Shown piece after piece: positions 1 through 61,691 of a stretch of DNA of 61,691 nt. The DNA comes from a virus. How positions within the stretch are numbered: the stretch's first letter is position 1; every line of letters starts with the position of its first letter. Both the position numbers and the translations under genes were made by a program. The stretch lies in IMG/VR virus record IMGVR_UViG_3300027782_006460, positions 1 through 61,691 of that record. One strand, given 5' to 3'. Under the pieces are notes generated by a model that saw nothing but the letters and a program-made list of their open reading frames with translations, was not told the DNA's origin and did not search any database.

Positions 1-368
1 AAATCTTCATAAGTAATAACATAATCAAAGTAATTTTTTTTATTTTCAATATAAAAATCGTTTAGTTTAAATTTTTTATCTATTTCACCACCAAACCCAG
101 AATATATTTTTTCTTTTAAGCTTAAATAATTTTCAAAAGGATTTCTTACAAATAATATTTTTTTATCTGGTTTAAAAGAATCTACATGTTCCTCAAATTT
201 AAAAAGTTCATTTATTGTACATTTTGCAACAACATTTTCACAATTAATGTTAGGAGCTAAAACATTAAAATAAATATCAATTATACCTATATATTTCAAT
301 TGTTGGGATAACCAGAATGTAAATAAAGATGCTCCACTACTTTGCAAACCATAAATAAGGATTTTCAT
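1..368 (-). CDS. sulfotransferase-like P-loop protein, 3' part missing (partial)
   Basis: Reading leftwards from an ATG at 368, the frame stays open to the window edge (122 codons). The N-terminus MKILIYGLQSSGASLFTFWL resembles the 5'-phosphosulfate-binding P-loop of the sulfotransferase superfamily. A later stretch, ILFVRNPFENYLSLKEKIY (about residues 72-90), resembles the 3'-phosphate motif R-[DN]-P-x-x-x-x-x-S. These suggest PAPS-dependent sulfation of a sugar or protein, which fits the sugar-modification genes beside it; this is inference from two motifs. The start lies one base from the divergent gene at 370. The C-terminal half is outside the window. Confidence 0.6.
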   Translation of the reverse strand, partial: MKILIYGLQSSGASLFTFWLSQQLKYIGIIDIYFNVLAPNINCENVVAKCTINELFKFEEHVDSFKPDKKILFVRNPFENYLSLKEKIYSGFGGEIDKKFKLNDFYIENKKNYFDYVITYED

Positions 369-369
369 A

Positions 370-1167
370 ATGGAAAAACCAATCTTAAGATGGACTATAG
401 GTAAGACATCAAAATTAGGATATGATGCCTTAGCATTTTCAATAAAACAATTCTACAATATGTATAAAGATAAATTTGATTATTATTTACTTTACAATAA
501 TTCAAATGTTCAAGTTTTAAGAGAAATAATAGGATTGAAAGATATTAATCTAATTAAACAAGAATGGAAATTTAATCCTTTAAATTTAAACTACAATATT
601 GATTCATCTTTTTGGAAACTTATTCCAGCAAGAATTAATATAAAAAAACACGAAATTTTCATTGACAATGATATCATACCATTAAAATATTTTAAAAAAA
701 TTGATGAATTTTTAAATTCTAATAAAGTTTTATTAACTAAAGATTGTTTGAAATATCAAGGAAAATATAGAAATTTATTCAAAAATGATGAAAATTACAA
801 TGCTGGATTTTTTGGATTACCGCCATACTACGATTTTGAAAAAGAATTATTTAAAAAATGGGAAGAAAATAACAGTTATGAAAATATAGAAAACGATGAT
901 GAACAAGGATTAACAACTGCTACTTTAAAAGAAGAAGATAAAATTATTGTTGAAAATGATGAAATCTTAATGGTTTTTCCAAATGGAAAAGTAAAAAATA
1001 GCTTGTACAACAAAGAAACAAATAAAAATAATTTCAACCTTGAAGATTTCAATATTTTTGATAGCAAATATTATTTTTATCATTTTGTTACAATAAATAA
1101 TAATTCTGAAAATAGGTATTGGAATATTTTTGCGAATAATTTAACTAAGAGAATAAAAAATTTATGA
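370..1167 (+). CDS. putative glycosyltransferase (GT-A-like)
   Basis: A 265-residue protein. It has a DxD-type motif in FIDNDIIP (about residues 97-104), the usual metal/nucleotide-sugar site of GT-A enzymes. Further on, YNAGFFGLPPYYD (about 142-154) recalls the 'N-[AS]-G' substrate-side motif of GT-A families. No signal peptide or membrane segment is evident. The start is ATG 370 with AAGG about 9 nt upstream, and CATAAATA (350-357) is a possible promoter box. Its last bases overlap the carbamoyltransferase start as ATGA, so the two are probably translated together. The sugar donor and acceptor cannot be deduced. Confidence 0.6.
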   Translation: MEKPILRWTIGKTSKLGYDALAFSIKQFYNMYKDKFDYYLLYNNSNVQVLREIIGLKDINLIKQEWKFNPLNLNYNIDSSFWKLIPARINIKKHEIFIDNDIIPLKYFKKIDEFLNSNKVLLTKDCLKYQGKYRNLFKNDENYNAGFFGLPPYYDFEKELFKKWEENNSYENIENDDEQGLTTATLKEEDKIIVENDEILMVFPNGKVKNSLYNKETNKNNFNLEDFNIFDSKYYFYHFVTINNNSENRYWNIFANNLTKRIKNL

Positions 1168-2612
1168 TAATATGGGGAATAAGTGCACTATCACACGATG
1201 CATCAATTACAGTAATAAATGATAAAGGAGATATTCTTTTTGCAGGACATTCAGAAAGATATTCAAAAGTAAAAAACGATCCTTATTTAAATTTCGACAT
1301 AATTAATGATGCCTATTATTATGGAAAACCTAATTTAATAAGTTTTTTTGAAAACAGATGGTTAAAAAAAACAAGACAATTATTTGATTGGCAATTTAAA
1401 TATTTTTTTGATATTTCTAAATTTCCAAATTTATATTTGAAAAATTTTAATTTAAAAAACAACTTTTCATTTTATCATCATCAATCTCATGCTGCTTCAG
1501 GATATTACACATCTTTATTTAACGATGCTGCGATAGTAGTTATTGATTCAATAGGAGAATGGAACACAATTACTATTTGGAAAGCCAACAACAATAAATT
1601 AAGTATGTTAAAAAAAATTAATTACCCTTCATCTTTAGGATTAATTTATTCTTGTTTTACAAAAAGATGTGGATTTAAACCAAATGAAGAAGAATATATT
1701 ATGATGGGCATGTCATCATATGGAGAACCAAAATACAAAGAAAAAATTTATGAAGATTTTATAGAAAAAGATTATTTGTTTAAATTAAAAAAAAGATGCC
1801 AAAATGGGATTGGAAATTATTTGCCAAATGCAAAAATAGAAGATTTAGCTGCTAGTATTCAAAGTGTTTTAGAAGAATGCATTTTAAAAATAATTAAAGA
1901 AGCTAAAAAACTAACAAATTCAGAAAATTTAGTTTATTCAGGAGGTGTTGCTTTAAATTGCATAGCCAATTCAAAAATAAATACTGTTTTTAAAAATATT
2001 TGGATTATGCCTAATAGTGGCGATGCTGGAACTTCTTTGGGTGCTGCTGCTTTAGTTTTAGAAAAAAAATTAAATTGGAAAAATGTTTTTTTAGGTTATG
2101 AAATAAAAAAAGATTACCAAATAGAAACAATAATTAAAGAATTAAAAAACAATAAAATTATTGGAGTTGCTAATAATAGAGCAGAATTTGGGCCAAGATC
2201 ACTAGGCAATAGGTCAATATTAGCTGATCCCAGAGACATAAATACTAAAGATAATGTTAACTTAATAAAAAGAAGAGAAAAATTTAGACCTTTTGCTGCT
2301 TCAATATTAGAAGAAGATGCTGCGGATTATTTTGAAATGAATATAAACAAATCTCCTTATATGCAATATACTTTTAAATGTAAATATCCTGAAGAATTTC
2401 CATCTATATGTCATATAGACAAATCTTCAAGAATTCAAACTGTATCAAAAAATGATAACTTAAATTTTTATAATTTATTAAAAGAATACAAAGAAAAAAC
2501 TGGTTGCCCTATGTTGCTAAACACTAGCTTAAACATTAAAGGCAAACCAATAGTTAACGATGAAAATGATGTCTTGGATTTTACAAATAAGTATGAAATT
2601 AATGTATATTAA
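1164..2612 (+). CDS. carbamoyltransferase, NodU/TobZ/CmcH family
   Basis: A 482-residue protein with the hallmark motifs of O-carbamoyltransferases, which move a carbamoyl group from carbamoyl phosphate to a sugar hydroxyl via carbamoyl-adenylate. Seen: the N-terminal ASKHA-like strand GISALSHDAS (5-14); the metal-binding HHQSHAAS (105-112); SGGVALNCIAN (about 259-269); EFGPRSLGNRSILADPR (about 342-358) in the YrdC-like part; then RREKFRPFAASILEEDA and NTSLNIKGKPIV. Family members are usually somewhat longer (about 550-600 residues); the C-terminus here is short but the catalytic motifs look intact. It is translationally coupled to the preceding glycosyltransferase. The substrate could be phage DNA sugars, virion glycans or host surface glycan. 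Confidence 0.92.
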   Translation: MIIWGISALSHDASITVINDKGDILFAGHSERYSKVKNDPYLNFDIINDAYYYGKPNLISFFENRWLKKTRQLFDWQFKYFFDISKFPNLYLKNFNLKNNFSFYHHQSHAASGYYTSLFNDAAIVVIDSIGEWNTITIWKANNNKLSMLKKINYPSSLGLIYSCFTKRCGFKPNEEEYIMMGMSSYGEPKYKEKIYEDFIEKDYLFKLKKRCQNGIGNYLPNAKIEDLAASIQSVLEECILKIIKEAKKLTNSENLVYSGGVALNCIANSKINTVFKNIWIMPNSGDAGTSLGAAALVLEKKLNWKNVFLGYEIKKDYQIETIIKELKNNKIIGVANNRAEFGPRSLGNRSILADPRDINTKDNVNLIKRREKFRPFAASILEEDAADYFEMNINKSPYMQYTFKCKYPEEFPSICHIDKSSRIQTVSKNDNLNFYNLLKEYKEKTGCPMLLNTSLNIKGKPIVNDENDVLDFTNKYEINVY

Positions 2613-2800
2613 ACTTTTTCTCTTTGATCAAGCCATTCTTTAAAAGATTTTCTCTTGCCTTTTTTTACCTTTGAAGGATGTAATCTATGTGGCAATGTCT
2701 TATAATCAGTTTCTGCTGCCCATTCATCACAGTCAACAGCACCATTAAACCCACCTGTGGCATAACATTTATCAGATTGTACTTTACTATGAAAAGGCAT
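2609..2800 (-). CDS. small hypothetical protein
   Basis: A 63-residue, Lys/Arg-rich protein (many HPSKVKKGKRKS-type basic residues in the C-terminal half) with no recognised domain. It lies downstream of, and on the same strand as, the 2845-3051 gene. It has no Shine-Dalgarno sequence; instead AATAAATA sits exactly 4 nt before the ATG (2805-2812). Its stop codon shares the TTAA at 2609-2612 with the convergent carbamoyltransferase. The composition looks like a real protein rather than a shadow, but its function is unknown. Confidence 0.6.
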   Translation of the reverse strand: MPFHSKVQSDKCYATGGFNGAVDCDEWAAETDYKTLPHRLHPSKVKKGKRKSFKEWLDQREKV

Positions 2801-2804
2801 AATT

Positions 2805-2812
2805 TATTTATT
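2805..2812 (-). promoter_or_regulatory. T4-late-like promoter box AATAAATA, 4 nt before ATG
   Basis: On the minus strand the box AATAAATA is followed by AATT and the ATG of the 63-residue gene. The same box plus 4-nt spacing recurs at several genes in this window that lack a ribosome site. A T4-type late promoter (TATAAATA) initiates about 6 nt downstream, so the mRNA would start at or next to the ATG. Function is inferred. Confidence 0.45.
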
Positions 2813-2844
2813 AATACAACCAAAAATTACAAAAAATATTTTAT

Positions 2845-3051
2845 TTAATCAATAACTGGTGCAGGATTGTTAATGTTGTTTGCTATTTCCAACCTAATTT
2901 TTTCCAAAGACTCAAATGCTTGCTTGAATAAATCTGCATCTAACTTCTGTATGTCAACATTAAAACCTTCTTTTTTAATAATCGAATTGGTTTCTGTATC
3001 AACAACACCAAAAGTACATTGCAGCTTAATATCTAACGGTAATACAATCAT
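2845..3051 (-). CDS. small hypothetical protein
   Basis: A 68-residue protein, beginning MIVLPLDIKLQCTFGVVDTE, with a predicted short beta-rich N-terminal part and an amphipathic helix (about 37-60). It was chosen over the overlapping plus-strand frame because AAAGG lies about 8 nt upstream of ATG 3051 and the protein composition is typical. No family is recognised. It lies 44 nt upstream of the 63-residue gene on the same strand, so the two probably share a transcript. It is divergent from the deoxyribosyltransferase-like gene. Confidence 0.6.
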   Translation of the reverse strand: MIVLPLDIKLQCTFGVVDTETNSIIKKEGFNVDIQKLDADLFKQAFESLEKIRLEIANNINNPAPVID

Positions 3052-3161
3052 TTTATTTGCCTTTCTAAGTTTATATTATTATTATTCAAAATAGTAATAA
3101 TTTTTATTTTTAATTGATTTTCACAAGAAATACTGTTAAATTTAACTTAAAGGGAAGTTTC

Positions 3162-3674
3162 ATGAATTATTTAAAAAATAGTAAATTTTATTTATCAGGC
3201 CCAATAGAATTTGGAAATGAAATCAATTGGAGAAAAGATGTTATTGAAAATTTAAAAGTAAAATTTAGCATTAATGTTTTTGATCCATTTTCTGATCCAA
3301 AACAACAATGGATTGATAAAATCAATCAATACAAAGAAGAAAAAAATTTCAATAAATTAACTGAAATTGCAAATAAATTTGTTAGGAAAGATTTGACTAT
3401 GGTTGATCGTTGTGATGCTTTAATTGCTTACTTGCCATATAAAGTTCCAACAGTTGGAACTCACAATGAAATAATAAATGCAAATAATATGAAAAAACCT
3501 ATTATGTTAATTTGTCCTGAAGGGAAAGAAAATATCCCAATATGGTATTATGGTTTTATGAAACATGAAATATTTTTTAATTCATGGAATGAAATTTATT
3601 ATTATTTAGAAAATGTCAATAAAGGCAATTTGATCAAAAATAGCAGATGGGATTTTGTATATGGTGTTATCTGA
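3162..3674 (+). CDS. nucleoside 2-deoxyribosyltransferase-like protein
   Basis: A 170-residue protein. FYLSGPI (9-15) matches the 'YLAGP' N-terminal strand of the nucleoside deoxyribosyltransferase/MazG-like Rossmann family. FVRKDLTMVDRCDALIAYL followed by GTHNEIINA supplies the central Asp and the Glu expected as the glycosyl-attacking nucleophile. These enzymes exchange or hydrolyse bases on 2'-deoxynucleosides or nucleotides, so a nucleotide-salvage or base-modification role is likely. ATG 3162 is preferred over upstream in-frame starts because AAAGGGAAG sits about 6 nt before it. The 3' end overlaps the next gene by 14 nt. Confidence 0.75.
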   Translation: MNYLKNSKFYLSGPIEFGNEINWRKDVIENLKVKFSINVFDPFSDPKQQWIDKINQYKEEKNFNKLTEIANKFVRKDLTMVDRCDALIAYLPYKVPTVGTHNEIINANNMKKPIMLICPEGKENIPIWYYGFMKHEIFFNSWNEIYYYLENVNKGNLIKNSRWDFVYGVI

Positions 3675-4431
3675 AGACATTGCGGTTGCTCTTAATGTGC
3701 ATGCTGATCCTTTTATAGTAAGGACTAATGTAAATCTTTTGCAAATGAATCTAACTGAAAACATACACATGCTAATAGAAGAATCTGGATATGATTCTTG
3801 GCCTTTAGATAAATTCAAAGATGTTACAATAATAAAAGGATTTAAACATAATTTTAGAAGAAATCCATACAGAAATGTTTTTTATAACTTAATTGAAACT
3901 TATAAGAAATTTCCAGATAAAAAATGGTACTGCTATTGCGAGTATGATAATTTTATTTTAAATGACACAATAAAAAAAGATTTAAGTTTGCTTAATAAAA
4001 ATTATCAATTAGTAACTTCTGATTTTAGAGGTATTTTTTGTGATGGTTATTTGTTTCAAAAATTCTTTAAGAAAGTTATTCGTACTCATTTTTGCATGTT
4101 GGGATGTTGTTACTTTATTGGGAGTGTTTTCATGAAACAATTGTGTGAAAAATTACTTCCAGATTTTTTAAATTATTCAACTTTAATACCTGACTGCTAT
4201 AATTACCCAAATTTTTTTCAATATGACATGGCAGAAGTTTTTATACCAACTGCTTGCATGGTGCTAAAACATGGGGTTTTTAATTTATGCTCGAAAAAAG
4301 TTGAGAAATACACAGGGATGAGTAACTTTTACAGAATGAGATTTCAACCATCTATTAAAAAAAATGAATTAACTGAAAAAACATGTATGGCTCATCCAAT
4401 AAAAAATAAGGATATTTTTAATGTTCGATAA
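3661..4431 (+). CDS. putative glycosyltransferase-like protein
   Basis: A 256-residue protein. The region KWYCYCEYDNFIL (about 91-103) has the shape of a GT-A DxD strand (hydrophobic strand, E-x-D-N). A conserved-looking later part, FFQYDMAEVFIPTACMVL, may be acceptor side. It begins at ATG 3661, overlapping the preceding gene by 14 nt; a TTG six bases upstream is less likely. It belongs to the sugar-modification island. Family assignment is by motif shape only, so the exact GT family is open. Confidence 0.5.
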   Translation: MVLSEDIAVALNVHADPFIVRTNVNLLQMNLTENIHMLIEESGYDSWPLDKFKDVTIIKGFKHNFRRNPYRNVFYNLIETYKKFPDKKWYCYCEYDNFILNDTIKKDLSLLNKNYQLVTSDFRGIFCDGYLFQKFFKKVIRTHFCMLGCCYFIGSVFMKQLCEKLLPDFLNYSTLIPDCYNYPNFFQYDMAEVFIPTACMVLKHGVFNLCSKKVEKYTGMSNFYRMRFQPSIKKNELTEKTCMAHPIKNKDIFNVR

Positions 4432-5209
4432 AACAATGATAATATTCGTAAGAAACGAAAAAGAAAAAATAAACAAAAAATTGTTACATGTTTGCAAAAA
4501 CAACAAAATAAGTTTTTTGTTTTTAAACTTTGGAAAAGAACTTAATTGCAAAAGTAAAAAATTAATAAATGTAAAATCTAAGTACATGAATAAAATACTA
4601 GAACGAATAGCTTTTAAAAAAAACCACAAACAATTTTTATTTGTAAATATTTCTGCTGATGAAAAATATTTATTAGAGACAATAGAAAGAACTTCTTGGT
4701 ACTATGAAAGATATAAAGAAAAAGCAGGAATTATTGATTTTACTACTAGTTGTAGTGCTTTTAAACAAATTATAACTGAAGAGCCAAGATTCTACCATAA
4801 AATAAGTTGTAATTTATACAAAACACATGCAACTAATACTTATTATTTTGCAATTGGCAGAGTTGTACTTTTTGAAGCATTTTCAAAACAAATAGAAACT
4901 TGTTTTTTTAAGAAAAAATTTGAATACTTGTTTTCATTTATATGCTTTTATAAAAAATTATTTATTTGCAAAGATACAACTTTTAAAATTCTTTTAGATA
5001 ATAAAAATTTATCTCGTCAAATGAAAAAAACAATAAATGTTTTTGAACTAGAAGAAAAACATTTTGCAAAATACATTAATTTTTATTTTATACTATTTTT
5101 AGAAATTTTAGTATTTATCGTATGGAAAATACCTTGTATAAGTTTTACTAAATCATCAAAAAGTTTAAGTATTTTAAGACCTATTTTAAAAATTAAAAAA
5201 TTAACTTAG
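4421..5209 (+). CDS. hypothetical protein of the glycosyltransferase island
   Basis: A 262-residue Lys/Phe-rich protein with no motif I recognise. A hydrophobic stretch at about 216-238 (FYFILFLEILVFIVW) could be a membrane segment near the C-terminus. It starts inside the preceding glycosyltransferase-like gene (11 nt overlap), so it is very likely co-translated. It ends in a 9-nt convergent overlap with the UDP-galactopyranose mutase gene. Its position suggests a glycan-related role, but no catalytic residues can be pointed to. Confidence 0.5.
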   Translation: MFDKTMIIFVRNEKEKINKKLLHVCKNNKISFLFLNFGKELNCKSKKLINVKSKYMNKILERIAFKKNHKQFLFVNISADEKYLLETIERTSWYYERYKEKAGIIDFTTSCSAFKQIITEEPRFYHKISCNLYKTHATNTYYFAIGRVVLFEAFSKQIETCFFKKKFEYLFSFICFYKKLFICKDTTFKILLDNKNLSRQMKKTINVFELEEKHFAKYINFYFILFLEILVFIVWKIPCISFTKSSKSLSILRPILKIKKLT

Positions 5210-6283
5210 CTCAGCTTCCGCATTTTTAAAAGCTAAAGAAACAGCATCATCCATGTCAATGTACTTGTAAATTCCTAATCTTCCTGTGAAAACAACATTT
5301 GGATTATGAATTTTCTTGTATTTTGAATAAATTAAATTATTCTTCTCGTCATTTATTGGATAGTATGGCTCATTTTTATCTTTAAAATCTTGAGGAAATT
5401 CATAACTTATAATTGAATTATCAGATTTAAGTTTATCAAAATGTTTATGTTCTATAACTCTAGTAAATTTTGTTTTACTGTCTGTATAATTAACAACAGA
5501 ATGTCCTTGAAAATCTCCACTTACTTCTTTATGTTCCCAACGCAAACTTCTATATTCTAACTTGCCAAAGCAATATTCATAATACTGATCTATTGGGCCA
5601 CAATATATTAATTTATTAGCATAACTTTTCCAATTAGTTTTAAAAATATCAGTATTTAATTCAACTCTAATGCCATCTAGAATATTATTTATTAAATTTG
5701 TATATCCATTCTCTGGTATGCCTTGATAATTCGATGTATGGAAATAATCATCATTAAAATCAAATCTAATTGGAATTCTTTTTATTATGTTTATAGGCAA
5801 ATCTTTTGGATTTTTGTTCCATTGTTTACTTGTATACTCTTTTATAAAAATTTTATATATTTCTTTGCCAACATTTGCAAGACACCATTCTTCTAAGTTT
5901 TTTGGATTTTCAATTTTTATTTTTTCTGTTTCTATTTTTTTTATAGCTTCATCAGGAGTTTTAACATTCCACAATTGTGAAAATGTCATTAAATTTAATG
6001 GAAAGCTAAAAATTTTACCATTGTAATTTACAATGCCTTTATGCTTGTAATTATTAAATTTTGAAAATTGGTTTAAGAAATCCCAAACATTTTCTTTATT
6101 TGTATGAAATATATGACATCCATACTTATGCACATTAATTCCATTTATTTTCTCTGTGTAACAGTTACCAGCAACATGTTTTCTTTTGTCAATAACTAAA
6201 ACACTTTTTTTATTGTCGTGCATTTTTCTTGCAAAGACAGCACCTACCAATCCTGACCCACAGACAATATAATCATATTTCAT
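5201..6283 (-). CDS. glf: UDP-galactopyranose mutase
   Basis: A 360-residue flavoprotein that interconverts UDP-galactopyranose and UDP-galactofuranose. The FAD-binding Rossmann motif GSGLVGAVFA (8-17) is followed by the dinucleotide-binding acid strand VLVIDKR, then GNCYTEKINGINVHKYGCHIFHT (from residue 39), diagnostic for the family. The Trp/Tyr-rich central part and the C-terminal FTGRLGIYKYIDMDDAV motif (about 334-350) are also present. Length matches bacterial Glf (about 367-390). It follows and overlaps (11 nt) a glycosyltransferase-like gene, which suggests that galactofuranose is made and then transferred by a phage enzyme. Confidence 0.95.
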   Translation of the reverse strand: MKYDYIVCGSGLVGAVFARKMHDNKKSVLVIDKRKHVAGNCYTEKINGINVHKYGCHIFHTNKENVWDFLNQFSKFNNYKHKGIVNYNGKIFSFPLNLMTFSQLWNVKTPDEAIKKIETEKIKIENPKNLEEWCLANVGKEIYKIFIKEYTSKQWNKNPKDLPINIIKRIPIRFDFNDDYFHTSNYQGIPENGYTNLINNILDGIRVELNTDIFKTNWKSYANKLIYCGPIDQYYEYCFGKLEYRSLRWEHKEVSGDFQGHSVVNYTDSKTKFTRVIEHKHFDKLKSDNSIISYEFPQDFKDKNEPYYPINDEKNNLIYSKYKKIHNPNVVFTGRLGIYKYIDMDDAVSLAFKNAEAELS

Positions 6284-7106
6284 CTAATTTTTTCTCATAA
6301 GATATTGCAATCTTCTTCAATGGAATACAGTTGGGAAAATCAGGAAGTTCCATTAAAGTTTGAAATGGACTTTCTGGATGTGTCATTATAATGTTATTTC
6401 TGTCAAATTTGAAATCATTTTTTTTAAAAAAAGGCATAATGTTGTGCTTGTAAGAAAGAAAAATTGAATCTGAAGAATTAGTTTGAGGAAAATTTACCAA
6501 ATCAAAAGATGTCAAAATATTTTTTCTTTCTAAAATTGCAACTAATAGTAATCCATATTTAAAAATATTGTAATCAGTTGCAACAACATTTATTTCATTA
6601 GTTTTCAAGATTTCTATTATAAATTCTTCAGTTGCATATAAACTTTTTATGAAAAAATCAATACTGGTATCTTTAGAAAAATAAAAAACAGAACAAATTT
6701 GTTGTATCCTTTCAAAAATCAATGCTAACAAAGCTTTTTCTATATAATCTTTTTTAATGATTTCTGCCTGATAAAATATATTCTTATCTTTGAAAAAAGA
6801 AAAATCATTTTTGTTCAAAATGCAATCAGGATCAATTATGCAAAAATCTTCATCTGGATTATTTTGTTTAAAATAAAGAATTGATTCGTAAAAATCAAAA
6901 TAATTAAATCCAAATCTTTTAGAGTTTTCTTTCATATAATACAAATTTTTAAGCTGATCAATATTTTTAGAAAACATTTTATTGTTTTCACCAATTAAAA
7001 AAACATATAGATCATCCTGTAAATTATATTTTTTAAAAGATTGTATTAAAAGTTCTATTTGCCATTGATAGAATGGCACATTTTCAACTATTGTTATAAA
7101 TTTCAC
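6273..7106 (-). CDS. putative glycosyltransferase (GT-A-like)
   Basis: A 277-residue protein beginning at GTG 7106. DFCIIDPDCILN (about 92-103) is a clear DxD-type motif after a hydrophobic strand, as in GT-A nucleotide-sugar transferases. The N-terminal MKFITIVENVPFYQWQIELL resembles the first strand and helix of GT-A folds. It starts 7 nt after the upstream gene's stop and ends inside glf, so it is probably expressed as one unit with it and is a candidate galactofuranosyltransferase by context. The exact family is not clear. Confidence 0.6.
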   Translation of the reverse strand: MKFITIVENVPFYQWQIELLIQSFKKYNLQDDLYVFLIGENNKMFSKNIDQLKNLYYMKENSKRFGFNYFDFYESILYFKQNNPDEDFCIIDPDCILNKNDFSFFKDKNIFYQAEIIKKDYIEKALLALIFERIQQICSVFYFSKDTSIDFFIKSLYATEEFIIEILKTNEINVVATDYNIFKYGLLLVAILERKNILTSFDLVNFPQTNSSDSIFLSYKHNIMPFFKKNDFKFDRNNIIMTHPESPFQTLMELPDFPNCIPLKKIAISYEKKLDEI

Positions 7107-7113
7107 TTACTAA

Positions 7114-8373
7114 TTAAATAATGCCAGAAGAATATTTCTCTAATAATCTTTTAAATTCTTTTTCTTTATTGAAAATCTTCATAAAATCAATTGTTTTCTT
7201 AACAGGAATGTCTGTAAATTGAACAAGAATTTTCTTTAGCAAGTCTTCATCATTGTTTTTAGCCCAATCAATTAAAGACTTTACAAACACAATTTCTTTA
7301 ATTTCAAACTTATGCCAATCCATACTAGTCAAAGAACTAAATATAAGTCCGTTATTGTTGTTTTGTAAAATATATGCTGTAATAAACATATAATCATCAA
7401 ATAAACTCATATTAGGTGGGGTTATTTTCAATTTTGGAAATAATTTAAACAAAAGACCAGACACATATAAGTTTTTAAGATAATGATAAGTAGGAACATC
7501 TTCATTGCTGATAGCAGAAGTATAACTTTTTTTAAATAATTTAGGTAAATTTTTAACTTTTTTATAGTTTGATTTAATAATATTCAAATTATTTTCAGAC
7601 AATTTATTGTTGTCAGAAAACCTTGTACTTGCTTCAACTAATTTAAACATCAAATCAGGATTTTCTTCAAATTTATTATGATCTTTTCCTATAAGATTGA
7701 TTTCACCATGAATAATATCATGAACCCCTCTAATTGGATCGTATAATTCTGTATTTTCGCCATCAGAATTTTTTAATTTCAAATAAATTGCATTTACTGA
7801 AATATCTCTTGACATAGCATCGTCATGAATAGAAGATGTAAATTTTCTTAAATTTGGGGATTCTAAAAGATACTTTGGATTTTTATCCAAGGTATCAAGA
7901 TGTAAAATTTGATTTCTAACAATAATTTCAAAGCCCATTTCATTACCATATGAATCCCACTTACTAGCATAATATTTAAAAGGATTCATAGATGTTGATT
8001 CAAGTTTAGAATACTTGCTTGAATTTTTTTTATCATAAGGTTTGAATTCACTAAACTTGTAAAAATTTAAGATCATTCTTATTTCTTCAGGAGTTGCATT
8101 CGTAACTAATTCATACTTTTGAAATGTTTTGTTAAATAGATGATCTCTTAAAGATGCACCAGTTAGATAAATTAGTTTCTTTTTCAACGAAGGCTTGGAC
8201 ATACTATCATCTTTTTCTAAAGTTGAGTAACCCAAAGTTACTTTGTCAGAATTTTCAAAAGCATCAACAATTCTTTGGAGAGATGGATGATTTTCATGAT
8301 CTATCGTCAAAGGTTTTAATATATCACTTTGTGATTTTTTATTTAATTTAATTTTTGGTATTATGTCTTCCAT
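7114..8373 (-). CDS. CCA-type tRNA nucleotidyltransferase/poly(A) polymerase homologue with degenerate active site
   Basis: About 419 residues. The head-domain order of class II nucleotidyltransferases is recognisable: IYLTGASLRDHLF (about 68-80), KYELVTNATPEEI (86-98), DDAMSRDISVNAI (about 184-196), YDPIRGVHDIIHGEINLIG (211-229) and a neck with FPKL. Compared with E. coli Cca, the catalytic D-x-D after the first motif is replaced by K-Y-E, and the GG before the RD is altered, so activity is doubtful. I prefer ATG 8373 because it forms TAATG with the upstream stop and has GGA in range; ATG 8385 is the alternative. Possible roles are RNA binding, tRNA repair or a structural re-use. Confidence 0.7.
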   Translation of the reverse strand: MEDIIPKIKLNKKSQSDILKPLTIDHENHPSLQRIVDAFENSDKVTLGYSTLEKDDSMSKPSLKKKLIYLTGASLRDHLFNKTFQKYELVTNATPEEIRMILNFYKFSEFKPYDKKNSSKYSKLESTSMNPFKYYASKWDSYGNEMGFEIIVRNQILHLDTLDKNPKYLLESPNLRKFTSSIHDDAMSRDISVNAIYLKLKNSDGENTELYDPIRGVHDIIHGEINLIGKDHNKFEENPDLMFKLVEASTRFSDNNKLSENNLNIIKSNYKKVKNLPKLFKKSYTSAISNEDVPTYHYLKNLYVSGLLFKLFPKLKITPPNMSLFDDYMFITAYILQNNNNGLIFSSLTSMDWHKFEIKEIVFVKSLIDWAKNNDEDLLKKILVQFTDIPVKKTIDFMKIFNKEKEFKRLLEKYSSGII

Positions 8374-8816
8374 TATTTGTTCCATCCTAACGAATAAATT
8401 ATATATGCTGAAACTAGGGTCATGATTACTTTGAAAATAATATCAAATGTTGATTTTAACTTTTCTTCAGTTGTTTTCTTAAATGTTTTAAGTTCTTTAG
8501 TATAGTTTTCATATTTTTGTAACTTAGAAACATGTTGTTCAAATTCATCTTCAAAAGAATTTAAATCATTTTTAACTTGATCTATTTTTTTAGCAATACA
8601 GGGAATTTCATGAAATTCTATAGCATTAATTTTAGTTATTAAAGCAGCATAATTATCTCTAATTTTTTCAAGTTTCTTATCAGTTTCACTTAATTGCTTG
8701 AAAACAGTTTTTACCCTTTCATCAACTCTTGTAGTTAAATCATGAATTTCAAGGATATAACTGTTAATCTGAAAGTTATCAGCATTATTTTCTTCATTGT
8801 TATTTTTAATTCCCAT
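8373..8816 (-). CDS. coiled-coil protein with C-terminal membrane anchor
   Basis: A 147-residue protein with a long predicted coiled coil (about 25-120, heptads of Leu/Ile/Val with charged partners) and one hydrophobic segment at the C-terminus (about 125-143, IIFKVIMTLVSAYIIYSLGW). This layout is like XhlA-type phage membrane proteins, and a lysis or envelope role is possible but not demonstrated. It has no ribosome site; AATAAATA lies exactly 4 nt before ATG 8816. It overlaps the next gene's start as TAATG. Confidence 0.6.
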   Translation of the reverse strand: MGIKNNNEENNADNFQINSYILEIHDLTTRVDERVKTVFKQLSETDKKLEKIRDNYAALITKINAIEFHEIPCIAKKIDQVKNDLNSFEDEFEQHVSKLQKYENYTKELKTFKKTTEEKLKSTFDIIFKVIMTLVSAYIIYSLGWNK

Positions 8817-8820
8817 ATTT

Positions 8821-8828
8821 TATTTATT
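8821..8828 (-). promoter_or_regulatory. T4-late-like promoter box AATAAATA, 4 nt before ATG
   Basis: The minus-strand order AATAAATA-AAAT-ATG is identical to the one before 30617 on the plus strand. No Shine-Dalgarno sequence is present. It lies in the 70-base divergent region shared with the gene at 8887. Confidence 0.5.
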
Positions 8829-8886
8829 TAACATTAATAAAAAAAAGTTATTTATTAATTTAAATCTAAATAAGATAAGGGGATAC

Positions 8887-9288
8887 ATGGAAAATATATC
8901 AAAAGAAGAATTAATTACAGATGAACTTTTAATGGGCTTGTATATGGAATTATTAGCAGAAATTAAAAATGATCGTATTGAAGTAGACAATTTATTGCAA
9001 AATTTTACGGATATGGTGTTCAACGGTGGGGATGTTACTAGTTCCTCAAAAGAATCAGTTGTAAATCTTGCAAAAATAAAATCTGATATTTTAGACAAAA
9101 AAACTAAAGTTGCTGATTTGCTCACATCATTGAAAATAAAACAAAAAAACCAATTAAAAGTAACAACAAATAACAATTCTCCAATAAATATCAATAGAAG
9201 ATCAATTATTGAAGCTTTGCGAGAAGAAAAAATAAAAGAAGATTTAAATAGCAAAGAGGATGAAAATGAAAAATTATTGGGTGATTGA
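8887..9288 (+). CDS. hypothetical phage protein at head of tail operon
   Basis: A 133-residue, mostly helical, charged protein (MENISKEELITDELLMG...) with no recognised domain. An in-frame extension upstream exists, but AAGGGG about 5-6 nt before ATG 8887 fixes the start. The 3' end overlaps the following gene by more than 20 nt in another frame. As the first gene of the long rightward tail operon it may be a virion or assembly protein; this is context only. Confidence 0.6.
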   Translation: MENISKEELITDELLMGLYMELLAEIKNDRIEVDNLLQNFTDMVFNGGDVTSSSKESVVNLAKIKSDILDKKTKVADLLTSLKIKQKNQLKVTTNNNSPININRRSIIEALREEKIKEDLNSKEDENEKLLGD

Positions 9289-10600
9289 AAATTGGCTTAT
9301 TAACGAACAAGATCCAACTTTTGGTGGTGGGCCTGATCCTTTAGCTGGAGTACCATCTGATAGTGCCAAAGATCCTAATTTTTCTGGTGGTTCTGGTGGC
9401 ATGAGCAATCCCATGTCCAAAGGAACAAGTATTACCAACCTAAACAAATCATCTAACAATGCAAGTCCTGAACAATATAAGCCAAGCAACAAGCCAGATG
9501 CTTCATTTGATCCTGAATACCCTGATATGCCTGAAGAAGCAAGTAATGTTGATTTTGATAAATGGAGATCAGAATTTTTCAAAGAATCATCAAAAGGTGA
9601 TATTAACAAATTAATGAGCTTGATAAACCAAGTAAGAGATTTAAACATTGATCCCTATAGAAGAAAATTCGTAGAAGATAACTTGCAAATTTGTTACTTA
9701 AGACAACAAGCTAATATTGAAAATGTTTCTAATGAAATAAGAAAACTTATAAGAGAAGAAATGGACAATGCAAATCCTGCTAATTCTTTAACAAATCATA
9801 TTTTTAATGTTTTGCAAAAATATCCCGAAATATCAAATGTTTTTATAAAATTAAATGGACTATACAGCTTAAAAAGTGATCTACATAGAAAATTTATAGC
9901 ATCTTTGTTATGTGCAATACAAGTTGGTAGCGGTGGAGTAAATGAAGATTTAATTCTTAACCAAAAAGAATACTCAGTTAAGATATCAACTAGAATGAAT
10001 GCAAGATTTGGAGCCATTGATATTGGTAAATGGTATATGACAGTTGATGAACCAAATAAATACTTGTCTGATTCAGAAATTGAAAGAATGGAATCAGGAA
10101 GTCCTGAAGAAAAAGATATTTTGAAAAAAAGAATTATCATAGATAGCATTTCAAACTTTTTTAGAAAAAGAGCCTTTATTGTTAATGTTGTAGGTGAAGA
10201 TGGATCAGTTAATTTAATTGGATTGGATTTATCTACATTTCTTAAAGGTGCATATAATGACGGCAAAATTGTAGTTGTCACATATGTAAACTCTAATTCA
10301 GAAGCAACAATTGACGAAAAAGGAAATATTGTTCCTTTGGCAGATATTAAAATTTTATTCCAAAAAGATACTGGTCAACTAGATGAATTCGGCAAATCCC
10401 TAAAAGAACAAGTTGAATTCATTACAAGAAGAGATGGCATGTTAATTCTAAACGCTTCTAAAGATATTATCAAAGAAGCCTCATCTTCCTACAATGGAAT
10501 TAATTTTAAAACTATACCTTACAATGGCAATCCTTCTGACTTGAAGTTTTTAAGTCGATGCATTCCATCCACACCTGAAATTTTAATGCGTAATTGTTAA
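9266..10600 (+). CDS. putative virion structural protein
   Basis: About 444 residues. The N-terminal 95 residues are low-complexity and rich in Gly, Pro, Ser and Asn (GGGPDPLAG, GGSGGMSNPM), followed by a folded region with mixed helix and strand. There is no enzyme motif. Two in-frame ATGs (9260 and 9266) compete; AGAGG at 9255-9259 is directly in front of the first and 6 nt from the second, so 9266 is preferred. It sits between the operon start and the tape measure, where tail-completion or tube-associated proteins are common. No family is recognised. Confidence 0.6.
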   Translation: MKNYWVIENWLINEQDPTFGGGPDPLAGVPSDSAKDPNFSGGSGGMSNPMSKGTSITNLNKSSNNASPEQYKPSNKPDASFDPEYPDMPEEASNVDFDKWRSEFFKESSKGDINKLMSLINQVRDLNIDPYRRKFVEDNLQICYLRQQANIENVSNEIRKLIREEMDNANPANSLTNHIFNVLQKYPEISNVFIKLNGLYSLKSDLHRKFIASLLCAIQVGSGGVNEDLILNQKEYSVKISTRMNARFGAIDIGKWYMTVDEPNKYLSDSEIERMESGSPEEKDILKKRIIIDSISNFFRKRAFIVNVVGEDGSVNLIGLDLSTFLKGAYNDGKIVVVTYVNSNSEATIDEKGNIVPLADIKILFQKDTGQLDEFGKSLKEQVEFITRRDGMLILNASKDIIKEASSSYNGINFKTIPYNGNPSDLKFLSRCIPSTPEILMRNC

Positions 10601-10610
10601 GAAAGGAAAC

Positions 10611-11114
10611 ATGGGTACATTTTTAGAATATTCTTATGCGAAAACTGAAGAAAGCAGAATTAAACTTCAGCTTATTAAAAAATGTCTTGAAAAAGATGGA
10701 CTTAAGTGTGAAGAAATTGTTGATGATGTGAAACCATATTTGTTTTGCTATACACCACTTAACAATTTAAGTTTTGAAGGAATTAAAATATCTGAAAATG
10801 GCTCTACCATGTCATTTCAAACTTCAAAAAACAAAAATACTTTACCCTATGGCACTCCAAGAGAATTACCAGTAAATGATATGTTCTTTCAAATTAAAGA
10901 AATAAAACCCGATCAAGAAAAAGCAACGGAAATATTAGTTAAGGAAGTAGCTAAATTAGTTAGACATTTCTTTATGCAAAGTAAAGTAGCAGAAGATGAT
11001 TTGATGGGTAAAGTAATTGATGGAACTAGTGGTAGTGATAAAGCTGGCTCTATTGTAGTCAGAAACATGGATGCAAGTAATTCTTATTCCAATCAAATAT
11101 ATTCTAAAAATTAA
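10611..11114 (+). CDS. hypothetical phage protein upstream of tape measure
   Basis: A 167-residue protein with ATG 10611 preceded by AAAGGAAAC. It has a mixed alpha/beta N-terminal part and a flexible Ser/Asn-rich tail; no family is recognised. The stop overlaps the next start as TAATG. In many tailed phages the two genes before the tape measure encode tail assembly chaperones, sometimes joined by a frameshift. The next gene is in the -1 frame here, but I see no convincing slippery heptamer, so that role is only a possibility. Confidence 0.55.
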   Translation: MGTFLEYSYAKTEESRIKLQLIKKCLEKDGLKCEEIVDDVKPYLFCYTPLNNLSFEGIKISENGSTMSFQTSKNKNTLPYGTPRELPVNDMFFQIKEIKPDQEKATEILVKEVAKLVRHFFMQSKVAEDDLMGKVIDGTSGSDKAGSIVVRNMDASNSYSNQIYSKN

Positions 11115-11548
11115 TGGCAATTAACCAAATTAAAGTTGGAAGCATTGTTTCCTTTAAATATAGTTTTTTTAAGCATGACCCTAACCCAACAGTCATGGTA
11201 ACTAAGGTTGATAACAAGAACAATGTATTAGTTGGAATAAACATTCATTATTTAACTTATAACGACATTAAAAGATTGTTGTCACCAAAAGAAATAAATG
11301 CATGTAAAAATAAAGCACTTGGTTATCCTTTGCTAAAGGGTAAAGCATATATAATTAAAGGATTTAGAGTTTATAAAGGAAATGGTGTTCAGAGCTTAAA
11401 ATATTTGGATTGCGACAAAATGCTTCAAATGATGGGATTGAAAGCAACAATGAAAACAAAACAAAACAAGGAAATACAAGCAGATGTTGACAAACAAATA
11501 AATAGAAAGACTAATGTAAAAGTAAAAGAAATTAATGAGAATAATTAA
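11114..11548 (+). CDS. hypothetical phage protein, small beta-barrel-like
   Basis: A 144-residue protein. The N-terminal part (VGSIVSFKYSFFKHDPNPTV, then MVTKV...LVGINIHYLT) looks like a small SH3/KOW-type beta barrel, followed by a basic helical part and a Lys/Asn-rich tail. Proteins with this 'H-D-P-x-P-x-V' followed by 'GIN-x-x-YL' pattern occur in other large phages, but I know no assigned function. It starts within the previous stop (TAATG) and ends 2 nt before the tape measure gene, so it belongs to the same operon. Confidence 0.55.
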   Translation: MAINQIKVGSIVSFKYSFFKHDPNPTVMVTKVDNKNNVLVGINIHYLTYNDIKRLLSPKEINACKNKALGYPLLKGKAYIIKGFRVYKGNGVQSLKYLDCDKMLQMMGLKATMKTKQNKEIQADVDKQINRKTNVKVKEINENN

Positions 11549-11550
11549 TT

Positions 11551-14500
11551 ATGGCAAAACAACCTCTTGGCCCTATTGATGTAAATGCAGTAATGCAGCA
11601 AATTCTTGGTGGTGTTTCACCACCTCAAGCTCAACCACAAGCTAATCCAGCTAATCTTGGAGTTAAAGCTTTATTAGAAGAACTACTTAAAGTAAACAGA
11701 GATGTTCTTGTTGAAATGAAAAAATCAGAAAAGTATGTTGAAAAAGTAGCAGAAGTAATCAAGAAATTAAATGATACTGCAACCAAAGAAGCTAATCCTA
11801 ATAAGAAATCTAAAGATCATAATAAAGTTCAAAAAAATGATCCAAATAATAAGCTGAGAAATGCATTTAATAAACAACAAAGTCAAAAACCTAGAAGCTA
11901 TGGTGACCCAAGAATAGGTCGTGAAAGATCCTCTAAAGTTGAACCAAAAAATAAATTGAATTTTGAAAGCGGAAATCAATTGTTTGTTGGAAATGAAAAT
12001 TTGATGGAAGGGCTAGTAACTAATTTAAAATATGCTGCCGAACAACTTGTAAATTTAAATACTGGATACAGAGGATTAGTTGGTACAGTTTTAGAGGGTG
12101 TAGGTGCTCAAGTAAAATACACACAAGAAGTAAGAGCAGCACTTTATGAAACTGGAAATGTTACATCAGCAAACCAAAACTTATTTAAAACCTTAGAAGA
12201 TTTAGAAAATATAACTAAAGTTACTGGTGCATCTCAAGAACAAGCTCAAGAAAATTTAATTAAATACATGAAGGCTGGTGTTAGACTTGATGGCAATGCA
12301 GTTAAATACAAAGAAAAATTAGTTAATTTAACAGAAGCACAATTGTCAACAGAAAAACAATTGGGGCTAGAAGCTGGTGACCTATTTGATACCTTTAATC
12401 ATCTTTATCAAGTTGGAAGATTGACAGAAGGGGAATTGGCAGATGTTGGCAGAGGAATGAGAGATATAGCCAAACAAACTGGCTTAACAGGTAAAAATCT
12501 ACAACAGGCAATGAGTTCGTCACAATCAATCATAGATGTTATGAGAAAAGCATCTACCTTAACAGCTACAGCAGTAAAAAATGTAACACAAGGCATAGCA
12601 GCAGCAGAAAAACTTGGAGTAACAGAGCAAGCAAAAACTTTATTGGAAGCTGCAAGTAGTACCACTAATTTATTCTTTACAGCATCAAATCAAACAAAAA
12701 GTTTACTGTTTAGTGCTGCTGCAAGTGTTGGAAAAGTTGGGGATTTACAAAAAGGTGTTCTAACAAGAAGTAAAGAAGGCATCAAAGCATTGAGTGAAGG
12801 TGTTACAAATGTGCTTAAAAGATTTGGTGTTGAGAGCATGGATGCAATCGACAACCTTTCTGATTCTGCAAAAATGAAGCTTAATTTGAACTTAAAAGCT
12901 GCATTTGGACTTGAATTAGGTGAAGTCAGAGGTGTGGTTGAATCACTTACCGAAGCTGGTAAAGGCTATGGTGATAGAGTTGCTGATATTGAAAAAAGAT
13001 TAAAAACAAATTTAACCTTGGAAGAAAAAACATCTGCATTAGAAGAAAAAAGAAGACTAGCTACAAATCAATCTTTAGAAACTCTTACTGTACTTGATAA
13101 AGCAGCAGTTGGGGCTAAGAACATGGATGAAGCTCTTTCAAAGTTTGGTGAAAGAAGAAAAGAATTTGAAAAAGATTTGCAATCTTTAGGACTAAAAGGA
13201 ACAAATAAAGAAGTTATTAGAGGTGCTTTACAAGAAGCAATAAAAGGAATTGAAACTGCAACTAAGAAAAATTTAGGAATTACATCTTCAGAAATTGAAA
13301 AAGCATTAGATAATCCAGCTTCTTTTAGAGAATTAACTGCGAAATTATCAAAAGCTGAAACAACTAATGCAACTAAACAAAAAACTCAATTAGATGCACT
13401 TACTGAAACAAATCAATATTTACAAGAAATAAAAACAGAAATTATGAAAGGTACTAGTGGAACCATATCTGCCTTTATGAGTTCTGCTGGTGTTTTAGGA
13501 GTTATTGCTACGAGTGTGGCAATAATAGCTGCTAGTAGCTATGCAAGAAATGGTTTTGGAAAAGGTGCAGGAAAAGGTGCAACAACTGCTGCATTAACAG
13601 GAGCAGATAACTTAAAGACAACACCAACAACAAGAGTAAGTAAAAAATCTGGAAATATGCCAGCGAGAAAAATATCAGCTGCTTCAGCAAATCCACCTAA
13701 AAGCGGTGTTATTAATGGTGGAGCATTTAAAGGATATGCAGGAAATTTTGCACTTGGACTAGGAGGTCTTTTACTTGCAGCTGGAATTATATTTGGGGCA
13801 ATGATGTTGCTTCAAAAAACAGGAATTGAAATAAATGAAGAAAAAATAATTGCAGTAACCAAGAAAATAGGAATTCTTTTTGCTGCCACAATATTTTTAT
13901 CAACAGAAATATTAGCATTTTCTTTAATTTTAAAAACAATGAACAAAATGATGACTGTTTTTAATAAAGGTTCATTTGCAACTTTAGCAGCAGGAGCAGG
14001 AATGTTTCTAGCTATGAGTGTTGCTGTTGGACTTTTAGGATTGGGATTAAATTACTTATCTGGAGTAGTAGATCAATTAGGAATAGATGAAAATAAACTA
14101 ATAGATACCACTAAAAAATTAAGCATTTTATTTGCGTGTGTTGGTGTTTTGTCTTTAGTTATGATTGCAGCAGCTGCACCAATGACTGCCTTGGGATATG
14201 GTGTAATAGGAACTAGTGGAACACTCATTGCTGCTTTAGCAATAGGGGCTGTGCTATTTATAGTTTTATCTGGAGTTCTTTTAAGGTTGGCTATGGGAAT
14301 AGAAGAACTAGCAGATACTACTAGTTCAATGGACATACCATTAATTGAAAAAACATCTGCTGAATGCACTTCTATATTTTATAATATTGCTAAGTTTTCA
14401 GTTGCATTAGCAGCAGCAGGAACTGCTGTATTAGCAGGATTTGCTGGTGGTCTGATTGGAACTTTATCTGTTGGGCTTGATAAGATTGTATCATTCCTGC

Positions 14501-17500
14501 CAGGATTTGGAGTAGCAGCTTCAATAAGCAGAATGGTTGAATGGATTGGAGAAGTTGGAAAAAGTGGAGTAGATGCAATTAGTAAAATGCCAGTAAGTCC
14601 AAGTGAACTAATTAAAGCTGTAGACAGCTTATCAGCAATTCTTGGGCCTGGTGCAAAATTAATAGGATATGTAGCAGCAGCAGCAGCAGGATTAGCTGGT
14701 GTTAGCGTTGGTGGTCTTGTAGGTGGTGTTGCTGTTGGAATTGGCCAAGGTATAGGATGGGTAATGAAACTTTTTACTGGTGGTGATAATATGGCAAGCC
14801 CTATTGCTGCCATAAAAGCTGTCATCGATAGTTTGTTTTCAGTTCTTTCTGAAGTGCCACAAGTAATAAAAAACTTAGAAAGCAAATATAGAATTTCTCC
14901 TGAAATTATTAAACAAAGTGCTACAACACTAGAAAAATATTCAGAATCGCCAAAAGGTTTAGGCAAAGCAATTAAAGCAATAGCAGATGAAGCAATTGCT
15001 TTAGCTCCAGGATATCAAAGTTTAAAAACTGCATCAAATTCAATTGGAAAAGCTGACACACCAGAAGTAGTTGCAGGACATTTAGAAAATTGTTTTGCTG
15101 TAATAGCTGGTCTTGCTATAGCAAGTCCTAAATTATTGTCTTCTTTACAAAACATAGATCCTTCAAATTTTAAAAAATTAAATGAATTTGTTAATGCATT
15201 TTCTTCAACAGCATTACCATTGTTTAATGGACTTGCTTCATTAGACCAAATTGTAAACAGTTCATCTTTTGACACAATTGAAAAAGCACAAGCATCTTTT
15301 GCCAAGGCTGCAAAAATAATAGAAAATGTTAAATCTTCCATTACATCAGTTATTATTGCAACTGCAACTATTTCACACGAAATGTATGAAATTACTAAAA
15401 ATATTCCTTTGGCTAAAGTAAAGGAAAGTTTAGACCTTGTTAAATCTATGGCAGATATCTTTTCTGAATTTACTGCAAACTCAAGTGAATTTGGAAAACA
15501 TTTAAATACTAAAAACTTACAAGAATTAAATAAAAGTCTTGGCAATGACAATTTGCCAAAAGTGTTAGATAATGTTTTTAAAAATGTTGAAGCAAGTTTA
15601 AATGCTACAAGAAAATATAAAATATCAAATATAGATTTGAAATCAACAGCCAGCAAAATTGAACAAATAGCAGTTTTGACAAAAGCAGTTGCAAGTTCAG
15701 CTGAATCTATGAGACAAATAAATACCTTGATGGCTGGGATTGACAAGCAAGATGCTTTGAAACCAATAAAAATAGAACCAAAGAAAGAAAAAGAATATGG
15801 TTTTACCATTGGCGATGAAATGTACAACACAGATGGTAGCTATAGAGGCAGAGTATCAGAACAACCAGTAGCTGTTCCAAAAAATGTTGCAACCAAAGAA
15901 ATTGGAACAAAACAAATTGAATCAAAACTAACCAAATTCTATGAAAATATTTTAGATAATTCAAAAGCCTTGATTGAAATTTCAAAGAAATACAAAGATG
16001 TAAATGTGGTTTCAATTGGGCCTGTTACTGCAATGGCTGAAAATTTAGGCAAATTAATGAATTCTTTGAAGACTTTAATAACCATCTTCAACAATGATAT
16101 TGCAGGGCCGATGAAGGAATTTGAAAAAAGTAAAGAAATGTTAATGATGGGTGAATATACAAAAACCGATCACTATAGTGGTTTACAGGGGTTTTTTCGT
16201 GGTGGCCCAACTAAAATTTACAAAGAGCAATCTGATATGGTACATAATTTCCATATACTCTTTAAAAATTTAATTGCCATCAATAATATTATAAATACTG
16301 AAATTGGTAGTTTGGTAGGAATGAATCCCGATAAAAGCAATTCTCTAGATAAAGTCTATGACAAACTAGCAATAATATCAAAAAACTTTCAAAAAGTTGG
16401 AGAGTTTTTTACATCCTTTCAAAAAGATATTATGCCGAGTCTTGATTTTGTTGAAAAAAATAAGGCAATGTTTGAAACCAAATATTATTCTGATGTAGAT
16501 GAAGCTGGTAATAAAATTGCATACTCTGATGCATCAAAAAACATATGGCAAGCCTTAGTAACCATGATGTATATCAATAGAGATTTAAATGTAGCATTCG
16601 ATACATTATTTCAAGAAGAGACTGGAAAAGATGCATCAGGAAAAATATCTGGTGTTGGCGACAAATTAATGTTAGTGTCAAAAAACTTTCAAAAAGTTGG
16701 AGAGTTTTTAACATTATTTCAAAAAGAAATTATGCCAAGTATTAATTTTGTTACAGAAAACAAGGCAATGTTTGCTACAAAATATTATGACAATAATGAA
16801 GCATTTTCAGAAGCATCAAATAATACATGGCAAGCATTAAAAACAATAATGTACATGAACAGAGATTTAAATGTAGCAATTACAGATTTAACTACTGAAG
16901 CTGGTGGAGAAGATGCATCAGGCAAAATATCTAAGCTTGGTGATAAATTAATGCTAGTAACCAAAAGCATGAGTTCGTTCAAAGATTTAATTACTATATT
17001 TGATGCTAATTTTCTTCAAACTATTAAAAACTTTAAACCTATAGAATTAGCAGATTTAGAAAATATTAAAAAATCAATACAAACTTCAATTGCAAATATT
17101 AAAAGTTCTATATTAGATGATTCTTTTTTCTCAGAAATTGAAGGTTTTATTGGTGGAATTCCTAACATTCCAAAATTAGATTTTACTTCGTTTATTGCTT
17201 TTTCCAAAGCTATTTCTACTGTTATAAATCAGTTCACTTCTTGTTTTGCTTTTTTAAATGAAGCAAAACAAGAAGTTGCAAAAACAGAACAAGTTTATCC
17301 TTCTGGAAGTAGTCAAACTTCTACTCCTATTGCAGCAATAGAAAAGAAATTACCAACCATAGCTGAAAATATTACCGCTATTAGAAAATTTTTCGATGGT
17401 GATTTTGTTCCATTGCTTACAAAGTTTTCTGAAATTGTTTCAGGATTTAAAAAAATTAATATAAGTGAAAAAGATTTTACTGAAGCAACAAAAATACTAG

Positions 17501-19536
17501 GTGGATATGGAACAATTATAAGAGAAGTTTCTAGTTTGCTAGAAAGCATAGGTATAATTGCATCAAACTTAAACGATGAAGTTGTTACAATAGACACACA
17601 AGGAATTAAAAAAACTGTATCTGTTGCTAATTATTTAAAAGATGCTCTTTCAGATAAAGGAACAAGTGACTTTGGCCAAATAATGTCAAGCTTGCCAAAT
17701 TTCATAATTAAAAATTTAATAGAACCATTTAGTAAATCTACAATTAGCATCAATCCTAAAAAAGTTGAAAAAATTGCAAAAATACTTAAAGCTACAAGTG
17801 AAGCAATTTCTGCATTAACTTCATTGTTTACTATATTGGGAACAGACCTTGATCCTGCCACAATAAAAGCAGCATCAGCTAAAATTGGACAATTAAAAGA
17901 AGTTGGCCCAAATGTACAAACCTTATATGGAGAGCTTAAAAATAGTGGGCCAGTAAATTATTTGATAGCAGATTTTGTTATAGCATTGATACAAAATGTT
18001 ATTGAACCACTTTCAATTTTAAATAAAGTTACAAATCCTAAGAAACTTACAAAAACAGCTGCGATACTAACATCTGTTAGTACTATAGCAAAAGATTTGC
18101 CTGTTTTGATAACTAATGTTAATGATTGTATTGGAAAACTAATGAAAGTAGATAATGGCAATCTTACTTTCATACAAGATGTAAGTGCTAAACTTGAAGA
18201 ATTTGGAGAGCAGTTACCTGAATTTGTTGTTAGTTTATACAATAATTTTATTATACCACTTGCTGCAATACCTATTTCAAGCAAATCTCTTGATAAAATA
18301 GCAAAGAAAATTACAAGTATTGCAACAATTGTAAATGCATTGCCAAGTTTAATTGAAAATTTAAGTACTAAACTACCTGATTTAATGAAAAACTTAGAAT
18401 CGGTTGATGCATCTTTAGGTGCAAAGCTTGGAGCAAAAGGCGAATCCTTTAGAACAGTTTTTATTGGCTTATTAAGTTTTATCATGCAAGGAGTAGTTGC
18501 ACCTTTGTTGATGGTTTCAGCAAGTCCTAAATTATTAGCAAAAGCATCATCTCAGATTAGTTCTTTGGCTACTTTATGTTCAAATTTAGGGCCAATATTT
18601 ATTGGATTTTTCAACAGCATGGAAGAACTTTTAAATTACATAGACACAAAATATGGCAATGATGCTTCTGAAAAGATTAGTCAATTAGCTGAAATATTTA
18701 ATAATGATTTCTTCAAGGGAACTTTTGTTAGTATTTCTGATGGAACAATTCAAAATCTAGAAAAACTTTTAGCACTTGAAAAATTAATAGATCAAATTAA
18801 ATCATTTGATGTATCAGCATTAACAAATATATTCAAGGATGTTGATACAAATGCTATTAATGCTGATCCTTTAGAAAATGCAATGATAAATCTTGGATTC
18901 CAATTAGATAGAATCATCAATACAATGCAAGATAACATCAACAAATTAACAATGAATGAAATGCCAGCATTTGATGTTTCTTCATTAACAGATATATTTA
19001 AAGACATTGATATAGAAGCTATTAGCTTAAGTCCTTTAGAAAGTGCATTGACAAATTTTGGGGAACAATTAGACAAAATACTTCAATTGATGACAGAAAA
19101 TGTTAGTAAAATAAATGAAATTAATTCTTTGGGGAATATTAAAATAAATAATGGAGAAGTTTCTACAGCTACTAATGCAGAAATGCCTGAGAACAAAAGT
19201 ACAGATATGTTTTCCCAAAACTTACAAATGCAAGAATCTTCTAAACCAAGCACAGAAAATATTGATGAATTATCAGAACTTACTGATATCAATGATGAAA
19301 TAAATGGAAAACAAACTGATATTATCAATGTTTTAGGCAATATATTAAAAGCATTAAACATATCAGTTCCCTCTAGAAATAATGCTGATCAAAGTCCATT
19401 TGATCAAAATAGTAATTTGCAAGATTACAAAGGAAAATTTTCAGCTAAATTACAAACTGGAACTATGAATAGATCTGATTATATTAAGGGCAATAATACA
19501 ATAGCACCAGCTACAGGTGGATTTTCATTAGGTTAA
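11551..19536 (+). CDS. tail tape measure protein
   Basis: A 2661-residue protein, by far the longest in the window, placed between tail-assembly genes and the baseplate genes as tape measures are. The N-terminal ~600 residues are helical and Ala/Lys/Glu-rich. About eight hydrophobic segments lie between about 635 and 1065 (e.g. GLGGLLLAAGIIFGAMMLL), as expected for DNA-channel-forming tape measure proteins. The C-terminal 1500 residues are long helical repeats, with a near-exact ~100-residue tandem unit (SKNFQKVGEF, at 16378 and 16678) and another pair, DVSALTNIFKD/DVSSLTDIFKD, near the end. At roughly 0.15 nm per residue the tail could approach 400 nm. Known role: sets tail length and is ejected with DNA. 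Confidence 0.9.
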   Translation: MAKQPLGPIDVNAVMQQILGGVSPPQAQPQANPANLGVKALLEELLKVNRDVLVEMKKSEKYVEKVAEVIKKLNDTATKEANPNKKSKDHNKVQKNDPNNKLRNAFNKQQSQKPRSYGDPRIGRERSSKVEPKNKLNFESGNQLFVGNENLMEGLVTNLKYAAEQLVNLNTGYRGLVGTVLEGVGAQVKYTQEVRAALYETGNVTSANQNLFKTLEDLENITKVTGASQEQAQENLIKYMKAGVRLDGNAVKYKEKLVNLTEAQLSTEKQLGLEAGDLFDTFNHLYQVGRLTEGELADVGRGMRDIAKQTGLTGKNLQQAMSSSQSIIDVMRKASTLTATAVKNVTQGIAAAEKLGVTEQAKTLLEAASSTTNLFFTASNQTKSLLFSAAASVGKVGDLQKGVLTRSKEGIKALSEGVTNVLKRFGVESMDAIDNLSDSAKMKLNLNLKAAFGLELGEVRGVVESLTEAGKGYGDRVADIEKRLKTNLTLEEKTSALEEKRRLATNQSLETLTVLDKAAVGAKNMDEALSKFGERRKEFEKDLQSLGLKGTNKEVIRGALQEAIKGIETATKKNLGITSSEIEKALDNPASFRELTAKLSKAETTNATKQKTQLDALTETNQYLQEIKTEIMKGTSGTISAFMSSAGVLGVIATSVAIIAASSYARNGFGKGAGKGATTAALTGADNLKTTPTTRVSKKSGNMPARKISAASANPPKSGVINGGAFKGYAGNFALGLGGLLLAAGIIFGAMMLLQKTGIEINEEKIIAVTKKIGILFAATIFLSTEILAFSLILKTMNKMMTVFNKGSFATLAAGAGMFLAMSVAVGLLGLGLNYLSGVVDQLGIDENKLIDTTKKLSILFACVGVLSLVMIAAAAPMTALGYGVIGTSGTLIAALAIGAVLFIVLSGVLLRLAMGIEELADTTSSMDIPLIEKTSAECTSIFYNIAKFSVALAAAGTAVLAGFAGGLIGTLSVGLDKIVSFLPGFGVAASISRMVEWIGEVGKSGVDAISKMPVSPSELIKAVDSLSAILGPGAKLIGYVAAAAAGLAGVSVGGLVGGVAVGIGQGIGWVMKLFTGGDNMASPIAAIKAVIDSLFSVLSEVPQVIKNLESKYRISPEIIKQSATTLEKYSESPKGLGKAIKAIADEAIALAPGYQSLKTASNSIGKADTPEVVAGHLENCFAVIAGLAIASPKLLSSLQNIDPSNFKKLNEFVNAFSSTALPLFNGLASLDQIVNSSSFDTIEKAQASFAKAAKIIENVKSSITSVIIATATISHEMYEITKNIPLAKVKESLDLVKSMADIFSEFTANSSEFGKHLNTKNLQELNKSLGNDNLPKVLDNVFKNVEASLNATRKYKISNIDLKSTASKIEQIAVLTKAVASSAESMRQINTLMAGIDKQDALKPIKIEPKKEKEYGFTIGDEMYNTDGSYRGRVSEQPVAVPKNVATKEIGTKQIESKLTKFYENILDNSKALIEISKKYKDVNVVSIGPVTAMAENLGKLMNSLKTLITIFNNDIAGPMKEFEKSKEMLMMGEYTKTDHYSGLQGFFRGGPTKIYKEQSDMVHNFHILFKNLIAINNIINTEIGSLVGMNPDKSNSLDKVYDKLAIISKNFQKVGEFFTSFQKDIMPSLDFVEKNKAMFETKYYSDVDEAGNKIAYSDASKNIWQALVTMMYINRDLNVAFDTLFQEETGKDASGKISGVGDKLMLVSKNFQKVGEFLTLFQKEIMPSINFVTENKAMFATKYYDNNEAFSEASNNTWQALKTIMYMNRDLNVAITDLTTEAGGEDASGKISKLGDKLMLVTKSMSSFKDLITIFDANFLQTIKNFKPIELADLENIKKSIQTSIANIKSSILDDSFFSEIEGFIGGIPNIPKLDFTSFIAFSKAISTVINQFTSCFAFLNEAKQEVAKTEQVYPSGSSQTSTPIAAIEKKLPTIAENITAIRKFFDGDFVPLLTKFSEIVSGFKKINISEKDFTEATKILGGYGTIIREVSSLLESIGIIASNLNDEVVTIDTQGIKKTVSVANYLKDALSDKGTSDFGQIMSSLPNFIIKNLIEPFSKSTISINPKKVEKIAKILKATSEAISALTSLFTILGTDLDPATIKAASAKIGQLKEVGPNVQTLYGELKNSGPVNYLIADFVIALIQNVIEPLSILNKVTNPKKLTKTAAILTSVSTIAKDLPVLITNVNDCIGKLMKVDNGNLTFIQDVSAKLEEFGEQLPEFVVSLYNNFIIPLAAIPISSKSLDKIAKKITSIATIVNALPSLIENLSTKLPDLMKNLESVDASLGAKLGAKGESFRTVFIGLLSFIMQGVVAPLLMVSASPKLLAKASSQISSLATLCSNLGPIFIGFFNSMEELLNYIDTKYGNDASEKISQLAEIFNNDFFKGTFVSISDGTIQNLEKLLALEKLIDQIKSFDVSALTNIFKDVDTNAINADPLENAMINLGFQLDRIINTMQDNINKLTMNEMPAFDVSSLTDIFKDIDIEAISLSPLESALTNFGEQLDKILQLMTENVSKINEINSLGNIKINNGEVSTATNAEMPENKSTDMFSQNLQMQESSKPSTENIDELSELTDINDEINGKQTDIINVLGNILKALNISVPSRNNADQSPFDQNSNLQDYKGKFSAKLQTGTMNRSDYIKGNNTIAPATGGFSLG
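16378..16709 (+). repeat. 300-nt in-frame tandem duplication inside tape measure gene
   Basis: A run of about 30 identical bases starting with tcaaaaaactttcaaaaagt at 16378 recurs at 16678, exactly 300 nt later, encoding SKNFQKVGEF in both copies. The rest of the 100-residue units is diverged but alignable (IMPSLDFVEKNKAMF / IMPSINFVTENKAMF). This indicates growth of the tape measure by in-frame duplication. Confidence 0.8.
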
Positions 19537-19826
19537 TAATCACAATCTAACCAAAATTCTTCTCCGCTAATAAAACACTCTACAATAAAGTTACACTTTG
19601 AATTGTAAGCTTTATGTTTTTTAACAACTTTTATTTGATTTGAATGTATCTTTCGATGACAGTTAGAACAAACAACTAAAACATTAATTGTGTTGTATGT
19701 GCCACCATCTTTACCTTCAAATATTCTATGAATGTCTAAAATACTAGAATTATCTTCATTGCAAAAAAAACATTTCTTAATATATTTCTTAAAATTTTTT
19801 TTATTTATTATCTTAAAGTTATCCAT
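19533..19826 (-). CDS. HNH endonuclease (stand-alone, homing-type)
   Basis: A 97-residue protein with a compact zinc-stabilised HNH domain: C19-x-x-C22, D31-I-H33 as the first catalytic His, an Asn at about 45-48, and C53-S-N-C56-H57-x-x-x-H61. Such small HNH proteins in phages are usually homing endonucleases or, less often, packaging nucleases. It lies antisense between the tape measure and baseplate genes, interrupting an otherwise unidirectional operon, as a mobile homing gene would. Its stop shares TTAA with the tape measure stop. ATAAAATA occurs 4 nt before its ATG. Confidence 0.8.
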   Translation of the reverse strand: MDNFKIINKKNFKKYIKKCFFCNEDNSSILDIHRIFEGKDGGTYNTINVLVVCSNCHRKIHSNQIKVVKKHKAYNSKCNFIVECFISGEEFWLDCDY

Positions 19827-19830
19827 AATT

Positions 19831-19838
19831 TATTTTAT
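19831..19838 (-). promoter_or_regulatory. possible late-type promoter box ATAAAATA before HNH gene
   Basis: A minus-strand ATAAAATA lies 4 nt (AATT) upstream of ATG 19826, and no ribosome site is seen. It is a weaker match to the AATAAATA/TATAAATA box seen elsewhere with the same spacing. Confidence 0.3.
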
Positions 19839-19866
19839 ACTGATAAATATCAAAACAGGAGAAAAA

Positions 19867-20406
19867 TTGAAAGCTACAACGGCAACAGGAAAATTAGTAG
19901 ATTTAAATGATTGCTACATAAAAGTTAATGACACATTCATCTATATGTACATTCTTCCAGACATAACTGATGGAAAATCAGCAACATATGCAGATATGAA
20001 TGGCATTGGTAGATCAATGCCAATAAAAGTTTTCTCACATGGTGAATCTAGGCAAATTGGGTGGACTGTTCATTTTTATGGAGAAGATGAAGAAAGAATT
20101 GTAGCAAATTTGCAAAATTTAAGACTTTTAGAGAGCTTAACTTATCCTGATGTAGGTGATTCTCTGCCTGTTGTTCCTCCTAAGATAGCTAAAATAAAAT
20201 GTGGCAAGATAATTGCGGATGAAGAAGTGTGTGTTATTTTGAAAAGTTATAGTGTTAAATTCCCAACAGATGTTGTTTGGCATTCAGTAAGTGGTGATGA
20301 AACATCTTTTATTCCAATAAAATTTGACATTGACTTGCAATTTGAGGTTGTATATTCAAATTCATCATTGCCAGGTGCAAATAAAATCATAAGTACAGGA
20401 GGTTAA
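19867..20406 (+). CDS. putative baseplate/tail-tube adaptor protein
   Basis: A 179-residue protein. The start is TTG 19867, chosen because AGGAG (19857-19861) is 5 nt upstream; longer in-frame starts lie inside the antisense HNH gene. A GATAAATA box (19842-19849) precedes it. The protein is beta-rich; its C-terminal half (KIIADEEVCVILKSYSVKF ... FDIDLQFEVVY) resembles the proteins encoded just after tape measure genes in contractile phages that join tube and hub. That resemblance plus position is the whole case. It is 2 nt from the gp53-like gene. Confidence 0.5.
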   Translation: MKATTATGKLVDLNDCYIKVNDTFIYMYILPDITDGKSATYADMNGIGRSMPIKVFSHGESRQIGWTVHFYGEDEERIVANLQNLRLLESLTYPDVGDSLPVVPPKIAKIKCGKIIADEEVCVILKSYSVKFPTDVVWHSVSGDETSFIPIKFDIDLQFEVVYSNSSLPGANKIISTGG

Positions 20407-20407
20407 A

Positions 20408-20728
20408 ATGGCCAATAAAATTATATATACCAAATTAAAAGCTAGAAGGTTTATAGATTTTTTAAGTAGATACTCAAGATCAAAAGTTATATTTTATGGC
20501 GATAATCAAAAAACTACATTTACAACTTATAAAAGAAAAGCAATTGCTGCCACTAGTAGAGATAAATTTATTAAGCTTAATTCTAGCAACGAATACAGAC
20601 CTGATTTAGTATCTCAAGTTGCGTATGGATTTTCTGATTATTGGTGGAGAATTATGGAATTTAATGGAATAAAAGACATAAAGGAATTTAAATCAGGCAT
20701 AACAATTAGAATTCCAGCGATAGGATAA
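20408..20728 (+). CDS. baseplate wedge protein, gp53-like (LysM-like)
   Basis: A 106-residue protein that matches the small gp53-type baseplate wedge family in its C-terminal part: AYGFSDYWWRIMEFNGIKDI followed by a LysM-like ending, SGITIRIP. LysM-type folds in these proteins pack within the wedge rather than bind peptidoglycan. It is preceded by a strong AGGAGG (20398-20403), 2 nt after the previous stop, and followed 3 nt later by the hub gene. The order gp53-like, hub, spike, gp25 agrees with a T4/P2-type baseplate operon. Confidence 0.75.
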   Translation: MANKIIYTKLKARRFIDFLSRYSRSKVIFYGDNQKTTFTTYKRKAIAATSRDKFIKLNSSNEYRPDLVSQVAYGFSDYWWRIMEFNGIKDIKEFKSGITIRIPAIG

Positions 20729-20731
20729 TAC

Positions 20732-22309
20732 ATGGCATGTGGAAGTTTTGAATTTTTAGCAACAAAATCTGGTTTAAATTGTGGAATAGGGGATGTTCAA
20801 CAACCACCTGACCATGCTGTCTATACACCTTTTGTTGAATTGGTTTTTAAAGGAAAACATTTCCAAGTAGGAAATGAGGGAGCAGTTAATCAAGCAGTTA
20901 TTGAATCTTGTAATTTAAATGTTATGGGTGGCAAGGAAGGTGGGATGGCAGGAACAATTACAATTGTTACCTGTGATTATACTGATGTGGAAACCCTATT
21001 GGGATTAATTCCATCAAGTCAATGTTACTATGACGATAATTATTTGGGAAACTTAGACGGATTTATTAATGTTGGATGGATTTTTCATGATTGTGATACT
21101 GGAATTACATCTAAAAATGATATTAGCACATCAAATAATGCTCCAACGATTGAAACTGAAGATACTGATGAAGAATTAGGGCCGTATCTTTATTGTCTTT
21201 TTTCTACTGGCAAATTTCAATTTGAAGAAGGCTATTACAAAATTGAATTAGATTTTACTTTTGTTGCAGACTCTATGGATTTATTCCGAAACGAAGTTAT
21301 AGAAGGATCAGAAGATCAAAAAAGAAAATTATGGCCTTCGCTTAAAGATATGGTTGGCAAAAGATGTGATGAAAGTCAAGCAAATTTAAGCTTGCTTAAA
21401 TTAAGATTAAATGCTGATGGCAAAGGGTTTTCAGAATGGGATTTCAGAAAATCAGATGGTGGAAAATTAGGCCCATATGGTGTTTGGAATCCAGATCAAT
21501 TAATTAACACAGATGCTGCAAGAAAAATCATGCTTTCTTTTGTAACAGACCAAGACAAAGCAACTTCTTTTGTTTTTCCAAATCAAACAAAAAATCCATC
21601 TATGGTAGTTCTTGAAGATATTAATCCAAATCCTTGTTCTCAAGAAAAAAGAAGATGCCCTACTAAAACTTATATTGTGAATGCTGGAGATTGTACTAGA
21701 GTTTTAAAGTTTACTCCAGAAATAAATGGATTAACCTTAAGCCAAATAGATGAGATGGCAGAAGATGATGATAAACAATTTGCTGGCAGAGGTGGTGGTG
21801 GGCCAAATGCTTTTTCAACTATTCCTGAAAGAATAAATATTTGCGAAGTAAATCTTGATGAACAAACTGGAAATTCTGAAAACAGACAAAGACCTTCTTC
21901 AAACGGAAGACAAACAGAAATACCAACAAATTCTGGAGATTTAAATTTTAGAGGTCCGAGTCAAGTTGTAAATCAATTAACCTCATCTGTTTCTGTTAAT
22001 TTAGCTGCGTCTGAGATTATCGAAGGACTTCCACCTATTACCGCAACTATGGATATAATTGGAGATCCTTTTTACACAGGAGTTTTAAATATAATTCAAG
22101 AAATGTTTATTCAAGTTATATTTATAAATCCTTTTTGCATCAAACAAAATGGATCAAATGGGGATTGTGAATTTTTAGCAGAACCACCTGTGAATCAAAT
22201 TCTTTCTGGTGCTTATATGGTATCTGAAGCTTCTCACAATATCACCAAAGGAAATTTTATTACTACTTTAAAATTACAGAAAATGAATGGTTCAGATTTC
22301 TTAGACTAA
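20732..22309 (+). CDS. baseplate hub protein (gp27/gpD-like)
   Basis: A 525-residue protein. Its C-terminal segment LSGAYMVSEASHNITKG followed by FITTLKLQK is the typical end of gp27/gpD-type hub subunits. The rest is beta-rich with a disordered Gly/Asn/Arg-rich insertion at about 345-410. Several Cys residues (about 12) are unusual for a virion protein. The position between the gp53-like gene and the gp5-like spike gene supports the hub assignment. Known role: a trimeric ring linking tube and spike and forming the DNA channel. Confidence 0.7.
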   Translation: MACGSFEFLATKSGLNCGIGDVQQPPDHAVYTPFVELVFKGKHFQVGNEGAVNQAVIESCNLNVMGGKEGGMAGTITIVTCDYTDVETLLGLIPSSQCYYDDNYLGNLDGFINVGWIFHDCDTGITSKNDISTSNNAPTIETEDTDEELGPYLYCLFSTGKFQFEEGYYKIELDFTFVADSMDLFRNEVIEGSEDQKRKLWPSLKDMVGKRCDESQANLSLLKLRLNADGKGFSEWDFRKSDGGKLGPYGVWNPDQLINTDAARKIMLSFVTDQDKATSFVFPNQTKNPSMVVLEDINPNPCSQEKRRCPTKTYIVNAGDCTRVLKFTPEINGLTLSQIDEMAEDDDKQFAGRGGGGPNAFSTIPERINICEVNLDEQTGNSENRQRPSSNGRQTEIPTNSGDLNFRGPSQVVNQLTSSVSVNLAASEIIEGLPPITATMDIIGDPFYTGVLNIIQEMFIQVIFINPFCIKQNGSNGDCEFLAEPPVNQILSGAYMVSEASHNITKGNFITTLKLQKMNGSDFLD

Positions 22310-22333
22310 TATTTAAAAATTAAGGAATGAAAA

Positions 22334-24565
22334 ATGGCAAGTGAAAATCAAGGCTTGGGGAAAACAGTTTTTGATCATGATGAAAGAATTATATCTTTAG
22401 AAAAAAATCTGTCAAAATCTAATGAAATGCTAGGAACTAACATTCAAGCATCTATTGCTAGGAATTACAACACAATTCAGCAAAATGTAACTTTGGAAGG
22501 ACTTTATTTAGCATTAGTTATTGATACATTTGATATTTGGAAACAAAACAGAGTAAGATTTTTTACACCAATTTTACACAATCCAGTAACAGTTAAAATA
22601 AAACAATTACCTTGGGCATTTCCTATTAGTACTTTTGGTGGATTTGATGACTCTGGTGCAAATTGGGTTCCTCCTGCTGGTTCATGTGTTTGTTTAATAT
22701 TTGAACATGGAAATAGAAAAGCTGCTTATTATCTTGGAACAACTTGGGTTAGAGACAGAGGGCCAAATGGTCAAAATTTTGGAATTTCTGTTCCTGAATG
22801 GGATTTGTTATATTCTGGCAAAAGAAATAATTATTATGTTGGCCCAGATGATGGTTCACAAGTTTTTCCACCTTGGAATACAGAAAGTTACAATGGATAC
22901 GATATAAATAGCACAACGGACATAGATTTAAATGTCAATGCTGCAAGAAGAATGACTTTTCCAAATATTTATGGTTTTAAAACACCAGAAAAACACATGT
23001 TGAAAATGGTTGATGGAGATGCTAAGTGTAATCGCAAGTGGAAACGAATGGAATTAATGTCAGGATGTGGTGCATGGATGTGTTTTAAAGATGATCATTT
23101 GCATTATGGCGGTCAATGGGCATTTAAAGATTGTTCTAGAGGTGGAAGTACAAATTGTATTGAAAATGCAACAGATCCAAATCCTTCTGAAGATGTTACT
23201 AAGCAAACATTTAATATATCCTTAGAAGAATTACAAAGAACAGCAGATACAAAACAAACTTTTAGTTATTTCGATGAAGGATATTATAATTCTCCACAAA
23301 AAGAGGAAAAAGGTGCTCCTTGTGGTGCAGACATAATTGGAGGACAGCCAGATACTCCCTTAGAACAACGACAACGAGGCAGCAATCCATATTTTAAAGC
23401 TAAAAATGAATGTAGACCATATAAAGGGCCAGGTACTCCACAAAATAACAAATGTGATTTACCCCAATCTGGAATTCAATTTCTTTCTATTTCAGGTCAT
23501 TCTTTTGTAATGGATGATAGCGTTGAAGAGCCAAGAGGAATTCCTGATTGGGAAAGAAGTTTAAAAAGTTTTGATTTTGGTTGTAGTAATAAATATTTAG
23601 GAAGAAGTTATTGGAAAAGTGCTACTGGTCATTCAATTTCAATGTTTGATTATGAAGAATTGCCTTTAGTAAGAAATAAATTAAATGGTATAAATTTGAA
23701 AACTGCCTTGGGCAATGAAATATTTCTTGGAGATCATACAGAAAGCGAATGCCCTGGATTAGGTGGAACTGAAAGAGGTGTACATATAAAATCTACTTCC
23801 AGACATCTTTTTAGAATGTGCGATGAAACTGTTGATCAAAAAGAACCATGTAGAATGGAAGGGGGAATACCAAATAATAATTCTAAAAAAGCATACATTC
23901 AATGCAGAAGTGGTTATGGATTAGAAATTTTCATGGCTGATTTTAACGATCAGAAAAAAACTGAAAAACAATTTATTAGAATACTTGCACCTCAAATAGA
24001 CAATAAAAAAAGAGGGCCACATTTTGAAATTTTTCAAGAAACACCAGAAGGGCCAGGTTATATTTATTTAAGAGCAGGGGGTTATTATGTTCATACAAGT
24101 TATGACGAAACTATTGAAGTTGTAGGAGAGCCTACAGAAAACCCATCAGATAAGATCAGTTTAGTCACAAAAGATAGATTTTGCAGTACAGAGAACATGG
24201 ACATACGAGCAAATGAATATTTCTTTAACATGTCTAACAGATATGCATTTATATTAGCTGGATTAGGTGATTGTAAAACTCCAGAAGGCGAAGATACATT
24301 TTGTTTAGCACCAATTATTGTTTATTTAGGTGGAAAATTAAGAATAAGTGATCGTGTTTTTGCGAGTTGTAGTTTAGATGCTGCATTAGTTAATTTCACT
24401 ATGATAGCACCAATTTCAGAAATGTTTGGTGATGATAATGGTGAACAAGATGAAGAAAATCAGGAAACTCAAACAAATGATGAACCAGGCAATCTTGTCA
24501 GTCCAACACAAAATACAACAACAGAAAGAACAGGAATGGCACAAAATATTAATGAGGTACTATAA
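22334..24565 (+). CDS. baseplate central spike protein (gp5/VgrG/gpV-like OB fold)
   Basis: A 743-residue protein. Residues about 55-135 form a gp5-type OB fold: RVRFFTPILHNP, then QLPWAFPIS, WVPPAGSCVCLIFEHGN, and AYYLGTTW, the usual run in baseplate V/spike proteins. No lysozyme catalytic domain is visible after the OB fold, unlike T4 gp5. The C-terminal half is Gly/Asp-rich with repeated 'GHSF/GHSI/RHLF' strands, probably a beta-helical needle. A good AAGGAATGAAAA ribosome site precedes ATG 22334. Known role: puncturing the outer membrane. Confidence 0.75.
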   Translation: MASENQGLGKTVFDHDERIISLEKNLSKSNEMLGTNIQASIARNYNTIQQNVTLEGLYLALVIDTFDIWKQNRVRFFTPILHNPVTVKIKQLPWAFPISTFGGFDDSGANWVPPAGSCVCLIFEHGNRKAAYYLGTTWVRDRGPNGQNFGISVPEWDLLYSGKRNNYYVGPDDGSQVFPPWNTESYNGYDINSTTDIDLNVNAARRMTFPNIYGFKTPEKHMLKMVDGDAKCNRKWKRMELMSGCGAWMCFKDDHLHYGGQWAFKDCSRGGSTNCIENATDPNPSEDVTKQTFNISLEELQRTADTKQTFSYFDEGYYNSPQKEEKGAPCGADIIGGQPDTPLEQRQRGSNPYFKAKNECRPYKGPGTPQNNKCDLPQSGIQFLSISGHSFVMDDSVEEPRGIPDWERSLKSFDFGCSNKYLGRSYWKSATGHSISMFDYEELPLVRNKLNGINLKTALGNEIFLGDHTESECPGLGGTERGVHIKSTSRHLFRMCDETVDQKEPCRMEGGIPNNNSKKAYIQCRSGYGLEIFMADFNDQKKTEKQFIRILAPQIDNKKRGPHFEIFQETPEGPGYIYLRAGGYYVHTSYDETIEVVGEPTENPSDKISLVTKDRFCSTENMDIRANEYFFNMSNRYAFILAGLGDCKTPEGEDTFCLAPIIVYLGGKLRISDRVFASCSLDAALVNFTMIAPISEMFGDDNGEQDEENQETQTNDEPGNLVSPTQNTTTERTGMAQNINEVL

Positions 24566-24583
24566 TAAAACATATACATTTAA

Positions 24584-24614
24584 GTTAAATAAATTAACAA
24601 TTTATTAACTTTTT
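24584..24614 (+). terminator. AT-only hairpin with T tract after spike gene
   Basis: The arms gttaaataaatt and aatttattaac (24584-24609, one bulged A, 3-nt loop) are followed by TTTTT. It lies between the spike gene and the gp25-like gene, so it may partly separate baseplate transcripts. It is an AT-only stem, hence weak. Confidence 0.45.
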
Positions 24615-24630
24615 ACCTAAATAAAGACAT

Positions 24631-25056
24631 ATGAATTTTATACTAAAAGGTGCTCCTTATCCGATATCTAGAAATTCCCTTGGATACTTGTTTTCCCAAG
24701 AAGGTATATCCACTTTAAAATCTGATTTAATTCAATTATTATTGACAAATCCTAGTGAAAGAGTCATGTTGCCGAATTATGGAACAGGATTAAGAAAGCT
24801 TTTATTCAAGCCAAATGATGAATATGTTAGGCTTGAAGCTGAAAATTTGATTAAAAAAGCTATTACTTTATGGGAACCAAGGATAGTAGTATCTCAAATT
24901 GAAATAAGTAATGGTTATAATGATACTACAAGAACGCAGAATGAATCTGAGTTAAACGATAACAGTCATGTATTGAAAATTTTAATAAAATTTTTCGATC
25001 CAAGTAATATTAGTTATGTTGAAGTTTTAGTTTTAGAATTGCCAACAGAAAGATAG
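24631..25056 (+). CDS. baseplate wedge protein gp25-like
   Basis: A 141-residue protein of the gp25/gpW baseplate-lysozyme-like family. Evidence: LTNPSERVMLPNYGTGLRKLLF (35-56) contains the conserved 'T-x-x-G-E/S-R-x-x-x-P-x-x-G-x-x-L' motif, followed by an alternating C-terminal beta hairpin (WEPRIVVSQIEI). Length is as expected (about 130-145). Despite the historical name these proteins are structural sheath-initiator/wedge subunits. The upstream sequence is ctaaataaagacat with only a weak ribosome site. It is 4 nt from the gp6/J-like gene. Confidence 0.88.
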   Translation: MNFILKGAPYPISRNSLGYLFSQEGISTLKSDLIQLLLTNPSERVMLPNYGTGLRKLLFKPNDEYVRLEAENLIKKAITLWEPRIVVSQIEISNGYNDTTRTQNESELNDNSHVLKILIKFFDPSNISYVEVLVLELPTER

Positions 25057-25060
25057 AAAA

Positions 25061-26608
25061 ATGCAAGAAAAATGTGAAATTATCAATCCTTATGATATTG
25101 GTGATATACCACAACAAACAAAAATTGTTAACTTGAATTATACAAATCAAGACTTTTATTCGATGAAAGCTAGGTTAATAAATTTTGTAAAAGAAAAATT
25201 TGGAAATAATTTCAATGATTTTGTTGAATCTAGCTTAGCCATTATGCTAATTGAAAATTTTGCATTTCTGGCAGATACTTTGTCTTTTAAAATGGATCAA
25301 ATTGCAAATGAAATTTTCATTGATACTGTAACAGAACTAGATAATATTTTCAGATTGGCAAAATTAGTTGGATACAAACCACAAGGGCCAATTGGTTCTA
25401 AAGCTTTGTTTACAGCAAGAATTACAAATATTCAAAATGCTGATTTAGTAATTGAAGCACCTTATAATTTTAATCTTGTATCAAATGGAGCACCATTAAC
25501 ATATGAATTATATCCTGCTGATTCTTTAAACAGGCCAATTTATGATGAGCCTATAGTATTAAAAGCTGGCTCTTTAATTAATTCAAATATTGTAGGTGTT
25601 GCTGGAAAAACAACTACAAGTTCATACACATCAACAGGTGAAATAAATCAAGTATTAATTTTAAATTTCACAAGTATAATTGATAATTCTGTGAGAGTTT
25701 TCATAGATGGACAAGAATGGCAAAATGTTGATTTCTTTACATCTGGAATTGCAAACAAAGAATTTATTGTCGAGTACAATTCTGATTATAGTGCAAATGT
25801 TATATTTGGAACTGGTAAGGGTGGATTAATTCCACCTTTAGGAACTAAAATTTCTGTTCAATTTAGAATTGGTGGTTCAATAAATGGAGATATTGTTACA
25901 AATTATGCAACAATAGAAGCATTGGTAAATCCTGAAGGAGTGCCATCTAGTGTTCCTGTTACATTTACAAATTATACAGCTGGTCAATTTGGATCATCAG
26001 GAGATAGCGTTGAAGACATAAGGGAAAAAATTCCCCTTTACTTACGAACTCAAAACAGAACAGTTTCAGGTCAAGATTATAAATCTTATGGAAATCTTTT
26101 CAGAACAAATTTCAATGGTATTATGGGAAAATGCAATCCTGTGTTGAGAAATTATGGTTGTGCTGCAAATATAATTGATTATTTTGTCTTAGTTAAATCA
26201 GGATTAAATAATTTACAACAAGCCAATAGTCAATTTAAATCTGAACTTACAGATGCTTTGGATGATGTTAAAATGTTTACAGATTCTATCTGCATCAAAG
26301 ATGGAGAAATTCTTCTAGTTGATGTCTTAATAGAAGTTACAGTAGATAGATTTTACAAAAAATTTGAAGATGAATTAAAAGCATCAATGCAATCTAAAAT
26401 TGACATCTTTTTCAATTTAAATAATTGGGATTATGGTGAATCTTTAAGTGATGTAGACATAATACAATCTCTTTCAGATTTCAAACAACCCAAAAGTTTT
26501 GAAATTTCATTCAATACAATTTCTGAATCTAATTTAAAATTAGTCACAACAAAATATTATGAAATAATAAGACCAGAAAACACTACCATTTCTTTTACAT
26601 ATGTGTGA
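25061..26608 (+). CDS. baseplate wedge protein, gp6/baseplate J-like
   Basis: A 515-residue protein. The N-terminus (NLNYTNQDFYSMKARLINFV, then a helical FADTLSFKMDQIANEIFIDTV stretch) is the usual beginning of gp6/J wedge proteins. The central part (about 270-330) has the GGSINGDIV and NRTVSGQDYKS motifs of the J family, and the C-terminal domain is alpha/beta. It directly follows the gp25-like gene, as in most contractile tails. It ends in a coupled overlap with the next gene. Known role: dimeric wedge that forms the iris of the baseplate. Confidence 0.85.
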   Translation: MQEKCEIINPYDIGDIPQQTKIVNLNYTNQDFYSMKARLINFVKEKFGNNFNDFVESSLAIMLIENFAFLADTLSFKMDQIANEIFIDTVTELDNIFRLAKLVGYKPQGPIGSKALFTARITNIQNADLVIEAPYNFNLVSNGAPLTYELYPADSLNRPIYDEPIVLKAGSLINSNIVGVAGKTTTSSYTSTGEINQVLILNFTSIIDNSVRVFIDGQEWQNVDFFTSGIANKEFIVEYNSDYSANVIFGTGKGGLIPPLGTKISVQFRIGGSINGDIVTNYATIEALVNPEGVPSSVPVTFTNYTAGQFGSSGDSVEDIREKIPLYLRTQNRTVSGQDYKSYGNLFRTNFNGIMGKCNPVLRNYGCAANIIDYFVLVKSGLNNLQQANSQFKSELTDALDDVKMFTDSICIKDGEILLVDVLIEVTVDRFYKKFEDELKASMQSKIDIFFNLNNWDYGESLSDVDIIQSLSDFKQPKSFEISFNTISESNLKLVTTKYYEIIRPENTTISFTYV

Positions 26609-29600
26609 AAATGAACGAAAAATATTATTACGAAAAACCTAAAGTTTCTGACACAATAATTTTTGACATTTACACCCCAGATGTAAATTGTTGTTTTAAT
26701 GCTGATCCATTTGAAATTGTAAATGTAAAAGTTTACTTTGTTGAAAGAAATTTCAGCAATGATTTTTACACACAGATATCTGCAAATACTGCTTCGCCAG
26801 AATTAGAAAAAAATTACTTGGAAAAAGCACAATTAGTTTGTACTGATCCAGAAAATACTGATTATGCAAATGAATTAAAAACAGCTAAGGCATTACTTTT
26901 AAATTCAAGTAATTTTTCAAATTTGCAATTTGACAACTTAATTGCTGTTGCTGTTTTCGGTTCAGAAGAAAATCCAGTATGGGAATCTAGTAATCCAAAT
27001 GATTCTATTCTCTATAAAGTCAATGATGTTAACAGCAATATACTTTATGGCCACTTTAGATTAAAATTTAAAAAAGATAATTTGAGAGAAGGAGATTATT
27101 TTTTAGCTTGGAATTGGCGACCTAATGTTTCTCTACAAAAATTATCATCTAGTTTGTTTTTTTCTTTATCTTCTGATTCTTACAAATATTTAATTCCCGC
27201 TAATTTTATAACAGATAAAAACAAATATCCTGATTTGCTAAACAGGTATATGCCAGAAGTTTACAAACAACAATTAAGTCCTACAGACATATCTCCAGAA
27301 GTTTTAAATAATTTTAATTTAGCAGTTGGCGATTCTTTTGCCGTATTAGAAAATTTAACAAATAATATTTCAGGATTGCTGGATTACAACTTAATTCCAG
27401 AATATTTTCTTGCATATTTAGGAAACCTTTACAGATTAAGTTTTTCATCAAATGATCCAATTAGGTGGAGAAGACAAATAGCAAAAGCGGTTCCTAATTT
27501 TAAAATGAAGGGAACATTAAAAGGATTAAAATCAGCACTTGGAGATGCTGGCATAAATTTAGAAAAACTCACACAATTGTATCAAGTGTATTCAAAATAT
27601 ACTTGGACAGATGTCTTTTATATTTTAAATCCTCAAACTGAATTTGAATTGTCTAAAGTAAGTTTGCCAATAAATTCTGATAATTTTAAAGTACATCTTA
27701 GAGAAGGTTCTGGAGAATTCATAGAACAACCTTTAAGTTATATCAGCATTGAAACATTTAATTTTTTAAGTATTTTAACATGGACTGGGCCAAGTCTCAA
27801 AAACACAGACACAATAAAAATATTGTACCAAATAAAACAAATTAATGATCCTGTTGAGCAAACTATAGAAAACTATTTGAGATATTTATCTCTAGCAGAC
27901 TTCAGGGATGATTTAAATGTTACCTATCCTCCTAAAAATTGGAATGCAAAAGTTATAGCAGAAGATGATGTTTTCTTAAATGAAGTTATTCCAAATAAAA
28001 ATCCTTTTAACGAACCAATAGTTTTTGGTCAAATTAGAACTGATTTTGCTTATTCTGAAAACATTTATAACATGGATGAATACAATGGTTCGTTACGAGA
28101 TAGTAATAATCCATGTGATATAGATAAAAATTTTATTGACCCCTGTAGTGGATTTATTACAACATTGTTCAATTGTGATTTAACTATTGAAGATTTAAAT
28201 CCAGAAAGAATTAATGAAGCTCTTCAAGTAATAAAAGAAAACAAACCTTTTCATGCAATATTACATTCGTTAAATTATTCTGGATTATTAAATGAATACA
28301 TTCTTCCTCCAGAAGAAAACATTGAAATATTAATAAGTTATTTTGGAACAGAAAATCTTTTAGCTAATTATCCACAAACACTTTTCAACAGAGATATGTT
28401 TTTAGGATTAACAACAAGACAAGTGACTAGATCAGTACTTGCTTCACAAATTAATTTAGGAACTGATTCAGTTATAGGCTTTAATCAAAAAATTGTTCTT
28501 TATTCTCCCTTGATTAATTTTGCAAATTTGACTGTTACCAATAGACCAAATACATATTTAGAAATTTTATCACCTTCTCCAAATCAAGGAGTTTATACTG
28601 TATTAAATCCAGAAAAGAATTACATTGAGATTTACGAACAAGCTTTATTAACACAACCAATAAATCAATCTCAATTTGCATATAGATTAAGTAATGCAAT
28701 TTATTCTGGCACAGACATAAATGTCACACAAAGAAATATTTTCATATTCTCTGATGTTTTCTTGAAAAATTATATATTAGATAACAATGTTGAATCAGAA
28801 GAAACAAACCCATTAAATCCTTGGAAAATAAAATATTATACATCTTATCCAAGTACTTATAATGTTTATATTATAAGTGCAATTAATCCTGATGGAAGTG
28901 TTGTGCTGAAAGATGATAATACATTGCCCCCACTTACACAATCATTAAGTATAAACAATATTAACTACGAACTATTAAATTCAAACAATGATTCGATTTA
29001 CACTTCATTTGATGGAAATCTATTTTGTTTTAACAATGGAATAGTAACAGTTAACGATGGGAATTTTGGGGATGCTAAAGAAAGATTGAAAATTGGAAAT
29101 TACTTTTATTATTCTTTATTAAATGAACAATATCAAATTGTAGAATATGGTTTTGAAGAAAATGTATTTGTGGTTTGTTCTTGGAATAATGGAAATGTTA
29201 CAGGTCAATCTGGCAAAGTATTAAATAGAATTGTAGAAGAAACAACTGGTAATTTAAGTTATAAAGGCATGGTAATTGAGAAGCCTACCAGTATGTTAGA
29301 AATTGAAAATCCCAATTCTGTGGATGCTGTTGAAAACAATCAATTCAAAGAAAACTTTATATTGGTAATCGATGATAATTTATATAAAATAGAAGATTAT
29401 TATTCAGAAGGAGCTACAGATTATTTGATATTGGGTGGATTAAAACTAGATTTAACAACACAATTAGCTGGTGGAACATCTCTTTCTGTCAACTCAATTC
29501 AATTGACAAAAAATGAGTATGCATTTCAGAATAATAAATATAAAAAAGTTGTAAATGAATCTTTTCAAGCAAATCACACTAATAAAATTACCAATGTTAC

Positions 29601-30081
29601 ATTAGAAAATACTCCTGTTGTAGCAGGAAGCGTAAATGGTAGAATATATTACAGGCAATCAATCATTCAAACTTTTTCAATAAGTCCTTCTGGAATTTTT
29701 AAATTTAACGATGTTAATACAAATTATTCTAGGGTAATATCTGGAGAAATTGTATTTTCCACAGGCCAAATTTTATTTTCTTGGAGCAGCATACCTACAA
29801 ATTATTTTTTTGAAATTGACTATGAATACAGCACACAAGAAAATTCTACTGTTTGTTCCGTAGATAAAACTGGTTTTGATGAAATAACTGGTGTTGATGA
29901 AAATAATATGGTGCTAAACATTTGTAATTCAAGTTCATTTGCATTCGGAGCAAATTTTATTTCTTCTTTGGAAAAACAAGGGGAAAATAGCAAGATCAAT
30001 GATATTATAAAGCAAGAAGAAAATATTGGTTTTAAAATAGAAACAGTTGATGGCCAAACATTTGAAGGAAATTTAACATGA
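26605..30081 (+). CDS. large baseplate wedge protein with tail protein I (gpI) domain, gp7-like
   Basis: An 1158-residue protein. Residues about 215-325 contain the P2 gpI-type fold: LNRYMPEVYKQQL, LIPEYFLAYLGNLYRLSF, RWRRQIAKAVPNFKMKGT, and LGDAGINLEKL. Long beta-rich extensions follow, so the protein is the size of T4 gp7 (about 1030) rather than P2 gpI (about 176). The start is GTG 26605 (overlapping the previous stop) or ATG 26611; neither has a clear ribosome site, so coupling is likely. Order J then I is as in other contractile tails. The C-terminus may carry fibre attachment. Confidence 0.75.
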   Translation: MKMNEKYYYEKPKVSDTIIFDIYTPDVNCCFNADPFEIVNVKVYFVERNFSNDFYTQISANTASPELEKNYLEKAQLVCTDPENTDYANELKTAKALLLNSSNFSNLQFDNLIAVAVFGSEENPVWESSNPNDSILYKVNDVNSNILYGHFRLKFKKDNLREGDYFLAWNWRPNVSLQKLSSSLFFSLSSDSYKYLIPANFITDKNKYPDLLNRYMPEVYKQQLSPTDISPEVLNNFNLAVGDSFAVLENLTNNISGLLDYNLIPEYFLAYLGNLYRLSFSSNDPIRWRRQIAKAVPNFKMKGTLKGLKSALGDAGINLEKLTQLYQVYSKYTWTDVFYILNPQTEFELSKVSLPINSDNFKVHLREGSGEFIEQPLSYISIETFNFLSILTWTGPSLKNTDTIKILYQIKQINDPVEQTIENYLRYLSLADFRDDLNVTYPPKNWNAKVIAEDDVFLNEVIPNKNPFNEPIVFGQIRTDFAYSENIYNMDEYNGSLRDSNNPCDIDKNFIDPCSGFITTLFNCDLTIEDLNPERINEALQVIKENKPFHAILHSLNYSGLLNEYILPPEENIEILISYFGTENLLANYPQTLFNRDMFLGLTTRQVTRSVLASQINLGTDSVIGFNQKIVLYSPLINFANLTVTNRPNTYLEILSPSPNQGVYTVLNPEKNYIEIYEQALLTQPINQSQFAYRLSNAIYSGTDINVTQRNIFIFSDVFLKNYILDNNVESEETNPLNPWKIKYYTSYPSTYNVYIISAINPDGSVVLKDDNTLPPLTQSLSINNINYELLNSNNDSIYTSFDGNLFCFNNGIVTVNDGNFGDAKERLKIGNYFYYSLLNEQYQIVEYGFEENVFVVCSWNNGNVTGQSGKVLNRIVEETTGNLSYKGMVIEKPTSMLEIENPNSVDAVENNQFKENFILVIDDNLYKIEDYYSEGATDYLILGGLKLDLTTQLAGGTSLSVNSIQLTKNEYAFQNNKYKKVVNESFQANHTNKITNVTLENTPVVAGSVNGRIYYRQSIIQTFSISPSGIFKFNDVNTNYSRVISGEIVFSTGQILFSWSSIPTNYFFEIDYEYSTQENSTVCSVDKTGFDEITGVDENNMVLNICNSSSFAFGANFISSLEKQGENSKINDIIKQEENIGFKIETVDGQTFEGNLT

Positions 30082-30587
30082 GCGAAATTAATTCTAACAT
30101 TCAATCAATAGGCTATGGAGAAATTACCATCGAAGATAAGAATGGTAATAAAACAATAAAGCCTTTCAAAAATGCCATTTTAAAAACTGGCAGGGAAGCA
30201 ATCATTAAGGCCTTAACTCATACCCTACAAGCTTGTTCTAATACAAGTGGACAGTTTGAGTATGCTTTTCCTTTTTTCGTAAAAAACATGCTTTTTGGAA
30301 ACGGTGGTGAAGTTGGCGGTGTTCCAAGAGCAGTAAATGCAAATCAAAATGGCATGTACGGAATTACAGTAGCAACAAAACAAGTTAATTCTTTGATAAA
30401 TCCAAATAATTCAAGCCAAGCAATTTTTACAGCAGTACTAGGCTTTAATGATGGCAATGGATATTCAATTAGTGAAATTGGGCTGCAAATGGGAAGTAAT
30501 GATTTGTATTCGTTATCAACTTTTAGTGGAATAGCAAAAACAAGTCAAATTCAAATTACATTCAGTTGGAATATCAATATTTTGTAA
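30078..30587 (+). CDS. baseplate/tail-fibre-associated structural protein
   Basis: A 169-residue protein. The C-terminus, YSISEIGLQMGSNDLYSL, then FSGIAKTSQIQITFSW, has the pattern of phage baseplate/tail proteins that end in 'EIGL ... F ... KT ... FTW', which are found next to gpI-like genes. The start overlaps the previous stop as ATGA. It is probably a connector between the gp7/I-like protein and the fibres that follow; this is inferred from the pattern and the neighbours. Confidence 0.6.
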   Translation: MSEINSNIQSIGYGEITIEDKNGNKTIKPFKNAILKTGREAIIKALTHTLQACSNTSGQFEYAFPFFVKNMLFGNGGEVGGVPRAVNANQNGMYGITVATKQVNSLINPNNSSQAIFTAVLGFNDGNGYSISEIGLQMGSNDLYSLSTFSGIAKTSQIQITFSWNINIL

Positions 30588-30604
30588 TTTATTTAAGCAA
30601 AAGT

Positions 30605-30612
30605 AATAAATA
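30605..30612 (+). promoter_or_regulatory. T4-late-like promoter box AATAAATA, 4 nt before ATG
   Basis: AATAAATA-AAAT-ATG, with no Shine-Dalgarno sequence, lies in the 29-nt gap before the 263-residue gene. It is identical in box and spacer to the minus-strand element at 8821-8828. Confidence 0.5.
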
Positions 30613-30616
30613 AAAT

Positions 30617-31408
30617 ATGCCAAATATTAATTTATTCCCGATACCGACATTTACTGGTATTGAACCATACCACTTTCTTTATGACAATCTTCCAATTTCA
30701 ACTATTGCAATTCGTGAAGATGTAATTAGTGATGCAGTTGACAGAAATACCGAAATTTTAAATTTTTCTGCTGGTAGTAGATTAGACTTAACAGCTAGAT
30801 TAAATCAAAGTTTAACAGCTAATGGAAATTTAATTGCATCTGAAGTTGACAATACACTTCATAATATTGGACACCATACAGATGGAAGTTACAATAGTAT
30901 TGATTATGTAAGAATGGAATTGTCCGAAAGACAAAAATTAAACTTAATCCAAAATGAAGCAAATAAATTAACAATAGAGTTTGAAAGCATTAGCAATGCT
31001 GTTTATTTTCCAAATGGAAATATAAAATTTAATAATAGCAACTCGTTAGAATGGATAGTTACAAGTCCAAATAATATTACAGCAGAACTGAAGTTCCCTA
31101 TAGAAGCTGCACATCAACATTACTACGCAGTTACTCCAACATCAACATATTTAGTACCCGATTATAGAAACTATACTACTGGATTATCAAAGCCAATAAT
31201 AGAAAATTCACTAAGAGTTTTCATAAATGGTGTTCAAATTTATAGTGATATTGAAAATTACAGGCCTTCTTATGAACCAAATACTACTAACACATGGGTA
31301 TCTAACAAATTTACTGTTAATGTAGATTTAATTGGTTTTTATTTGGAATATGCATTATCACCTTATGATGTAATCAAAATTGATTTTGATGTTTCATTAA
31401 TTCCATAA
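30617..31408 (+). CDS. putative tail fibre/baseplate structural protein
   Basis: A 263-residue protein. The N-terminal 100 residues include AIREDVISDAVDRNTEIL and an LTARLNQSLTANGNL region of trimeric-fibre character; a histidine-containing DNTLHNIGHHTDGSY follows; the C-terminal domain is beta-rich (SLRVFINGVQIY). There is no enzyme motif. It lacks a ribosome site but has AATAAATA 4 nt before ATG. It is separated from the following gene by a short hairpin-containing gap. It is a fibre candidate by composition and position. Confidence 0.55.
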   Translation: MPNINLFPIPTFTGIEPYHFLYDNLPISTIAIREDVISDAVDRNTEILNFSAGSRLDLTARLNQSLTANGNLIASEVDNTLHNIGHHTDGSYNSIDYVRMELSERQKLNLIQNEANKLTIEFESISNAVYFPNGNIKFNNSNSLEWIVTSPNNITAELKFPIEAAHQHYYAVTPTSTYLVPDYRNYTTGLSKPIIENSLRVFINGVQIYSDIENYRPSYEPNTTNTWVSNKFTVNVDLIGFYLEYALSPYDVIKIDFDVSLIP

Positions 31409-31443
31409 ATTATATTGATTTATCATTGCCAATCAATTATAAT
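31409..31443. other. inverted repeat upstream of 31465 gene
   Basis: The arms attatattgatt (31409-31420) and aatcaattataat (31431-31443) pair with one bulge around a 10-nt loop. There is no T tract, so it is more likely an RNA 5'/3' end structure than a terminator. Confidence 0.3.
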
Positions 31444-31464
31444 AATAAATTAAAAGGAGTTATT

Positions 31465-31974
31465 ATGATTAATTGGCCAAAAAAATTAGATGTTTGTATT
31501 TCAGTAGTTTCTTTAGATGGCAATCAAAATAGCATCAAAGAAACATTGTTCCACCACAAAGATATTTTTGCAGAATACGACAAACAAATAATTACCAATA
31601 CGGAAATCGATTGTGATTATAAACTTACAGTTGTACAAAGCAAAGAAAAATTTGTGTTGTTTGACAAAGCAATTACCCAAAGTACTAAAGATTGGTGTTT
31701 CATAGTACTAAGTGGATTGCATTTGCCAAAATCAATTATAAGAAAATTTTCAGATTTTGTTAAATCTGAAAAAGATATAATCTTTCCTGTTAAAAACAGA
31801 TTATGGGATTTTTTAAAAAACCCAATTGAATGTTTACTTATAAATAAAAATTTTTACAACGAAATTGGATTTTTCGGCAAAGAAAATCCTGAAGATGTTA
31901 TTAAACTATTATGGGCAAATGGTGCAATTAAACTTGGTGGAACTTTTAAATCAATAGTAGGAGTTAAATTTTGA
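31465..31974 (+). CDS. hypothetical protein, weakly GT-A-like
   Basis: A 169-residue protein starting at ATG 31465 with AAAGGAG 5 nt upstream; a longer in-frame start (31426) has no ribosome site. KKLDVCISVVSLDGNQ and the later IECLLINKNFYNEIGFFG resemble the first strand and the 'm-x-h-r-x-x-f-x-x-x-G-x-F' part of GT2-like folds, but no DxD motif is obvious. It could be a degenerate glycosyltransferase fold used structurally. It overlaps the next gene as TTGA. Confidence 0.45.
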   Translation: MINWPKKLDVCISVVSLDGNQNSIKETLFHHKDIFAEYDKQIITNTEIDCDYKLTVVQSKEKFVLFDKAITQSTKDWCFIVLSGLHLPKSIIRKFSDFVKSEKDIIFPVKNRLWDFLKNPIECLLINKNFYNEIGFFGKENPEDVIKLLWANGAIKLGGTFKSIVGVKF

Positions 31975-32651
31975 CCGAATTAACAGTAACTGATCAAGCT
32001 GAAAATATTCTTAAAACAGTTGATCTTAAAGATAGGCATTCCTACTACCAACTAGGACATTTTGTGTTGGGAAAAGAACCAACAATTCAATCTAAGCTAT
32101 GGCAATGTGTTAGAGAAATATCACCTAGATTAGAAACTTTAATAGCATTAGAAGAAGAAATCATACATTTTGATGAAAATTACGAAATACTTGAAGTAAA
32201 AATTAAAATTTTAGAAAGTAAGATTAAAAATTTAAATAAAAACATTAAAATTGAAAATAATCACCTTAAATCTAAAATTGTTGAAATAAAGAAAAAAAGA
32301 TTAGAAAGAACAAACAATAAAAAAGATATAATAAAAGAAAAACTACTTAAAAAGAAAAGAATGATTGAAGAAGAGCTAATTTTCTTTGTTAAAAACTTTT
32401 CTGAATTAGAAAAAATAGAAAAAATTAAAAATTGGGATGATTTTAATCTTCAAAACGAACTTTGGTCTGCAAAATTAGGATCAGAAATTAATTTGAGATT
32501 GTTATTAAACCTACCAACTGATTTAGAACTTTGCAAAACTGTTTTAGCTTTGCCAGATAACAATCAAATAAAACTTCAACTTGTAAATTCATTAAAAAAC
32601 ATACAAGACAAGCTTGTGCAAGTTAACAAAGAAAACACAAAAACCAATTAA
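31971..32651 (+). CDS. coiled-coil hypothetical protein
   Basis: A 226-residue protein starting at TTG 31971, whose start overlaps the previous stop (TTGA). The N-terminal part, SYYQLGHFVLGKEPTIQSKL, then WQCVREI, looks globular; residues about 60-130 form a long Lys/Glu/Ile coiled coil; a short helical domain follows (LPTDLELCKTVLALP). No family is recognised. Position suggests a fibre-assembly chaperone or virion protein, but that is speculation. Confidence 0.5.
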   Translation: MTELTVTDQAENILKTVDLKDRHSYYQLGHFVLGKEPTIQSKLWQCVREISPRLETLIALEEEIIHFDENYEILEVKIKILESKIKNLNKNIKIENNHLKSKIVEIKKKRLERTNNKKDIIKEKLLKKKRMIEEELIFFVKNFSELEKIEKIKNWDDFNLQNELWSAKLGSEINLRLLLNLPTDLELCKTVLALPDNNQIKLQLVNSLKNIQDKLVQVNKENTKTN

Positions 32652-32668
32652 ATTAAATAGAGTTTAAA

Positions 32669-32676
32669 TATAAATA
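32669..32676 (+). promoter_or_regulatory. exact T4-late consensus TATAAATA, 4 nt before ATG
   Basis: TATAAATA-TATT-ATG stands before the first PKD paralogue, with no ribosome site in between. This is an exact match to the T4 late promoter consensus and has the same 4-nt spacing as the other boxes. Confidence 0.55.
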
Positions 32677-32680
32677 TATT

Positions 32681-33706
32681 ATGTCGTTACAAAAAATATC
32701 ATCATATGATCCCTATTACCAAACAGGATATTTGTCTGACTTCCCTTTAAATATTGATTCGTATCAAACATTATTTGAAGCTAGAAATTTAGCTGAAGGA
32801 AAATTGAAAATTGGTATAGGCATGGGTTCTAAAAAAATCACAATTGAAGATGCCACTAATTTTCCATCTCAAGGAATTTTAAAAATAGGATCTTTAAAAT
32901 CAAAAGATGGAATAAGTGAGTTTGTTTATTATTTTAAAAAAACAGACAATACATTTATGGATCTTGTTAGAGGATTTCAAAACAGTAGAATTTTACAATG
33001 GCCAAAAGACACACCAGTTTATTCAGGGGTTTTTGCAGAACATCATAATTCCATCAAAGATGCTGTATTAAACATTGAAAATAAATTAGGTAAAAAATCA
33101 GAACCATTAGAGCAATCTTTAAATGGCATTTTGAATGCATTAGAAACAATTATTTTAAATCCAAAACCAATATTTAGAGCACATCCTATATCTGGCTCCC
33201 CTCCATTTAAAGTTAATTTTAAAAATTACACACTTGGTAAAGGCAATAAATATTTTTGGGATTTTGGAGATACTTCCACTTCTTCAGAAGAAAACCCTAT
33301 TCATACTTATAGAGAAGAAGGCTTATTTACTGTTCAATTAAATGTTATTAATAGTTTAGGTGGACAAGGAATTATCACAAAAGCAAATTATATAAATTCA
33401 AACATTGAACAAAAAGCTCCTTTCTTTTATGTTATTCCTAGAGTTGGTGGCATTTCAAAATCAACTGCCCAAAAATTAAGTATTACTCCAACTACCTTTA
33501 CTTTTGTTGATCAAACTGATTTAAATATAGTAAACAGATTCTTTTCATTTGGTGATGGTGTAACTGAAAATTATATAGATCCAAACATCCATGTTGTAAC
33601 TCATCAATATCAAGAACCTGGTACATATCAACCTTATCTTTTAGATACTCTAGAATCACAAAATGTGAAAAGTGTTTATCTCCAACAAGAATTAATTGTG
33701 AGTTAA
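32681..33706 (+). CDS. PKD-domain virion protein, fibre paralogue 1
   Basis: A 341-residue protein. Residues 1-150 form a domain shared with the next two genes, ending in AEHHNSIKDAVLNIENKLG. A PKD domain follows (about 163-245) with the typical YFWDFGDTSTSSEENPIHTY core, and a second degenerate one (about 255-335, FFSFGDGVTENY). PKD domains are Ig-like beta sandwiches common in phage adhesins and virion surface proteins. It begins after an exact TATAAATA box and is 1 nt from the second paralogue. Probable role: tail fibre or tail-surface protein. Confidence 0.7.
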   Translation: MSLQKISSYDPYYQTGYLSDFPLNIDSYQTLFEARNLAEGKLKIGIGMGSKKITIEDATNFPSQGILKIGSLKSKDGISEFVYYFKKTDNTFMDLVRGFQNSRILQWPKDTPVYSGVFAEHHNSIKDAVLNIENKLGKKSEPLEQSLNGILNALETIILNPKPIFRAHPISGSPPFKVNFKNYTLGKGNKYFWDFGDTSTSSEENPIHTYREEGLFTVQLNVINSLGGQGIITKANYINSNIEQKAPFFYVIPRVGGISKSTAQKLSITPTTFTFVDQTDLNIVNRFFSFGDGVTENYIDPNIHVVTHQYQEPGTYQPYLLDTLESQNVKSVYLQQELIVS

Positions 33707-33707
33707 A

Positions 33708-35939
33708 ATGACATTACCAAAAATTACATATCCAGATATAATTGATACAGACACAAATACTTATGTTGTTAAAGACTCGTTAGTAACAAGCTTAGCTAAA
33801 GACTACAATGTTGGGGATACAACAATAGTTTCAAATGCTTCTGCAACAGAAATGGCTATGTTTCCATCAAGTGGCATTATAACGCTAACAGATCAATGTA
33901 CAGAAATTGATGAAAGAGCTATTAGTTTTTTTTACAATTCAAAAGATAATGTCACTAGCACTTTCAACAACATTGAAATACTAGAAGGCTTTCCAAATGT
34001 TTCTAAAAAATCAAAAATAACAAAACTAACAATGAATGTTGTAGCACAACATCACAATGCTATCAAAGATTCAATTATAAATATTGAAAAATTTTCTGGC
34101 ATTTATGGAGATGTTGGATTAATTCCAAAAGTAGGATCTTTAGAAGAAAGAATAAATTACTTAAGAAGTGTTGCATTGAAACCAAAAGCTTGGATATCAG
34201 CAAATAAAAAAATAGGAATTGTACCATTTACTGTTAATTTTACAGATTTAAGCTTTAGAGTAGCAACAGATAATGCTAATAACCCCATAACAACAACTTG
34301 GGATTTTGGCGATGGAGATATAAAAACATTCAATTATAAAAATGATTCAGACGAAACATCAAATGCAAATCAAATAATTACAAAAACTTACGAAATAGCT
34401 GGTGTTTATACTATAAATTATACAATAAAAAATAAATTTGGTACTGATTCTTTAATTTTTGAAGATTTAATTGATGCAAGATTTCCAGCACCAGATGTTG
34501 CAGAAATACATATTGATGCACAACCATATCAGTCCACTACAGGATTAACCGTTAGAGCACCTACAAACAGTTTAATTTATTTTCGCATTCCAACTGGAAT
34601 AAATCCTTCTACTGGAAGAACCTATGGTGGAGAAGAAGTAGATCAATCTGGAAATGCAATTGATCCTATTGAATTTTATAACTGGAATTTTTCTGATGAT
34701 TTAACACATGGAAACGATGTTGTCACTACTGGTTTGTATGATACAGGAGGCATTTTTGATATCATATTACGATGTGATACATTATCAAATTCTTTTAGAA
34801 TTACAACTGTTAATGATGCAATTGATATTATAGAAAACAAAAATATTTGGATGTGGCTTTATAAATTGTTATTATATGACAATCAATCTACATCTGAAGT
34901 ACAAGTAACCGAATTTGGTTTAATTTCAGAAACATTCAAAACACCACAAACACCAATATTAAATCTAGGAACAGATAATTCTTTTCTAAATGGAACAGCA
35001 AATGAAGATATTCAAAAATATGAATTTGCAAGAAATGTAGGTTTTTGTCCAGCTACCTATCAAACTAGTGGATTTTCAGGAAATTCTTATTTGTTTTGGG
35101 CTAGTGGAAGAACAAACATAGAACCCCGAACAGTTGAAGAAATAAATGTTAATATATTTAATGGATTTGAAAAAACATATAGTACCCAAACTAGTTTTTT
35201 AAGACCATACAACTGGACTTTTCTAAATACTGGTTCGTTTGCTTATTTTATGTTTGGATTACCTAGTACAGCAACTGTTCCTTTTTCATCTCCAACGAAT
35301 TTAAATTTACAAGTTTTTAATTTAATAACTCAATCTGTTTCAAATACAACATTTAATAGTTCAAATTTTCAAGGAACAGCATTAGATTTAACAGTTAATC
35401 CAAGTAGTTTTAATCCTTCAACAGGTGAAAATTTAACTGGTGATTTTTCTATTTACAGAACAACATGGAAAAACAATGCAGGATATATACTGAGAAATAT
35501 CATTAGCGGAACGAATTTAAGAATTTTTAGCTTTTATGGAACTATATCAACAGTAGGAAATGCTTTTAGTGGATTAAGAAAATTAACAGACATTGCTGGC
35601 TCAGTTAAGCTTGAAGGTGATTTAGTAAATATGAGCAATGGACTATTTTTCTTTAATAATTCTGGAGCTATATCAGTTTTTGATGATATTGGAAGTGTTT
35701 GGTATACTGCTGGTACAGGTAACAACTCTGTTTCATTTGTTTCACTACAAGATAAAAGTGTAATTGGGTTTAATGATGAAAATAATACTTTATTGGCTTC
35801 ATCTGATAGTGATCACTTAGCATATATATCTTATGATTACAGTCCTAAAACATTTATTAAATTTAATAACATAGATTTAACTTTTTCGTCTTTGCCAAAT
35901 AGAACAAGATTAAAACAATGGTATATGGGTAATTATTAA
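33708..35939 (+). CDS. PKD-domain virion protein, fibre paralogue 2
   Basis: A 743-residue protein. The N-terminal ~145 residues are homologous to the flanking genes (AQHHNAIKDSIINIEKFSG). A PKD domain lies at about 165-255 (TTWDFGDGDIKTF ... KTYEIAGVYTINYTI), with a second PKD-like unit at about 265-365 (YNWNFSDDLTHGND). The last ~370 residues are a beta-rich, Asn/Thr/Phe-rich domain that looks like a beta-propeller or receptor-binding tip. It starts at ATG 33708, 1 nt after the previous stop, so it is co-translated. It is likely part of a fibre complex. Confidence 0.65.
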   Translation: MTLPKITYPDIIDTDTNTYVVKDSLVTSLAKDYNVGDTTIVSNASATEMAMFPSSGIITLTDQCTEIDERAISFFYNSKDNVTSTFNNIEILEGFPNVSKKSKITKLTMNVVAQHHNAIKDSIINIEKFSGIYGDVGLIPKVGSLEERINYLRSVALKPKAWISANKKIGIVPFTVNFTDLSFRVATDNANNPITTTWDFGDGDIKTFNYKNDSDETSNANQIITKTYEIAGVYTINYTIKNKFGTDSLIFEDLIDARFPAPDVAEIHIDAQPYQSTTGLTVRAPTNSLIYFRIPTGINPSTGRTYGGEEVDQSGNAIDPIEFYNWNFSDDLTHGNDVVTTGLYDTGGIFDIILRCDTLSNSFRITTVNDAIDIIENKNIWMWLYKLLLYDNQSTSEVQVTEFGLISETFKTPQTPILNLGTDNSFLNGTANEDIQKYEFARNVGFCPATYQTSGFSGNSYLFWASGRTNIEPRTVEEINVNIFNGFEKTYSTQTSFLRPYNWTFLNTGSFAYFMFGLPSTATVPFSSPTNLNLQVFNLITQSVSNTTFNSSNFQGTALDLTVNPSSFNPSTGENLTGDFSIYRTTWKNNAGYILRNIISGTNLRIFSFYGTISTVGNAFSGLRKLTDIAGSVKLEGDLVNMSNGLFFFNNSGAISVFDDIGSVWYTAGTGNNSVSFVSLQDKSVIGFNDENNTLLASSDSDHLAYISYDYSPKTFIKFNNIDLTFSSLPNRTRLKQWYMGNY

Positions 35940-35948
35940 TAGAACTAT

Positions 35949-35956
35949 TATAAATA
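35949..35956 (+). promoter_or_regulatory. exact T4-late consensus TATAAATA upstream of repeat adhesin
   Basis: TATAAATA is followed by CATT and an ATG at 35961 that opens only a 9-codon reading frame. The real gene starts at TTG 35978 behind GGAAAAGGTG. Transcription from this box would give a leader of under 20 nt that just includes that ribosome site. Confidence 0.55.
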
Positions 35957-35977
35957 CATTATGGAAAAGGTGAAAAT

Positions 35978-38449
35978 TTGGGTGAATTAAGCAATGAAAA
36001 TCAAAATTTTATACCGCAACCTGTGTATCCTTACGGAATTGACACAGACTATACTCTATTTAAAGTAAAAAATACCACAGAATCATTTTTGGCATCAGAT
36101 AATTTTGCATGGTCTGAAATAATTTACATTTTGCCGTATACAAACAAATATCTAACAGAAGATCCTTGGCCAACTAATGGTTTTGCTACAATTAACGGTG
36201 AATTATTATATTACAACAATATAGAAAAAGAATATGCAACTGGTAAAATAATTGCATTGAAAAATTGCATAAGAAACTTAGGTGGAGAGCCAAGTCGTTT
36301 TAATAAAGCTGGCACTTCTATTAGAGGCTTTGTTGTAGCTGAACATCACAATCAATTAGTAAAAGCAATTGTTAATTTAGAAAAATTTATAGGAATTGAT
36401 TTTGATACAGATCAAACAACCTTAGATTGGAAAATTAGAAACTTATTTTTAACACCTCCAATTTTGGATGATTATGGATGTCCTGAAATCAATTTCACAT
36501 TTACAATTTTGGAAACTAATTTAAATACTGGTATTTTAGCAAGTTACAATTTGCAAATAAATGGTGTTTATACATCATTTACTATTGATTTTGGCGATGG
36601 GGATAGTACAACGAGTACTTTGTCAGGAAGAAAAATATATGCTTTGTCTTCTAGTATTGATCCTGTTGTAACAGTACTATCCCCTAAATGTACAACTGTG
36701 CAAACTGCTTTGCAAAGGGCAAACCCATCAGAACCTAAAATAGCACAACAACAACAAACTTTAAACTTAACTATTCCAGCTTGTCCTGCCCTACCTAATT
36801 TTTCTATACCGAATCCTAATATTCCAGTTGGAAGCATCAACATACCTCCAATTGTTTTTCCTTGTATAAATGTTCCTAGTTTTCCATCTATTCCAAGTAT
36901 TTTTATCAATGTACCATCTATAATTAGCTTAATACCTCCGATACCCAGCATAATTTCTTTTGGCCCAGTAAACATACCTTCATTTATTAGTTTTTCACCA
37001 ATAAATATACCAAGTAATATATCTTTCACCAATATACCAATAATACCAAGTATTATATCTTTTGCTAATCTTCCTATAATACCATGCATTATTAGCCTTA
37101 CACCGATAATACCATGCATTATTAGCCTTACACCGATAATACCATGCATTATTAGCCTTACACCGATAATACCATGCATTATTAGCCTTACACCGATAAT
37201 ACCATGCATTATTAGCCTTACACCTATAGTACCATGCATTATTAGCCTAACACCGACAATACCTTCAATTATTACACTTGTTGGTGTTACATTGCCTTCA
37301 ATTATTACATTTGGCCCTGCTCCAGCTTTAGGCCCAGTCCAATTTGGTGCTGCTCCAGTAATTGGCCCAATTGCATTTGGCCCTGCTCCAGCTTTAGGCC
37401 CAGTTGTTTTTGGTGCTGCTCCAGCTTTAGGCCCAGTCCAATTTGGTGCTGCTCCAGCTTTAGGCCCAGTCCAATTTGGTGCTGCTCCAGCTTTAGGACC
37501 AGTTCTATTTGGCCCTGCTCCAGCTTTAGGCCCAATTCAATTTGGCCCTGCTAATGTTCCGTCTACCATACAGGTTCAAGACAGTATTCCAGAAACTATA
37601 ACCGTTACAGGTGGTTGTTTTCCTAGTCAAATTATTTTAACTGGAAATACCATTCCAAATGTAATTAGTTTTACAGATTCCAAAATACCAGACACAATTT
37701 TAATAGCTGGTGGCAGTAGTATTCCTACTGAAATTGATCTTAATTATGGTAGCCCACCAACAATTAGTGTTTTTTGGGGAACTCCCCCAGTAGTTACATG
37801 TACTGTAAACATTGTATGTCCATCTTCTGCTTTATATGCAGCCAATAATGCAAGAAATTCATTATATGAAGATTCCGATAAATTAAAATTTAGTGATTTA
37901 ACAATGCAAATGGATTACGATACAAATGGTATTCCAAAAGAAATCAACTTAATAGTACCTGAAATTAGAGACATTCAAGTATTACACGATATTCCTGAAT
38001 ACATTCAGATACAAATGCCAGAAATAAAAGACATAAAAATAAAACTTGAAGATAAACTTCCAACTGAAATTAAAATTGTAAGTGATTTTCCTAGCATTAT
38101 CCAAATAGATGCTGGAAACATGCCAAATACTATATTTTTAAAATCGGAAAATATACCAAGTATTATTAGATTAGAGAGTGACATTGAATTGCCATGCATG
38201 ATTAAGTTTGATGTTGGAAATATTCCTCAATCAATTAGTATAACTGGTATTCCTGATTTCATTGAGATAAGGGGATCAATACCATCGGAAATAAACTTGA
38301 AAATGCCTGAAAATCCAGAGATTGAAATGGTATACAAAGGCAGTCCAATTGAAGTTAAAATTGAATTAGACTATAAAAAAATTCTTGGAGATGAAAATGG
38401 AGAAGACTATCCGTGTTTTGCAATCATACCATGTAAAAACAAGAAATGA
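35978..38449 (+). CDS. repeat adhesin/tail fibre, paralogue 3, with IPxxI solenoid repeats
   Basis: An 823-residue protein starting at TTG 35978 (AAGGTG in range). Residues 1-150 match the two preceding genes (AEHHNQLVKAIVNLEKFIG); a PKD-like unit (IDFGDGDSTT) follows at about 175-235. From about 265 to 800 the chain is built of 'x-I-P-x-x-I-x-[FLV]' units: six near-identical 10-residue IIPCIISLTP copies (one Cys each), seven 11-residue GPAPALGPVQF-type copies, then diverged units (IPETITV, IPNVISF, IPSEINL). Such periodicity suggests a long beta-solenoid rod. Composition differs sharply from its neighbours. Probable role: the host-contacting part of a fibre. Confidence 0.75.
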   Translation: MGELSNENQNFIPQPVYPYGIDTDYTLFKVKNTTESFLASDNFAWSEIIYILPYTNKYLTEDPWPTNGFATINGELLYYNNIEKEYATGKIIALKNCIRNLGGEPSRFNKAGTSIRGFVVAEHHNQLVKAIVNLEKFIGIDFDTDQTTLDWKIRNLFLTPPILDDYGCPEINFTFTILETNLNTGILASYNLQINGVYTSFTIDFGDGDSTTSTLSGRKIYALSSSIDPVVTVLSPKCTTVQTALQRANPSEPKIAQQQQTLNLTIPACPALPNFSIPNPNIPVGSINIPPIVFPCINVPSFPSIPSIFINVPSIISLIPPIPSIISFGPVNIPSFISFSPINIPSNISFTNIPIIPSIISFANLPIIPCIISLTPIIPCIISLTPIIPCIISLTPIIPCIISLTPIIPCIISLTPIVPCIISLTPTIPSIITLVGVTLPSIITFGPAPALGPVQFGAAPVIGPIAFGPAPALGPVVFGAAPALGPVQFGAAPALGPVQFGAAPALGPVLFGPAPALGPIQFGPANVPSTIQVQDSIPETITVTGGCFPSQIILTGNTIPNVISFTDSKIPDTILIAGGSSIPTEIDLNYGSPPTISVFWGTPPVVTCTVNIVCPSSALYAANNARNSLYEDSDKLKFSDLTMQMDYDTNGIPKEINLIVPEIRDIQVLHDIPEYIQIQMPEIKDIKIKLEDKLPTEIKIVSDFPSIIQIDAGNMPNTIFLKSENIPSIIRLESDIELPCMIKFDVGNIPQSISITGIPDFIEIRGSIPSEINLKMPENPEIEMVYKGSPIEVKIELDYKKILGDENGEDYPCFAIIPCKNKK
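37079..37260 (+). repeat. 30-nt tandem repeat, six copies, in coding frame
   Basis: The unit accatgcattattagcctt+acaccgataat starts at 37081 and repeats every 30 nt to 37260. The first four copies are identical and the last two diverge at their 3' end. Each copy encodes a 10-residue unit, IIPCIISLTP. There is no spacer between copies. Confidence 0.95.
37313..37543 (+). repeat. 33-nt tandem repeat, seven copies, in coding frame
   Basis: Seven 33-nt units (37313, 37346, 37379, 37412, 37445, 37478, 37511), each encoding 11 residues of the form G-[PA]-A-P-A-L-G-P-V-x-F. A diverged eighth unit follows. The G+C content of this stretch is visibly above its surroundings. Confidence 0.95.
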
Positions 38450-39311
38450 AAAATTTAAAATTTCAATTCGCAATCATCATTCGGGAAATCAATATGCTTT
38501 AACAGAAAACAAAAAAATTTGGGTAAGAGATTTTGGTATTAACCATGCTTCTGCTTTAGATTTAAATAATTTTTATTTAGAACATGAAATAAGTACAATT
38601 ATTAACAATGAAATTATCAACAGTTATCACAAGAATTCTACTTACGAACCTGAAAATTTATTTGATAAAACAGTATTCATAGTATCTGATGGGTTTGAAT
38701 TTGAAAAAACATTAGATTTAATTAATTCTGTAAATATACGCAATCCATATATTATTCTAACAAACAATTCACTAAAGCTTTGGAATAAAAACAAGTATTT
38801 GCCAAGTCTTTTTGTAATAAACAATCCTTACAAAGATTGTTTAAGTAGCATAAACAAAAGAATATTTCCAAGATTGTTGGCAAGTACTAAAACTCATCCA
38901 GAATTTTTTAAAAATTACAATTACGGAGCAGGATTATATGTTTATCATTCTACTCCCAATAAAAATTATCAAGCACCAATAAAAAATGATTATTCAAAGC
39001 ACATAGATGATTATAGAAATCCTATTTGTGCTGCTTTAATAAATTGTTATTATGGAAATGCCAAGAATATCTATTTAATGTCTTGTTCTGATGGTTACAA
39101 AGAAAATAAACATGGTGCAATTTTAAAAAACAACATGTATCAATATCCTCAACAAATTCTAGCAGATGAAATTATTAACGCAAATATATTTTGGTTTATG
39201 AAAAACAAACCAGAAACAAACATAAAATATTTTGGAATTGATAAAAGTTTTTATTATGCAACCTATATAAATGAAGAGGAATTTAGAGAAGATTTTCATG
39301 AACAACAATAA
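38397..39311 (+). CDS. hypothetical protein, DUF115/MptE-like motif
   Basis: About 304 residues. TVFIVSDGFEFEKTLDLIN (about 89-107) and YRNPICAALINCYYGNAKNIYLMSCSDGY (about 207-235) have the layout of DUF115/MptE-like proteins ('GPSL' region and 'N-x-x-x-x-A-x-x-x-G-x-x-x-I-x-L-x-G-x-D'), a fold related to some glycosyltransferase partners. ATG 38397 is preferred: TTGGAG (38385-38390) is 6 nt upstream. The gene overlaps the adhesin's end by over 50 nt and the next gene by 14 nt. Role unknown; glycan modification of the fibre is one option. Confidence 0.5.
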   Translation: MEKTIRVLQSYHVKTRNEKFKISIRNHHSGNQYALTENKKIWVRDFGINHASALDLNNFYLEHEISTIINNEIINSYHKNSTYEPENLFDKTVFIVSDGFEFEKTLDLINSVNIRNPYIILTNNSLKLWNKNKYLPSLFVINNPYKDCLSSINKRIFPRLLASTKTHPEFFKNYNYGAGLYVYHSTPNKNYQAPIKNDYSKHIDDYRNPICAALINCYYGNAKNIYLMSCSDGYKENKHGAILKNNMYQYPQQILADEIINANIFWFMKNKPETNIKYFGIDKSFYYATYINEEEFREDFHEQQ

Positions 39312-39585
39312 TTTTTTATCTTATGATGGCTTTGACAAATGGCTAAAGAAAAATTCCATAAGTGAAAATAAAAAAAATACTTCGGAAAAAGTATATTCAA
39401 AAATAAAATTTTCAAGTTTAATTGAAAAAATAGAAGTTCATGAAGGAGACATATTTGAAATCGCAAAATGTTTTAGAAAAAATGGTGGAACAATAATTGA
39501 ATCTGTAAATAATATTTTAACAATAAAGACTAAAAAAGGAATTTTTTCAATTGAAGAAAATGACACAAAACATAAAAGCTATTAA
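39298..39585 (+). CDS. small hypothetical protein
   Basis: A 95-residue, Lys/Glu-rich protein beginning MNNNNFLSYDGFDKWLKKNS; the C-terminal 50 residues look like a small beta domain (EGDIFEIAKCFRKNGGTIIE). ATG 39298 is chosen because the longer frame (from 39271) would overlap much more and lacks a ribosome site, while AGAGAAG is 6 nt upstream here. Its stop codon is part of a strong terminator stem. Function unknown. Confidence 0.5.
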   Translation: MNNNNFLSYDGFDKWLKKNSISENKKNTSEKVYSKIKFSSLIEKIEVHEGDIFEIAKCFRKNGGTIIESVNNILTIKTKKGIFSIEENDTKHKSY

Positions 39586-39617
39586 GAAAACACTACTGAA
39601 ATGTAGTGTTTTCTTAA
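39582..39617. terminator. bidirectional intrinsic terminator (15-bp perfect stem)
   Basis: The arms ttaagaaaacactac (39582-39596) and gtagtgttttcttaa (39603-39617) pair perfectly around a 6-nt loop (tgaaat). A/T runs lie on both sides, and it sits between two convergent genes. It ends the fibre operon on the plus strand and the membrane-protein gene on the minus strand. Confidence 0.85.
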
Positions 39618-39633
39618 TAAAGACTAATGGTTA

Positions 39634-40230
39634 TTATTTAATTTCAACTGGTATCTCAGATTTATCAACACCAATTTTATTATTAATTCCATTATGAGCT
39701 TTTTCTTTTGCACTAGCAGGACAATTAAGGTCATCACATGCTGCATGATAACCCCTAATATATTCAACAACTCTTGCATCTTCCAATTGGTTCATGCCAC
39801 GATAATAACCTTCATGCCAAATTTTAGTAAAATCATTGGAATCAGGTTTTTGGTTAGAAATAACCGACAAAATTCCATCCACCCTTCCAGCACTTTTAGA
39901 GTTTTCAATATCAGCTTGCCTATTATTATTTCTAATATCCATTAGCAAGTTATAATAAACTTCTCTAAAATTATCGTCATTTAGCTTTCCACCAGCAGAA
40001 TTAACTGAATTTACCAAACTCAAACCTTCAATTTTATTGTTTTGGAAAATAGCAAATGCTGCCAATGCTATAACACAAAATGTCAAGATAGATATTATTA
40101 AATTTTTATAATAACTTTCTTGGTTTTTTACTGATGTTTGATAGTTCTTCTGCACTTGTTCTTTTGAAACATTGGTTGGACTTCCAATAGAACAAGAACC
40201 CGCACTAATCGTTGAAATAGTCTCTTGCAT
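39634..40230 (-). CDS. single-pass membrane protein, unknown function
   Basis: A 198-residue protein starting at ATG 40230, with AGGAG 6 nt upstream. A hydrophilic N-terminal ~45 residues is followed by one membrane segment (about 43-63, IISILTFCVIALAAFAIF) and a ~130-residue outer domain with WHEGYYRGMNQ and YIRGYHAACDDLNC. Two Cys in the outer part could form a disulfide. No family is recognised. It might be an envelope or superinfection protein; only the topology is supported. Confidence 0.6.
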   Translation of the reverse strand: MQETISTISAGSCSIGSPTNVSKEQVQKNYQTSVKNQESYYKNLIISILTFCVIALAAFAIFQNNKIEGLSLVNSVNSAGGKLNDDNFREVYYNLLMDIRNNNRQADIENSKSAGRVDGILSVISNQKPDSNDFTKIWHEGYYRGMNQLEDARVVEYIRGYHAACDDLNCPASAKEKAHNGINNKIGVDKSEIPVEIK

Positions 40231-40274
40231 GTTTTTCTCCTGCAATCCTATAAATGGGTAATTCTTTCACCAGA

Positions 40275-40634
40275 TTATTTTATATCAAACAAATTCTTTT
40301 TTTGCAACATTATTTTTTGAGACTGTAAAAAATTTTTTGGATTTTCTTTTAGCCAATTTGAAAAAACTGGCCTATTTGTTATGGGTAAATTTGTAAATCC
40401 TTTTTCTAAAAGTCTTTTTTTCAAAGTGTCAAAATCAACAGAAGATTCTATTACAAAATCATAATTCATATGATAAGGCTTGTAAAAATTTTCTAAAGTT
40501 TTTGTTTTTTCACTATTTAATCCAATAATTGCAAAGTTTTTAATGCTGGTTCTTGTAACTTTTTCTCCATCAAAAACCATTACAAGTATCATTCCTTTTC
40601 TATCTCTTCTAGGCATGTATAAAAAATTTTGCAT
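40275..40634 (-). CDS. small hypothetical protein
   Basis: A 119-residue basic protein (MQNFLYMPRRDRKGMILVMV...) with an alternating beta N-terminal half and helical C-terminal half (TLKKRLLEKGFTNLP). Its ATG directly follows the stop of the 57-residue gene upstream (TAA-ATG), so the two are coupled. No known family is recognised. Confidence 0.55.
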   Translation of the reverse strand: MQNFLYMPRRDRKGMILVMVFDGEKVTRTSIKNFAIIGLNSEKTKTLENFYKPYHMNYDFVIESSVDFDTLKKRLLEKGFTNLPITNRPVFSNWLKENPKNFLQSQKIMLQKKNLFDIK

Positions 40635-40808
40635 TTATTCCAATTCTTTAAAAAGTAAATTTTTATTTTTTTTAATATTTTGAAAAATTTCTTGGACAGT
40701 TTGATCTTTATCAATGCTGTCTATTTCAAAATTATTTAAAAATTCTTCTAGTGCATTTGCAGCATCTAAAAAATTAGATGCGGTATCTTTTAAAATATTG
40801 TCTTCCAT
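40635..40808 (-). CDS. very small acidic helical protein (57 aa)
   Basis: ATG 40808 to TAA 40635 encodes 57 residues, MEDNILKDTASNFLDAANAL and onward, acidic and helical in the first half with a Lys-rich end (NIKKNKNLLF). The next gene's ATG follows the stop without a gap, and the gene fills the space exactly to the divergent start at 40822, both of which support it being real. No homologue is recognised. Confidence 0.6.
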   Translation of the reverse strand: MEDNILKDTASNFLDAANALEEFLNNFEIDSIDKDQTVQEIFQNIKKNKNLLFKELE

Positions 40809-40821
40809 ATTATTTTAACTC

Positions 40822-41415
40822 ATGATATTATCAAATTACAAAAACATTTATAAAAACTACTGTATTTCATATTTAGGTGATAATTTTATCTATCCTGTAA
40901 TATTATCTAATTTAAGAGATTTATTAGAAAAAAAATACGAAAATTTAAATATTTATTATTGCTACAACACAAAAATTTACGACAAATTCAAAAATAAAAA
41001 AAATGTAATTTCTAAAACCTTTTTGCAAGAAAATCAAATGTTTGGTTATGTTTTTGATTTAAAAGAAAATTTTATATCAAATTCAATTGAAAACTTAATT
41101 AATTTTGAAAAATTTGATTTTTATTTTGAAATTAAAAAACAAATTTCAAGAAAGTGTTTATTAATTAAAAATTCAATAAATAATTCTTTGACAGATTTAG
41201 AAATTACAAAAATAAAAAACGAAATGTGCAAAAAAGGTTATGAAATTGTTGAAAAATTTAATAATACACAAGAAATAGGTGCTATCGCAGGAATTGAATC
41301 ACCAGAGTTATTTGCAGCAGCTTTTTACGGAATACCAACATTTTTATTTGATAAAAAATCAACAAGTATAAATCTTTACAAGAAAATGTTTTCAAATCAT
41401 GAAATTTTAAATTAA
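40822..41415 (+). CDS. hypothetical protein, possibly GT-B-like
   Basis: A 197-residue protein. The N-terminal NYCISYLGDNFIYPVILSNL and the C-terminal IGAIAGIESPELFAAAFYGIPTFLFD resemble the first strand and the donor-side 'G-x-E-S-P-E-x-x-x-A-x-x-x-G-x-P' helix of GT-B folds (GT9 or related). The middle is Asn/Lys-rich. It starts 13 bp from the divergent 57-residue gene with no ribosome site. A second glycan-related role is plausible but unproven. Confidence 0.45.
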   Translation: MILSNYKNIYKNYCISYLGDNFIYPVILSNLRDLLEKKYENLNIYYCYNTKIYDKFKNKKNVISKTFLQENQMFGYVFDLKENFISNSIENLINFEKFDFYFEIKKQISRKCLLIKNSINNSLTDLEITKIKNEMCKKGYEIVEKFNNTQEIGAIAGIESPELFAAAFYGIPTFLFDKKSTSINLYKKMFSNHEILN

Positions 41416-41419
41416 TTAC

Positions 41420-41427
41420 AATAAATA
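41420..41427 (+). promoter_or_regulatory. late-type promoter box AATAAATA with ~40-nt leader
   Basis: AATAAATA sits 39 nt before ATG 41467; the leader contains AAAGGAG 8 nt before the start. Unlike the 4-nt-spaced boxes, this one would yield a normal leader. The gene ends in its own terminator, so this is a one-gene unit. Confidence 0.5.
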
Positions 41428-41466
41428 GAGTTATACAATAATACAAAATTATTAAAGGAGCAATAT

Positions 41467-42033
41467 ATGAGTCTTTTCCAAGTTAAATTAAATAATAGTG
41501 TTCAAGGCAAGCTCGATCTTAATCCAACTACAAATATACAACTTAATACGAGCATTCAACGAACTGCATATATTACTTCTTGTAGTGGTAAGATTATGGA
41601 AATGGCAGATGGTACTGAATTTTATGGAAGTAATTATTACAAACAGTTTGTACCAGCACCAATAGGAACTGCAACTGAAGAAACATCTTTCTTAGAAATT
41701 ATTGAGGATGATGGTGGTGTTTGCATAGATAACGAACCATACAGCATTCCAATTGTAACAGCTGTTTCAACTGTTACCACAAGTTTTGTAACCGCTGTAG
41801 ATTACATAACAAATTTCAATGGTGTTGCTAATTTTATTCAAATTACCAACAATGGAGGATCAGCAGTAAATGTAAAACTAAATGGATCTACGGCAGCTGT
41901 ATTTTCCATTGATAAAAGTGCTACTCAAGTATTTAACAATGGTGACATTAATGTTTCTTCTATTGCATTTAATGCAGCAACAGCAAATTCTGCTTCTATT
42001 CAAATTATTGCTGGTGTTACTATTGCTTGTTAA
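41467..42033 (+). CDS. putative virion decoration/structural protein
   Basis: A 188-residue protein rich in Thr, Ser, Ala, Asn and Val with few charges. The first ~75 residues are a probable anchor; residues 90-188 look like an all-beta, Ig-like module (VNVKLNGSTAAVFSID, INVSSIAFNAATANS). It has a late-type promoter box, a strong AAAGGAG ribosome site and a 13-bp terminator of its own, which is the pattern expected for an abundant virion protein. No family is recognised. Confidence 0.6.
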   Translation: MSLFQVKLNNSVQGKLDLNPTTNIQLNTSIQRTAYITSCSGKIMEMADGTEFYGSNYYKQFVPAPIGTATEETSFLEIIEDDGGVCIDNEPYSIPIVTAVSTVTTSFVTAVDYITNFNGVANFIQITNNGGSAVNVKLNGSTAAVFSIDKSATQVFNNGDINVSSIAFNAATANSASIQIIAGVTIAC

Positions 42034-42051
42034 TTTTAATTAAAAATAAAT

Positions 42052-42084
42052 AAAAAGAGTGCAATCTATTTGCACTCTTTTTCT
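42052..42084 (+). terminator. intrinsic terminator, 13-bp stem
   Basis: The arms aaaaagagtgcaa (42052-42064) and ttgcactcttttt (42070-42082) pair perfectly around a 5-nt loop (tctat) and end in a T tract. An AATAAATA box (42045-42052) abuts its 5' side and would start transcripts inside the stem, letting them escape termination. Confidence 0.85.
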
Positions 42085-42094
42085 ATTTTAGATC

Positions 42095-43051
42095 ATGACA
42101 TTATTCAAAAACACTTTTGAAAAAGACATTAACTTGGAAAGTTATTGCAAAAAAAGTAAACAAATTTTGTTCCGAAGAAGAACAGGAGGTTTTGGTGATA
42201 TATTAATGATGAGAATGATTTTTGAAGATATTAAAAAAACTTATCCAGAATTCTCAATTCATTGGGCAATGCCTGTAAAATACCATTCTATTGCAAGCCA
42301 TCCTTATGTTGATGAAATCATAGATTACGAAAAAATAAACAGAAAAAATTATATTAATTCAATAAATTTAAGTGATATTTGCATTGCTTATGAATCGGTA
42401 CATAAAAAAGAATGTTTGCTGCACAGAAGTGATATTTGGGCTAAAAAATGTGGAATTGAATTAAAAAATCATAATATGCATTTGAATCCAAATGTAGAAT
42501 CTATAGAAAAAATGAAAACATTAATGGAAGAAGTAAAAAAATTTAAAAACGGAAAAACAATAATTTTTTGTCCTTTTTCAGCAAATCAAGCAAAAGATTT
42601 GCCTGATTTTCAAATAAACTTTATCATTAATTTTTTAGAAAAAATAAAAATAAATTGTTTGGTTCTTCACGATCAAAAAGATTTAAGGCTTTATGATAAA
42701 AATTATCCTATTTTAACTGTTAATAATTTCAAAGATGTAATAGCAACACATCACTTAGCAGATGCAGTAATATCAGTTGATACTGGCCACTTACATTGTG
42801 CTGGTGGTCTTAAAAAGCCTCTTTTAGGTATTTTTGGATATATTGACGGAGATATTTATTGTAAATATTACGATTGCATATTAATTCAAAAACACCGAAA
42901 AAATAATAATTGGCCATGTGATGGGCCTTGTTGGAATTATTTTAATTGCCCAATTCCTCATGATACCCCTCAAAAACCCTGCATGACTATGATTACAGAA
43001 GAAGAAATAACAGATAAAATAAACTTATTACTAGATAAATATAACCTTTAG
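42095..43051 (+). CDS. glycosyltransferase family 9 (heptosyltransferase-like)
   Basis: A 318-residue GT-B enzyme. RRTGGFGDILMMRMIFEDIK (28-47) is the GT9 N-terminal 'G-D-x-x-x-x-x-P/R-x-x-x-x-x-K' helix; HPYVDEII follows; KTIIFCPFSANQAKDLP (about 150-166) starts the second Rossmann domain; ISVDTGHLHCAGGLKKPLLGIFG (about 226-248) is the donor-binding 'S-x-D-T-G-x-x-H-x-A' motif. GT9 enzymes normally add heptose to LPS core. It lies just after a terminator and 7 nt before the gene at 43059. A Cys-rich C-terminal part (CDGPCWNYFNCPIP) is unusual. Confidence 0.8.
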   Translation: MTLFKNTFEKDINLESYCKKSKQILFRRRTGGFGDILMMRMIFEDIKKTYPEFSIHWAMPVKYHSIASHPYVDEIIDYEKINRKNYINSINLSDICIAYESVHKKECLLHRSDIWAKKCGIELKNHNMHLNPNVESIEKMKTLMEEVKKFKNGKTIIFCPFSANQAKDLPDFQINFIINFLEKIKINCLVLHDQKDLRLYDKNYPILTVNNFKDVIATHHLADAVISVDTGHLHCAGGLKKPLLGIFGYIDGDIYCKYYDCILIQKHRKNNNWPCDGPCWNYFNCPIPHDTPQKPCMTMITEEEITDKINLLLDKYNL

Positions 43052-43058
43052 GAAATTT

Positions 43059-43292
43059 ATGGCATCATATATCAATCATGACAATATAAAAATAATCACA
43101 AAAGATGGAGAAATTAAAATTCATCTAAGCATTGATTTAAATGTAAATATGAATGGAGAATTTAATTCATCTGGTTACTTAAAAAAAAACAATGAAGAAA
43201 CTATACTAAAGACAGAAGAAGAAAAAACTATCTGGCAAGTACCAGATTTTTCAGCTGTAAAAAACAAAGTAAACTTTGGAAAGCAAGAATGA
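43059..43292 (+). CDS. small protein preceding MreB-like gene
   Basis: A 77-residue protein: a beta-hairpin N-terminus (IKIITKDGEIKIHLSIDLNV), a variable linker, and a C-terminal TIWQVPDFSAVKNKVNFGKQ motif. Small proteins ending in 'W-x-[IV]-P-D-F ... F-G-K' occur in other phages with no assigned function. GGAAATTT precedes ATG. It lies 13 nt before the MreB-like gene and could be its partner; the C-terminal motif may be an interaction peptide. Confidence 0.5.
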   Translation: MASYINHDNIKIITKDGEIKIHLSIDLNVNMNGEFNSSGYLKKNNEETILKTEEEKTIWQVPDFSAVKNKVNFGKQE

Positions 43293-43305
43293 AAGAAGTG
43301 TTAAT

Positions 43306-44313
43306 ATGAAAGTAATATCTTTTGATGTTGGAACTTACAATTTAGTTTGTTGTCAGAGAAACAAAGAAAATAATTTTTCTTATAAAAAAGAAATTAATGC
43401 ATTTTTAGAACTTCCAACTGAAAATAAATTTGTCTTTAACATGATGAAAAATGCTGGAGTTCCCCTTATTGAAAAAGATAAGGTAGCATATGCTTTGGGA
43501 GAAGCAGCAGTAAACATGGCCTATACTCTGCCTAGTTTAGAATTAAAAAGGCCAATGTCAGATGGTTGTGTAAACCCAAAAGAAAAAGATGCTTTTCAAA
43601 TTCTTTCTATTATGATTCATAGCTTAATTGGCGATTTAGATGATAATGGATTATTGTATTACTGTATTCCCTCGAATGCAATAAATCAAGAAACTGATGC
43701 TGACTATCACAGTAAGGTATTAGAAGCCATATTTAATGCTTATGAAAGCACTAATGGCAATAAGATAGAAGCAAGACCAATCAACGAAGCATTAGCTCTT
43801 GTATATGCAGAAGCAGCAGATAAGAACTATACTGCTATTTCAGCCTCTTTTGGTGGGGGCATGGTTAATATTTGCTTTGCAATGTATGGAAATCCAATTT
43901 TTCAATTTGCCATTGTAAATTCTGGAGATTGGATTGACAAACAAGCTGCAAGAGCTACTGGGGAAAGTGCTACTTTTATAAACAAAGAAAAAATGAAAGT
44001 TAGCTTGAACAAAGATCCAAAAAATTTAATTGAAAGAGCTATTCAAACACAATATAAATTAATGATAGAAAAAACAGTAACCATGATAAAAAATGGCTTA
44101 GCAAATGCTGGTAAGTCTGTAAGAATATCTGATCCAATTGATTTTATTATTGCTGGTGGTACTTCAAGCATCGATGGATTTACTGAAGTATTTGAAGAAG
44201 TAATTAAAAGTGCTGAATTAAGCATTCCAATTGGAAAAGTCATTAGACCTCATGACCCTCTGTTTTCAGTAGCAAGAGGTTGTTTAATAGCTGCGGAGAT
44301 GTCCACCAAATGA
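43306..44313 (+). CDS. MreB/actin-like ATPase homologue
   Basis: A 335-residue protein, the length of MreB. The actin-fold motifs occur in order: phosphate-1 SFDVGTYN (5-12), KRPMSDGCV (81-89, compare MreB RPMKDGV), the strand YYCIPSN (118-124, compare VCVPVG), PINEALALVYAEA (158-170, compare EPMAAAIGAG), phosphate-2 SFGGGMVNI (181-189), SGDWID (206-211), adenosine motif IIAGGTSSIDGF (281-292), and DPLFSVARGCLIAAEM (317-332, compare DPLTCVARG). The Asp of phosphate-2 is replaced by Ser, so hydrolysis may differ. ATG 43306 is chosen because AAAGAAG lies 8 nt upstream. It may form filaments for positioning phage DNA or act on host shape. Confidence 0.8.
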   Translation: MKVISFDVGTYNLVCCQRNKENNFSYKKEINAFLELPTENKFVFNMMKNAGVPLIEKDKVAYALGEAAVNMAYTLPSLELKRPMSDGCVNPKEKDAFQILSIMIHSLIGDLDDNGLLYYCIPSNAINQETDADYHSKVLEAIFNAYESTNGNKIEARPINEALALVYAEAADKNYTAISASFGGGMVNICFAMYGNPIFQFAIVNSGDWIDKQAARATGESATFINKEKMKVSLNKDPKNLIERAIQTQYKLMIEKTVTMIKNGLANAGKSVRISDPIDFIIAGGTSSIDGFTEVFEEVIKSAELSIPIGKVIRPHDPLFSVARGCLIAAEMSTK

Positions 44314-44765
44314 AAATTACAAAAACAGTTTCAGATTTGGGAATAGCAGCATATATTTTGATGCAAGGATATGATTTATTAGGCAAAAAAGAAAAAGATT
44401 TTCATTTTGAAGTAGATCAAAACGATGAAAGAAAATTTGATGAATTAAAAATAAGCTATCTTGTAAGTGAATTTCATTATTTTGATCATTGTTTGATGGG
44501 AATTAAAAAATTAGAAGATTTCAATCATCCAATTGAATCTAAGTATTATGTTACAGATTTAGGTGCAGCAGCATATTTATTAATGCACAAATTTAGAATA
44601 TTAGGCAGAAAAGGAAAAAGTTATTTTTTTGAAATCTTTTCAAACGAAGAAAACGATCAATTTCAAGACTTAAACCTACAATATGCCAATAGTGAATTTC
44701 ACAATTTTGATTCAAAACTAATGTCTTTGAAAAAGATAGGAAGTTTTTTGAGACATAAAAAATAA
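44310..44765 (+). CDS. tandem DUF5659-like domain protein
   Basis: A 151-residue protein built of two copies of a ~70-residue unit: TVSDLGIAAYILMQGYDLLG ... FDHCLMGIKKLEDF and YVTDLGAAAYLLMHKFRILG ... FDSKLMSLKKIGSF. The pattern 'T/V-x-D-L-x-x-A-A-Y-L-x-x-x-G-x-x-L' followed by a 'F-x-F-E' strand matches DUF5659-type small domains of unknown function found in phages and plasmids. The start overlaps the MreB-like stop (ATGA), with GGAG 11 nt upstream, so the two are co-translated. Confidence 0.7.
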   Translation: MKITKTVSDLGIAAYILMQGYDLLGKKEKDFHFEVDQNDERKFDELKISYLVSEFHYFDHCLMGIKKLEDFNHPIESKYYVTDLGAAAYLLMHKFRILGRKGKSYFFEIFSNEENDQFQDLNLQYANSEFHNFDSKLMSLKKIGSFLRHKK

Positions 44766-44773
44766 CTACTTTT

Positions 44774-45637
44774 ATGGAAACTTCTAAAATTGCAAACATC
44801 ATTGGTAAAATCAATGAAAAACTTGAAAAAATGAAAAGACAATCAGATAATATATTTACATCTGAAGATGAAAATGATTTCTTTCAAAATTTTTTAAATT
44901 ACTGCACAAATAAAGACAATAAAACATACGCAAAAAAAACTTTTTTTGACAAGATAAAAAACTGGTATCATAAGTTTCTAGGTGAAAACAGAAATATAAA
45001 TTTAGAAGAATTTAAATTTATAAATGAAGAAGCAAATCTTTTAAGTGAAGCAATATGCGACAAGGAAAGTCTTGAACAAGTAAAAAATATATTTTCAACT
45101 TGGAAAAAAGGATTTATATACAATTACAAAACAAAATTTAATTTTGATGTAAATTACATTCAAAGCGAATTAAGTAATATTTTAAAAATTGCAAGTCAAG
45201 ATAAACCTAGCTATATGGATTTCATTTCACAAGAAAATCCCGAAAAGAAACCAGAAGTCACACAAGATAAAAAAAGAACCAAACAACCGCCTATAGAAGT
45301 TTCTAAGCCATCTGAAAAAGTTGCAAAATCATCTGTAAGAGTTCCCAAACCATCATCTATAAGAGTTCCTAAACCATCATCTATAAGAATTCCTAAACCA
45401 TCATCTATAGAAGTTCCCAAACCATCATCTATAGAAGCTCCCAAAGAAGCAGAAATTCCAAATAATTTCCAAGATGAATTAGATTTAATTACAAAAGAAA
45501 TAGAAAACTTGGGAATAGTAATTACAGATGATGCCAAAGAAAAAATAACAAGAATTTTAAAATCAAAAAGAAATAGTAGCTTTATAGATTTGATTAATTC
45601 TGGTGATGTTAAAGAAATAAAATTCTTACTTAATTAA
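44774..45637 (+). CDS. hypothetical protein with VPKPSSI repeats
   Basis: A 287-residue protein. The N-terminal ~150 residues are helical and charged; a Pro/Lys/Ser linker at about 165-225 holds four near-identical 8-residue units (V-P-K-P-S-S-I-R/E); a C-terminal domain (about 232-287, LDLITKEIENLGIVITDD) is helical. The linker could be a flexible multivalent tether. It is the third gene after the MreB-like gene with only a 9-nt gap, so it may belong to the same functional unit. No family is recognised. Confidence 0.55.
   Translation: METSKIANIIGKINEKLEKMKRQSDNIFTSEDENDFFQNFLNYCTNKDNKTYAKKTFFDKIKNWYHKFLGENRNINLEEFKFINEEANLLSEAICDKESLEQVKNIFSTWKKGFIYNYKTKFNFDVNYIQSELSNILKIASQDKPSYMDFISQENPEKKPEVTQDKKRTKQPPIEVSKPSEKVAKSSVRVPKPSSIRVPKPSSIRIPKPSSIEVPKPSSIEAPKEAEIPNNFQDELDLITKEIENLGIVITDDAKEKITRILKSKRNSSFIDLINSGDVKEIKFLLN
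45341..45436 (+). repeat. 24-nt tandem repeat, four copies, in coding frame
   Basis: Units start at 45341, 45365, 45389 and 45413, each encoding V/I-P-K-P-S-S-I-R/E; a partial fifth unit follows. Copies differ by only a few bases, which indicates recent expansion. Confidence 0.9.
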
Positions 45638-45875
45638 CTTTTTCTTCTGGCTTTTTCATTACGACTTTTTCTTCTGCAATACAAATTACAGAATGCATGT
45701 TGAAATAAGTTTTACATTTAGTACCAGGATGTTCTGTTAAAATGCCAGAATCACTAATACTCAAAACTTTGCCTATAAAATAAGCTAAGTTTTGATCTTC
45801 TGTGAAATTTCTATTTGTTTTGCCAACAAATATAGTGCACACTTTATCGACAAAAAAACTTAAGTTTGTATTCAT
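45630..45875 (-). CDS. small beta-rich protein coupled to primase
   Basis: An 81-residue protein. The section YFIGKVLSISDSGILTEH followed by CKTYFNMHSVICIAEEK has the strand order of a small Sm-like/SH3-like barrel. Its start overlaps the primase stop by 4 nt, and a TTTAAATA box lies exactly 4 nt before its ATG inside the primase gene, so it may be made both from the primase mRNA and from its own near-leaderless transcript. No family is assigned. Confidence 0.55.
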   Translation of the reverse strand: MNTNLSFFVDKVCTIFVGKTNRNFTEDQNLAYFIGKVLSISDSGILTEHPGTKCKTYFNMHSVICIAEEKVVMKKPEEKVN

Positions 45876-46876
45876 AATATATTTAAAAAATCTAAATTTT
45901 CCAAAGGTTTTTCATTCTTAATAACATATGTTTTTAAGATATTCGATGAATGCTTAATAAGCATTTCATTCCAATCTTTAAAACCAACTGCTGGTCTTAT
46001 TATAGTCAATCTATCACTTTTGCCTGTTAAATTATACGCATTTAATTTTGTCTTCATGTTTTTTATAGCTTGAGTTCCAGCACTATCTAAGTCAAGACAC
46101 AAACAAACTTCAAAATTAGCAAGCATAGCAGCTTGTATATCAGATAGATTTTTACCACCACAAGCCATAGCATCAAATCCTGCCAAACTCAATGAACAAG
46201 CATCAAACTCACCTTCTGTTAAGTATATTTTATTAGTTTCAATTCTTTTAGGCAAGTACAAAACATCTTCTTTTCCAACTCCTATTGTTTTTGATGGCCC
46301 TAAGTACCTTAATTTTGTATCGTATAAAGCTCTTGTATTAAAATAAATCAAAGAAGAAAAATCAAAATCAAAGTATGGAATTACTATCCTTCCTTTGTAC
46401 TTTCCATTAGTGCAAACAAAAAAGTTGTTATAACTAATTTTTCTACTTTTCAAATAATCTCTAGCCAATTTTTTATAATAATCATCAGAATCATCAATAA
46501 TTTCACAATTATCAGGAATTTTTATTTCTATTTTTTTGTTTCTCAAACTGTAATCTGTTTCTTGATAATTAAAAATTTGATTTAAATTTTTATCTGATGC
46601 TCGAATTGTTCCTTTGAGTATTTTCAATGCTTTTGAAAAATCACATTTTTCAATATCCATGACTAAATTTAACAAAGTGCCTTTTTTATCTGTTTTAAAA
46701 CAATGATATACTCCAAAACCAATGTTTTTTTTCCCACCTTTAGGATTACACCACAAATGAAATTTATTGTCTTTTTCTGCAAAAAAAGAATTTAACCTGA
46801 TCTCATCACCTTTGATAATTACTTTATCAAATCTAGATTTTGCCCAATTTATAAAAGCTTCAGAATCAATTTGCAT
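45872..46876 (-). CDS. DNA primase (DnaG-type, TOPRIM)
   Basis: A 334-residue protein. The N-terminal zinc-binding region is degenerate but recognisable: FHLWCNPKGGKK (39-50) with YHCFKTDKKGTLLNLVMD (57-74). The TOPRIM domain carries the catalytic Glu in YLTEGEFDACSL (218-229) and the D-x-D in CLDLDSAG (260-267), followed by GFKDWNEML (298-306). Length is like T4 gp61 (342). Known role: making RNA primers for lagging-strand synthesis with a helicase not in this window. It is divergent from the nuclease gene at 46905, 28 bp apart. Confidence 0.85.
   Translation of the reverse strand: MQIDSEAFINWAKSRFDKVIIKGDEIRLNSFFAEKDNKFHLWCNPKGGKKNIGFGVYHCFKTDKKGTLLNLVMDIEKCDFSKALKILKGTIRASDKNLNQIFNYQETDYSLRNKKIEIKIPDNCEIIDDSDDYYKKLARDYLKSRKISYNNFFVCTNGKYKGRIVIPYFDFDFSSLIYFNTRALYDTKLRYLGPSKTIGVGKEDVLYLPKRIETNKIYLTEGEFDACSLSLAGFDAMACGGKNLSDIQAAMLANFEVCLCLDLDSAGTQAIKNMKTKLNAYNLTGKSDRLTIIRPAVGFKDWNEMLIKHSSNILKTYVIKNEKPLENLDFLNIL
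45880..45887 (-). promoter_or_regulatory. late-type promoter box TTTAAATA, 4 nt before ATG
   Basis: Minus-strand TTTAAATA-TATT-ATG, with the same spacer TATT as the exact consensus box at 32669. It lies within the 3' end of the primase gene. Confidence 0.4.
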
Positions 46877-46892
46877 TTTACTTTCTCATTAC

Positions 46893-46900
46893 ATAAAATA
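46893..46900 (+). promoter_or_regulatory. possible late-type promoter box ATAAAATA
   Basis: ATAAAATA-ATAT-ATG stands before the PD-(D/E)XK nuclease gene, which has no ribosome site. It is a weaker variant of the recurrent box, with the same 4-nt spacing. Confidence 0.3.
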
Positions 46901-46904
46901 ATAT

Positions 46905-47669
46905 ATGGAAATAGATTATCTAAGTGTTAGTAGAAAACAATGTTGGGATACTTGCCAACAACAATATAAGTACAAGTATCATCTTAAAGTAATTTCAAAC
47001 AAACCTCAACAAATATTTTTCACATATGGCCAAGTAATACACAAAGCAGCTGAACTTTATGTTGCTTCAAAAGGATCTCAGACACTTGAGTATTTTACTA
47101 AAGAGATATTAACTGGCAATATTAGCTTGGATAAATTTAAACCAGCATCAAAAATTTCTCTGCCTACAAGTTATTATGAAAAAATAACAAACCACATTAG
47201 ACAATTAAAGAAAATTACTGATTTCTTAGGCTTTGATGGTGATACTGAATTTGAATTTAAACATGATTTAAATCCACCAAATAACACAATACTCAAAGGC
47301 TACATTGATAGAATTCTTAAGAAAAATGAAAAATTTTTTGTCATAGATTACAAAACAACTAAAACTGGGCCTTATAGAAAAGACAAAAATACAATAAAAA
47401 AAGATTTGCAAATGCAAGCTTATAGTTTAGTTGTAAGAGATAAATTTAATATTTCAGGAGATAAAATAATATTAGCTTTGTTTTATCTTGAAGGCGGGAA
47501 TATGATTTCGGTAAGCTTTAATGATGAAACTTTAGATGCTTGCAAAAAAACCTTGTTAGAAACCTTTGAAGAAATTAAAACTAAAGAACCAGAAAAGGCA
47601 AAAGCAAATGTAGGAAACCATTGTAAGTTTTGTGACTACAATGATATTTGTCCTTATTATAAATCATGA
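46905..47669 (+). CDS. PD-(D/E)XK nuclease, RecB/Cas4-like with Fe-S cluster
   Basis: A 254-residue protein. The RecB-type nuclease motifs are present: H46 in VIHKAAE, D135 in GYIDRI, D148-x-K150 in VIDYKTTKT, and Q169-x-x-x-Y173 in LQMQAYSL. Four cysteines (C17 or C13, and C240-x2-C243-x5-C249) form the AddB/Cas4-type 4Fe-4S arrangement around the fold. Such exonucleases process DNA ends for recombination. It is divergent from the primase and overlaps the next gene as ATGA. No CRISPR is nearby, so replication or recombination is the likely role. Confidence 0.88.
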   Translation: MEIDYLSVSRKQCWDTCQQQYKYKYHLKVISNKPQQIFFTYGQVIHKAAELYVASKGSQTLEYFTKEILTGNISLDKFKPASKISLPTSYYEKITNHIRQLKKITDFLGFDGDTEFEFKHDLNPPNNTILKGYIDRILKKNEKFFVIDYKTTKTGPYRKDKNTIKKDLQMQAYSLVVRDKFNISGDKIILALFYLEGGNMISVSFNDETLDACKKTLLETFEEIKTKEPEKAKANVGNHCKFCDYNDICPYYKS

Positions 47670-48088
47670 AAACAAATTTTGTTAATATAATTAACCATTC
47701 AATTTTGATTGATGAAATAGGTCTTGATCTATTAAAAGATAAAAAAAGTTTTATTGCTTATGGTATTTTAAGCGAAACAAATTCTTTAATGATAAAACAG
47801 GAAAATAAAATACCTGAAATATTTACACAATACACAATTAAATTTGACGAATCAATTAAAGAAACTGTTAGCTGCAATGATAATCACTATTGTATAAATT
47901 TAAAAAAAATAAATATTTTAAAAAAACAATTACCTTTAAAATGTTTAAATACCTATAAAGTTGAAAAAAACAATGTAAATTTTATACACATGATAAATTT
48001 TGTTTTTAAAGATGAATTGATTAAAAGTTTTTACTTTTCTTTTAGCAATTTGACAAAGCAAAAGAAAATTTCAAACTTGCAACATTAG
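47666..48088 (+). CDS. hypothetical protein coupled to nuclease
   Basis: A 140-residue Asn/Lys-rich protein with no recognised motif. It starts within the nuclease stop (ATGA), which argues for co-expression. Its last 47 nt overlap a convergent structural gene, a longer overlap than elsewhere in the window. It might be an accessory subunit of the nuclease; nothing in the sequence shows this. Confidence 0.5.
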   Translation: MKTNFVNIINHSILIDEIGLDLLKDKKSFIAYGILSETNSLMIKQENKIPEIFTQYTIKFDESIKETVSCNDNHYCINLKKINILKKQLPLKCLNTYKVEKNNVNFIHMINFVFKDELIKSFYFSFSNLTKQKKISNLQH

Positions 48089-48557
48089 GTGGACTAAGAG
48101 TTAATGACTCAGAAAGCCTTGCAGAAGAAATTAAAACTCCACCACTTCCTGTGCTTACAGTTGTTAAAAATAAATTTTGAACTGGACCCAATATTCCTGT
48201 AGTTGCTGAAAAATTTACAACTGGGCCAGAAACTTGATAGTTGCTACCAGATGTTAAACTAATGTTTAGCTGTATAGGTAAGATTTGTTGCCTTGTGTAG
48301 CCATTTCCAAGTGGTTCACCTGTTAGATTACTTAAAGTATCAGTAAATCCCAATGTAGTTCTGTTATCTAAGCCAATATAAAATGAAGATGGAGCACTAT
48401 TTCCTGTAAAAACACTATTTAATATCAAAAGCTCACCTTGTTGGTGCAGTATATTATAAATGTTTTTTTCTTGATAAATAATTTTTTCATTGTCAAAAAC
48501 AGTAAACTCATCTATTTTTAAAATTCCATGCCAATTTTTTAAATCTTTATTAGTCAT
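48042..48557 (-). CDS. putative virion structural protein
   Basis: A 171-residue protein starting at ATG 48557 (a start at 48584 would overlap the divergent gene). KNWHGILKIDEFTVFDNEK, NILHQQGELLILNSVF, then SFYIGLDNRTTLGFTDTLSN and GYTRQQI follow a pattern seen in phage minor virion proteins near head genes ('LLH-x-G ... Y-I-G-L ... GY-x-R'). The C-terminal half is Ser/Thr/Leu-rich and beta. It overlaps the convergent gene by 47 nt. Exact location in the virion is unknown. Confidence 0.6.
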   Translation of the reverse strand: MTNKDLKNWHGILKIDEFTVFDNEKIIYQEKNIYNILHQQGELLILNSVFTGNSAPSSFYIGLDNRTTLGFTDTLSNLTGEPLGNGYTRQQILPIQLNISLTSGSNYQVSGPVVNFSATTGILGPVQNLFLTTVSTGSGGVLISSARLSESLTLSPPNVASLKFSFALSNC

Positions 48558-48564
48558 ATAAATA
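48557..48564 (+). promoter_or_regulatory. exact T4-late consensus TATAAATA, 10 nt before ATG
   Basis: TATAAATA is followed 10 nt later by ATG 48575. It overlaps the first base of the divergent gene's start codon, so the two genes share this 17-bp intergenic stretch. Confidence 0.5.
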
Positions 48565-48574
48565 TATACAATTA

Positions 48575-48760
48575 ATGCTAACATTTTATCAATATTTAAA
48601 AGAAGTTGCTACAAGTTCTTCAGATAGTCCTGATGGCACTAAATCAATTGTTGATATTGGTGATGGTCAAGCCTTTAATAATGATTGGGGCAATAAACCA
48701 TTTACAAAAAAAGATAAGCGTAAAAAAAGCCTTACTGTAAACAGAAAGGCTTGTTATTAA
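48575..48760 (+). CDS. small hypothetical protein
   Basis: A 61-residue protein: MLTFYQYLKEVATSSSDSPD, then a Gly/Asp-rich middle (DIGDGQAFNNDWGNKPFTKK) and a basic tail. Openings of the form 'M-x-[TS]-F-x-x-[FY]-L-x-E' are frequent on phage proteins. An exact TATAAATA box precedes it. The last codons run through a hairpin that serves as a terminator for the opposite-strand acidic gene. Function unknown. Confidence 0.55.
   Translation: MLTFYQYLKEVATSSSDSPDGTKSIVDIGDGQAFNNDWGNKPFTKKDKRKKSLTVNRKACY
48722..48752 (-). terminator. minus-strand intrinsic terminator inside the end of the opposite gene
   Basis: On the minus strand AAGCCTT-T-CTGT-TT-ACAG-T-AAGGCTT forms an 11-bp stem with one mismatch, followed by a further run of T. 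It lies just downstream of the acidic-repeat gene and encodes part of the C-terminus of the plus-strand 61-residue protein. Confidence 0.65.
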
Positions 48761-48781
48761 CTTTGCATACAGCGTAATTAA

Positions 48782-49117
48782 TTAATCATCTTCGTCTTCA
48801 TCGTCTTCATCTTCATCGTCTTCATCGTCTTCGTCTTCATCTTCATCATCTAAATTATCCCAATCGTCTTCATCTTCATCTTCATCTTCGTCATCGTCTT
48901 CATAATCTTCGTCATCGTCTTCATAATCTTCATCTTCATCTTCATCTTCGTCTTCATCTTCATCTTCATCTTCGTCTTCATCTTCGTCTTCGTCTTCGTC
49001 TTCATCTAAATTTTCCCAATCGTCATCGTTAAAATCACTTTCGCTATTGTAACTATTGACTTCTTGGTAATACAAAGACAATTTTTCTTTATTATCAATA
49101 TTGAATGACAAAAGCAT
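48782..49117 (-). CDS. extremely acidic Asp/Glu-repeat protein
   Basis: A 111-residue protein. The first ~35 residues are ordinary (MLLSFNIDNKEKLSLYYQEV); the rest is almost entirely Asp and Glu in (ED)n and (DDED)n runs broken by rare Trp-Asp/Glu-Asn-Leu and Tyr-Glu. The DNA is a tandem TCTTCA/TCTTCG hexamer array (minus-strand GAAGAT/GAAGAC). It has a strong ribosome site (AAAAGGAG, 6 nt before ATG) and a terminator, so it is probably well expressed. It could be a DNA mimic, a charge-based chaperone for basic proteins, or a repeat expansion. Confidence 0.7.
   Translation of the reverse strand: MLLSFNIDNKEKLSLYYQEVNSYNSESDFNDDDWENLDEDEDEDEDEDEDEDEDEDEDEDEDEDYEDDDEDYEDDDEDEDEDEDDWDNLDDEDEDEDDEDDEDEDDEDEDD
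48785..49010. repeat. GAAGAT/GAAGAC-type microsatellite in coding sequence
   Basis: A hexamer-based tandem array (tcttca/tcttcg on the plus strand) codes for Asp-Glu repeats in the acidic gene. Slippage at such arrays would change protein length in frame. Confidence 0.85.
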
Positions 49118-49184
49118 AATTTCTCCTTTTAAAAAATAAACACCTTATGTATTTTATTATTATTTTTTAAAAATACAAATATAA

Positions 49185-49218
49185 ATTTAAGAAATAAATT
49201 AAAATTTATTTCTTAAAT
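49185..49218. terminator. 16-bp perfect inverted repeat at 3' end of small membrane gene
   Basis: The arms 49185-49200 (atttaagaaataaatt) and 49203-49218 are perfect inverted copies with a 2-nt centre. The structure includes the last four codons and the stop of the 44-residue gene. It is AT-rich and followed by TTATATTTG on the minus strand, so it is a likely transcript end or stabiliser. Confidence 0.5.
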
Positions 49219-49340
49219 CCAAAAAACTTTTGTTTTACTAAATCCAATACTTTTTCAAAAAGTAATTTTACCCAAAAAGGCTGAGGTACATGCCATCCTA
49301 TTACCAAGCCAACACCAACCCAAAATAAATTTTCTAACAT
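49206..49340 (-). CDS. small single-pass membrane protein (44 aa)
   Basis: ATG 49340 to TAA 49206 encodes 44 residues: a hydrophobic N-terminal half (LFWVGVGLVIGWHVPQPFWV) and a basic C-terminal tail (VKQKFFGFKK). TAAGGAGG, an ideal ribosome site, lies 5 nt before the ATG, so the gene is real and well translated. Very similar short 'MLENLFW-V-x-x-G-x-x-I-G-W-x-V-P-Q-P' proteins occur in other marine and freshwater phages without a known function. It is located between the acidic-repeat gene and the metalloprotease. Confidence 0.75.
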   Translation of the reverse strand: MLENLFWVGVGLVIGWHVPQPFWVKLLFEKVLDLVKQKFFGFKK

Positions 49341-49349
49341 AAAACCTCC

Positions 49350-50921
49350 TTATAAAATTTTATTATTGCAACTAGAACTAGTAACAGTATTGTTACATGC
49401 AGAATAACGAACAGCACAAGACTTGTAATTAGTTGGCTCTTCATTTTCTGTTTTCGGACATCCATAAGGACAACAGCCTGAATTATTATCTGGTTTCCAG
49501 CATTTTTTATATTCAGGTTGACCTTTTATTGTGCAGTTGTTTATAAACCCAAAATCACTTTGCATTTTAATTCTTGTTAATTTATTGTCATTATCTTTGT
49601 CAATAAACCAATTATGTTTTTTGTCATTACCAATTAAATCTTTAGAAAAAAGATAATTAACAAAAGATTCAGCTTCTTGATAAGAATCAATTTCATCACT
49701 AAAAACTGAAAGAACATTTAATTTATTCTTTTCATCATCATGGAAAGAATCACATGCCAATTGAACTTTTATTTTATTGCTGTTTGAATTTACAAAAATT
49801 TCCTTTTTACTTACAAACAAATAATTTTCTTTTTCTGCTGATAAAATTGATATATTGGAAAGACTCAATTGCTGCACATCAGAAGCAGTTAAAATATTTC
49901 TTTTCTTGAAAACATCTATAAGTATAGAACTGTACAACTTTCCATTTATTTTCTTATCAGTAGCAATCATACATTTCGCCAACGAATTAAAAAACTTCAC
50001 AGTTGCAGGAACTTTTGTTACAGATTCAAATAAAAGTTTAGTTACTATATCTCTAGCTTGAATCAAAGAAGCTTTTGATTTTCCTAATTTTTCATATATT
50101 GAAACAAAAATATCATAAAAAGCACCTGTCCAAACAACACTAAAACTATGAATTTCTTTTATTAAACCTTCTCCATCAGTTGGAAGAAAATCAGGATTAA
50201 CATAAGATTGCGAATTAAAAGCATTTCTGAGTCCGTGAGGAATTTTCAAGGCACTTCCAAATTGTTCTGCTAACTCCGAGACAAAATTGTTTTGCCTCAA
50301 ATTTCCTTTTGTATCAATTAAAATGGTGTTAATTACTGAGTCATATTGCAAAATGTTTAAAAGTGCTATCAAATCACCAAAAGATTCATGAAATGCACCT
50401 ATTTCAAATGCAGCAGCATTCCAGAAATCTGGTCTTATTGCATCTAATATTGCATGCCCTAATTCATGTGTGACAATATCACTTGATTCCACGGAATAAA
50501 TTAATTTTCCATCAGCATAAGAATTAAAATAGAAAAACTTTAAAGAACTTCTATCATAATAAGCATTTGCATCTTTTCCTGCTCTTGGATAAACAACTAA
50601 ATTATTTGTTGCTGCCCATTTTTTTATATTTGATGGAAAAAATTTTTGCAATGAATTCAAACAATTTGTTAAAGAAATATATGCATTATCAGCTTGCCAT
50701 TGTACTGATCCTAAAACAGAACCACCAACATTAGTCATGTTATTTACTTTTAATTTCATGAAGTTATTAACAGGCAAATTAACATTTTCTTTTATGTTTG
50801 GGGTTGAAGGATCATTTATGTAATGTAAAGTTAACTTACTTGTTGCATTAACACACATGGGCTTTTTAAAAGTAAAAAATCTTTTAACATAATTAAATAT
50901 GATACTGCAAATTTTAAACAT
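49350..50921 (-). CDS. thermolysin-like zinc metalloprotease (gluzincin)
   Basis: A 523-residue protein starting at ATG 50921 with AAAGGAA upstream. HELGH (152-156, in DIVTHELGHAIL) is the zinc site, HESFGD (178-183) supplies the third ligand Glu and downstream Asp as in M4/M36 proteases (N-E-x-x-S-D), and EIHSFSVVWTGAFYDIF (about 250-266) resembles the region with the transition-state His. The hydrophobic N-terminus (MFKICSIIFNYVKRFF) may be a signal or anchor. The last ~60 residues contain about ten Cys (CCPYGCPKTEN), typical of an extracellular or virion-surface domain. Its target may be a host surface protein or phage protein maturation. Confidence 0.82.
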   Translation of the reverse strand: MFKICSIIFNYVKRFFTFKKPMCVNATSKLTLHYINDPSTPNIKENVNLPVNNFMKLKVNNMTNVGGSVLGSVQWQADNAYISLTNCLNSLQKFFPSNIKKWAATNNLVVYPRAGKDANAYYDRSSLKFFYFNSYADGKLIYSVESSDIVTHELGHAILDAIRPDFWNAAAFEIGAFHESFGDLIALLNILQYDSVINTILIDTKGNLRQNNFVSELAEQFGSALKIPHGLRNAFNSQSYVNPDFLPTDGEGLIKEIHSFSVVWTGAFYDIFVSIYEKLGKSKASLIQARDIVTKLLFESVTKVPATVKFFNSLAKCMIATDKKINGKLYSSILIDVFKKRNILTASDVQQLSLSNISILSAEKENYLFVSKKEIFVNSNSNKIKVQLACDSFHDDEKNKLNVLSVFSDEIDSYQEAESFVNYLFSKDLIGNDKKHNWFIDKDNDNKLTRIKMQSDFGFINNCTIKGQPEYKKCWKPDNNSGCCPYGCPKTENEEPTNYKSCAVRYSACNNTVTSSSCNNKIL

Positions 50922-50967
50922 AGAATTTCCTTTTTCAAATTTAAAAAATATTACTAATGTATCTATT

Positions 50968-51489
50968 ATGAACATTGAAAATAAAATAAAAGAACAAAGA
51001 TTAGCCCTAGCACTTAATAAAAATTTTTTCGGGCCACAAGGCAAACTATCTATTATCTGTCAAATGTTTGGCAATTCCATAATTGAAGATTATTTTGGAA
51101 GAGATCAAACAGATTTAGTTTATGGCGATATTGAAGAAAAAAATCAATTTGAAACATTTTCAGAAGATCATACAAGTTGTCTATTAGGATATTTTTATGA
51201 TGGTATAAACTTGGGAAATCATTTAGAAATAAAATACTTAATAAATGAAAATGAAATCAAACTTTATTACAAGGGATATGTTAAATATCATGAATTAGCC
51301 AATGAATTATTATCTTATATACCTGAAAAAGAATGGGAGTCTTCTGTTGAAGCTATTTTTATTAGAAGTATAGAAAGACTTAAAAAGGTAAATGAAGAAA
51401 AATTACAAAAGAAAAATGCTAGTGTTGAAAGAATGGAAAAAGAACTTATAGATAAAATAAGATCTAAATGGGGAGATGATTTAATTTGA
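50968..51489 (+). CDS. hypothetical protein
   Basis: A 173-residue protein starting at ATG 50968. The longer in-frame start at 50899 would overlap the divergent protease start. The N-terminal half is mixed (NKNFFGPQGKLSIICQMFGN); the C-terminal ~50 residues are a charged helix (IRSIERLKKVNEEKLQKKNA). No family is recognised. It ends 2 nt before the end of the convergent structural gene. The ribosome site is poor. Confidence 0.5.
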   Translation: MNIENKIKEQRLALALNKNFFGPQGKLSIICQMFGNSIIEDYFGRDQTDLVYGDIEEKNQFETFSEDHTSCLLGYFYDGINLGNHLEIKYLINENEIKLYYKGYVKYHELANELLSYIPEKEWESSVEAIFIRSIERLKKVNEEKLQKKNASVERMEKELIDKIRSKWGDDLI

Positions 51490-51491
51490 AA

Positions 51492-52310
51492 CTACGGTTC
51501 AATCAAATCACTTTCTTGTAAAATATAAGGTATTTCTAAAACACCAGTAATGTTTACTCCTTCATATTGATAAACTATTTTCTTGCACATTTGTCCAACT
51601 TTTGATCCCGCATTATAAATAAGCTTATAGTCAACAATACTTCCACTAGAATAAACAGTTTTAGTAAATGTATAAAGTGGAGAAGCACTTGCCAATAATT
51701 TCCAATCTGGGGTTTGAGAAAGAGGATCAAATCCTGCATTTGTAATTACCTTGGCATCATCTTCATCTAAAGGATCAAGATAAAGAATTCTTTGAGTTCC
51801 TAAATTTAAATAACTATAAATATTCTGAATTGAATATTGCTGAAATAAATCAGGTAATTCTTTTACTGGTGCATATTTATTTATGGCTAGAGGAAAGCAA
51901 GCACTTTTGTTAGAAATGTAACATTTAAAGAAAGTTCTATTTTTTGCAACTATCAAAACAGTATTTTTTGCATCCATAGCATTAAATTTAATATATTTTG
52001 CAGTAAAAAATTCTGCAAACTGACTATTTGCATTTAATACTGAGACAATTTCCGCAGCAGTAACAGCGGTAATTGTATCTCCTGTTAAAGTTACTGTAAA
52101 AGGATGAAAATGCAACATTTCAGGATCTGTTGCAACATTAAATATCAAATCAGCACCTTCAGATAAATCATAAGGTTCTAAATTATAAGCAGCAATATAA
52201 CTTGGGCTATTTCTGTTTGCCCCTATATTATACGAAATAGTATATTGAGGGCCAATTCCAAACAAAGACCCATTAAATGTAAACTCAAACGGATTTTGAA
52301 AAAATGCCAT
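51492..52310 (-). CDS. putative virion structural protein
   Basis: A 272-residue protein, beta-rich and low in charge: MAFFQNPFEFTFNGSLFGIG, GADLIFNVATDPEMLHFHPFTVTLTGDTI, and a C-terminal YQYEGVNITGVLEIPYILQ. There is no enzyme motif. AAAAGGA lies 8 nt before ATG 52310 and a TTTAAATA box (52342-52349) about 30 nt upstream gives it a normal leader, as expected for an abundant late protein. It may be a head-decoration, tail or neck protein; not resolved. Confidence 0.55.
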   Translation of the reverse strand: MAFFQNPFEFTFNGSLFGIGPQYTISYNIGANRNSPSYIAAYNLEPYDLSEGADLIFNVATDPEMLHFHPFTVTLTGDTITAVTAAEIVSVLNANSQFAEFFTAKYIKFNAMDAKNTVLIVAKNRTFFKCYISNKSACFPLAINKYAPVKELPDLFQQYSIQNIYSYLNLGTQRILYLDPLDEDDAKVITNAGFDPLSQTPDWKLLASASPLYTFTKTVYSSGSIVDYKLIYNAGSKVGQMCKKIVYQYEGVNITGVLEIPYILQESDLIEP

Positions 52311-52340
52311 ATTATTTTCCTTTTAGTAAACTTAACTTAT

Positions 52341-52784
52341 CTATTTAAAATTTGATAAAATTTGTTTTAAATTATCTGCATCTGATCTACTATGTTCAAT
52401 TTGTTGCTCAAGAAATACTTCAAGCCATTTAAAAGATGCAAAGTCATTTAATGATTCTGCATCTTTTAATCTATTGCAATAATTTCTAACAACTTCCATT
52501 TCCATATTGTAAGCATATCTGATTATTTGCTCAGCATCAGTTAATACTGGAAAATCTACGAATCCAACATCAGAATCTTCTAATTTACCATTCATTCCAA
52601 TGATGAAATCCTGAAATTCTTGCACATGCTTCATTTCTGATGCTGCTTCACCCATAAGGAAATTTCTAAGACTTATCCTATTGCTTCCTGTTATCGTACT
52701 TGCATGAGTAAGATAAAACAACATGTGTTTTCTTTCATTTTTCAAATCTTGTTTTAAAATTTCAATTAATTCGTCATTGTGCAT
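52341..52784 (-). CDS. ferritin-like di-iron four-helix protein
   Basis: A 147-residue all-helical protein with ferritin/rubrerythrin-type metal motifs: E17 in LKNERKHMLFY, E50-x-x-H53 in GEAASEMKHVQEF, acidic residues in NMEMEVVRNYCNR (95 and 97), and the C-terminal helix FLEQQIEHSRSDADNL with E126, E130 and H131. The second E-x-x-H is Q-x-x-H here, so the di-iron site may be altered. Length fits bacterioferritin/Dps-like proteins (about 150-160). TGAGGA is 6 nt before ATG. It may store or detoxify iron or oxygen species in the infected cell, or deliver iron to the virion. Confidence 0.75.
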   Translation of the reverse strand: MHNDELIEILKQDLKNERKHMLFYLTHASTITGSNRISLRNFLMGEAASEMKHVQEFQDFIIGMNGKLEDSDVGFVDFPVLTDAEQIIRYAYNMEMEVVRNYCNRLKDAESLNDFASFKWLEVFLEQQIEHSRSDADNLKQILSNFK

Positions 52785-52816
52785 AATTATTCCTCAGTAA
52801 AATATAATTATTTAAA

Positions 52817-52824
52817 ATATAATA
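52817..52824 (+). promoter_or_regulatory. possible late-type box ATATAATA before terminase
   Basis: ATATAATA-TAGT-ATG. The gene has no ribosome site. It also contains a plain TATAAT, so it could be recognised by the host sigma factor instead. Confidence 0.3.
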
Positions 52825-52828
52825 TAGT

Positions 52829-54670
52829 ATGGCAAATTTCAAGACTAATTATTTAAAAAAATACGATAAAAACTTTTTCCACTTTGATTTTAATCAATTT
52901 GAAATACCAACAACTGAAACTTTACAAGATTTAAATAACTTAAATTTTGAAGATCAACAAAAAGAAATTTTAAAATGCACTAAAAGTTTTAGTTACTTTT
53001 GCCACAAATATGTCAAAATATTACATCCAACAAAAGGACTAATACCGTTTGTAATATACAAATATCAAAACAAATGCATTCAAGAATATGAACGCTCAAG
53101 ATTTAACATCATAAGTAAATTTAGACAGGGTGGACTTACTACTGTTACATTATTGTACGGAATGTGGCGGTGCATGTTTAAACTTGATCAACAAATCATG
53201 TTGTTATCAAAAACAGACAGAGAAGCTACTATTATCGGCATGATTGTAGATCGTGCAGTTGAATATTTACCTGAATGGTTGAAACCAAATAAAGATAGTG
53301 GCAAGTGGAATGACCATTTAAAACAATTCATGGAAACTGGAGGCAACATGATGTTTTATTCTCCAGAAGCAGCCAGAGGTAAAGCAACAAGCTTGCTTAT
53401 AATTGACGAAGCAGCGTTTATCCCTGACATGGAAACGCATTGGAAAGCTATGTGGCCTGTACTTAGCACAGGGGGTAATTGCGTAGTTATTTCAACTGTA
53501 AATGGTGTTGGTAATTGGTATGAAGAAACATATTCTGCTGCTAAAGAAAAATTAAATATGTTTAATGTTATTGATTTAGATTATTGGGAGCATCCTGATT
53601 ACTGTGATTCAAAAAATCCTAACTGGTCAATAGAACAAAAAGCACAATTGGGAGAAAGAGGTTTTCTACAGGAAGTTTTAAGAGTATTTTTAGGATCTGG
53701 TGAAACTTATATTTCAAGCAATAAACTTACTGAATTAGACAGAACTACAAAAAAGAAAATACCATATAAAAAAATACTTCCTAGTTGGGCAAATAGATCT
53801 GATATATCTGAAAATGATATGGGAAAAGGTGCTTTGTGGATCTGGAAAGAACCTATTGATGGACAAGAATACATAGCTGGACTAGATTCTGCCGAAGGAA
53901 TTGGAGATGGTGGAGATAATTCTTGTTTGCAAATTATAAATCAAAACACATTAGAACAAGTAGCTGAATTTTATAGCAATAATATTCCAACTCATGAATT
54001 TGCTCAAGTATCAAAAGAAATTGCTAGTTTTTACAACAAAGCATTAATTGTTGTTGAAGATATGAGCACAGGTGGGGCCATACTAAATTCTTTATTACAT
54101 GAATATTTTTACGAAAACTTATTTTACAATAACGCTCACACAAGCAAAAATCCTAAACCTGGTGTTAAAATAACTGTTCAAAACAGACCTATTATACTTC
54201 AAACATTTCAACAAAAAATCTACAATGATTCTTTGAAAATAAACTCTATGAGACTTGTCAATGAATTAAAAACTTTTGAATACAATGTAGTTTCAAAAAA
54301 GGCACAAGCACAAAGAGGAAAGCATGATGATGCAATCATGGCTACTGCATTAGCTTTATATGCGAGAGATAGCATGTTCAACAACATGTCCGCATTTAAC
54401 ATGAAGTCATCAAATTCAGGCAATGTTGTTGTTCAGAGCCAAACTGTTAATCAATTAAGGGAAGAGCTTAAAGAAAGTTTGAATAAAATGATTGTTTTTA
54501 ATGATGATAATTATGATTTCGACAACGATCCAAATGATCTAGATGAACAAACAAAAGAAATGCTGATAAACAAATACAGAAACAAGAATGACATACTGAA
54601 AGAATTTGGCTGGAGTATTTTAATTACAATTAATGTATATTTAACCAATATTGCGAATCAAATATTTTAA
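52829..54670 (+). CDS. terminase large subunit (gp17-like)
   Basis: A 613-residue packaging motor. The ATPase domain has a deviant Walker A, KFRQGGLTT (97-105, Lys of GKT replaced but K/R upstream), motif LLSKTDREA, and Walker B LLIIDEAAFI (199-208) with catalytic Glu. The RNase H-like nuclease domain has YIAGLDSAEG (about 349-358), VVEDMSTGG (about 407-415) and KHDDAIMATALA (about 495-506), giving the three acidic residues. It is the DNA translocase and headful nuclease at the portal. It is followed 10 nt later by a small basic gene; a small terminase subunit is not recognised nearby. Confidence 0.93.
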   Translation: MANFKTNYLKKYDKNFFHFDFNQFEIPTTETLQDLNNLNFEDQQKEILKCTKSFSYFCHKYVKILHPTKGLIPFVIYKYQNKCIQEYERSRFNIISKFRQGGLTTVTLLYGMWRCMFKLDQQIMLLSKTDREATIIGMIVDRAVEYLPEWLKPNKDSGKWNDHLKQFMETGGNMMFYSPEAARGKATSLLIIDEAAFIPDMETHWKAMWPVLSTGGNCVVISTVNGVGNWYEETYSAAKEKLNMFNVIDLDYWEHPDYCDSKNPNWSIEQKAQLGERGFLQEVLRVFLGSGETYISSNKLTELDRTTKKKIPYKKILPSWANRSDISENDMGKGALWIWKEPIDGQEYIAGLDSAEGIGDGGDNSCLQIINQNTLEQVAEFYSNNIPTHEFAQVSKEIASFYNKALIVVEDMSTGGAILNSLLHEYFYENLFYNNAHTSKNPKPGVKITVQNRPIILQTFQQKIYNDSLKINSMRLVNELKTFEYNVVSKKAQAQRGKHDDAIMATALALYARDSMFNNMSAFNMKSSNSGNVVVQSQTVNQLREELKESLNKMIVFNDDNYDFDNDPNDLDEQTKEMLINKYRNKNDILKEFGWSILITINVYLTNIANQIF

Positions 54671-54680
54671 AGGTGCTTTC

Positions 54681-54971
54681 ATGAACAATAATCAACTTAA
54701 AAATGTTTTAAAATTAGCAGTAAATCTTTCCATGAGAGAAAACAAAGATATTATACCTCTGCTTCAAAAAGCTTTTCAAATAATTGAAATAAACGAATTG
54801 AAACAAAAAAATAAATTAAAAAAGAAAAAAGAAAGTGCAAAAGAAGATCCAAAAAACACAAAAGGTAATTTAAAAACAATAGATGACTTAATAAAAAAAG
54901 AATCTGATTTTTTAAATAAAAAAATAGAAAAAAATTCCACATCAACTCCAAACAGTATTTTATTAGATTAA
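54681..54971 (+). CDS. small basic hypothetical protein after terminase
   Basis: A 96-residue Lys-rich protein (KNKLKKKKESAKEDPKNTKG) with a helical N-terminus. ATG 54681 is chosen because AAAGGTGC lies 6 nt upstream; the longer frame from 54651 overlaps the terminase end. The charge and position would allow DNA or packaging-related binding. Its stop shares TTAA with the convergent gene. No family is recognised. Confidence 0.55.
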   Translation: MNNNQLKNVLKLAVNLSMRENKDIIPLLQKAFQIIEINELKQKNKLKKKKESAKEDPKNTKGNLKTIDDLIKKESDFLNKKIEKNSTSTPNSILLD

Positions 54972-55576
54972 AAAATATTAATTTTTTTCATTTCTTTCAT
55001 TTTAATCATAAAAGAAAAATATCTCTCAAAACAATTTTCTGGAATTCCATGTGTTTCCTTTTCGTATTTTAATGTGAAATCTAAAGATGGAAACAACTTG
55101 TATTTTTGATTAATATGAGAACACAAATTTTTACTGTCAGAATAACCTTCTATATAAACATTAGGATTTTGAACTTGACACATAAGCTCACAAATTCTTC
55201 TCAACCTAAAAGAATAATATCTTTTTGATATATCAGCGTTATAACCTGTTTGTTTGTTTATTTTATCAAGAGTTTCAATTCCATTTCCCAAATAAAATAA
55301 AAATTCAACATCCTCATTTTTAAATAAACTTTTACATCCAATTTTATAATTAAAAAAAATTGTATCTAAGTAAATTTTATCTTTTCCTTGCCATGTATGA
55401 TCTTTTTTCTTAAGAAACGAACAAGTTGGGTCGTTGTAATCCACAGTTCTTTCAGGATTATTATTCAAAAACCCATTAATTCTCGAATGATATAACATAA
55501 TGTTGTACAAATCAAGAACACCACATCCATAATGGGATATTAGTAAAATCACTTTTTTTCTGTTAAAATATAGCAT
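54968..55576 (-). CDS. hypothetical protein, weakly sulfotransferase-like
   Basis: A 202-residue protein. The N-terminus KKVILLISHYGCGVLDLYNI has a G-C-G loop where sulfotransferases have the PAPS P-loop, and the middle (YYSFRLRRICELM) could be the 3'-phosphate helix, but the diagnostic R-x-P is missing. It may be a divergent relative of the partial gene at the left end of the window. It lies antisense between the terminase and portal genes, suggesting later insertion. Function is uncertain. Confidence 0.4.
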   Translation of the reverse strand: MLYFNRKKVILLISHYGCGVLDLYNIMLYHSRINGFLNNNPERTVDYNDPTCSFLKKKDHTWQGKDKIYLDTIFFNYKIGCKSLFKNEDVEFLFYLGNGIETLDKINKQTGYNADISKRYYSFRLRRICELMCQVQNPNVYIEGYSDSKNLCSHINQKYKLFPSLDFTLKYEKETHGIPENCFERYFSFMIKMKEMKKINIF

Positions 55577-55616
55577 ACATATATATGATAGTTAAGTACA
55601 TAAGAGGAAATTTAGT

Positions 55617-58157
55617 ATGCCATCTCCAATTTGGGCTGATTTTTATAAAACATTCACATATGCTTTTTCTGAAGATCCTTTAACTAAGAAAATAGCAACC
55701 AAAGATATTATTGGTGCAGGGATCTCACAACCTGATTCAGTTCCTTCATTAAGCCCAGATGGTGGGTTTTACGGTAGTCAAGATCAAAGAATAGTTAGAT
55801 TCAGAGAAAGCAATGATTTTATTGATTTATCAACTATTGCAAATAGAATGTCTCGTTATAAAGAATATGATCGTTTAAGAGCTATGCCAGAAATAGAAAC
55901 TGTTTTAAACATTTATTCAGATGAGGCTTGTATTTCAGGTGATACAAAAATTTCAACTCCTTTTGGTTTGAAAACTATGAAGGAACTGTACGAAACAAAA
56001 AAAAATGAAAAATTTTTAGTTTATTGTTATGATTCTGAGAAGAAAGATTACACATTGGGTTGGGCATATGATCCAAGAATTACAAAAACTAGCCAAACTA
56101 TTAAAGTTTATTTTGACAATGCTTCTTTTTTAGAATGTACAGAAGATCACAAAATATTAAAAAGAGATGGAAGTTGGATAGAAGCTGGCAAACTCAAACC
56201 TTTTGATGAAATAATGCCTTTTTACAGAATAAAACCTAATCAAGATTTAACAGAATCAAAAATCTCACAATATCCAAGAATTTTCACACATAATAAAGGT
56301 TGGATTCACGAAAGACAATTTGTTGATGAGTTTAAAGCAGAAAAAGACATTGATAAGTATGATCTTATTAATATGACCACCAGATTGATATCTGCTGGCA
56401 TGAAAATAAAAGATGTTTCAATGAAAACAAAAGTTCACAGACGAACTACTCAATATAGATTGAAAAATCATGGTTTTTCATTTAAGGAAATCAAATATTT
56501 AAAAACATTTAAAGACAGAAGAAAAGTTTTAAGCGTAGAAAAAGGTTCCATTCAAGAAGTATATGACCTTACTGTTGAAAAACATCATAATTTTGCAACA
56601 GATTCAATTATTGTACACAACTGCCAAAGAAACAACGATAACAATGTTTTTGATATTCGTTGTGAAAATCAAGATGTCAAAGAAGAGTTGACCTTTTTGT
56701 TTTTCCACAGAAGCATGTTGAATATGAATCGTAGATTATGGTCTGATTTTAAAAATCTTTTAGCTCATGGAGATATATTTTGGGAAATTGTTATTAATCA
56801 AGAAAATCCTACAGAAGGTATTTACAAAATAACAGGATTGCCAGCAGATTCTATGTACAGAATTGAAACGACAAAAGGAAATTGCATAGAATTTCAACAA
56901 AGTAAAGAAGGGCCAGATTACACATCTTTACTTTCCTCTCCTGTTGTTGACACAGATGATGCAAAATTAATGAGTGCAACTGCAATAAGGTTTGCTCCAG
57001 AACAAATTGTTCATGTGCGGATTGGAGAAGACAGAAAAACATTTTATCCTTATGGTGTTAGTGTAATTGAGCCAGCAAGAGGGCCAGCACAACAATTAAG
57101 ATTATGCGAAGATGCAATGTTAGTTTATAGATTATCCAGAAGTACTGAAAGAAGAATTTTTTATATAGATGTTGGTACTTTACCACCATTTAAAGCAGAA
57201 GCTTTTATTGAAAGAATGAAATCACAGTTTAGAAAACGAAAAGCTACAACAAGTAATCTTGGTGGAGGTGGTGCATCATCCATAGATGAAAGATGGCATG
57301 CTCCTGCAATTGACGAAGATTTTTGGCTACCCACAAGACCTAATTCACAAACTAAAATTGAAACACTACCAGGAGCTACTAATCTTGGTGAGGTATCTGA
57401 TGTTAATTACTTCAAAGAAAAATTATTTATTTCCTTAAATTTCCCCTTAAGTTATTTTCAAGCAAATGATTTCTCAATAACTAAAATGACATTGAGTTCT
57501 CAAGATAGCAGATTTGCTAGACTTGTTGAAAGATTTCAATCAGCGGTAGAAGATGGCATTTGGGAAATAGCTCATAGACATTTAAGGCTTAAAGGCTATC
57601 CCAAGGAAAGCTATAATGACCTTATGATTAAAATGACACCTCCAAGTGATTGGAGAGAATTAAGCAGAGCAGATGTTATAAGTGCAAGAATTACAAATGC
57701 ATCAACAATAAAATCTTCCTTGTTGTTATCTGATTATGACATCATAACAAAATATTTAAAGTATTCTGTAGATGATACTCAAGAAATGTTAGCAAGACTT
57801 AAAATTCAAAAACTTGAAGATGCCAAAATGCAAATATTAGGACAAAATCCTCAATTGCTAGGAATTGGAATTCCAGCAGATGAACAATCAAAAGAAAATC
57901 CAGAAATTGGAGCAACACCAGAAGGGCCAAATCCAGATTTATCTCCTGAAGGAGAATTGCCAGCTTTGAATGACAAAGAATCAGAATTGCCTTCTGTTCC
58001 TGAAATAGGCAAACAAAGTTCAGGAAAGTCAAACCAACCAAGTTCATTGCCAGACCCAACTCCTGAAGAAATAGAATTATTCGACATGGGCATTGAAGAT
58101 TACGCAGCTGAACAAGACAATGAAGAAATAGATTTTAGCGAAGATGAATATTTTTAA
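55617..58157 (+). CDS. portal protein (gp20-like) interrupted by an intein
   Basis: An 846-residue precursor. The host part (1-104 joined to 336-846, about 615 residues) is a T4-type portal: MPEIETVLNIYSDEA|CQRNNDNNVFDI, then LFFHRSMLNMNRRLWSDFKN, GDIFWEIVIN and LRLCEDAMLVYRLSRSTERRIFYIDVG, typical of the wing and stem, followed by SLNFPLSYFQ. The inserted C105-N335 has intein blocks (see separate entry). The C-terminal ~100 residues are acidic and Pro-rich. GAGGAAATTT precedes ATG 55617. Known role: dodecameric ring for DNA entry; a working portal would require splicing. Confidence 0.9.
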   Translation: MPSPIWADFYKTFTYAFSEDPLTKKIATKDIIGAGISQPDSVPSLSPDGGFYGSQDQRIVRFRESNDFIDLSTIANRMSRYKEYDRLRAMPEIETVLNIYSDEACISGDTKISTPFGLKTMKELYETKKNEKFLVYCYDSEKKDYTLGWAYDPRITKTSQTIKVYFDNASFLECTEDHKILKRDGSWIEAGKLKPFDEIMPFYRIKPNQDLTESKISQYPRIFTHNKGWIHERQFVDEFKAEKDIDKYDLINMTTRLISAGMKIKDVSMKTKVHRRTTQYRLKNHGFSFKEIKYLKTFKDRRKVLSVEKGSIQEVYDLTVEKHHNFATDSIIVHNCQRNNDNNVFDIRCENQDVKEELTFLFFHRSMLNMNRRLWSDFKNLLAHGDIFWEIVINQENPTEGIYKITGLPADSMYRIETTKGNCIEFQQSKEGPDYTSLLSSPVVDTDDAKLMSATAIRFAPEQIVHVRIGEDRKTFYPYGVSVIEPARGPAQQLRLCEDAMLVYRLSRSTERRIFYIDVGTLPPFKAEAFIERMKSQFRKRKATTSNLGGGGASSIDERWHAPAIDEDFWLPTRPNSQTKIETLPGATNLGEVSDVNYFKEKLFISLNFPLSYFQANDFSITKMTLSSQDSRFARLVERFQSAVEDGIWEIAHRHLRLKGYPKESYNDLMIKMTPPSDWRELSRADVISARITNASTIKSSLLLSDYDIITKYLKYSVDDTQEMLARLKIQKLEDAKMQILGQNPQLLGIGIPADEQSKENPEIGATPEGPNPDLSPEGELPALNDKESELPSVPEIGKQSSGKSNQPSSLPDPTPEEIELFDMGIEDYAAEQDNEEIDFSEDEYF
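55929..56621 (+). mobile_element. intein within the portal protein (231 aa)
   Basis: It runs from Cys105 (TGT 55929) to Asn335 (AAC ends 56621), with Cys336 as the +1 extein residue. Block A is CISGDTKISTPFGLKTMKEL, block B is LECTEDHKILKRDGSW (T-x-x-H), block F is VLSVEKGSIQEVYDLTVEKHHNF, and block G is SIIVHN followed by C. The central ~100 residues (about 205-300) hold HNKGWIHERQFVDEF and an HTH-like DVSMKTKVHRRTTQYRLKNH, perhaps a reduced homing endonuclease DNA-binding module. No LAGLIDADG motif or full HNH site is visible. Confidence 0.9.
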
Positions 58158-58163
58158 TTAAAT

Positions 58164-58215
58164 CCTTGATTTTAAATAATTTTTTTGTAACATAAACAAA
58201 AATTTAACATCAAGG
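58164..58215 (+). promoter_or_regulatory. 14-bp inverted repeat that would mask a ribosome site
   Basis: The arms ccttgattttaaat (58164-58177) and atttaacatcaagg (58202-58215) pair at 13 of 14 positions around a 24-nt loop. The right arm includes AAGG of the AAGGAG ribosome site of the gene at 58224. It could reduce translation or act as a 3' end for the portal transcript. Confidence 0.5.
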
Positions 58216-58223
58216 AGATGCCT

Positions 58224-59453
58224 ATGTCAAAGGATAGACTAGCTAAATTAAAAAAAGAAAAAAATGAAAATGAAATTCTTAATAAATTTCCAAGCATAGA
58301 AGTATTCTCAATAGAGAATGCACCAGAAAAAATACATCTGCAAATTAAAAAGCTTTATAGAAATTTTTTAATTAAACTTAATTCAAAAAAAGAAAAGAAC
58401 ATTCAAGAAAAATTAGCATATGAATTTTTAAAACACATTAAAAAAAATAATATCAATCCTTGTTTTATTAAAAGTTATGAATTGGAAAAAATATTAGAAC
58501 TTCCAATTGTAGAATTGCTTTCAAAACATACAAACATAAAAACAAAAAAAGATTTATATTTTTTCTGCACACAAACAATCATCAACTTTTTTAAAAATTT
58601 TGTTTGGAATAAAACAGGATTCCAAAACCATTTCCCAAAATATTTTTACATAATGGGATTTTTAAATAGAAATTTATATTTTAAATTTCTAAAGCTTGAA
58701 ACAACAAAATCGGAATTTGGAACAACATATCAACATTTTAAAAACATACAAGTCGATGGTAAAAAGTATGAAATTCATTTTTCTAAACATGCTGTTGAAA
58801 GAATTTGTGAACGATTATTTAAGAAAGAAGTTGAAGTCAACAATCTAGATGAAAGCGATTTAGATTTTGCAGCATCAACATCAGCTTTGCAAATTTCAAA
58901 CCACAATCAATTACAATTCAAAGCAATTCACAATGCTTTTGCAGAATTTATTACTCATGCCCATTTTGAATTTTGTGGATTTTCTAAAAATCAACATTTA
59001 TTATGTTGTTATTTACCTCTTAGTTTTTATTCAGAAAGTGTATTGAAAAATTTTAATTTCAAAACAGAAGATTTAAGTTTTTTGAAAAATCACAAAGATA
59101 AAAATTACACCCTGATGAGACATTTTTATTTTCCTTTTATTATAATGGAAAATAAAATTATTTGTAAGAGTACTTTGCTTGCTGGATTTTCAGGAACACC
59201 TGAGTTTTTTATTAAAAATCAATTATTAAACAACAATTTAAAAAATACTGATTTTAACGAAGATTACGATGAAATTAAAAATTTCGTTAGAACTTTTTAT
59301 TCAAAAGAATCAAATAGTTCATGTTTATTCACAGATGAATTTTTAAAAATATTATTAATTTACCATATTGCAGGAAAATCACAGTTTTTCAAAGGAGAAT
59401 GGACTTCTTTTCCACATTTTGCAGAATTATCAAAAGAACTACTTGCTATTTGA
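58224..59453 (+). CDS. hypothetical protein
   Basis: A 409-residue, Lys/Phe/Asn-rich protein. ATG 58224 is preferred to 58218 because AAGGAG (58212-58217) is then 6 nt away. The N-terminal ~150 residues are helical; from about 175, YEIHFSKHAVERICERLF has the 'F-[ST]-x-H-A-x-x-R-x-x-E/R-R' pattern of DUF4258-like proteins, and a LYF-rich C-terminal domain follows. No confident family. Its neighbours are portal and unknown repeat protein genes. A hairpin over the ribosome site suggests controlled translation. Confidence 0.55.
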   Translation: MSKDRLAKLKKEKNENEILNKFPSIEVFSIENAPEKIHLQIKKLYRNFLIKLNSKKEKNIQEKLAYEFLKHIKKNNINPCFIKSYELEKILELPIVELLSKHTNIKTKKDLYFFCTQTIINFFKNFVWNKTGFQNHFPKYFYIMGFLNRNLYFKFLKLETTKSEFGTTYQHFKNIQVDGKKYEIHFSKHAVERICERLFKKEVEVNNLDESDLDFAASTSALQISNHNQLQFKAIHNAFAEFITHAHFEFCGFSKNQHLLCCYLPLSFYSESVLKNFNFKTEDLSFLKNHKDKNYTLMRHFYFPFIIMENKIICKSTLLAGFSGTPEFFIKNQLLNNNLKNTDFNEDYDEIKNFVRTFYSKESNSSCLFTDEFLKILLIYHIAGKSQFFKGEWTSFPHFAELSKELLAI

Positions 59454-59503
59454 TATTATTTCTGCAATAATAACACTATTACTTTTAAATCAAAGGAGAA
59501 GAA

Positions 59504-60712
59504 ATGTCAAGCAGAAATCAAATATTCAATAAAAACAATAGTGATTTTTCTATAGAAGAAATTGTTAGTATTCTGCTGGAAAAGAATTTGCACAATCATA
59601 AAAAATACTTAAATTTTTGCTTAGAAAACGAAGGTAAAATTGATGGCAGACAATTACCAAGAAAACCTTGGTTGTTAAATCAAGACAATATCTCATGCAT
59701 TCAATTCTTTAATAAAATTTTCCCAACTAGGAACAAATCAATTTACATTAAGAAAACTAGGCTAAGTATTGAAGATCATTTTGAGATAATAAGATCAAAC
59801 AAAATCTATACAATTAAAGATTACCAAAAATTCTACAACGAAAACAAAGATAACTTAAATGGTGTTTATGCTAATCCTTGGATAAAATTTAATATGCCAG
59901 CATGGGATTTTCTAGACTTAGCAATACCTGATAGGGCAAAAATTAAAAAGAGTGAAAAAGAATATAAGGTGTCAGATGATGAATTAATAAAAATAATGCA
60001 AGATAATAATTTATGTTCCAGTAGAATGCACCGAAAGTTTTATCTTGAAAACAAAGATACTATTTCTATTCCCTCAAGGCCTTGGGATAGATTTAACATG
60101 AGAGAATCCGATTTCTTCGATAAATATTTTCCTCACAGAATTAAAACTTCATCAATTGATGAAATAAAAGATATTTTCTTAAGTAATAATATTAGATCTA
60201 CAAAGCACTTTAAAGATTACATGAAAAATAATCCTGATCACAAGATCAATCTTAATTTTCACAGAATCAATAAGATAAAATTCTCAGAATTTCTAGATTT
60301 GGTATGGGGCAAAGATAGAGTTAAACACAAGGAAATAATTCCACTTGAAGATTTTCTTTGTCTTTTAAGAGAGAATAAAATATTTTCTTTTAGTCAATAC
60401 AAAGGATTCTACAAATTAAACAAGAAGGAAATTACTAGAATACCAGGAAATCCAATGGTTTCTTATAATTTATCACAGCCAGAAATCTTTAAGCTTGCAT
60501 TCCCAATGTGTGATAAATTTCCAAATGGTAGACTTCACCAAAAAACAAAAAGAAAAGATGTTATCTTGTTTTTATCAGAGAATAACATTCAAACAGTTTT
60601 TCAATATCAAGAAATTGAAAAAGAATTACCTTTAATTAAAAACATTTTAAAGTCAAATGAAAATAATATTTCAAAAATATTACAAGAAATTGCTTCCATA
60701 AAAGGAAGTTAA
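59504..60712 (+). CDS. protein of ~6 tandem ~65-residue repeats (integrase-repeat-like)
   Basis: A 402-residue protein with internal repeats at about 17-74, 88-142, 157-210, 217-269, 280-334 and a partial one at 350-375. Each has a helix (I-x-x-I-L-x-x-N-x-I/L), a second helix ending in F/Y-x-x-x-N-K-x, then P-x-x-P-W-x-x-F-N-M-x-x-x-D-F-x-D-x-x-[FW]-P. The '-P-x-x-P-x-x-x-[FY]-x-x-x-[DE]-F-[LF]' ending resembles the DNA-associated integrase-repeat type units. AAAGGAG is 5 nt before ATG. The role is unknown; DNA binding in several modules is a reasonable guess. Confidence 0.6.
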   Translation: MSSRNQIFNKNNSDFSIEEIVSILLEKNLHNHKKYLNFCLENEGKIDGRQLPRKPWLLNQDNISCIQFFNKIFPTRNKSIYIKKTRLSIEDHFEIIRSNKIYTIKDYQKFYNENKDNLNGVYANPWIKFNMPAWDFLDLAIPDRAKIKKSEKEYKVSDDELIKIMQDNNLCSSRMHRKFYLENKDTISIPSRPWDRFNMRESDFFDKYFPHRIKTSSIDEIKDIFLSNNIRSTKHFKDYMKNNPDHKINLNFHRINKIKFSEFLDLVWGKDRVKHKEIIPLEDFLCLLRENKIFSFSQYKGFYKLNKKEITRIPGNPMVSYNLSQPEIFKLAFPMCDKFPNGRLHQKTKRKDVILFLSENNIQTVFQYQEIEKELPLIKNILKSNENNISKILQEIASIKGS

Positions 60713-61017
60713 TCTAAATCCCCTATGGGAGATTGTGTTGGCTTACCCATATCATAACCAACAAAATCTCCCAAAGGTTTAATAGGATTGTCTTCGCTAT
60801 TTTTATTTTTATTTAGTAAAGATGAAAAGTGAATATTGCTTTTCAAGTCATCATCTCTTTCTGCTTCTTTAGTTAAAAAATCTTTCATTTTTTTTGGATT
60901 TTTAACAATATAAAATTTAGCTGCTTGAAATATTTCTTCCATGTCATATTGGTAATCTTTTTCAACTCCAACTTGAAATGCTTCTCTACAATTTAAAAAA
61001 TTTTTAAAAGATGTCAT
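60709..61017 (-). CDS. small hypothetical protein
   Basis: A 102-residue protein (MTSFKNFLNCREAFQVGVEK...). The N-terminal part resembles the 'M-x-[ST]-F-x-x-F-L' opening of several phage proteins; the C-terminal 45 residues are Asp/Asn/Pro-rich and probably disordered. Its stop shares TTAA with the convergent repeat protein. It is divergent from the partial gene at the right edge. No family is recognised. Confidence 0.5.
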   Translation of the reverse strand: MTSFKNFLNCREAFQVGVEKDYQYDMEEIFQAAKFYIVKNPKKMKDFLTKEAERDDDLKSNIHFSSLLNKNKNSEDNPIKPLGDFVGYDMGKPTQSPIGDLD

Positions 61018-61202
61018 AAATTATAACTTTCACTAATACATATTGTAACTTTATATGATTTCAAGTTATTTACTGTTTAGAATTTAAAATATATTTGAAA
61101 AGATTATAAATCACAAAAATCATTTATTTTGTAAGAAAATTAAAGATTTCTTCAATATATAGAATTAATTATTGTTGAAACCTATTGGGGAGTAAAAAAA
61201 TT
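61018..61202. promoter_or_regulatory. 185-base divergent intergenic region
   Basis: This is the longest gene-free stretch in the window. It is almost all A/T and contains TATAAATC (61105-61112, one mismatch to the late consensus) and several TATAAT-like stretches. The right gene has GGGGAG about 9 nt before its ATG. It probably holds promoters for both flanking genes; nothing more specific can be supported. Confidence 0.4.
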
Positions 61203-61691
61203 ATGAAGAGAAAACTAATAGACATAGATGTTATTAACGGCTTAGAAAAAAGATCTATTAATGTAGCTTTGAAAGAAATAAACGAAGCTGCTGAAATAAT
61301 TGCCGAAAAATTGAAGGTAGAAAGTTTGACTGTACATTGCATTAATGAAAATGAAGTTACATTTGTAACACCAGATAGTAACTTTGTTCACGCTTCTTAT
61401 AAAGTAGATAATCAAAATCTTCTTTTGGAAAACATAAAAGAATTAATTGTAAATGAAGAAAGTCAAAGAATATCTTCACTACAAAGTTTATCATCCATGC
61501 TTGAGTCAATAATTGATGATAAAAATGAAAATGCTGACAGTTTCTTCAATTCCTATATCAAGCTTCCTTTGAATAAAAAAGTTTTCAGAGAAAGCATAAG
61601 AGGAAAAAGAAATAAAATTGTCGAAACTAAACAAAATGAAAAAATCAATGAGTTTTCTGAATTCAGCAAGAATATCAGTAAAAGAAAGCTT
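61203..61691 (+). CDS. hypothetical protein, 3' part missing; candidate prohead core/scaffold protein
   Basis: ATG 61203 opens a frame that runs through the right edge (163 codons visible). The protein is helical and charged with a Ser/Glu-rich middle (SSLQSLSSMLESIIDDKNEN) and a Lys-rich end. GGGGAG precedes the ATG. In T4-like phages the genes after the portal encode prohead protease and scaffold, so a core protein is possible by position and composition; no diagnostic motif is seen. Confidence 0.5.
   Translation, partial: MKRKLIDIDVINGLEKRSINVALKEINEAAEIIAEKLKVESLTVHCINENEVTFVTPDSNFVHASYKVDNQNLLLENIKELIVNEESQRISSLQSLSSMLESIIDDKNENADSFFNSYIKLPLNKKVFRESIRGKRNKIVETKQNEKINEFSEFSKNISKRKL

Follow-up and report, generated by a model that had tools for sequence, protein, structure and literature searches.

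A phage gene of 335 codons encodes an actin homologue of the Volactin family with a predicted actin fold, an assignment that is well supported, and it lies within a set of small phage genes that accompany it across a large clade of phages. What seems new here is that the Volactin family, not known from phages, has a phage member and that this member comes with a conserved set of genes of its own. The gene was found in a 61.7-kb fragment (61,691 nt, classed as linear), hereafter the window. On the strength of its T4-type terminase, T4-type portal and baseplate wedge genes, the window phage is classed as a T4-like myophage. Four plus-strand ORFs occupy positions 43059-45637, exactly where the earlier note had placed an MreB-like gene and three coupled genes. 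The features of the locus and its surroundings are as follows (strand after the coordinates).

41467-42033 (+): conserved upstream protein, 188 aa, present in 76 of 83 loci
42095-43051 (+): glycosyltransferase family 9 gene (PF01075, E=5.9e-7), immediately upstream of the module; syntenic in part of the clade
43059-43292 (+): P2, 77 aa, partner candidate; N-terminal beta-rich stretch ending NxNxN, variable linker, C-terminal W-x-[IV]-P-D-F ... K-[ILV]-x-F-G-K
43306-44313 (+): Volactin-family actin, 335 aa, coordinates including the stop codon (PF25216, E=2.3e-60)
43846-43869 (+): phosphate-2 loop SFGGGMVN of the actin, residues 181-188, with Ser for the usual Asp; intein site in four relatives
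44310-44765 (+): P3, tandem DUF5659 protein, 151 aa (PF18903, E=2.4e-5)
44774-45637 (+): P4, 287 aa, fast-evolving, with a conserved N-terminal part and a disordered linker
45328-45447 (+): 24-nt tandem repeat encoding the [VI]PKPSSI linker of P4 (repeat analysis); lineage-specific
45872-46876 (-): DNA primase (phrog_47, E=9.1e-34), used as an independent clade anchor
52829-54670 (+): terminase large subunit, T4-like type (genome context)
55617-58157 (+): T4-type portal protein gp20 (PF07230, E=2.3e-72) with an intein (PF14890, E=4.5e-12) near its N-terminal side

Elsewhere in the window, surface-sugar and tRNA genes encode a carbamoyltransferase (1164-2612), a UDP-galactopyranose mutase (5201-6283) and a polyA-polymerase/CCA-type nucleotidyltransferase (7114-8385), a single ORF of 2661 aa spans 11551-19536, and a 111-aa protein (48782-49117) consists over its greater part almost only of Asp and Glu.

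Family, fold and motifs of the 335-residue protein

The protein matched the Pfam Volactin profile (PF25216) with 205 bits against a cut-off of 35, and profile positions 3-321 covered residues 4-330, that is, its full length. The description of the protein as MreB-like stood in part: an actin of the polymerising kind is indicated by the fold matches given below, while the nearest family is Volactin (205 bits) and not MreB (20 bits). The MreB profile (PF06723, MreB_Mbl) remained under its curated cut-off of 27 bits, a six-frame search reported no match to it, and the phosphate-2 Asp is replaced by Ser181; membership of MreB was therefore rejected. The motifs DVGT, RPMSDG, GDWID, AGGTS and DPLFSVARG are all present. 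Among 14 control genomes, the Volactin profile exceeded its cut-off only in Haloferax volcanii, and a tblastn search recovered haloarchaeal homologues from large plasmids of Haloarcula and Natrinema (E=3e-46, about 31% identity), the Haloarcula one scoring 447 bits on the Volactin profile. Nothing significant was found in PHROGs for any of the four module proteins.

The AlphaFold2 model (pLDDT 91.4, pTM 0.89) returned Mbl, MreB, the BeeR filament and MamK as its best PDB fold matches (E about 1e-15, TM about 0.6-0.7), and the best 50 matches of this predicted structure comprised filament actins and actins in complexes. Since no sugar kinase occurred among these 50, a sugar kinase or other non-polymerising ASKHA enzyme, the outcome that the earlier note had held against its own proposal, was rejected. 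The predicted actin fold likewise agrees with the claim that the protein is not a tubulin of the PhuZ kind. The protein thus shares its predicted fold with MreB, MamK and BeeR but differs from them in sequence (14-18% identity over the fold alignment), in its MreB profile score and in Ser181. In a viral structure library, no close fold match was found, the best being only 12% identical.

In the volactin alignment, little or no variation is seen in phosphate 1 (D7, G9, T10; DxGT), in GDWID or in the adenosine-motif GG. The replacement of the phosphate-2 Asp by Ser, correctly seen from the window sequence, recurs in every phage row, in both haloarchaeal rows and in 36 of the 37 cellular rows; E. 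coli MreB was included in this alignment as outgroup only. The phage protein also carries the phosphate-2 signature of the cellular members, S-x-G-x-G-[ML]-x-N. As phage, haloarchaeal and cellular rows have the Ser in common, it is a signature of the whole Volactin family and not a phage oddity, and its interpretation as the mark of a dead ATPase or as a phage invention was rejected because cellular volactins have it too. ATP hydrolysis by the phage protein is only putative, since the position of the putative catalytic Glu is E or D in phages and unconserved in cellular volactins. The founding member and the one studied in vivo, H. volcanii volactin (HVO_2015), forms dynamic, ParM-like filaments there (PMC10869688); with it the phage protein shares the full-length profile match, the phosphate-2 sequence S-x-G-x-G-M-[TV]-N and the order of motifs, whereas it differs from the haloarchaeal volactins in being only about 31% identical to them, phage-encoded and clustered with P2, P3 and P4. 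Taking family, predicted fold and conservation together, we consider it likely that the phage volactin forms an ATP-dependent filament.

In four relatives, the volactin gene is interrupted by an intein placed directly after Ser181, within the phosphate-2 loop (L086:5369-7507, L243:11699-13831, L246:14298-16430 and L252:7022-9172). LAGLIDADG and intein-splicing domains were identified by Pfam in the three that were tested (L086, L243 and L252), and on inspection by eye L246 follows the same pattern. Since inteins preferentially occupy conserved positions in essential proteins, these insertions are consistent with, though no proof of, an important role for volactin.

The conserved module and its candidate partner proteins

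The module is tightly packed: 7 nt of intergenic DNA precede P2, 13 nt separate P2 from volactin, the start of P3 overlaps the volactin stop codon as ATGA (44310-44313), and P4 starts 8 nt after P3. Such spacing suggests that the genes are co-transcribed. ORF coordinates, Pfam and repeat analysis bore out the four coupled genes, the ATGA overlap, the duplicated DUF5659-like protein and the VPKPSSI linker of the earlier description. The two halves of P3 correspond to an internal 103-nt repeat with 71% identity and appear as two similar halves in its model (pLDDT 95.7), for which no PDB fold match was found under E 0.1. P2 belongs to no Pfam or PHROG family.

Across 83 loci, volactin was present in 83, P3 in 81 and P2 in 79, a degree of conservation that excludes chance. 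The order P2-volactin-P3 was seen in about 80 loci, with volactin identities of 60-83%, and the order P2-volactin-P3-P4 is kept across the clade; conservation of the neighbours, on which the original proposal depended, thus extends for P2 and P3 to essentially all related phages. Because these loci had been selected through volactin, which biases the picture, the search was repeated from P3 and from the primase. When anchored on P3, it located volactin no more than 3 kb away in 79 of 80 loci; the remaining locus is cut by the end of its stretch. Anchored on the primase, it found volactin in 36 of 40 loci; among the remaining four, two lie on contigs that end near the site, one has volactin elsewhere, and one is locus L250. 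The latter, a 42-kb contig carrying P3 (L250:12445-12894) without volactin, is the one clear exception to the module. Within the primase-anchored set, volactin was more conserved than the primase in all 36 loci, with median identities of 66% for volactin, 47% for P3, 43% for the exonuclease, 41% for the primase and 35% for P2; no gene tested in the locus was more conserved than volactin.

The C-terminal W-x-V-P-D-F motif reported for the 77-residue protein proved to be general: a motif of the W-x-[IV]-P-D-F type is found in 78 of 79 copies of P2, and FGK in all 79. No P2- or P3-like gene occurs beside the cellular volactins examined, unlike the phage gene, and all hits of the corresponding HMMs are phage loci or the phage-like contig L086. 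Because they accompany the phage volactin most constantly and were absent next to its cellular counterparts, P2 and P3 are, on this comparison, the best candidates for phage-specific volactin partners.

P4 is less uniform. At its place, 76 loci have an ORF of at least 140 aa, most with an N-terminal motif like RG[LV]WDR[FM]KN..SN.WHG, and similarity over the full length is confined to the window and its near-identical relatives L001 and L002. The gene set proposed around the actin therefore held clade-wide for P2 and P3 but not for the VPKPSSI repeat, which is private to the closest relatives and was rejected as a core feature; what the clade has in common in P4 is its N-terminal part alone. 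Many P4 relatives begin with MLxFKEYRN...LxE[A] (for example L044:5329-7230 and L012:11524-13005), a start that we take to resemble the T4 capsid-targeting sequence with its prohead-protease site. It occurs in 17 of 56 P4 homologues as compared with 11 of 909 other ORFs; P4 of the window lacks it. The concept of such a capsid-targeting sequence is described in PMC3012670.

Possible roles of the volactin module

We propose that volactin, binding ATP, would form dynamic filaments in the infected cell, with two to three co-transcribed phage proteins acting as its partners. P2, through its tethered C-terminal W-x-[IV]-P-D-F/FGK peptide, and P3, through its tandem DUF5659 domains, would bind or regulate the filament, while P4 might link it to a cargo; the filament would act late and position or move phage DNA or capsids, in the place that PhuZ has in other large phages. 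Against these roles, neither P2 nor P3 resembles a known adaptor, P3 has no PDB fold relative, and L250 carries P3 in the absence of volactin. To this overall reading, a phage-encoded filament with phage partners and a late task in positioning or moving DNA or capsids, we give about an even chance; polymerisation, partner binding, timing and cargo are all inferred. A late role in positioning or transport is suggested by the virion genes around the module, by the capsid-targeting-like starts of P4 homologues and by eight large related records (225-595 kb) in which no tubulin/FtsZ domain (PF00091) was found. As to timing, the module lies between tail/baseplate genes and the terminase/portal block, and the filament is likely to be late for this reason. 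The T4 late-promoter octamer TATAAATA occurred 11 times in the window against 14 expected, and none of these precedes the module; late-promoter control was accordingly rejected, which leaves gene position as the sole argument for late timing. A more complete version, in which tubulin-less huge T4-like phages run an entire actin transport system, with a volactin filament, P2 as peptide-tethering adaptor, P3 as a regulator of new fold and P4 as capsid-associated linker carrying capsids or genomes, is advanced only tentatively.

Comparable in setting is PhuZ of the nucleus-forming jumbo phages, also a phage filament in very large phages and by analogy likely equivalent in role; PhuZ is, however, a tubulin and phage volactin an actin. 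With no PF00091 domain in the eight volactin-bearing records and an actin fold in the window protein, a tubulin/PhuZ partner or identity was rejected. Haloferax volactin functions in disk shape, whereas a late positioning role is inferred for the phage protein.

The main alternative, possible but rather doubtful, is that the filament works early and not late, in DNA segregation or replication positioning of the ParM/AlpC kind, with P2 or P3 coupling a site on the phage DNA to it. The actin AlpC and its adaptor AlpA of prophage CGP3 in Corynebacterium glutamicum work in this manner and are needed for efficient phage DNA replication (PMC4446434), volactin filaments are ParM-like in their dynamic instability (PMC10869688), and the replication genes for primase and exonuclease lie just downstream of the module. 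AlpC is likewise a phage-encoded actin with a co-transcribed partner (PMC4446434), co-transcription being suggested here by the spacing, although CGP3 is a prophage and the window derives from a T4-like large phage. The adaptor AlpA binds DNA and has its site upstream of the operon, but no such site was seen at the phage volactin module: only the 7 nt before P2 are intergenic, and the 6.3-kb module region holds no centromere-like array, its only sizeable repeats lying inside the P3 and P4 coding sequences. P2 and P3 moreover matched no DNA-binding family, and P3 gave no PDB fold match. The missing centromere-like site weakens an AlpC-like role.

It is unlikely that the protein is a non-polymerising actin-fold ATPase, serving as an assembly chaperone or regulator of virion proteins whose clients would be P2, P3 and P4. 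Actin-fold proteins include the Hsp70s, the gene sits among structural genes, and the enrichment of capsid-targeting-like starts among P4 homologues would fit such a function as well. Yet the best profile and fold relatives form filaments, and in the model the 335 residues make up the actin core alone, with no Hsp70 substrate-binding domain. More improbable still is an action against the host, in which the phage actin would disturb its MreB cytoskeleton or its shape, perhaps by co-polymerising with MreB; the fold related to MreB and the effect of volactin on H. volcanii cell shape (PMC10869688) might suggest this. The identity to MreB is only about 14-18%, the model starts directly at the first strand and lacks an N-terminal helix like the membrane-binding helix known in some MreBs, and a gene directed against the host should differ from host to host, while volactin is more conserved than any other gene that was compared here. 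That the gene is a cellular contaminant or an artefact of annotation, suggested by the occasional occurrence of the same contig type in bacterial MAGs (L086), can be dismissed given the at least 110 virus contigs with the gene, its constant synteny with primase and exonuclease and its presence in two huge-phage records.

Distribution of volactins in phages and cells

Close relatives of the window volactin are encoded by at least 110 IMG/VR contigs, and a phage collection added LR756511 (595 kb, 62% volactin identity) and LR745208 (485 kb, 31%). Relatives of the window phage measure 225-595 kb, the largest being 527, 533 and 595 kb. A tree of 63 volactins united the clade's 23 phage rows in one group (support 100/99) on a long stem and put LR745208 elsewhere; volactin was thus apparently acquired by phages on two separate occasions. 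The nearest row outside the clade, L087, is a 7-kb contig from an alphaproteobacterial MAG whose position in the tree depends on a long branch. Among cellular genomes, the Volactin profile exceeded its cut-off in 111 of 294 Planctomycetota (loci L088-L092, L097-L101 and L104-L128), for whose volactin-family actins no paper was found. It was rarer in the phylum of the L087 MAG (16 of 249 genomes) and nearly absent from that of a Verrucomicrobiales MAG, where 1 of 145 genomes had a match, to a truncated piece.

Among phage-encoded actins, AlpC is a known example, and much work has been done on phage tubulins; it was the latter (PhuZ) that changed ideas on the organisation of the infected cell by large phages. 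If the proposed reading is true, an actin counterpart, present almost throughout a large clade of huge phages and extremely conserved there, would mean that phages have organised infected cells with actin as well as with tubulin. Phages of the clade probably assemble an internal skeleton of their own during virion production. Known from its description in a haloarchaeon, the Volactin family now also takes in many Planctomycetota, some further bacteria and two or more lineages of phages. Volactin-binding proteins are as yet unknown (PMC10869688), and P2, P3 and P4 are candidates for this role. The main text of a survey of huge phages mentions tubulin and not actin (PMC7162821). No description of a phage volactin was found in the open-access literature, from which preprints are mostly missing, so that a description may exist undetected; seven papers mention volactin, and to judge by title and abstract none of them deals with phages. 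This agrees with the earlier note, to which no described system with this gene set was known.

The second, separately placed phage volactin (L082:9926-10969, LR745208.1), in the 485-kb phage, is accompanied by neither P2 nor P3, and its neighbours gave no confident match to any structural family. Phage-type volactins were also seen on two contigs binned to Neisseriaceae (L086) and Verrucomicrobiales (L093) MAGs; as the phage module is present on L086 too, this contig is probably mis-binned phage DNA or a hint of the host.
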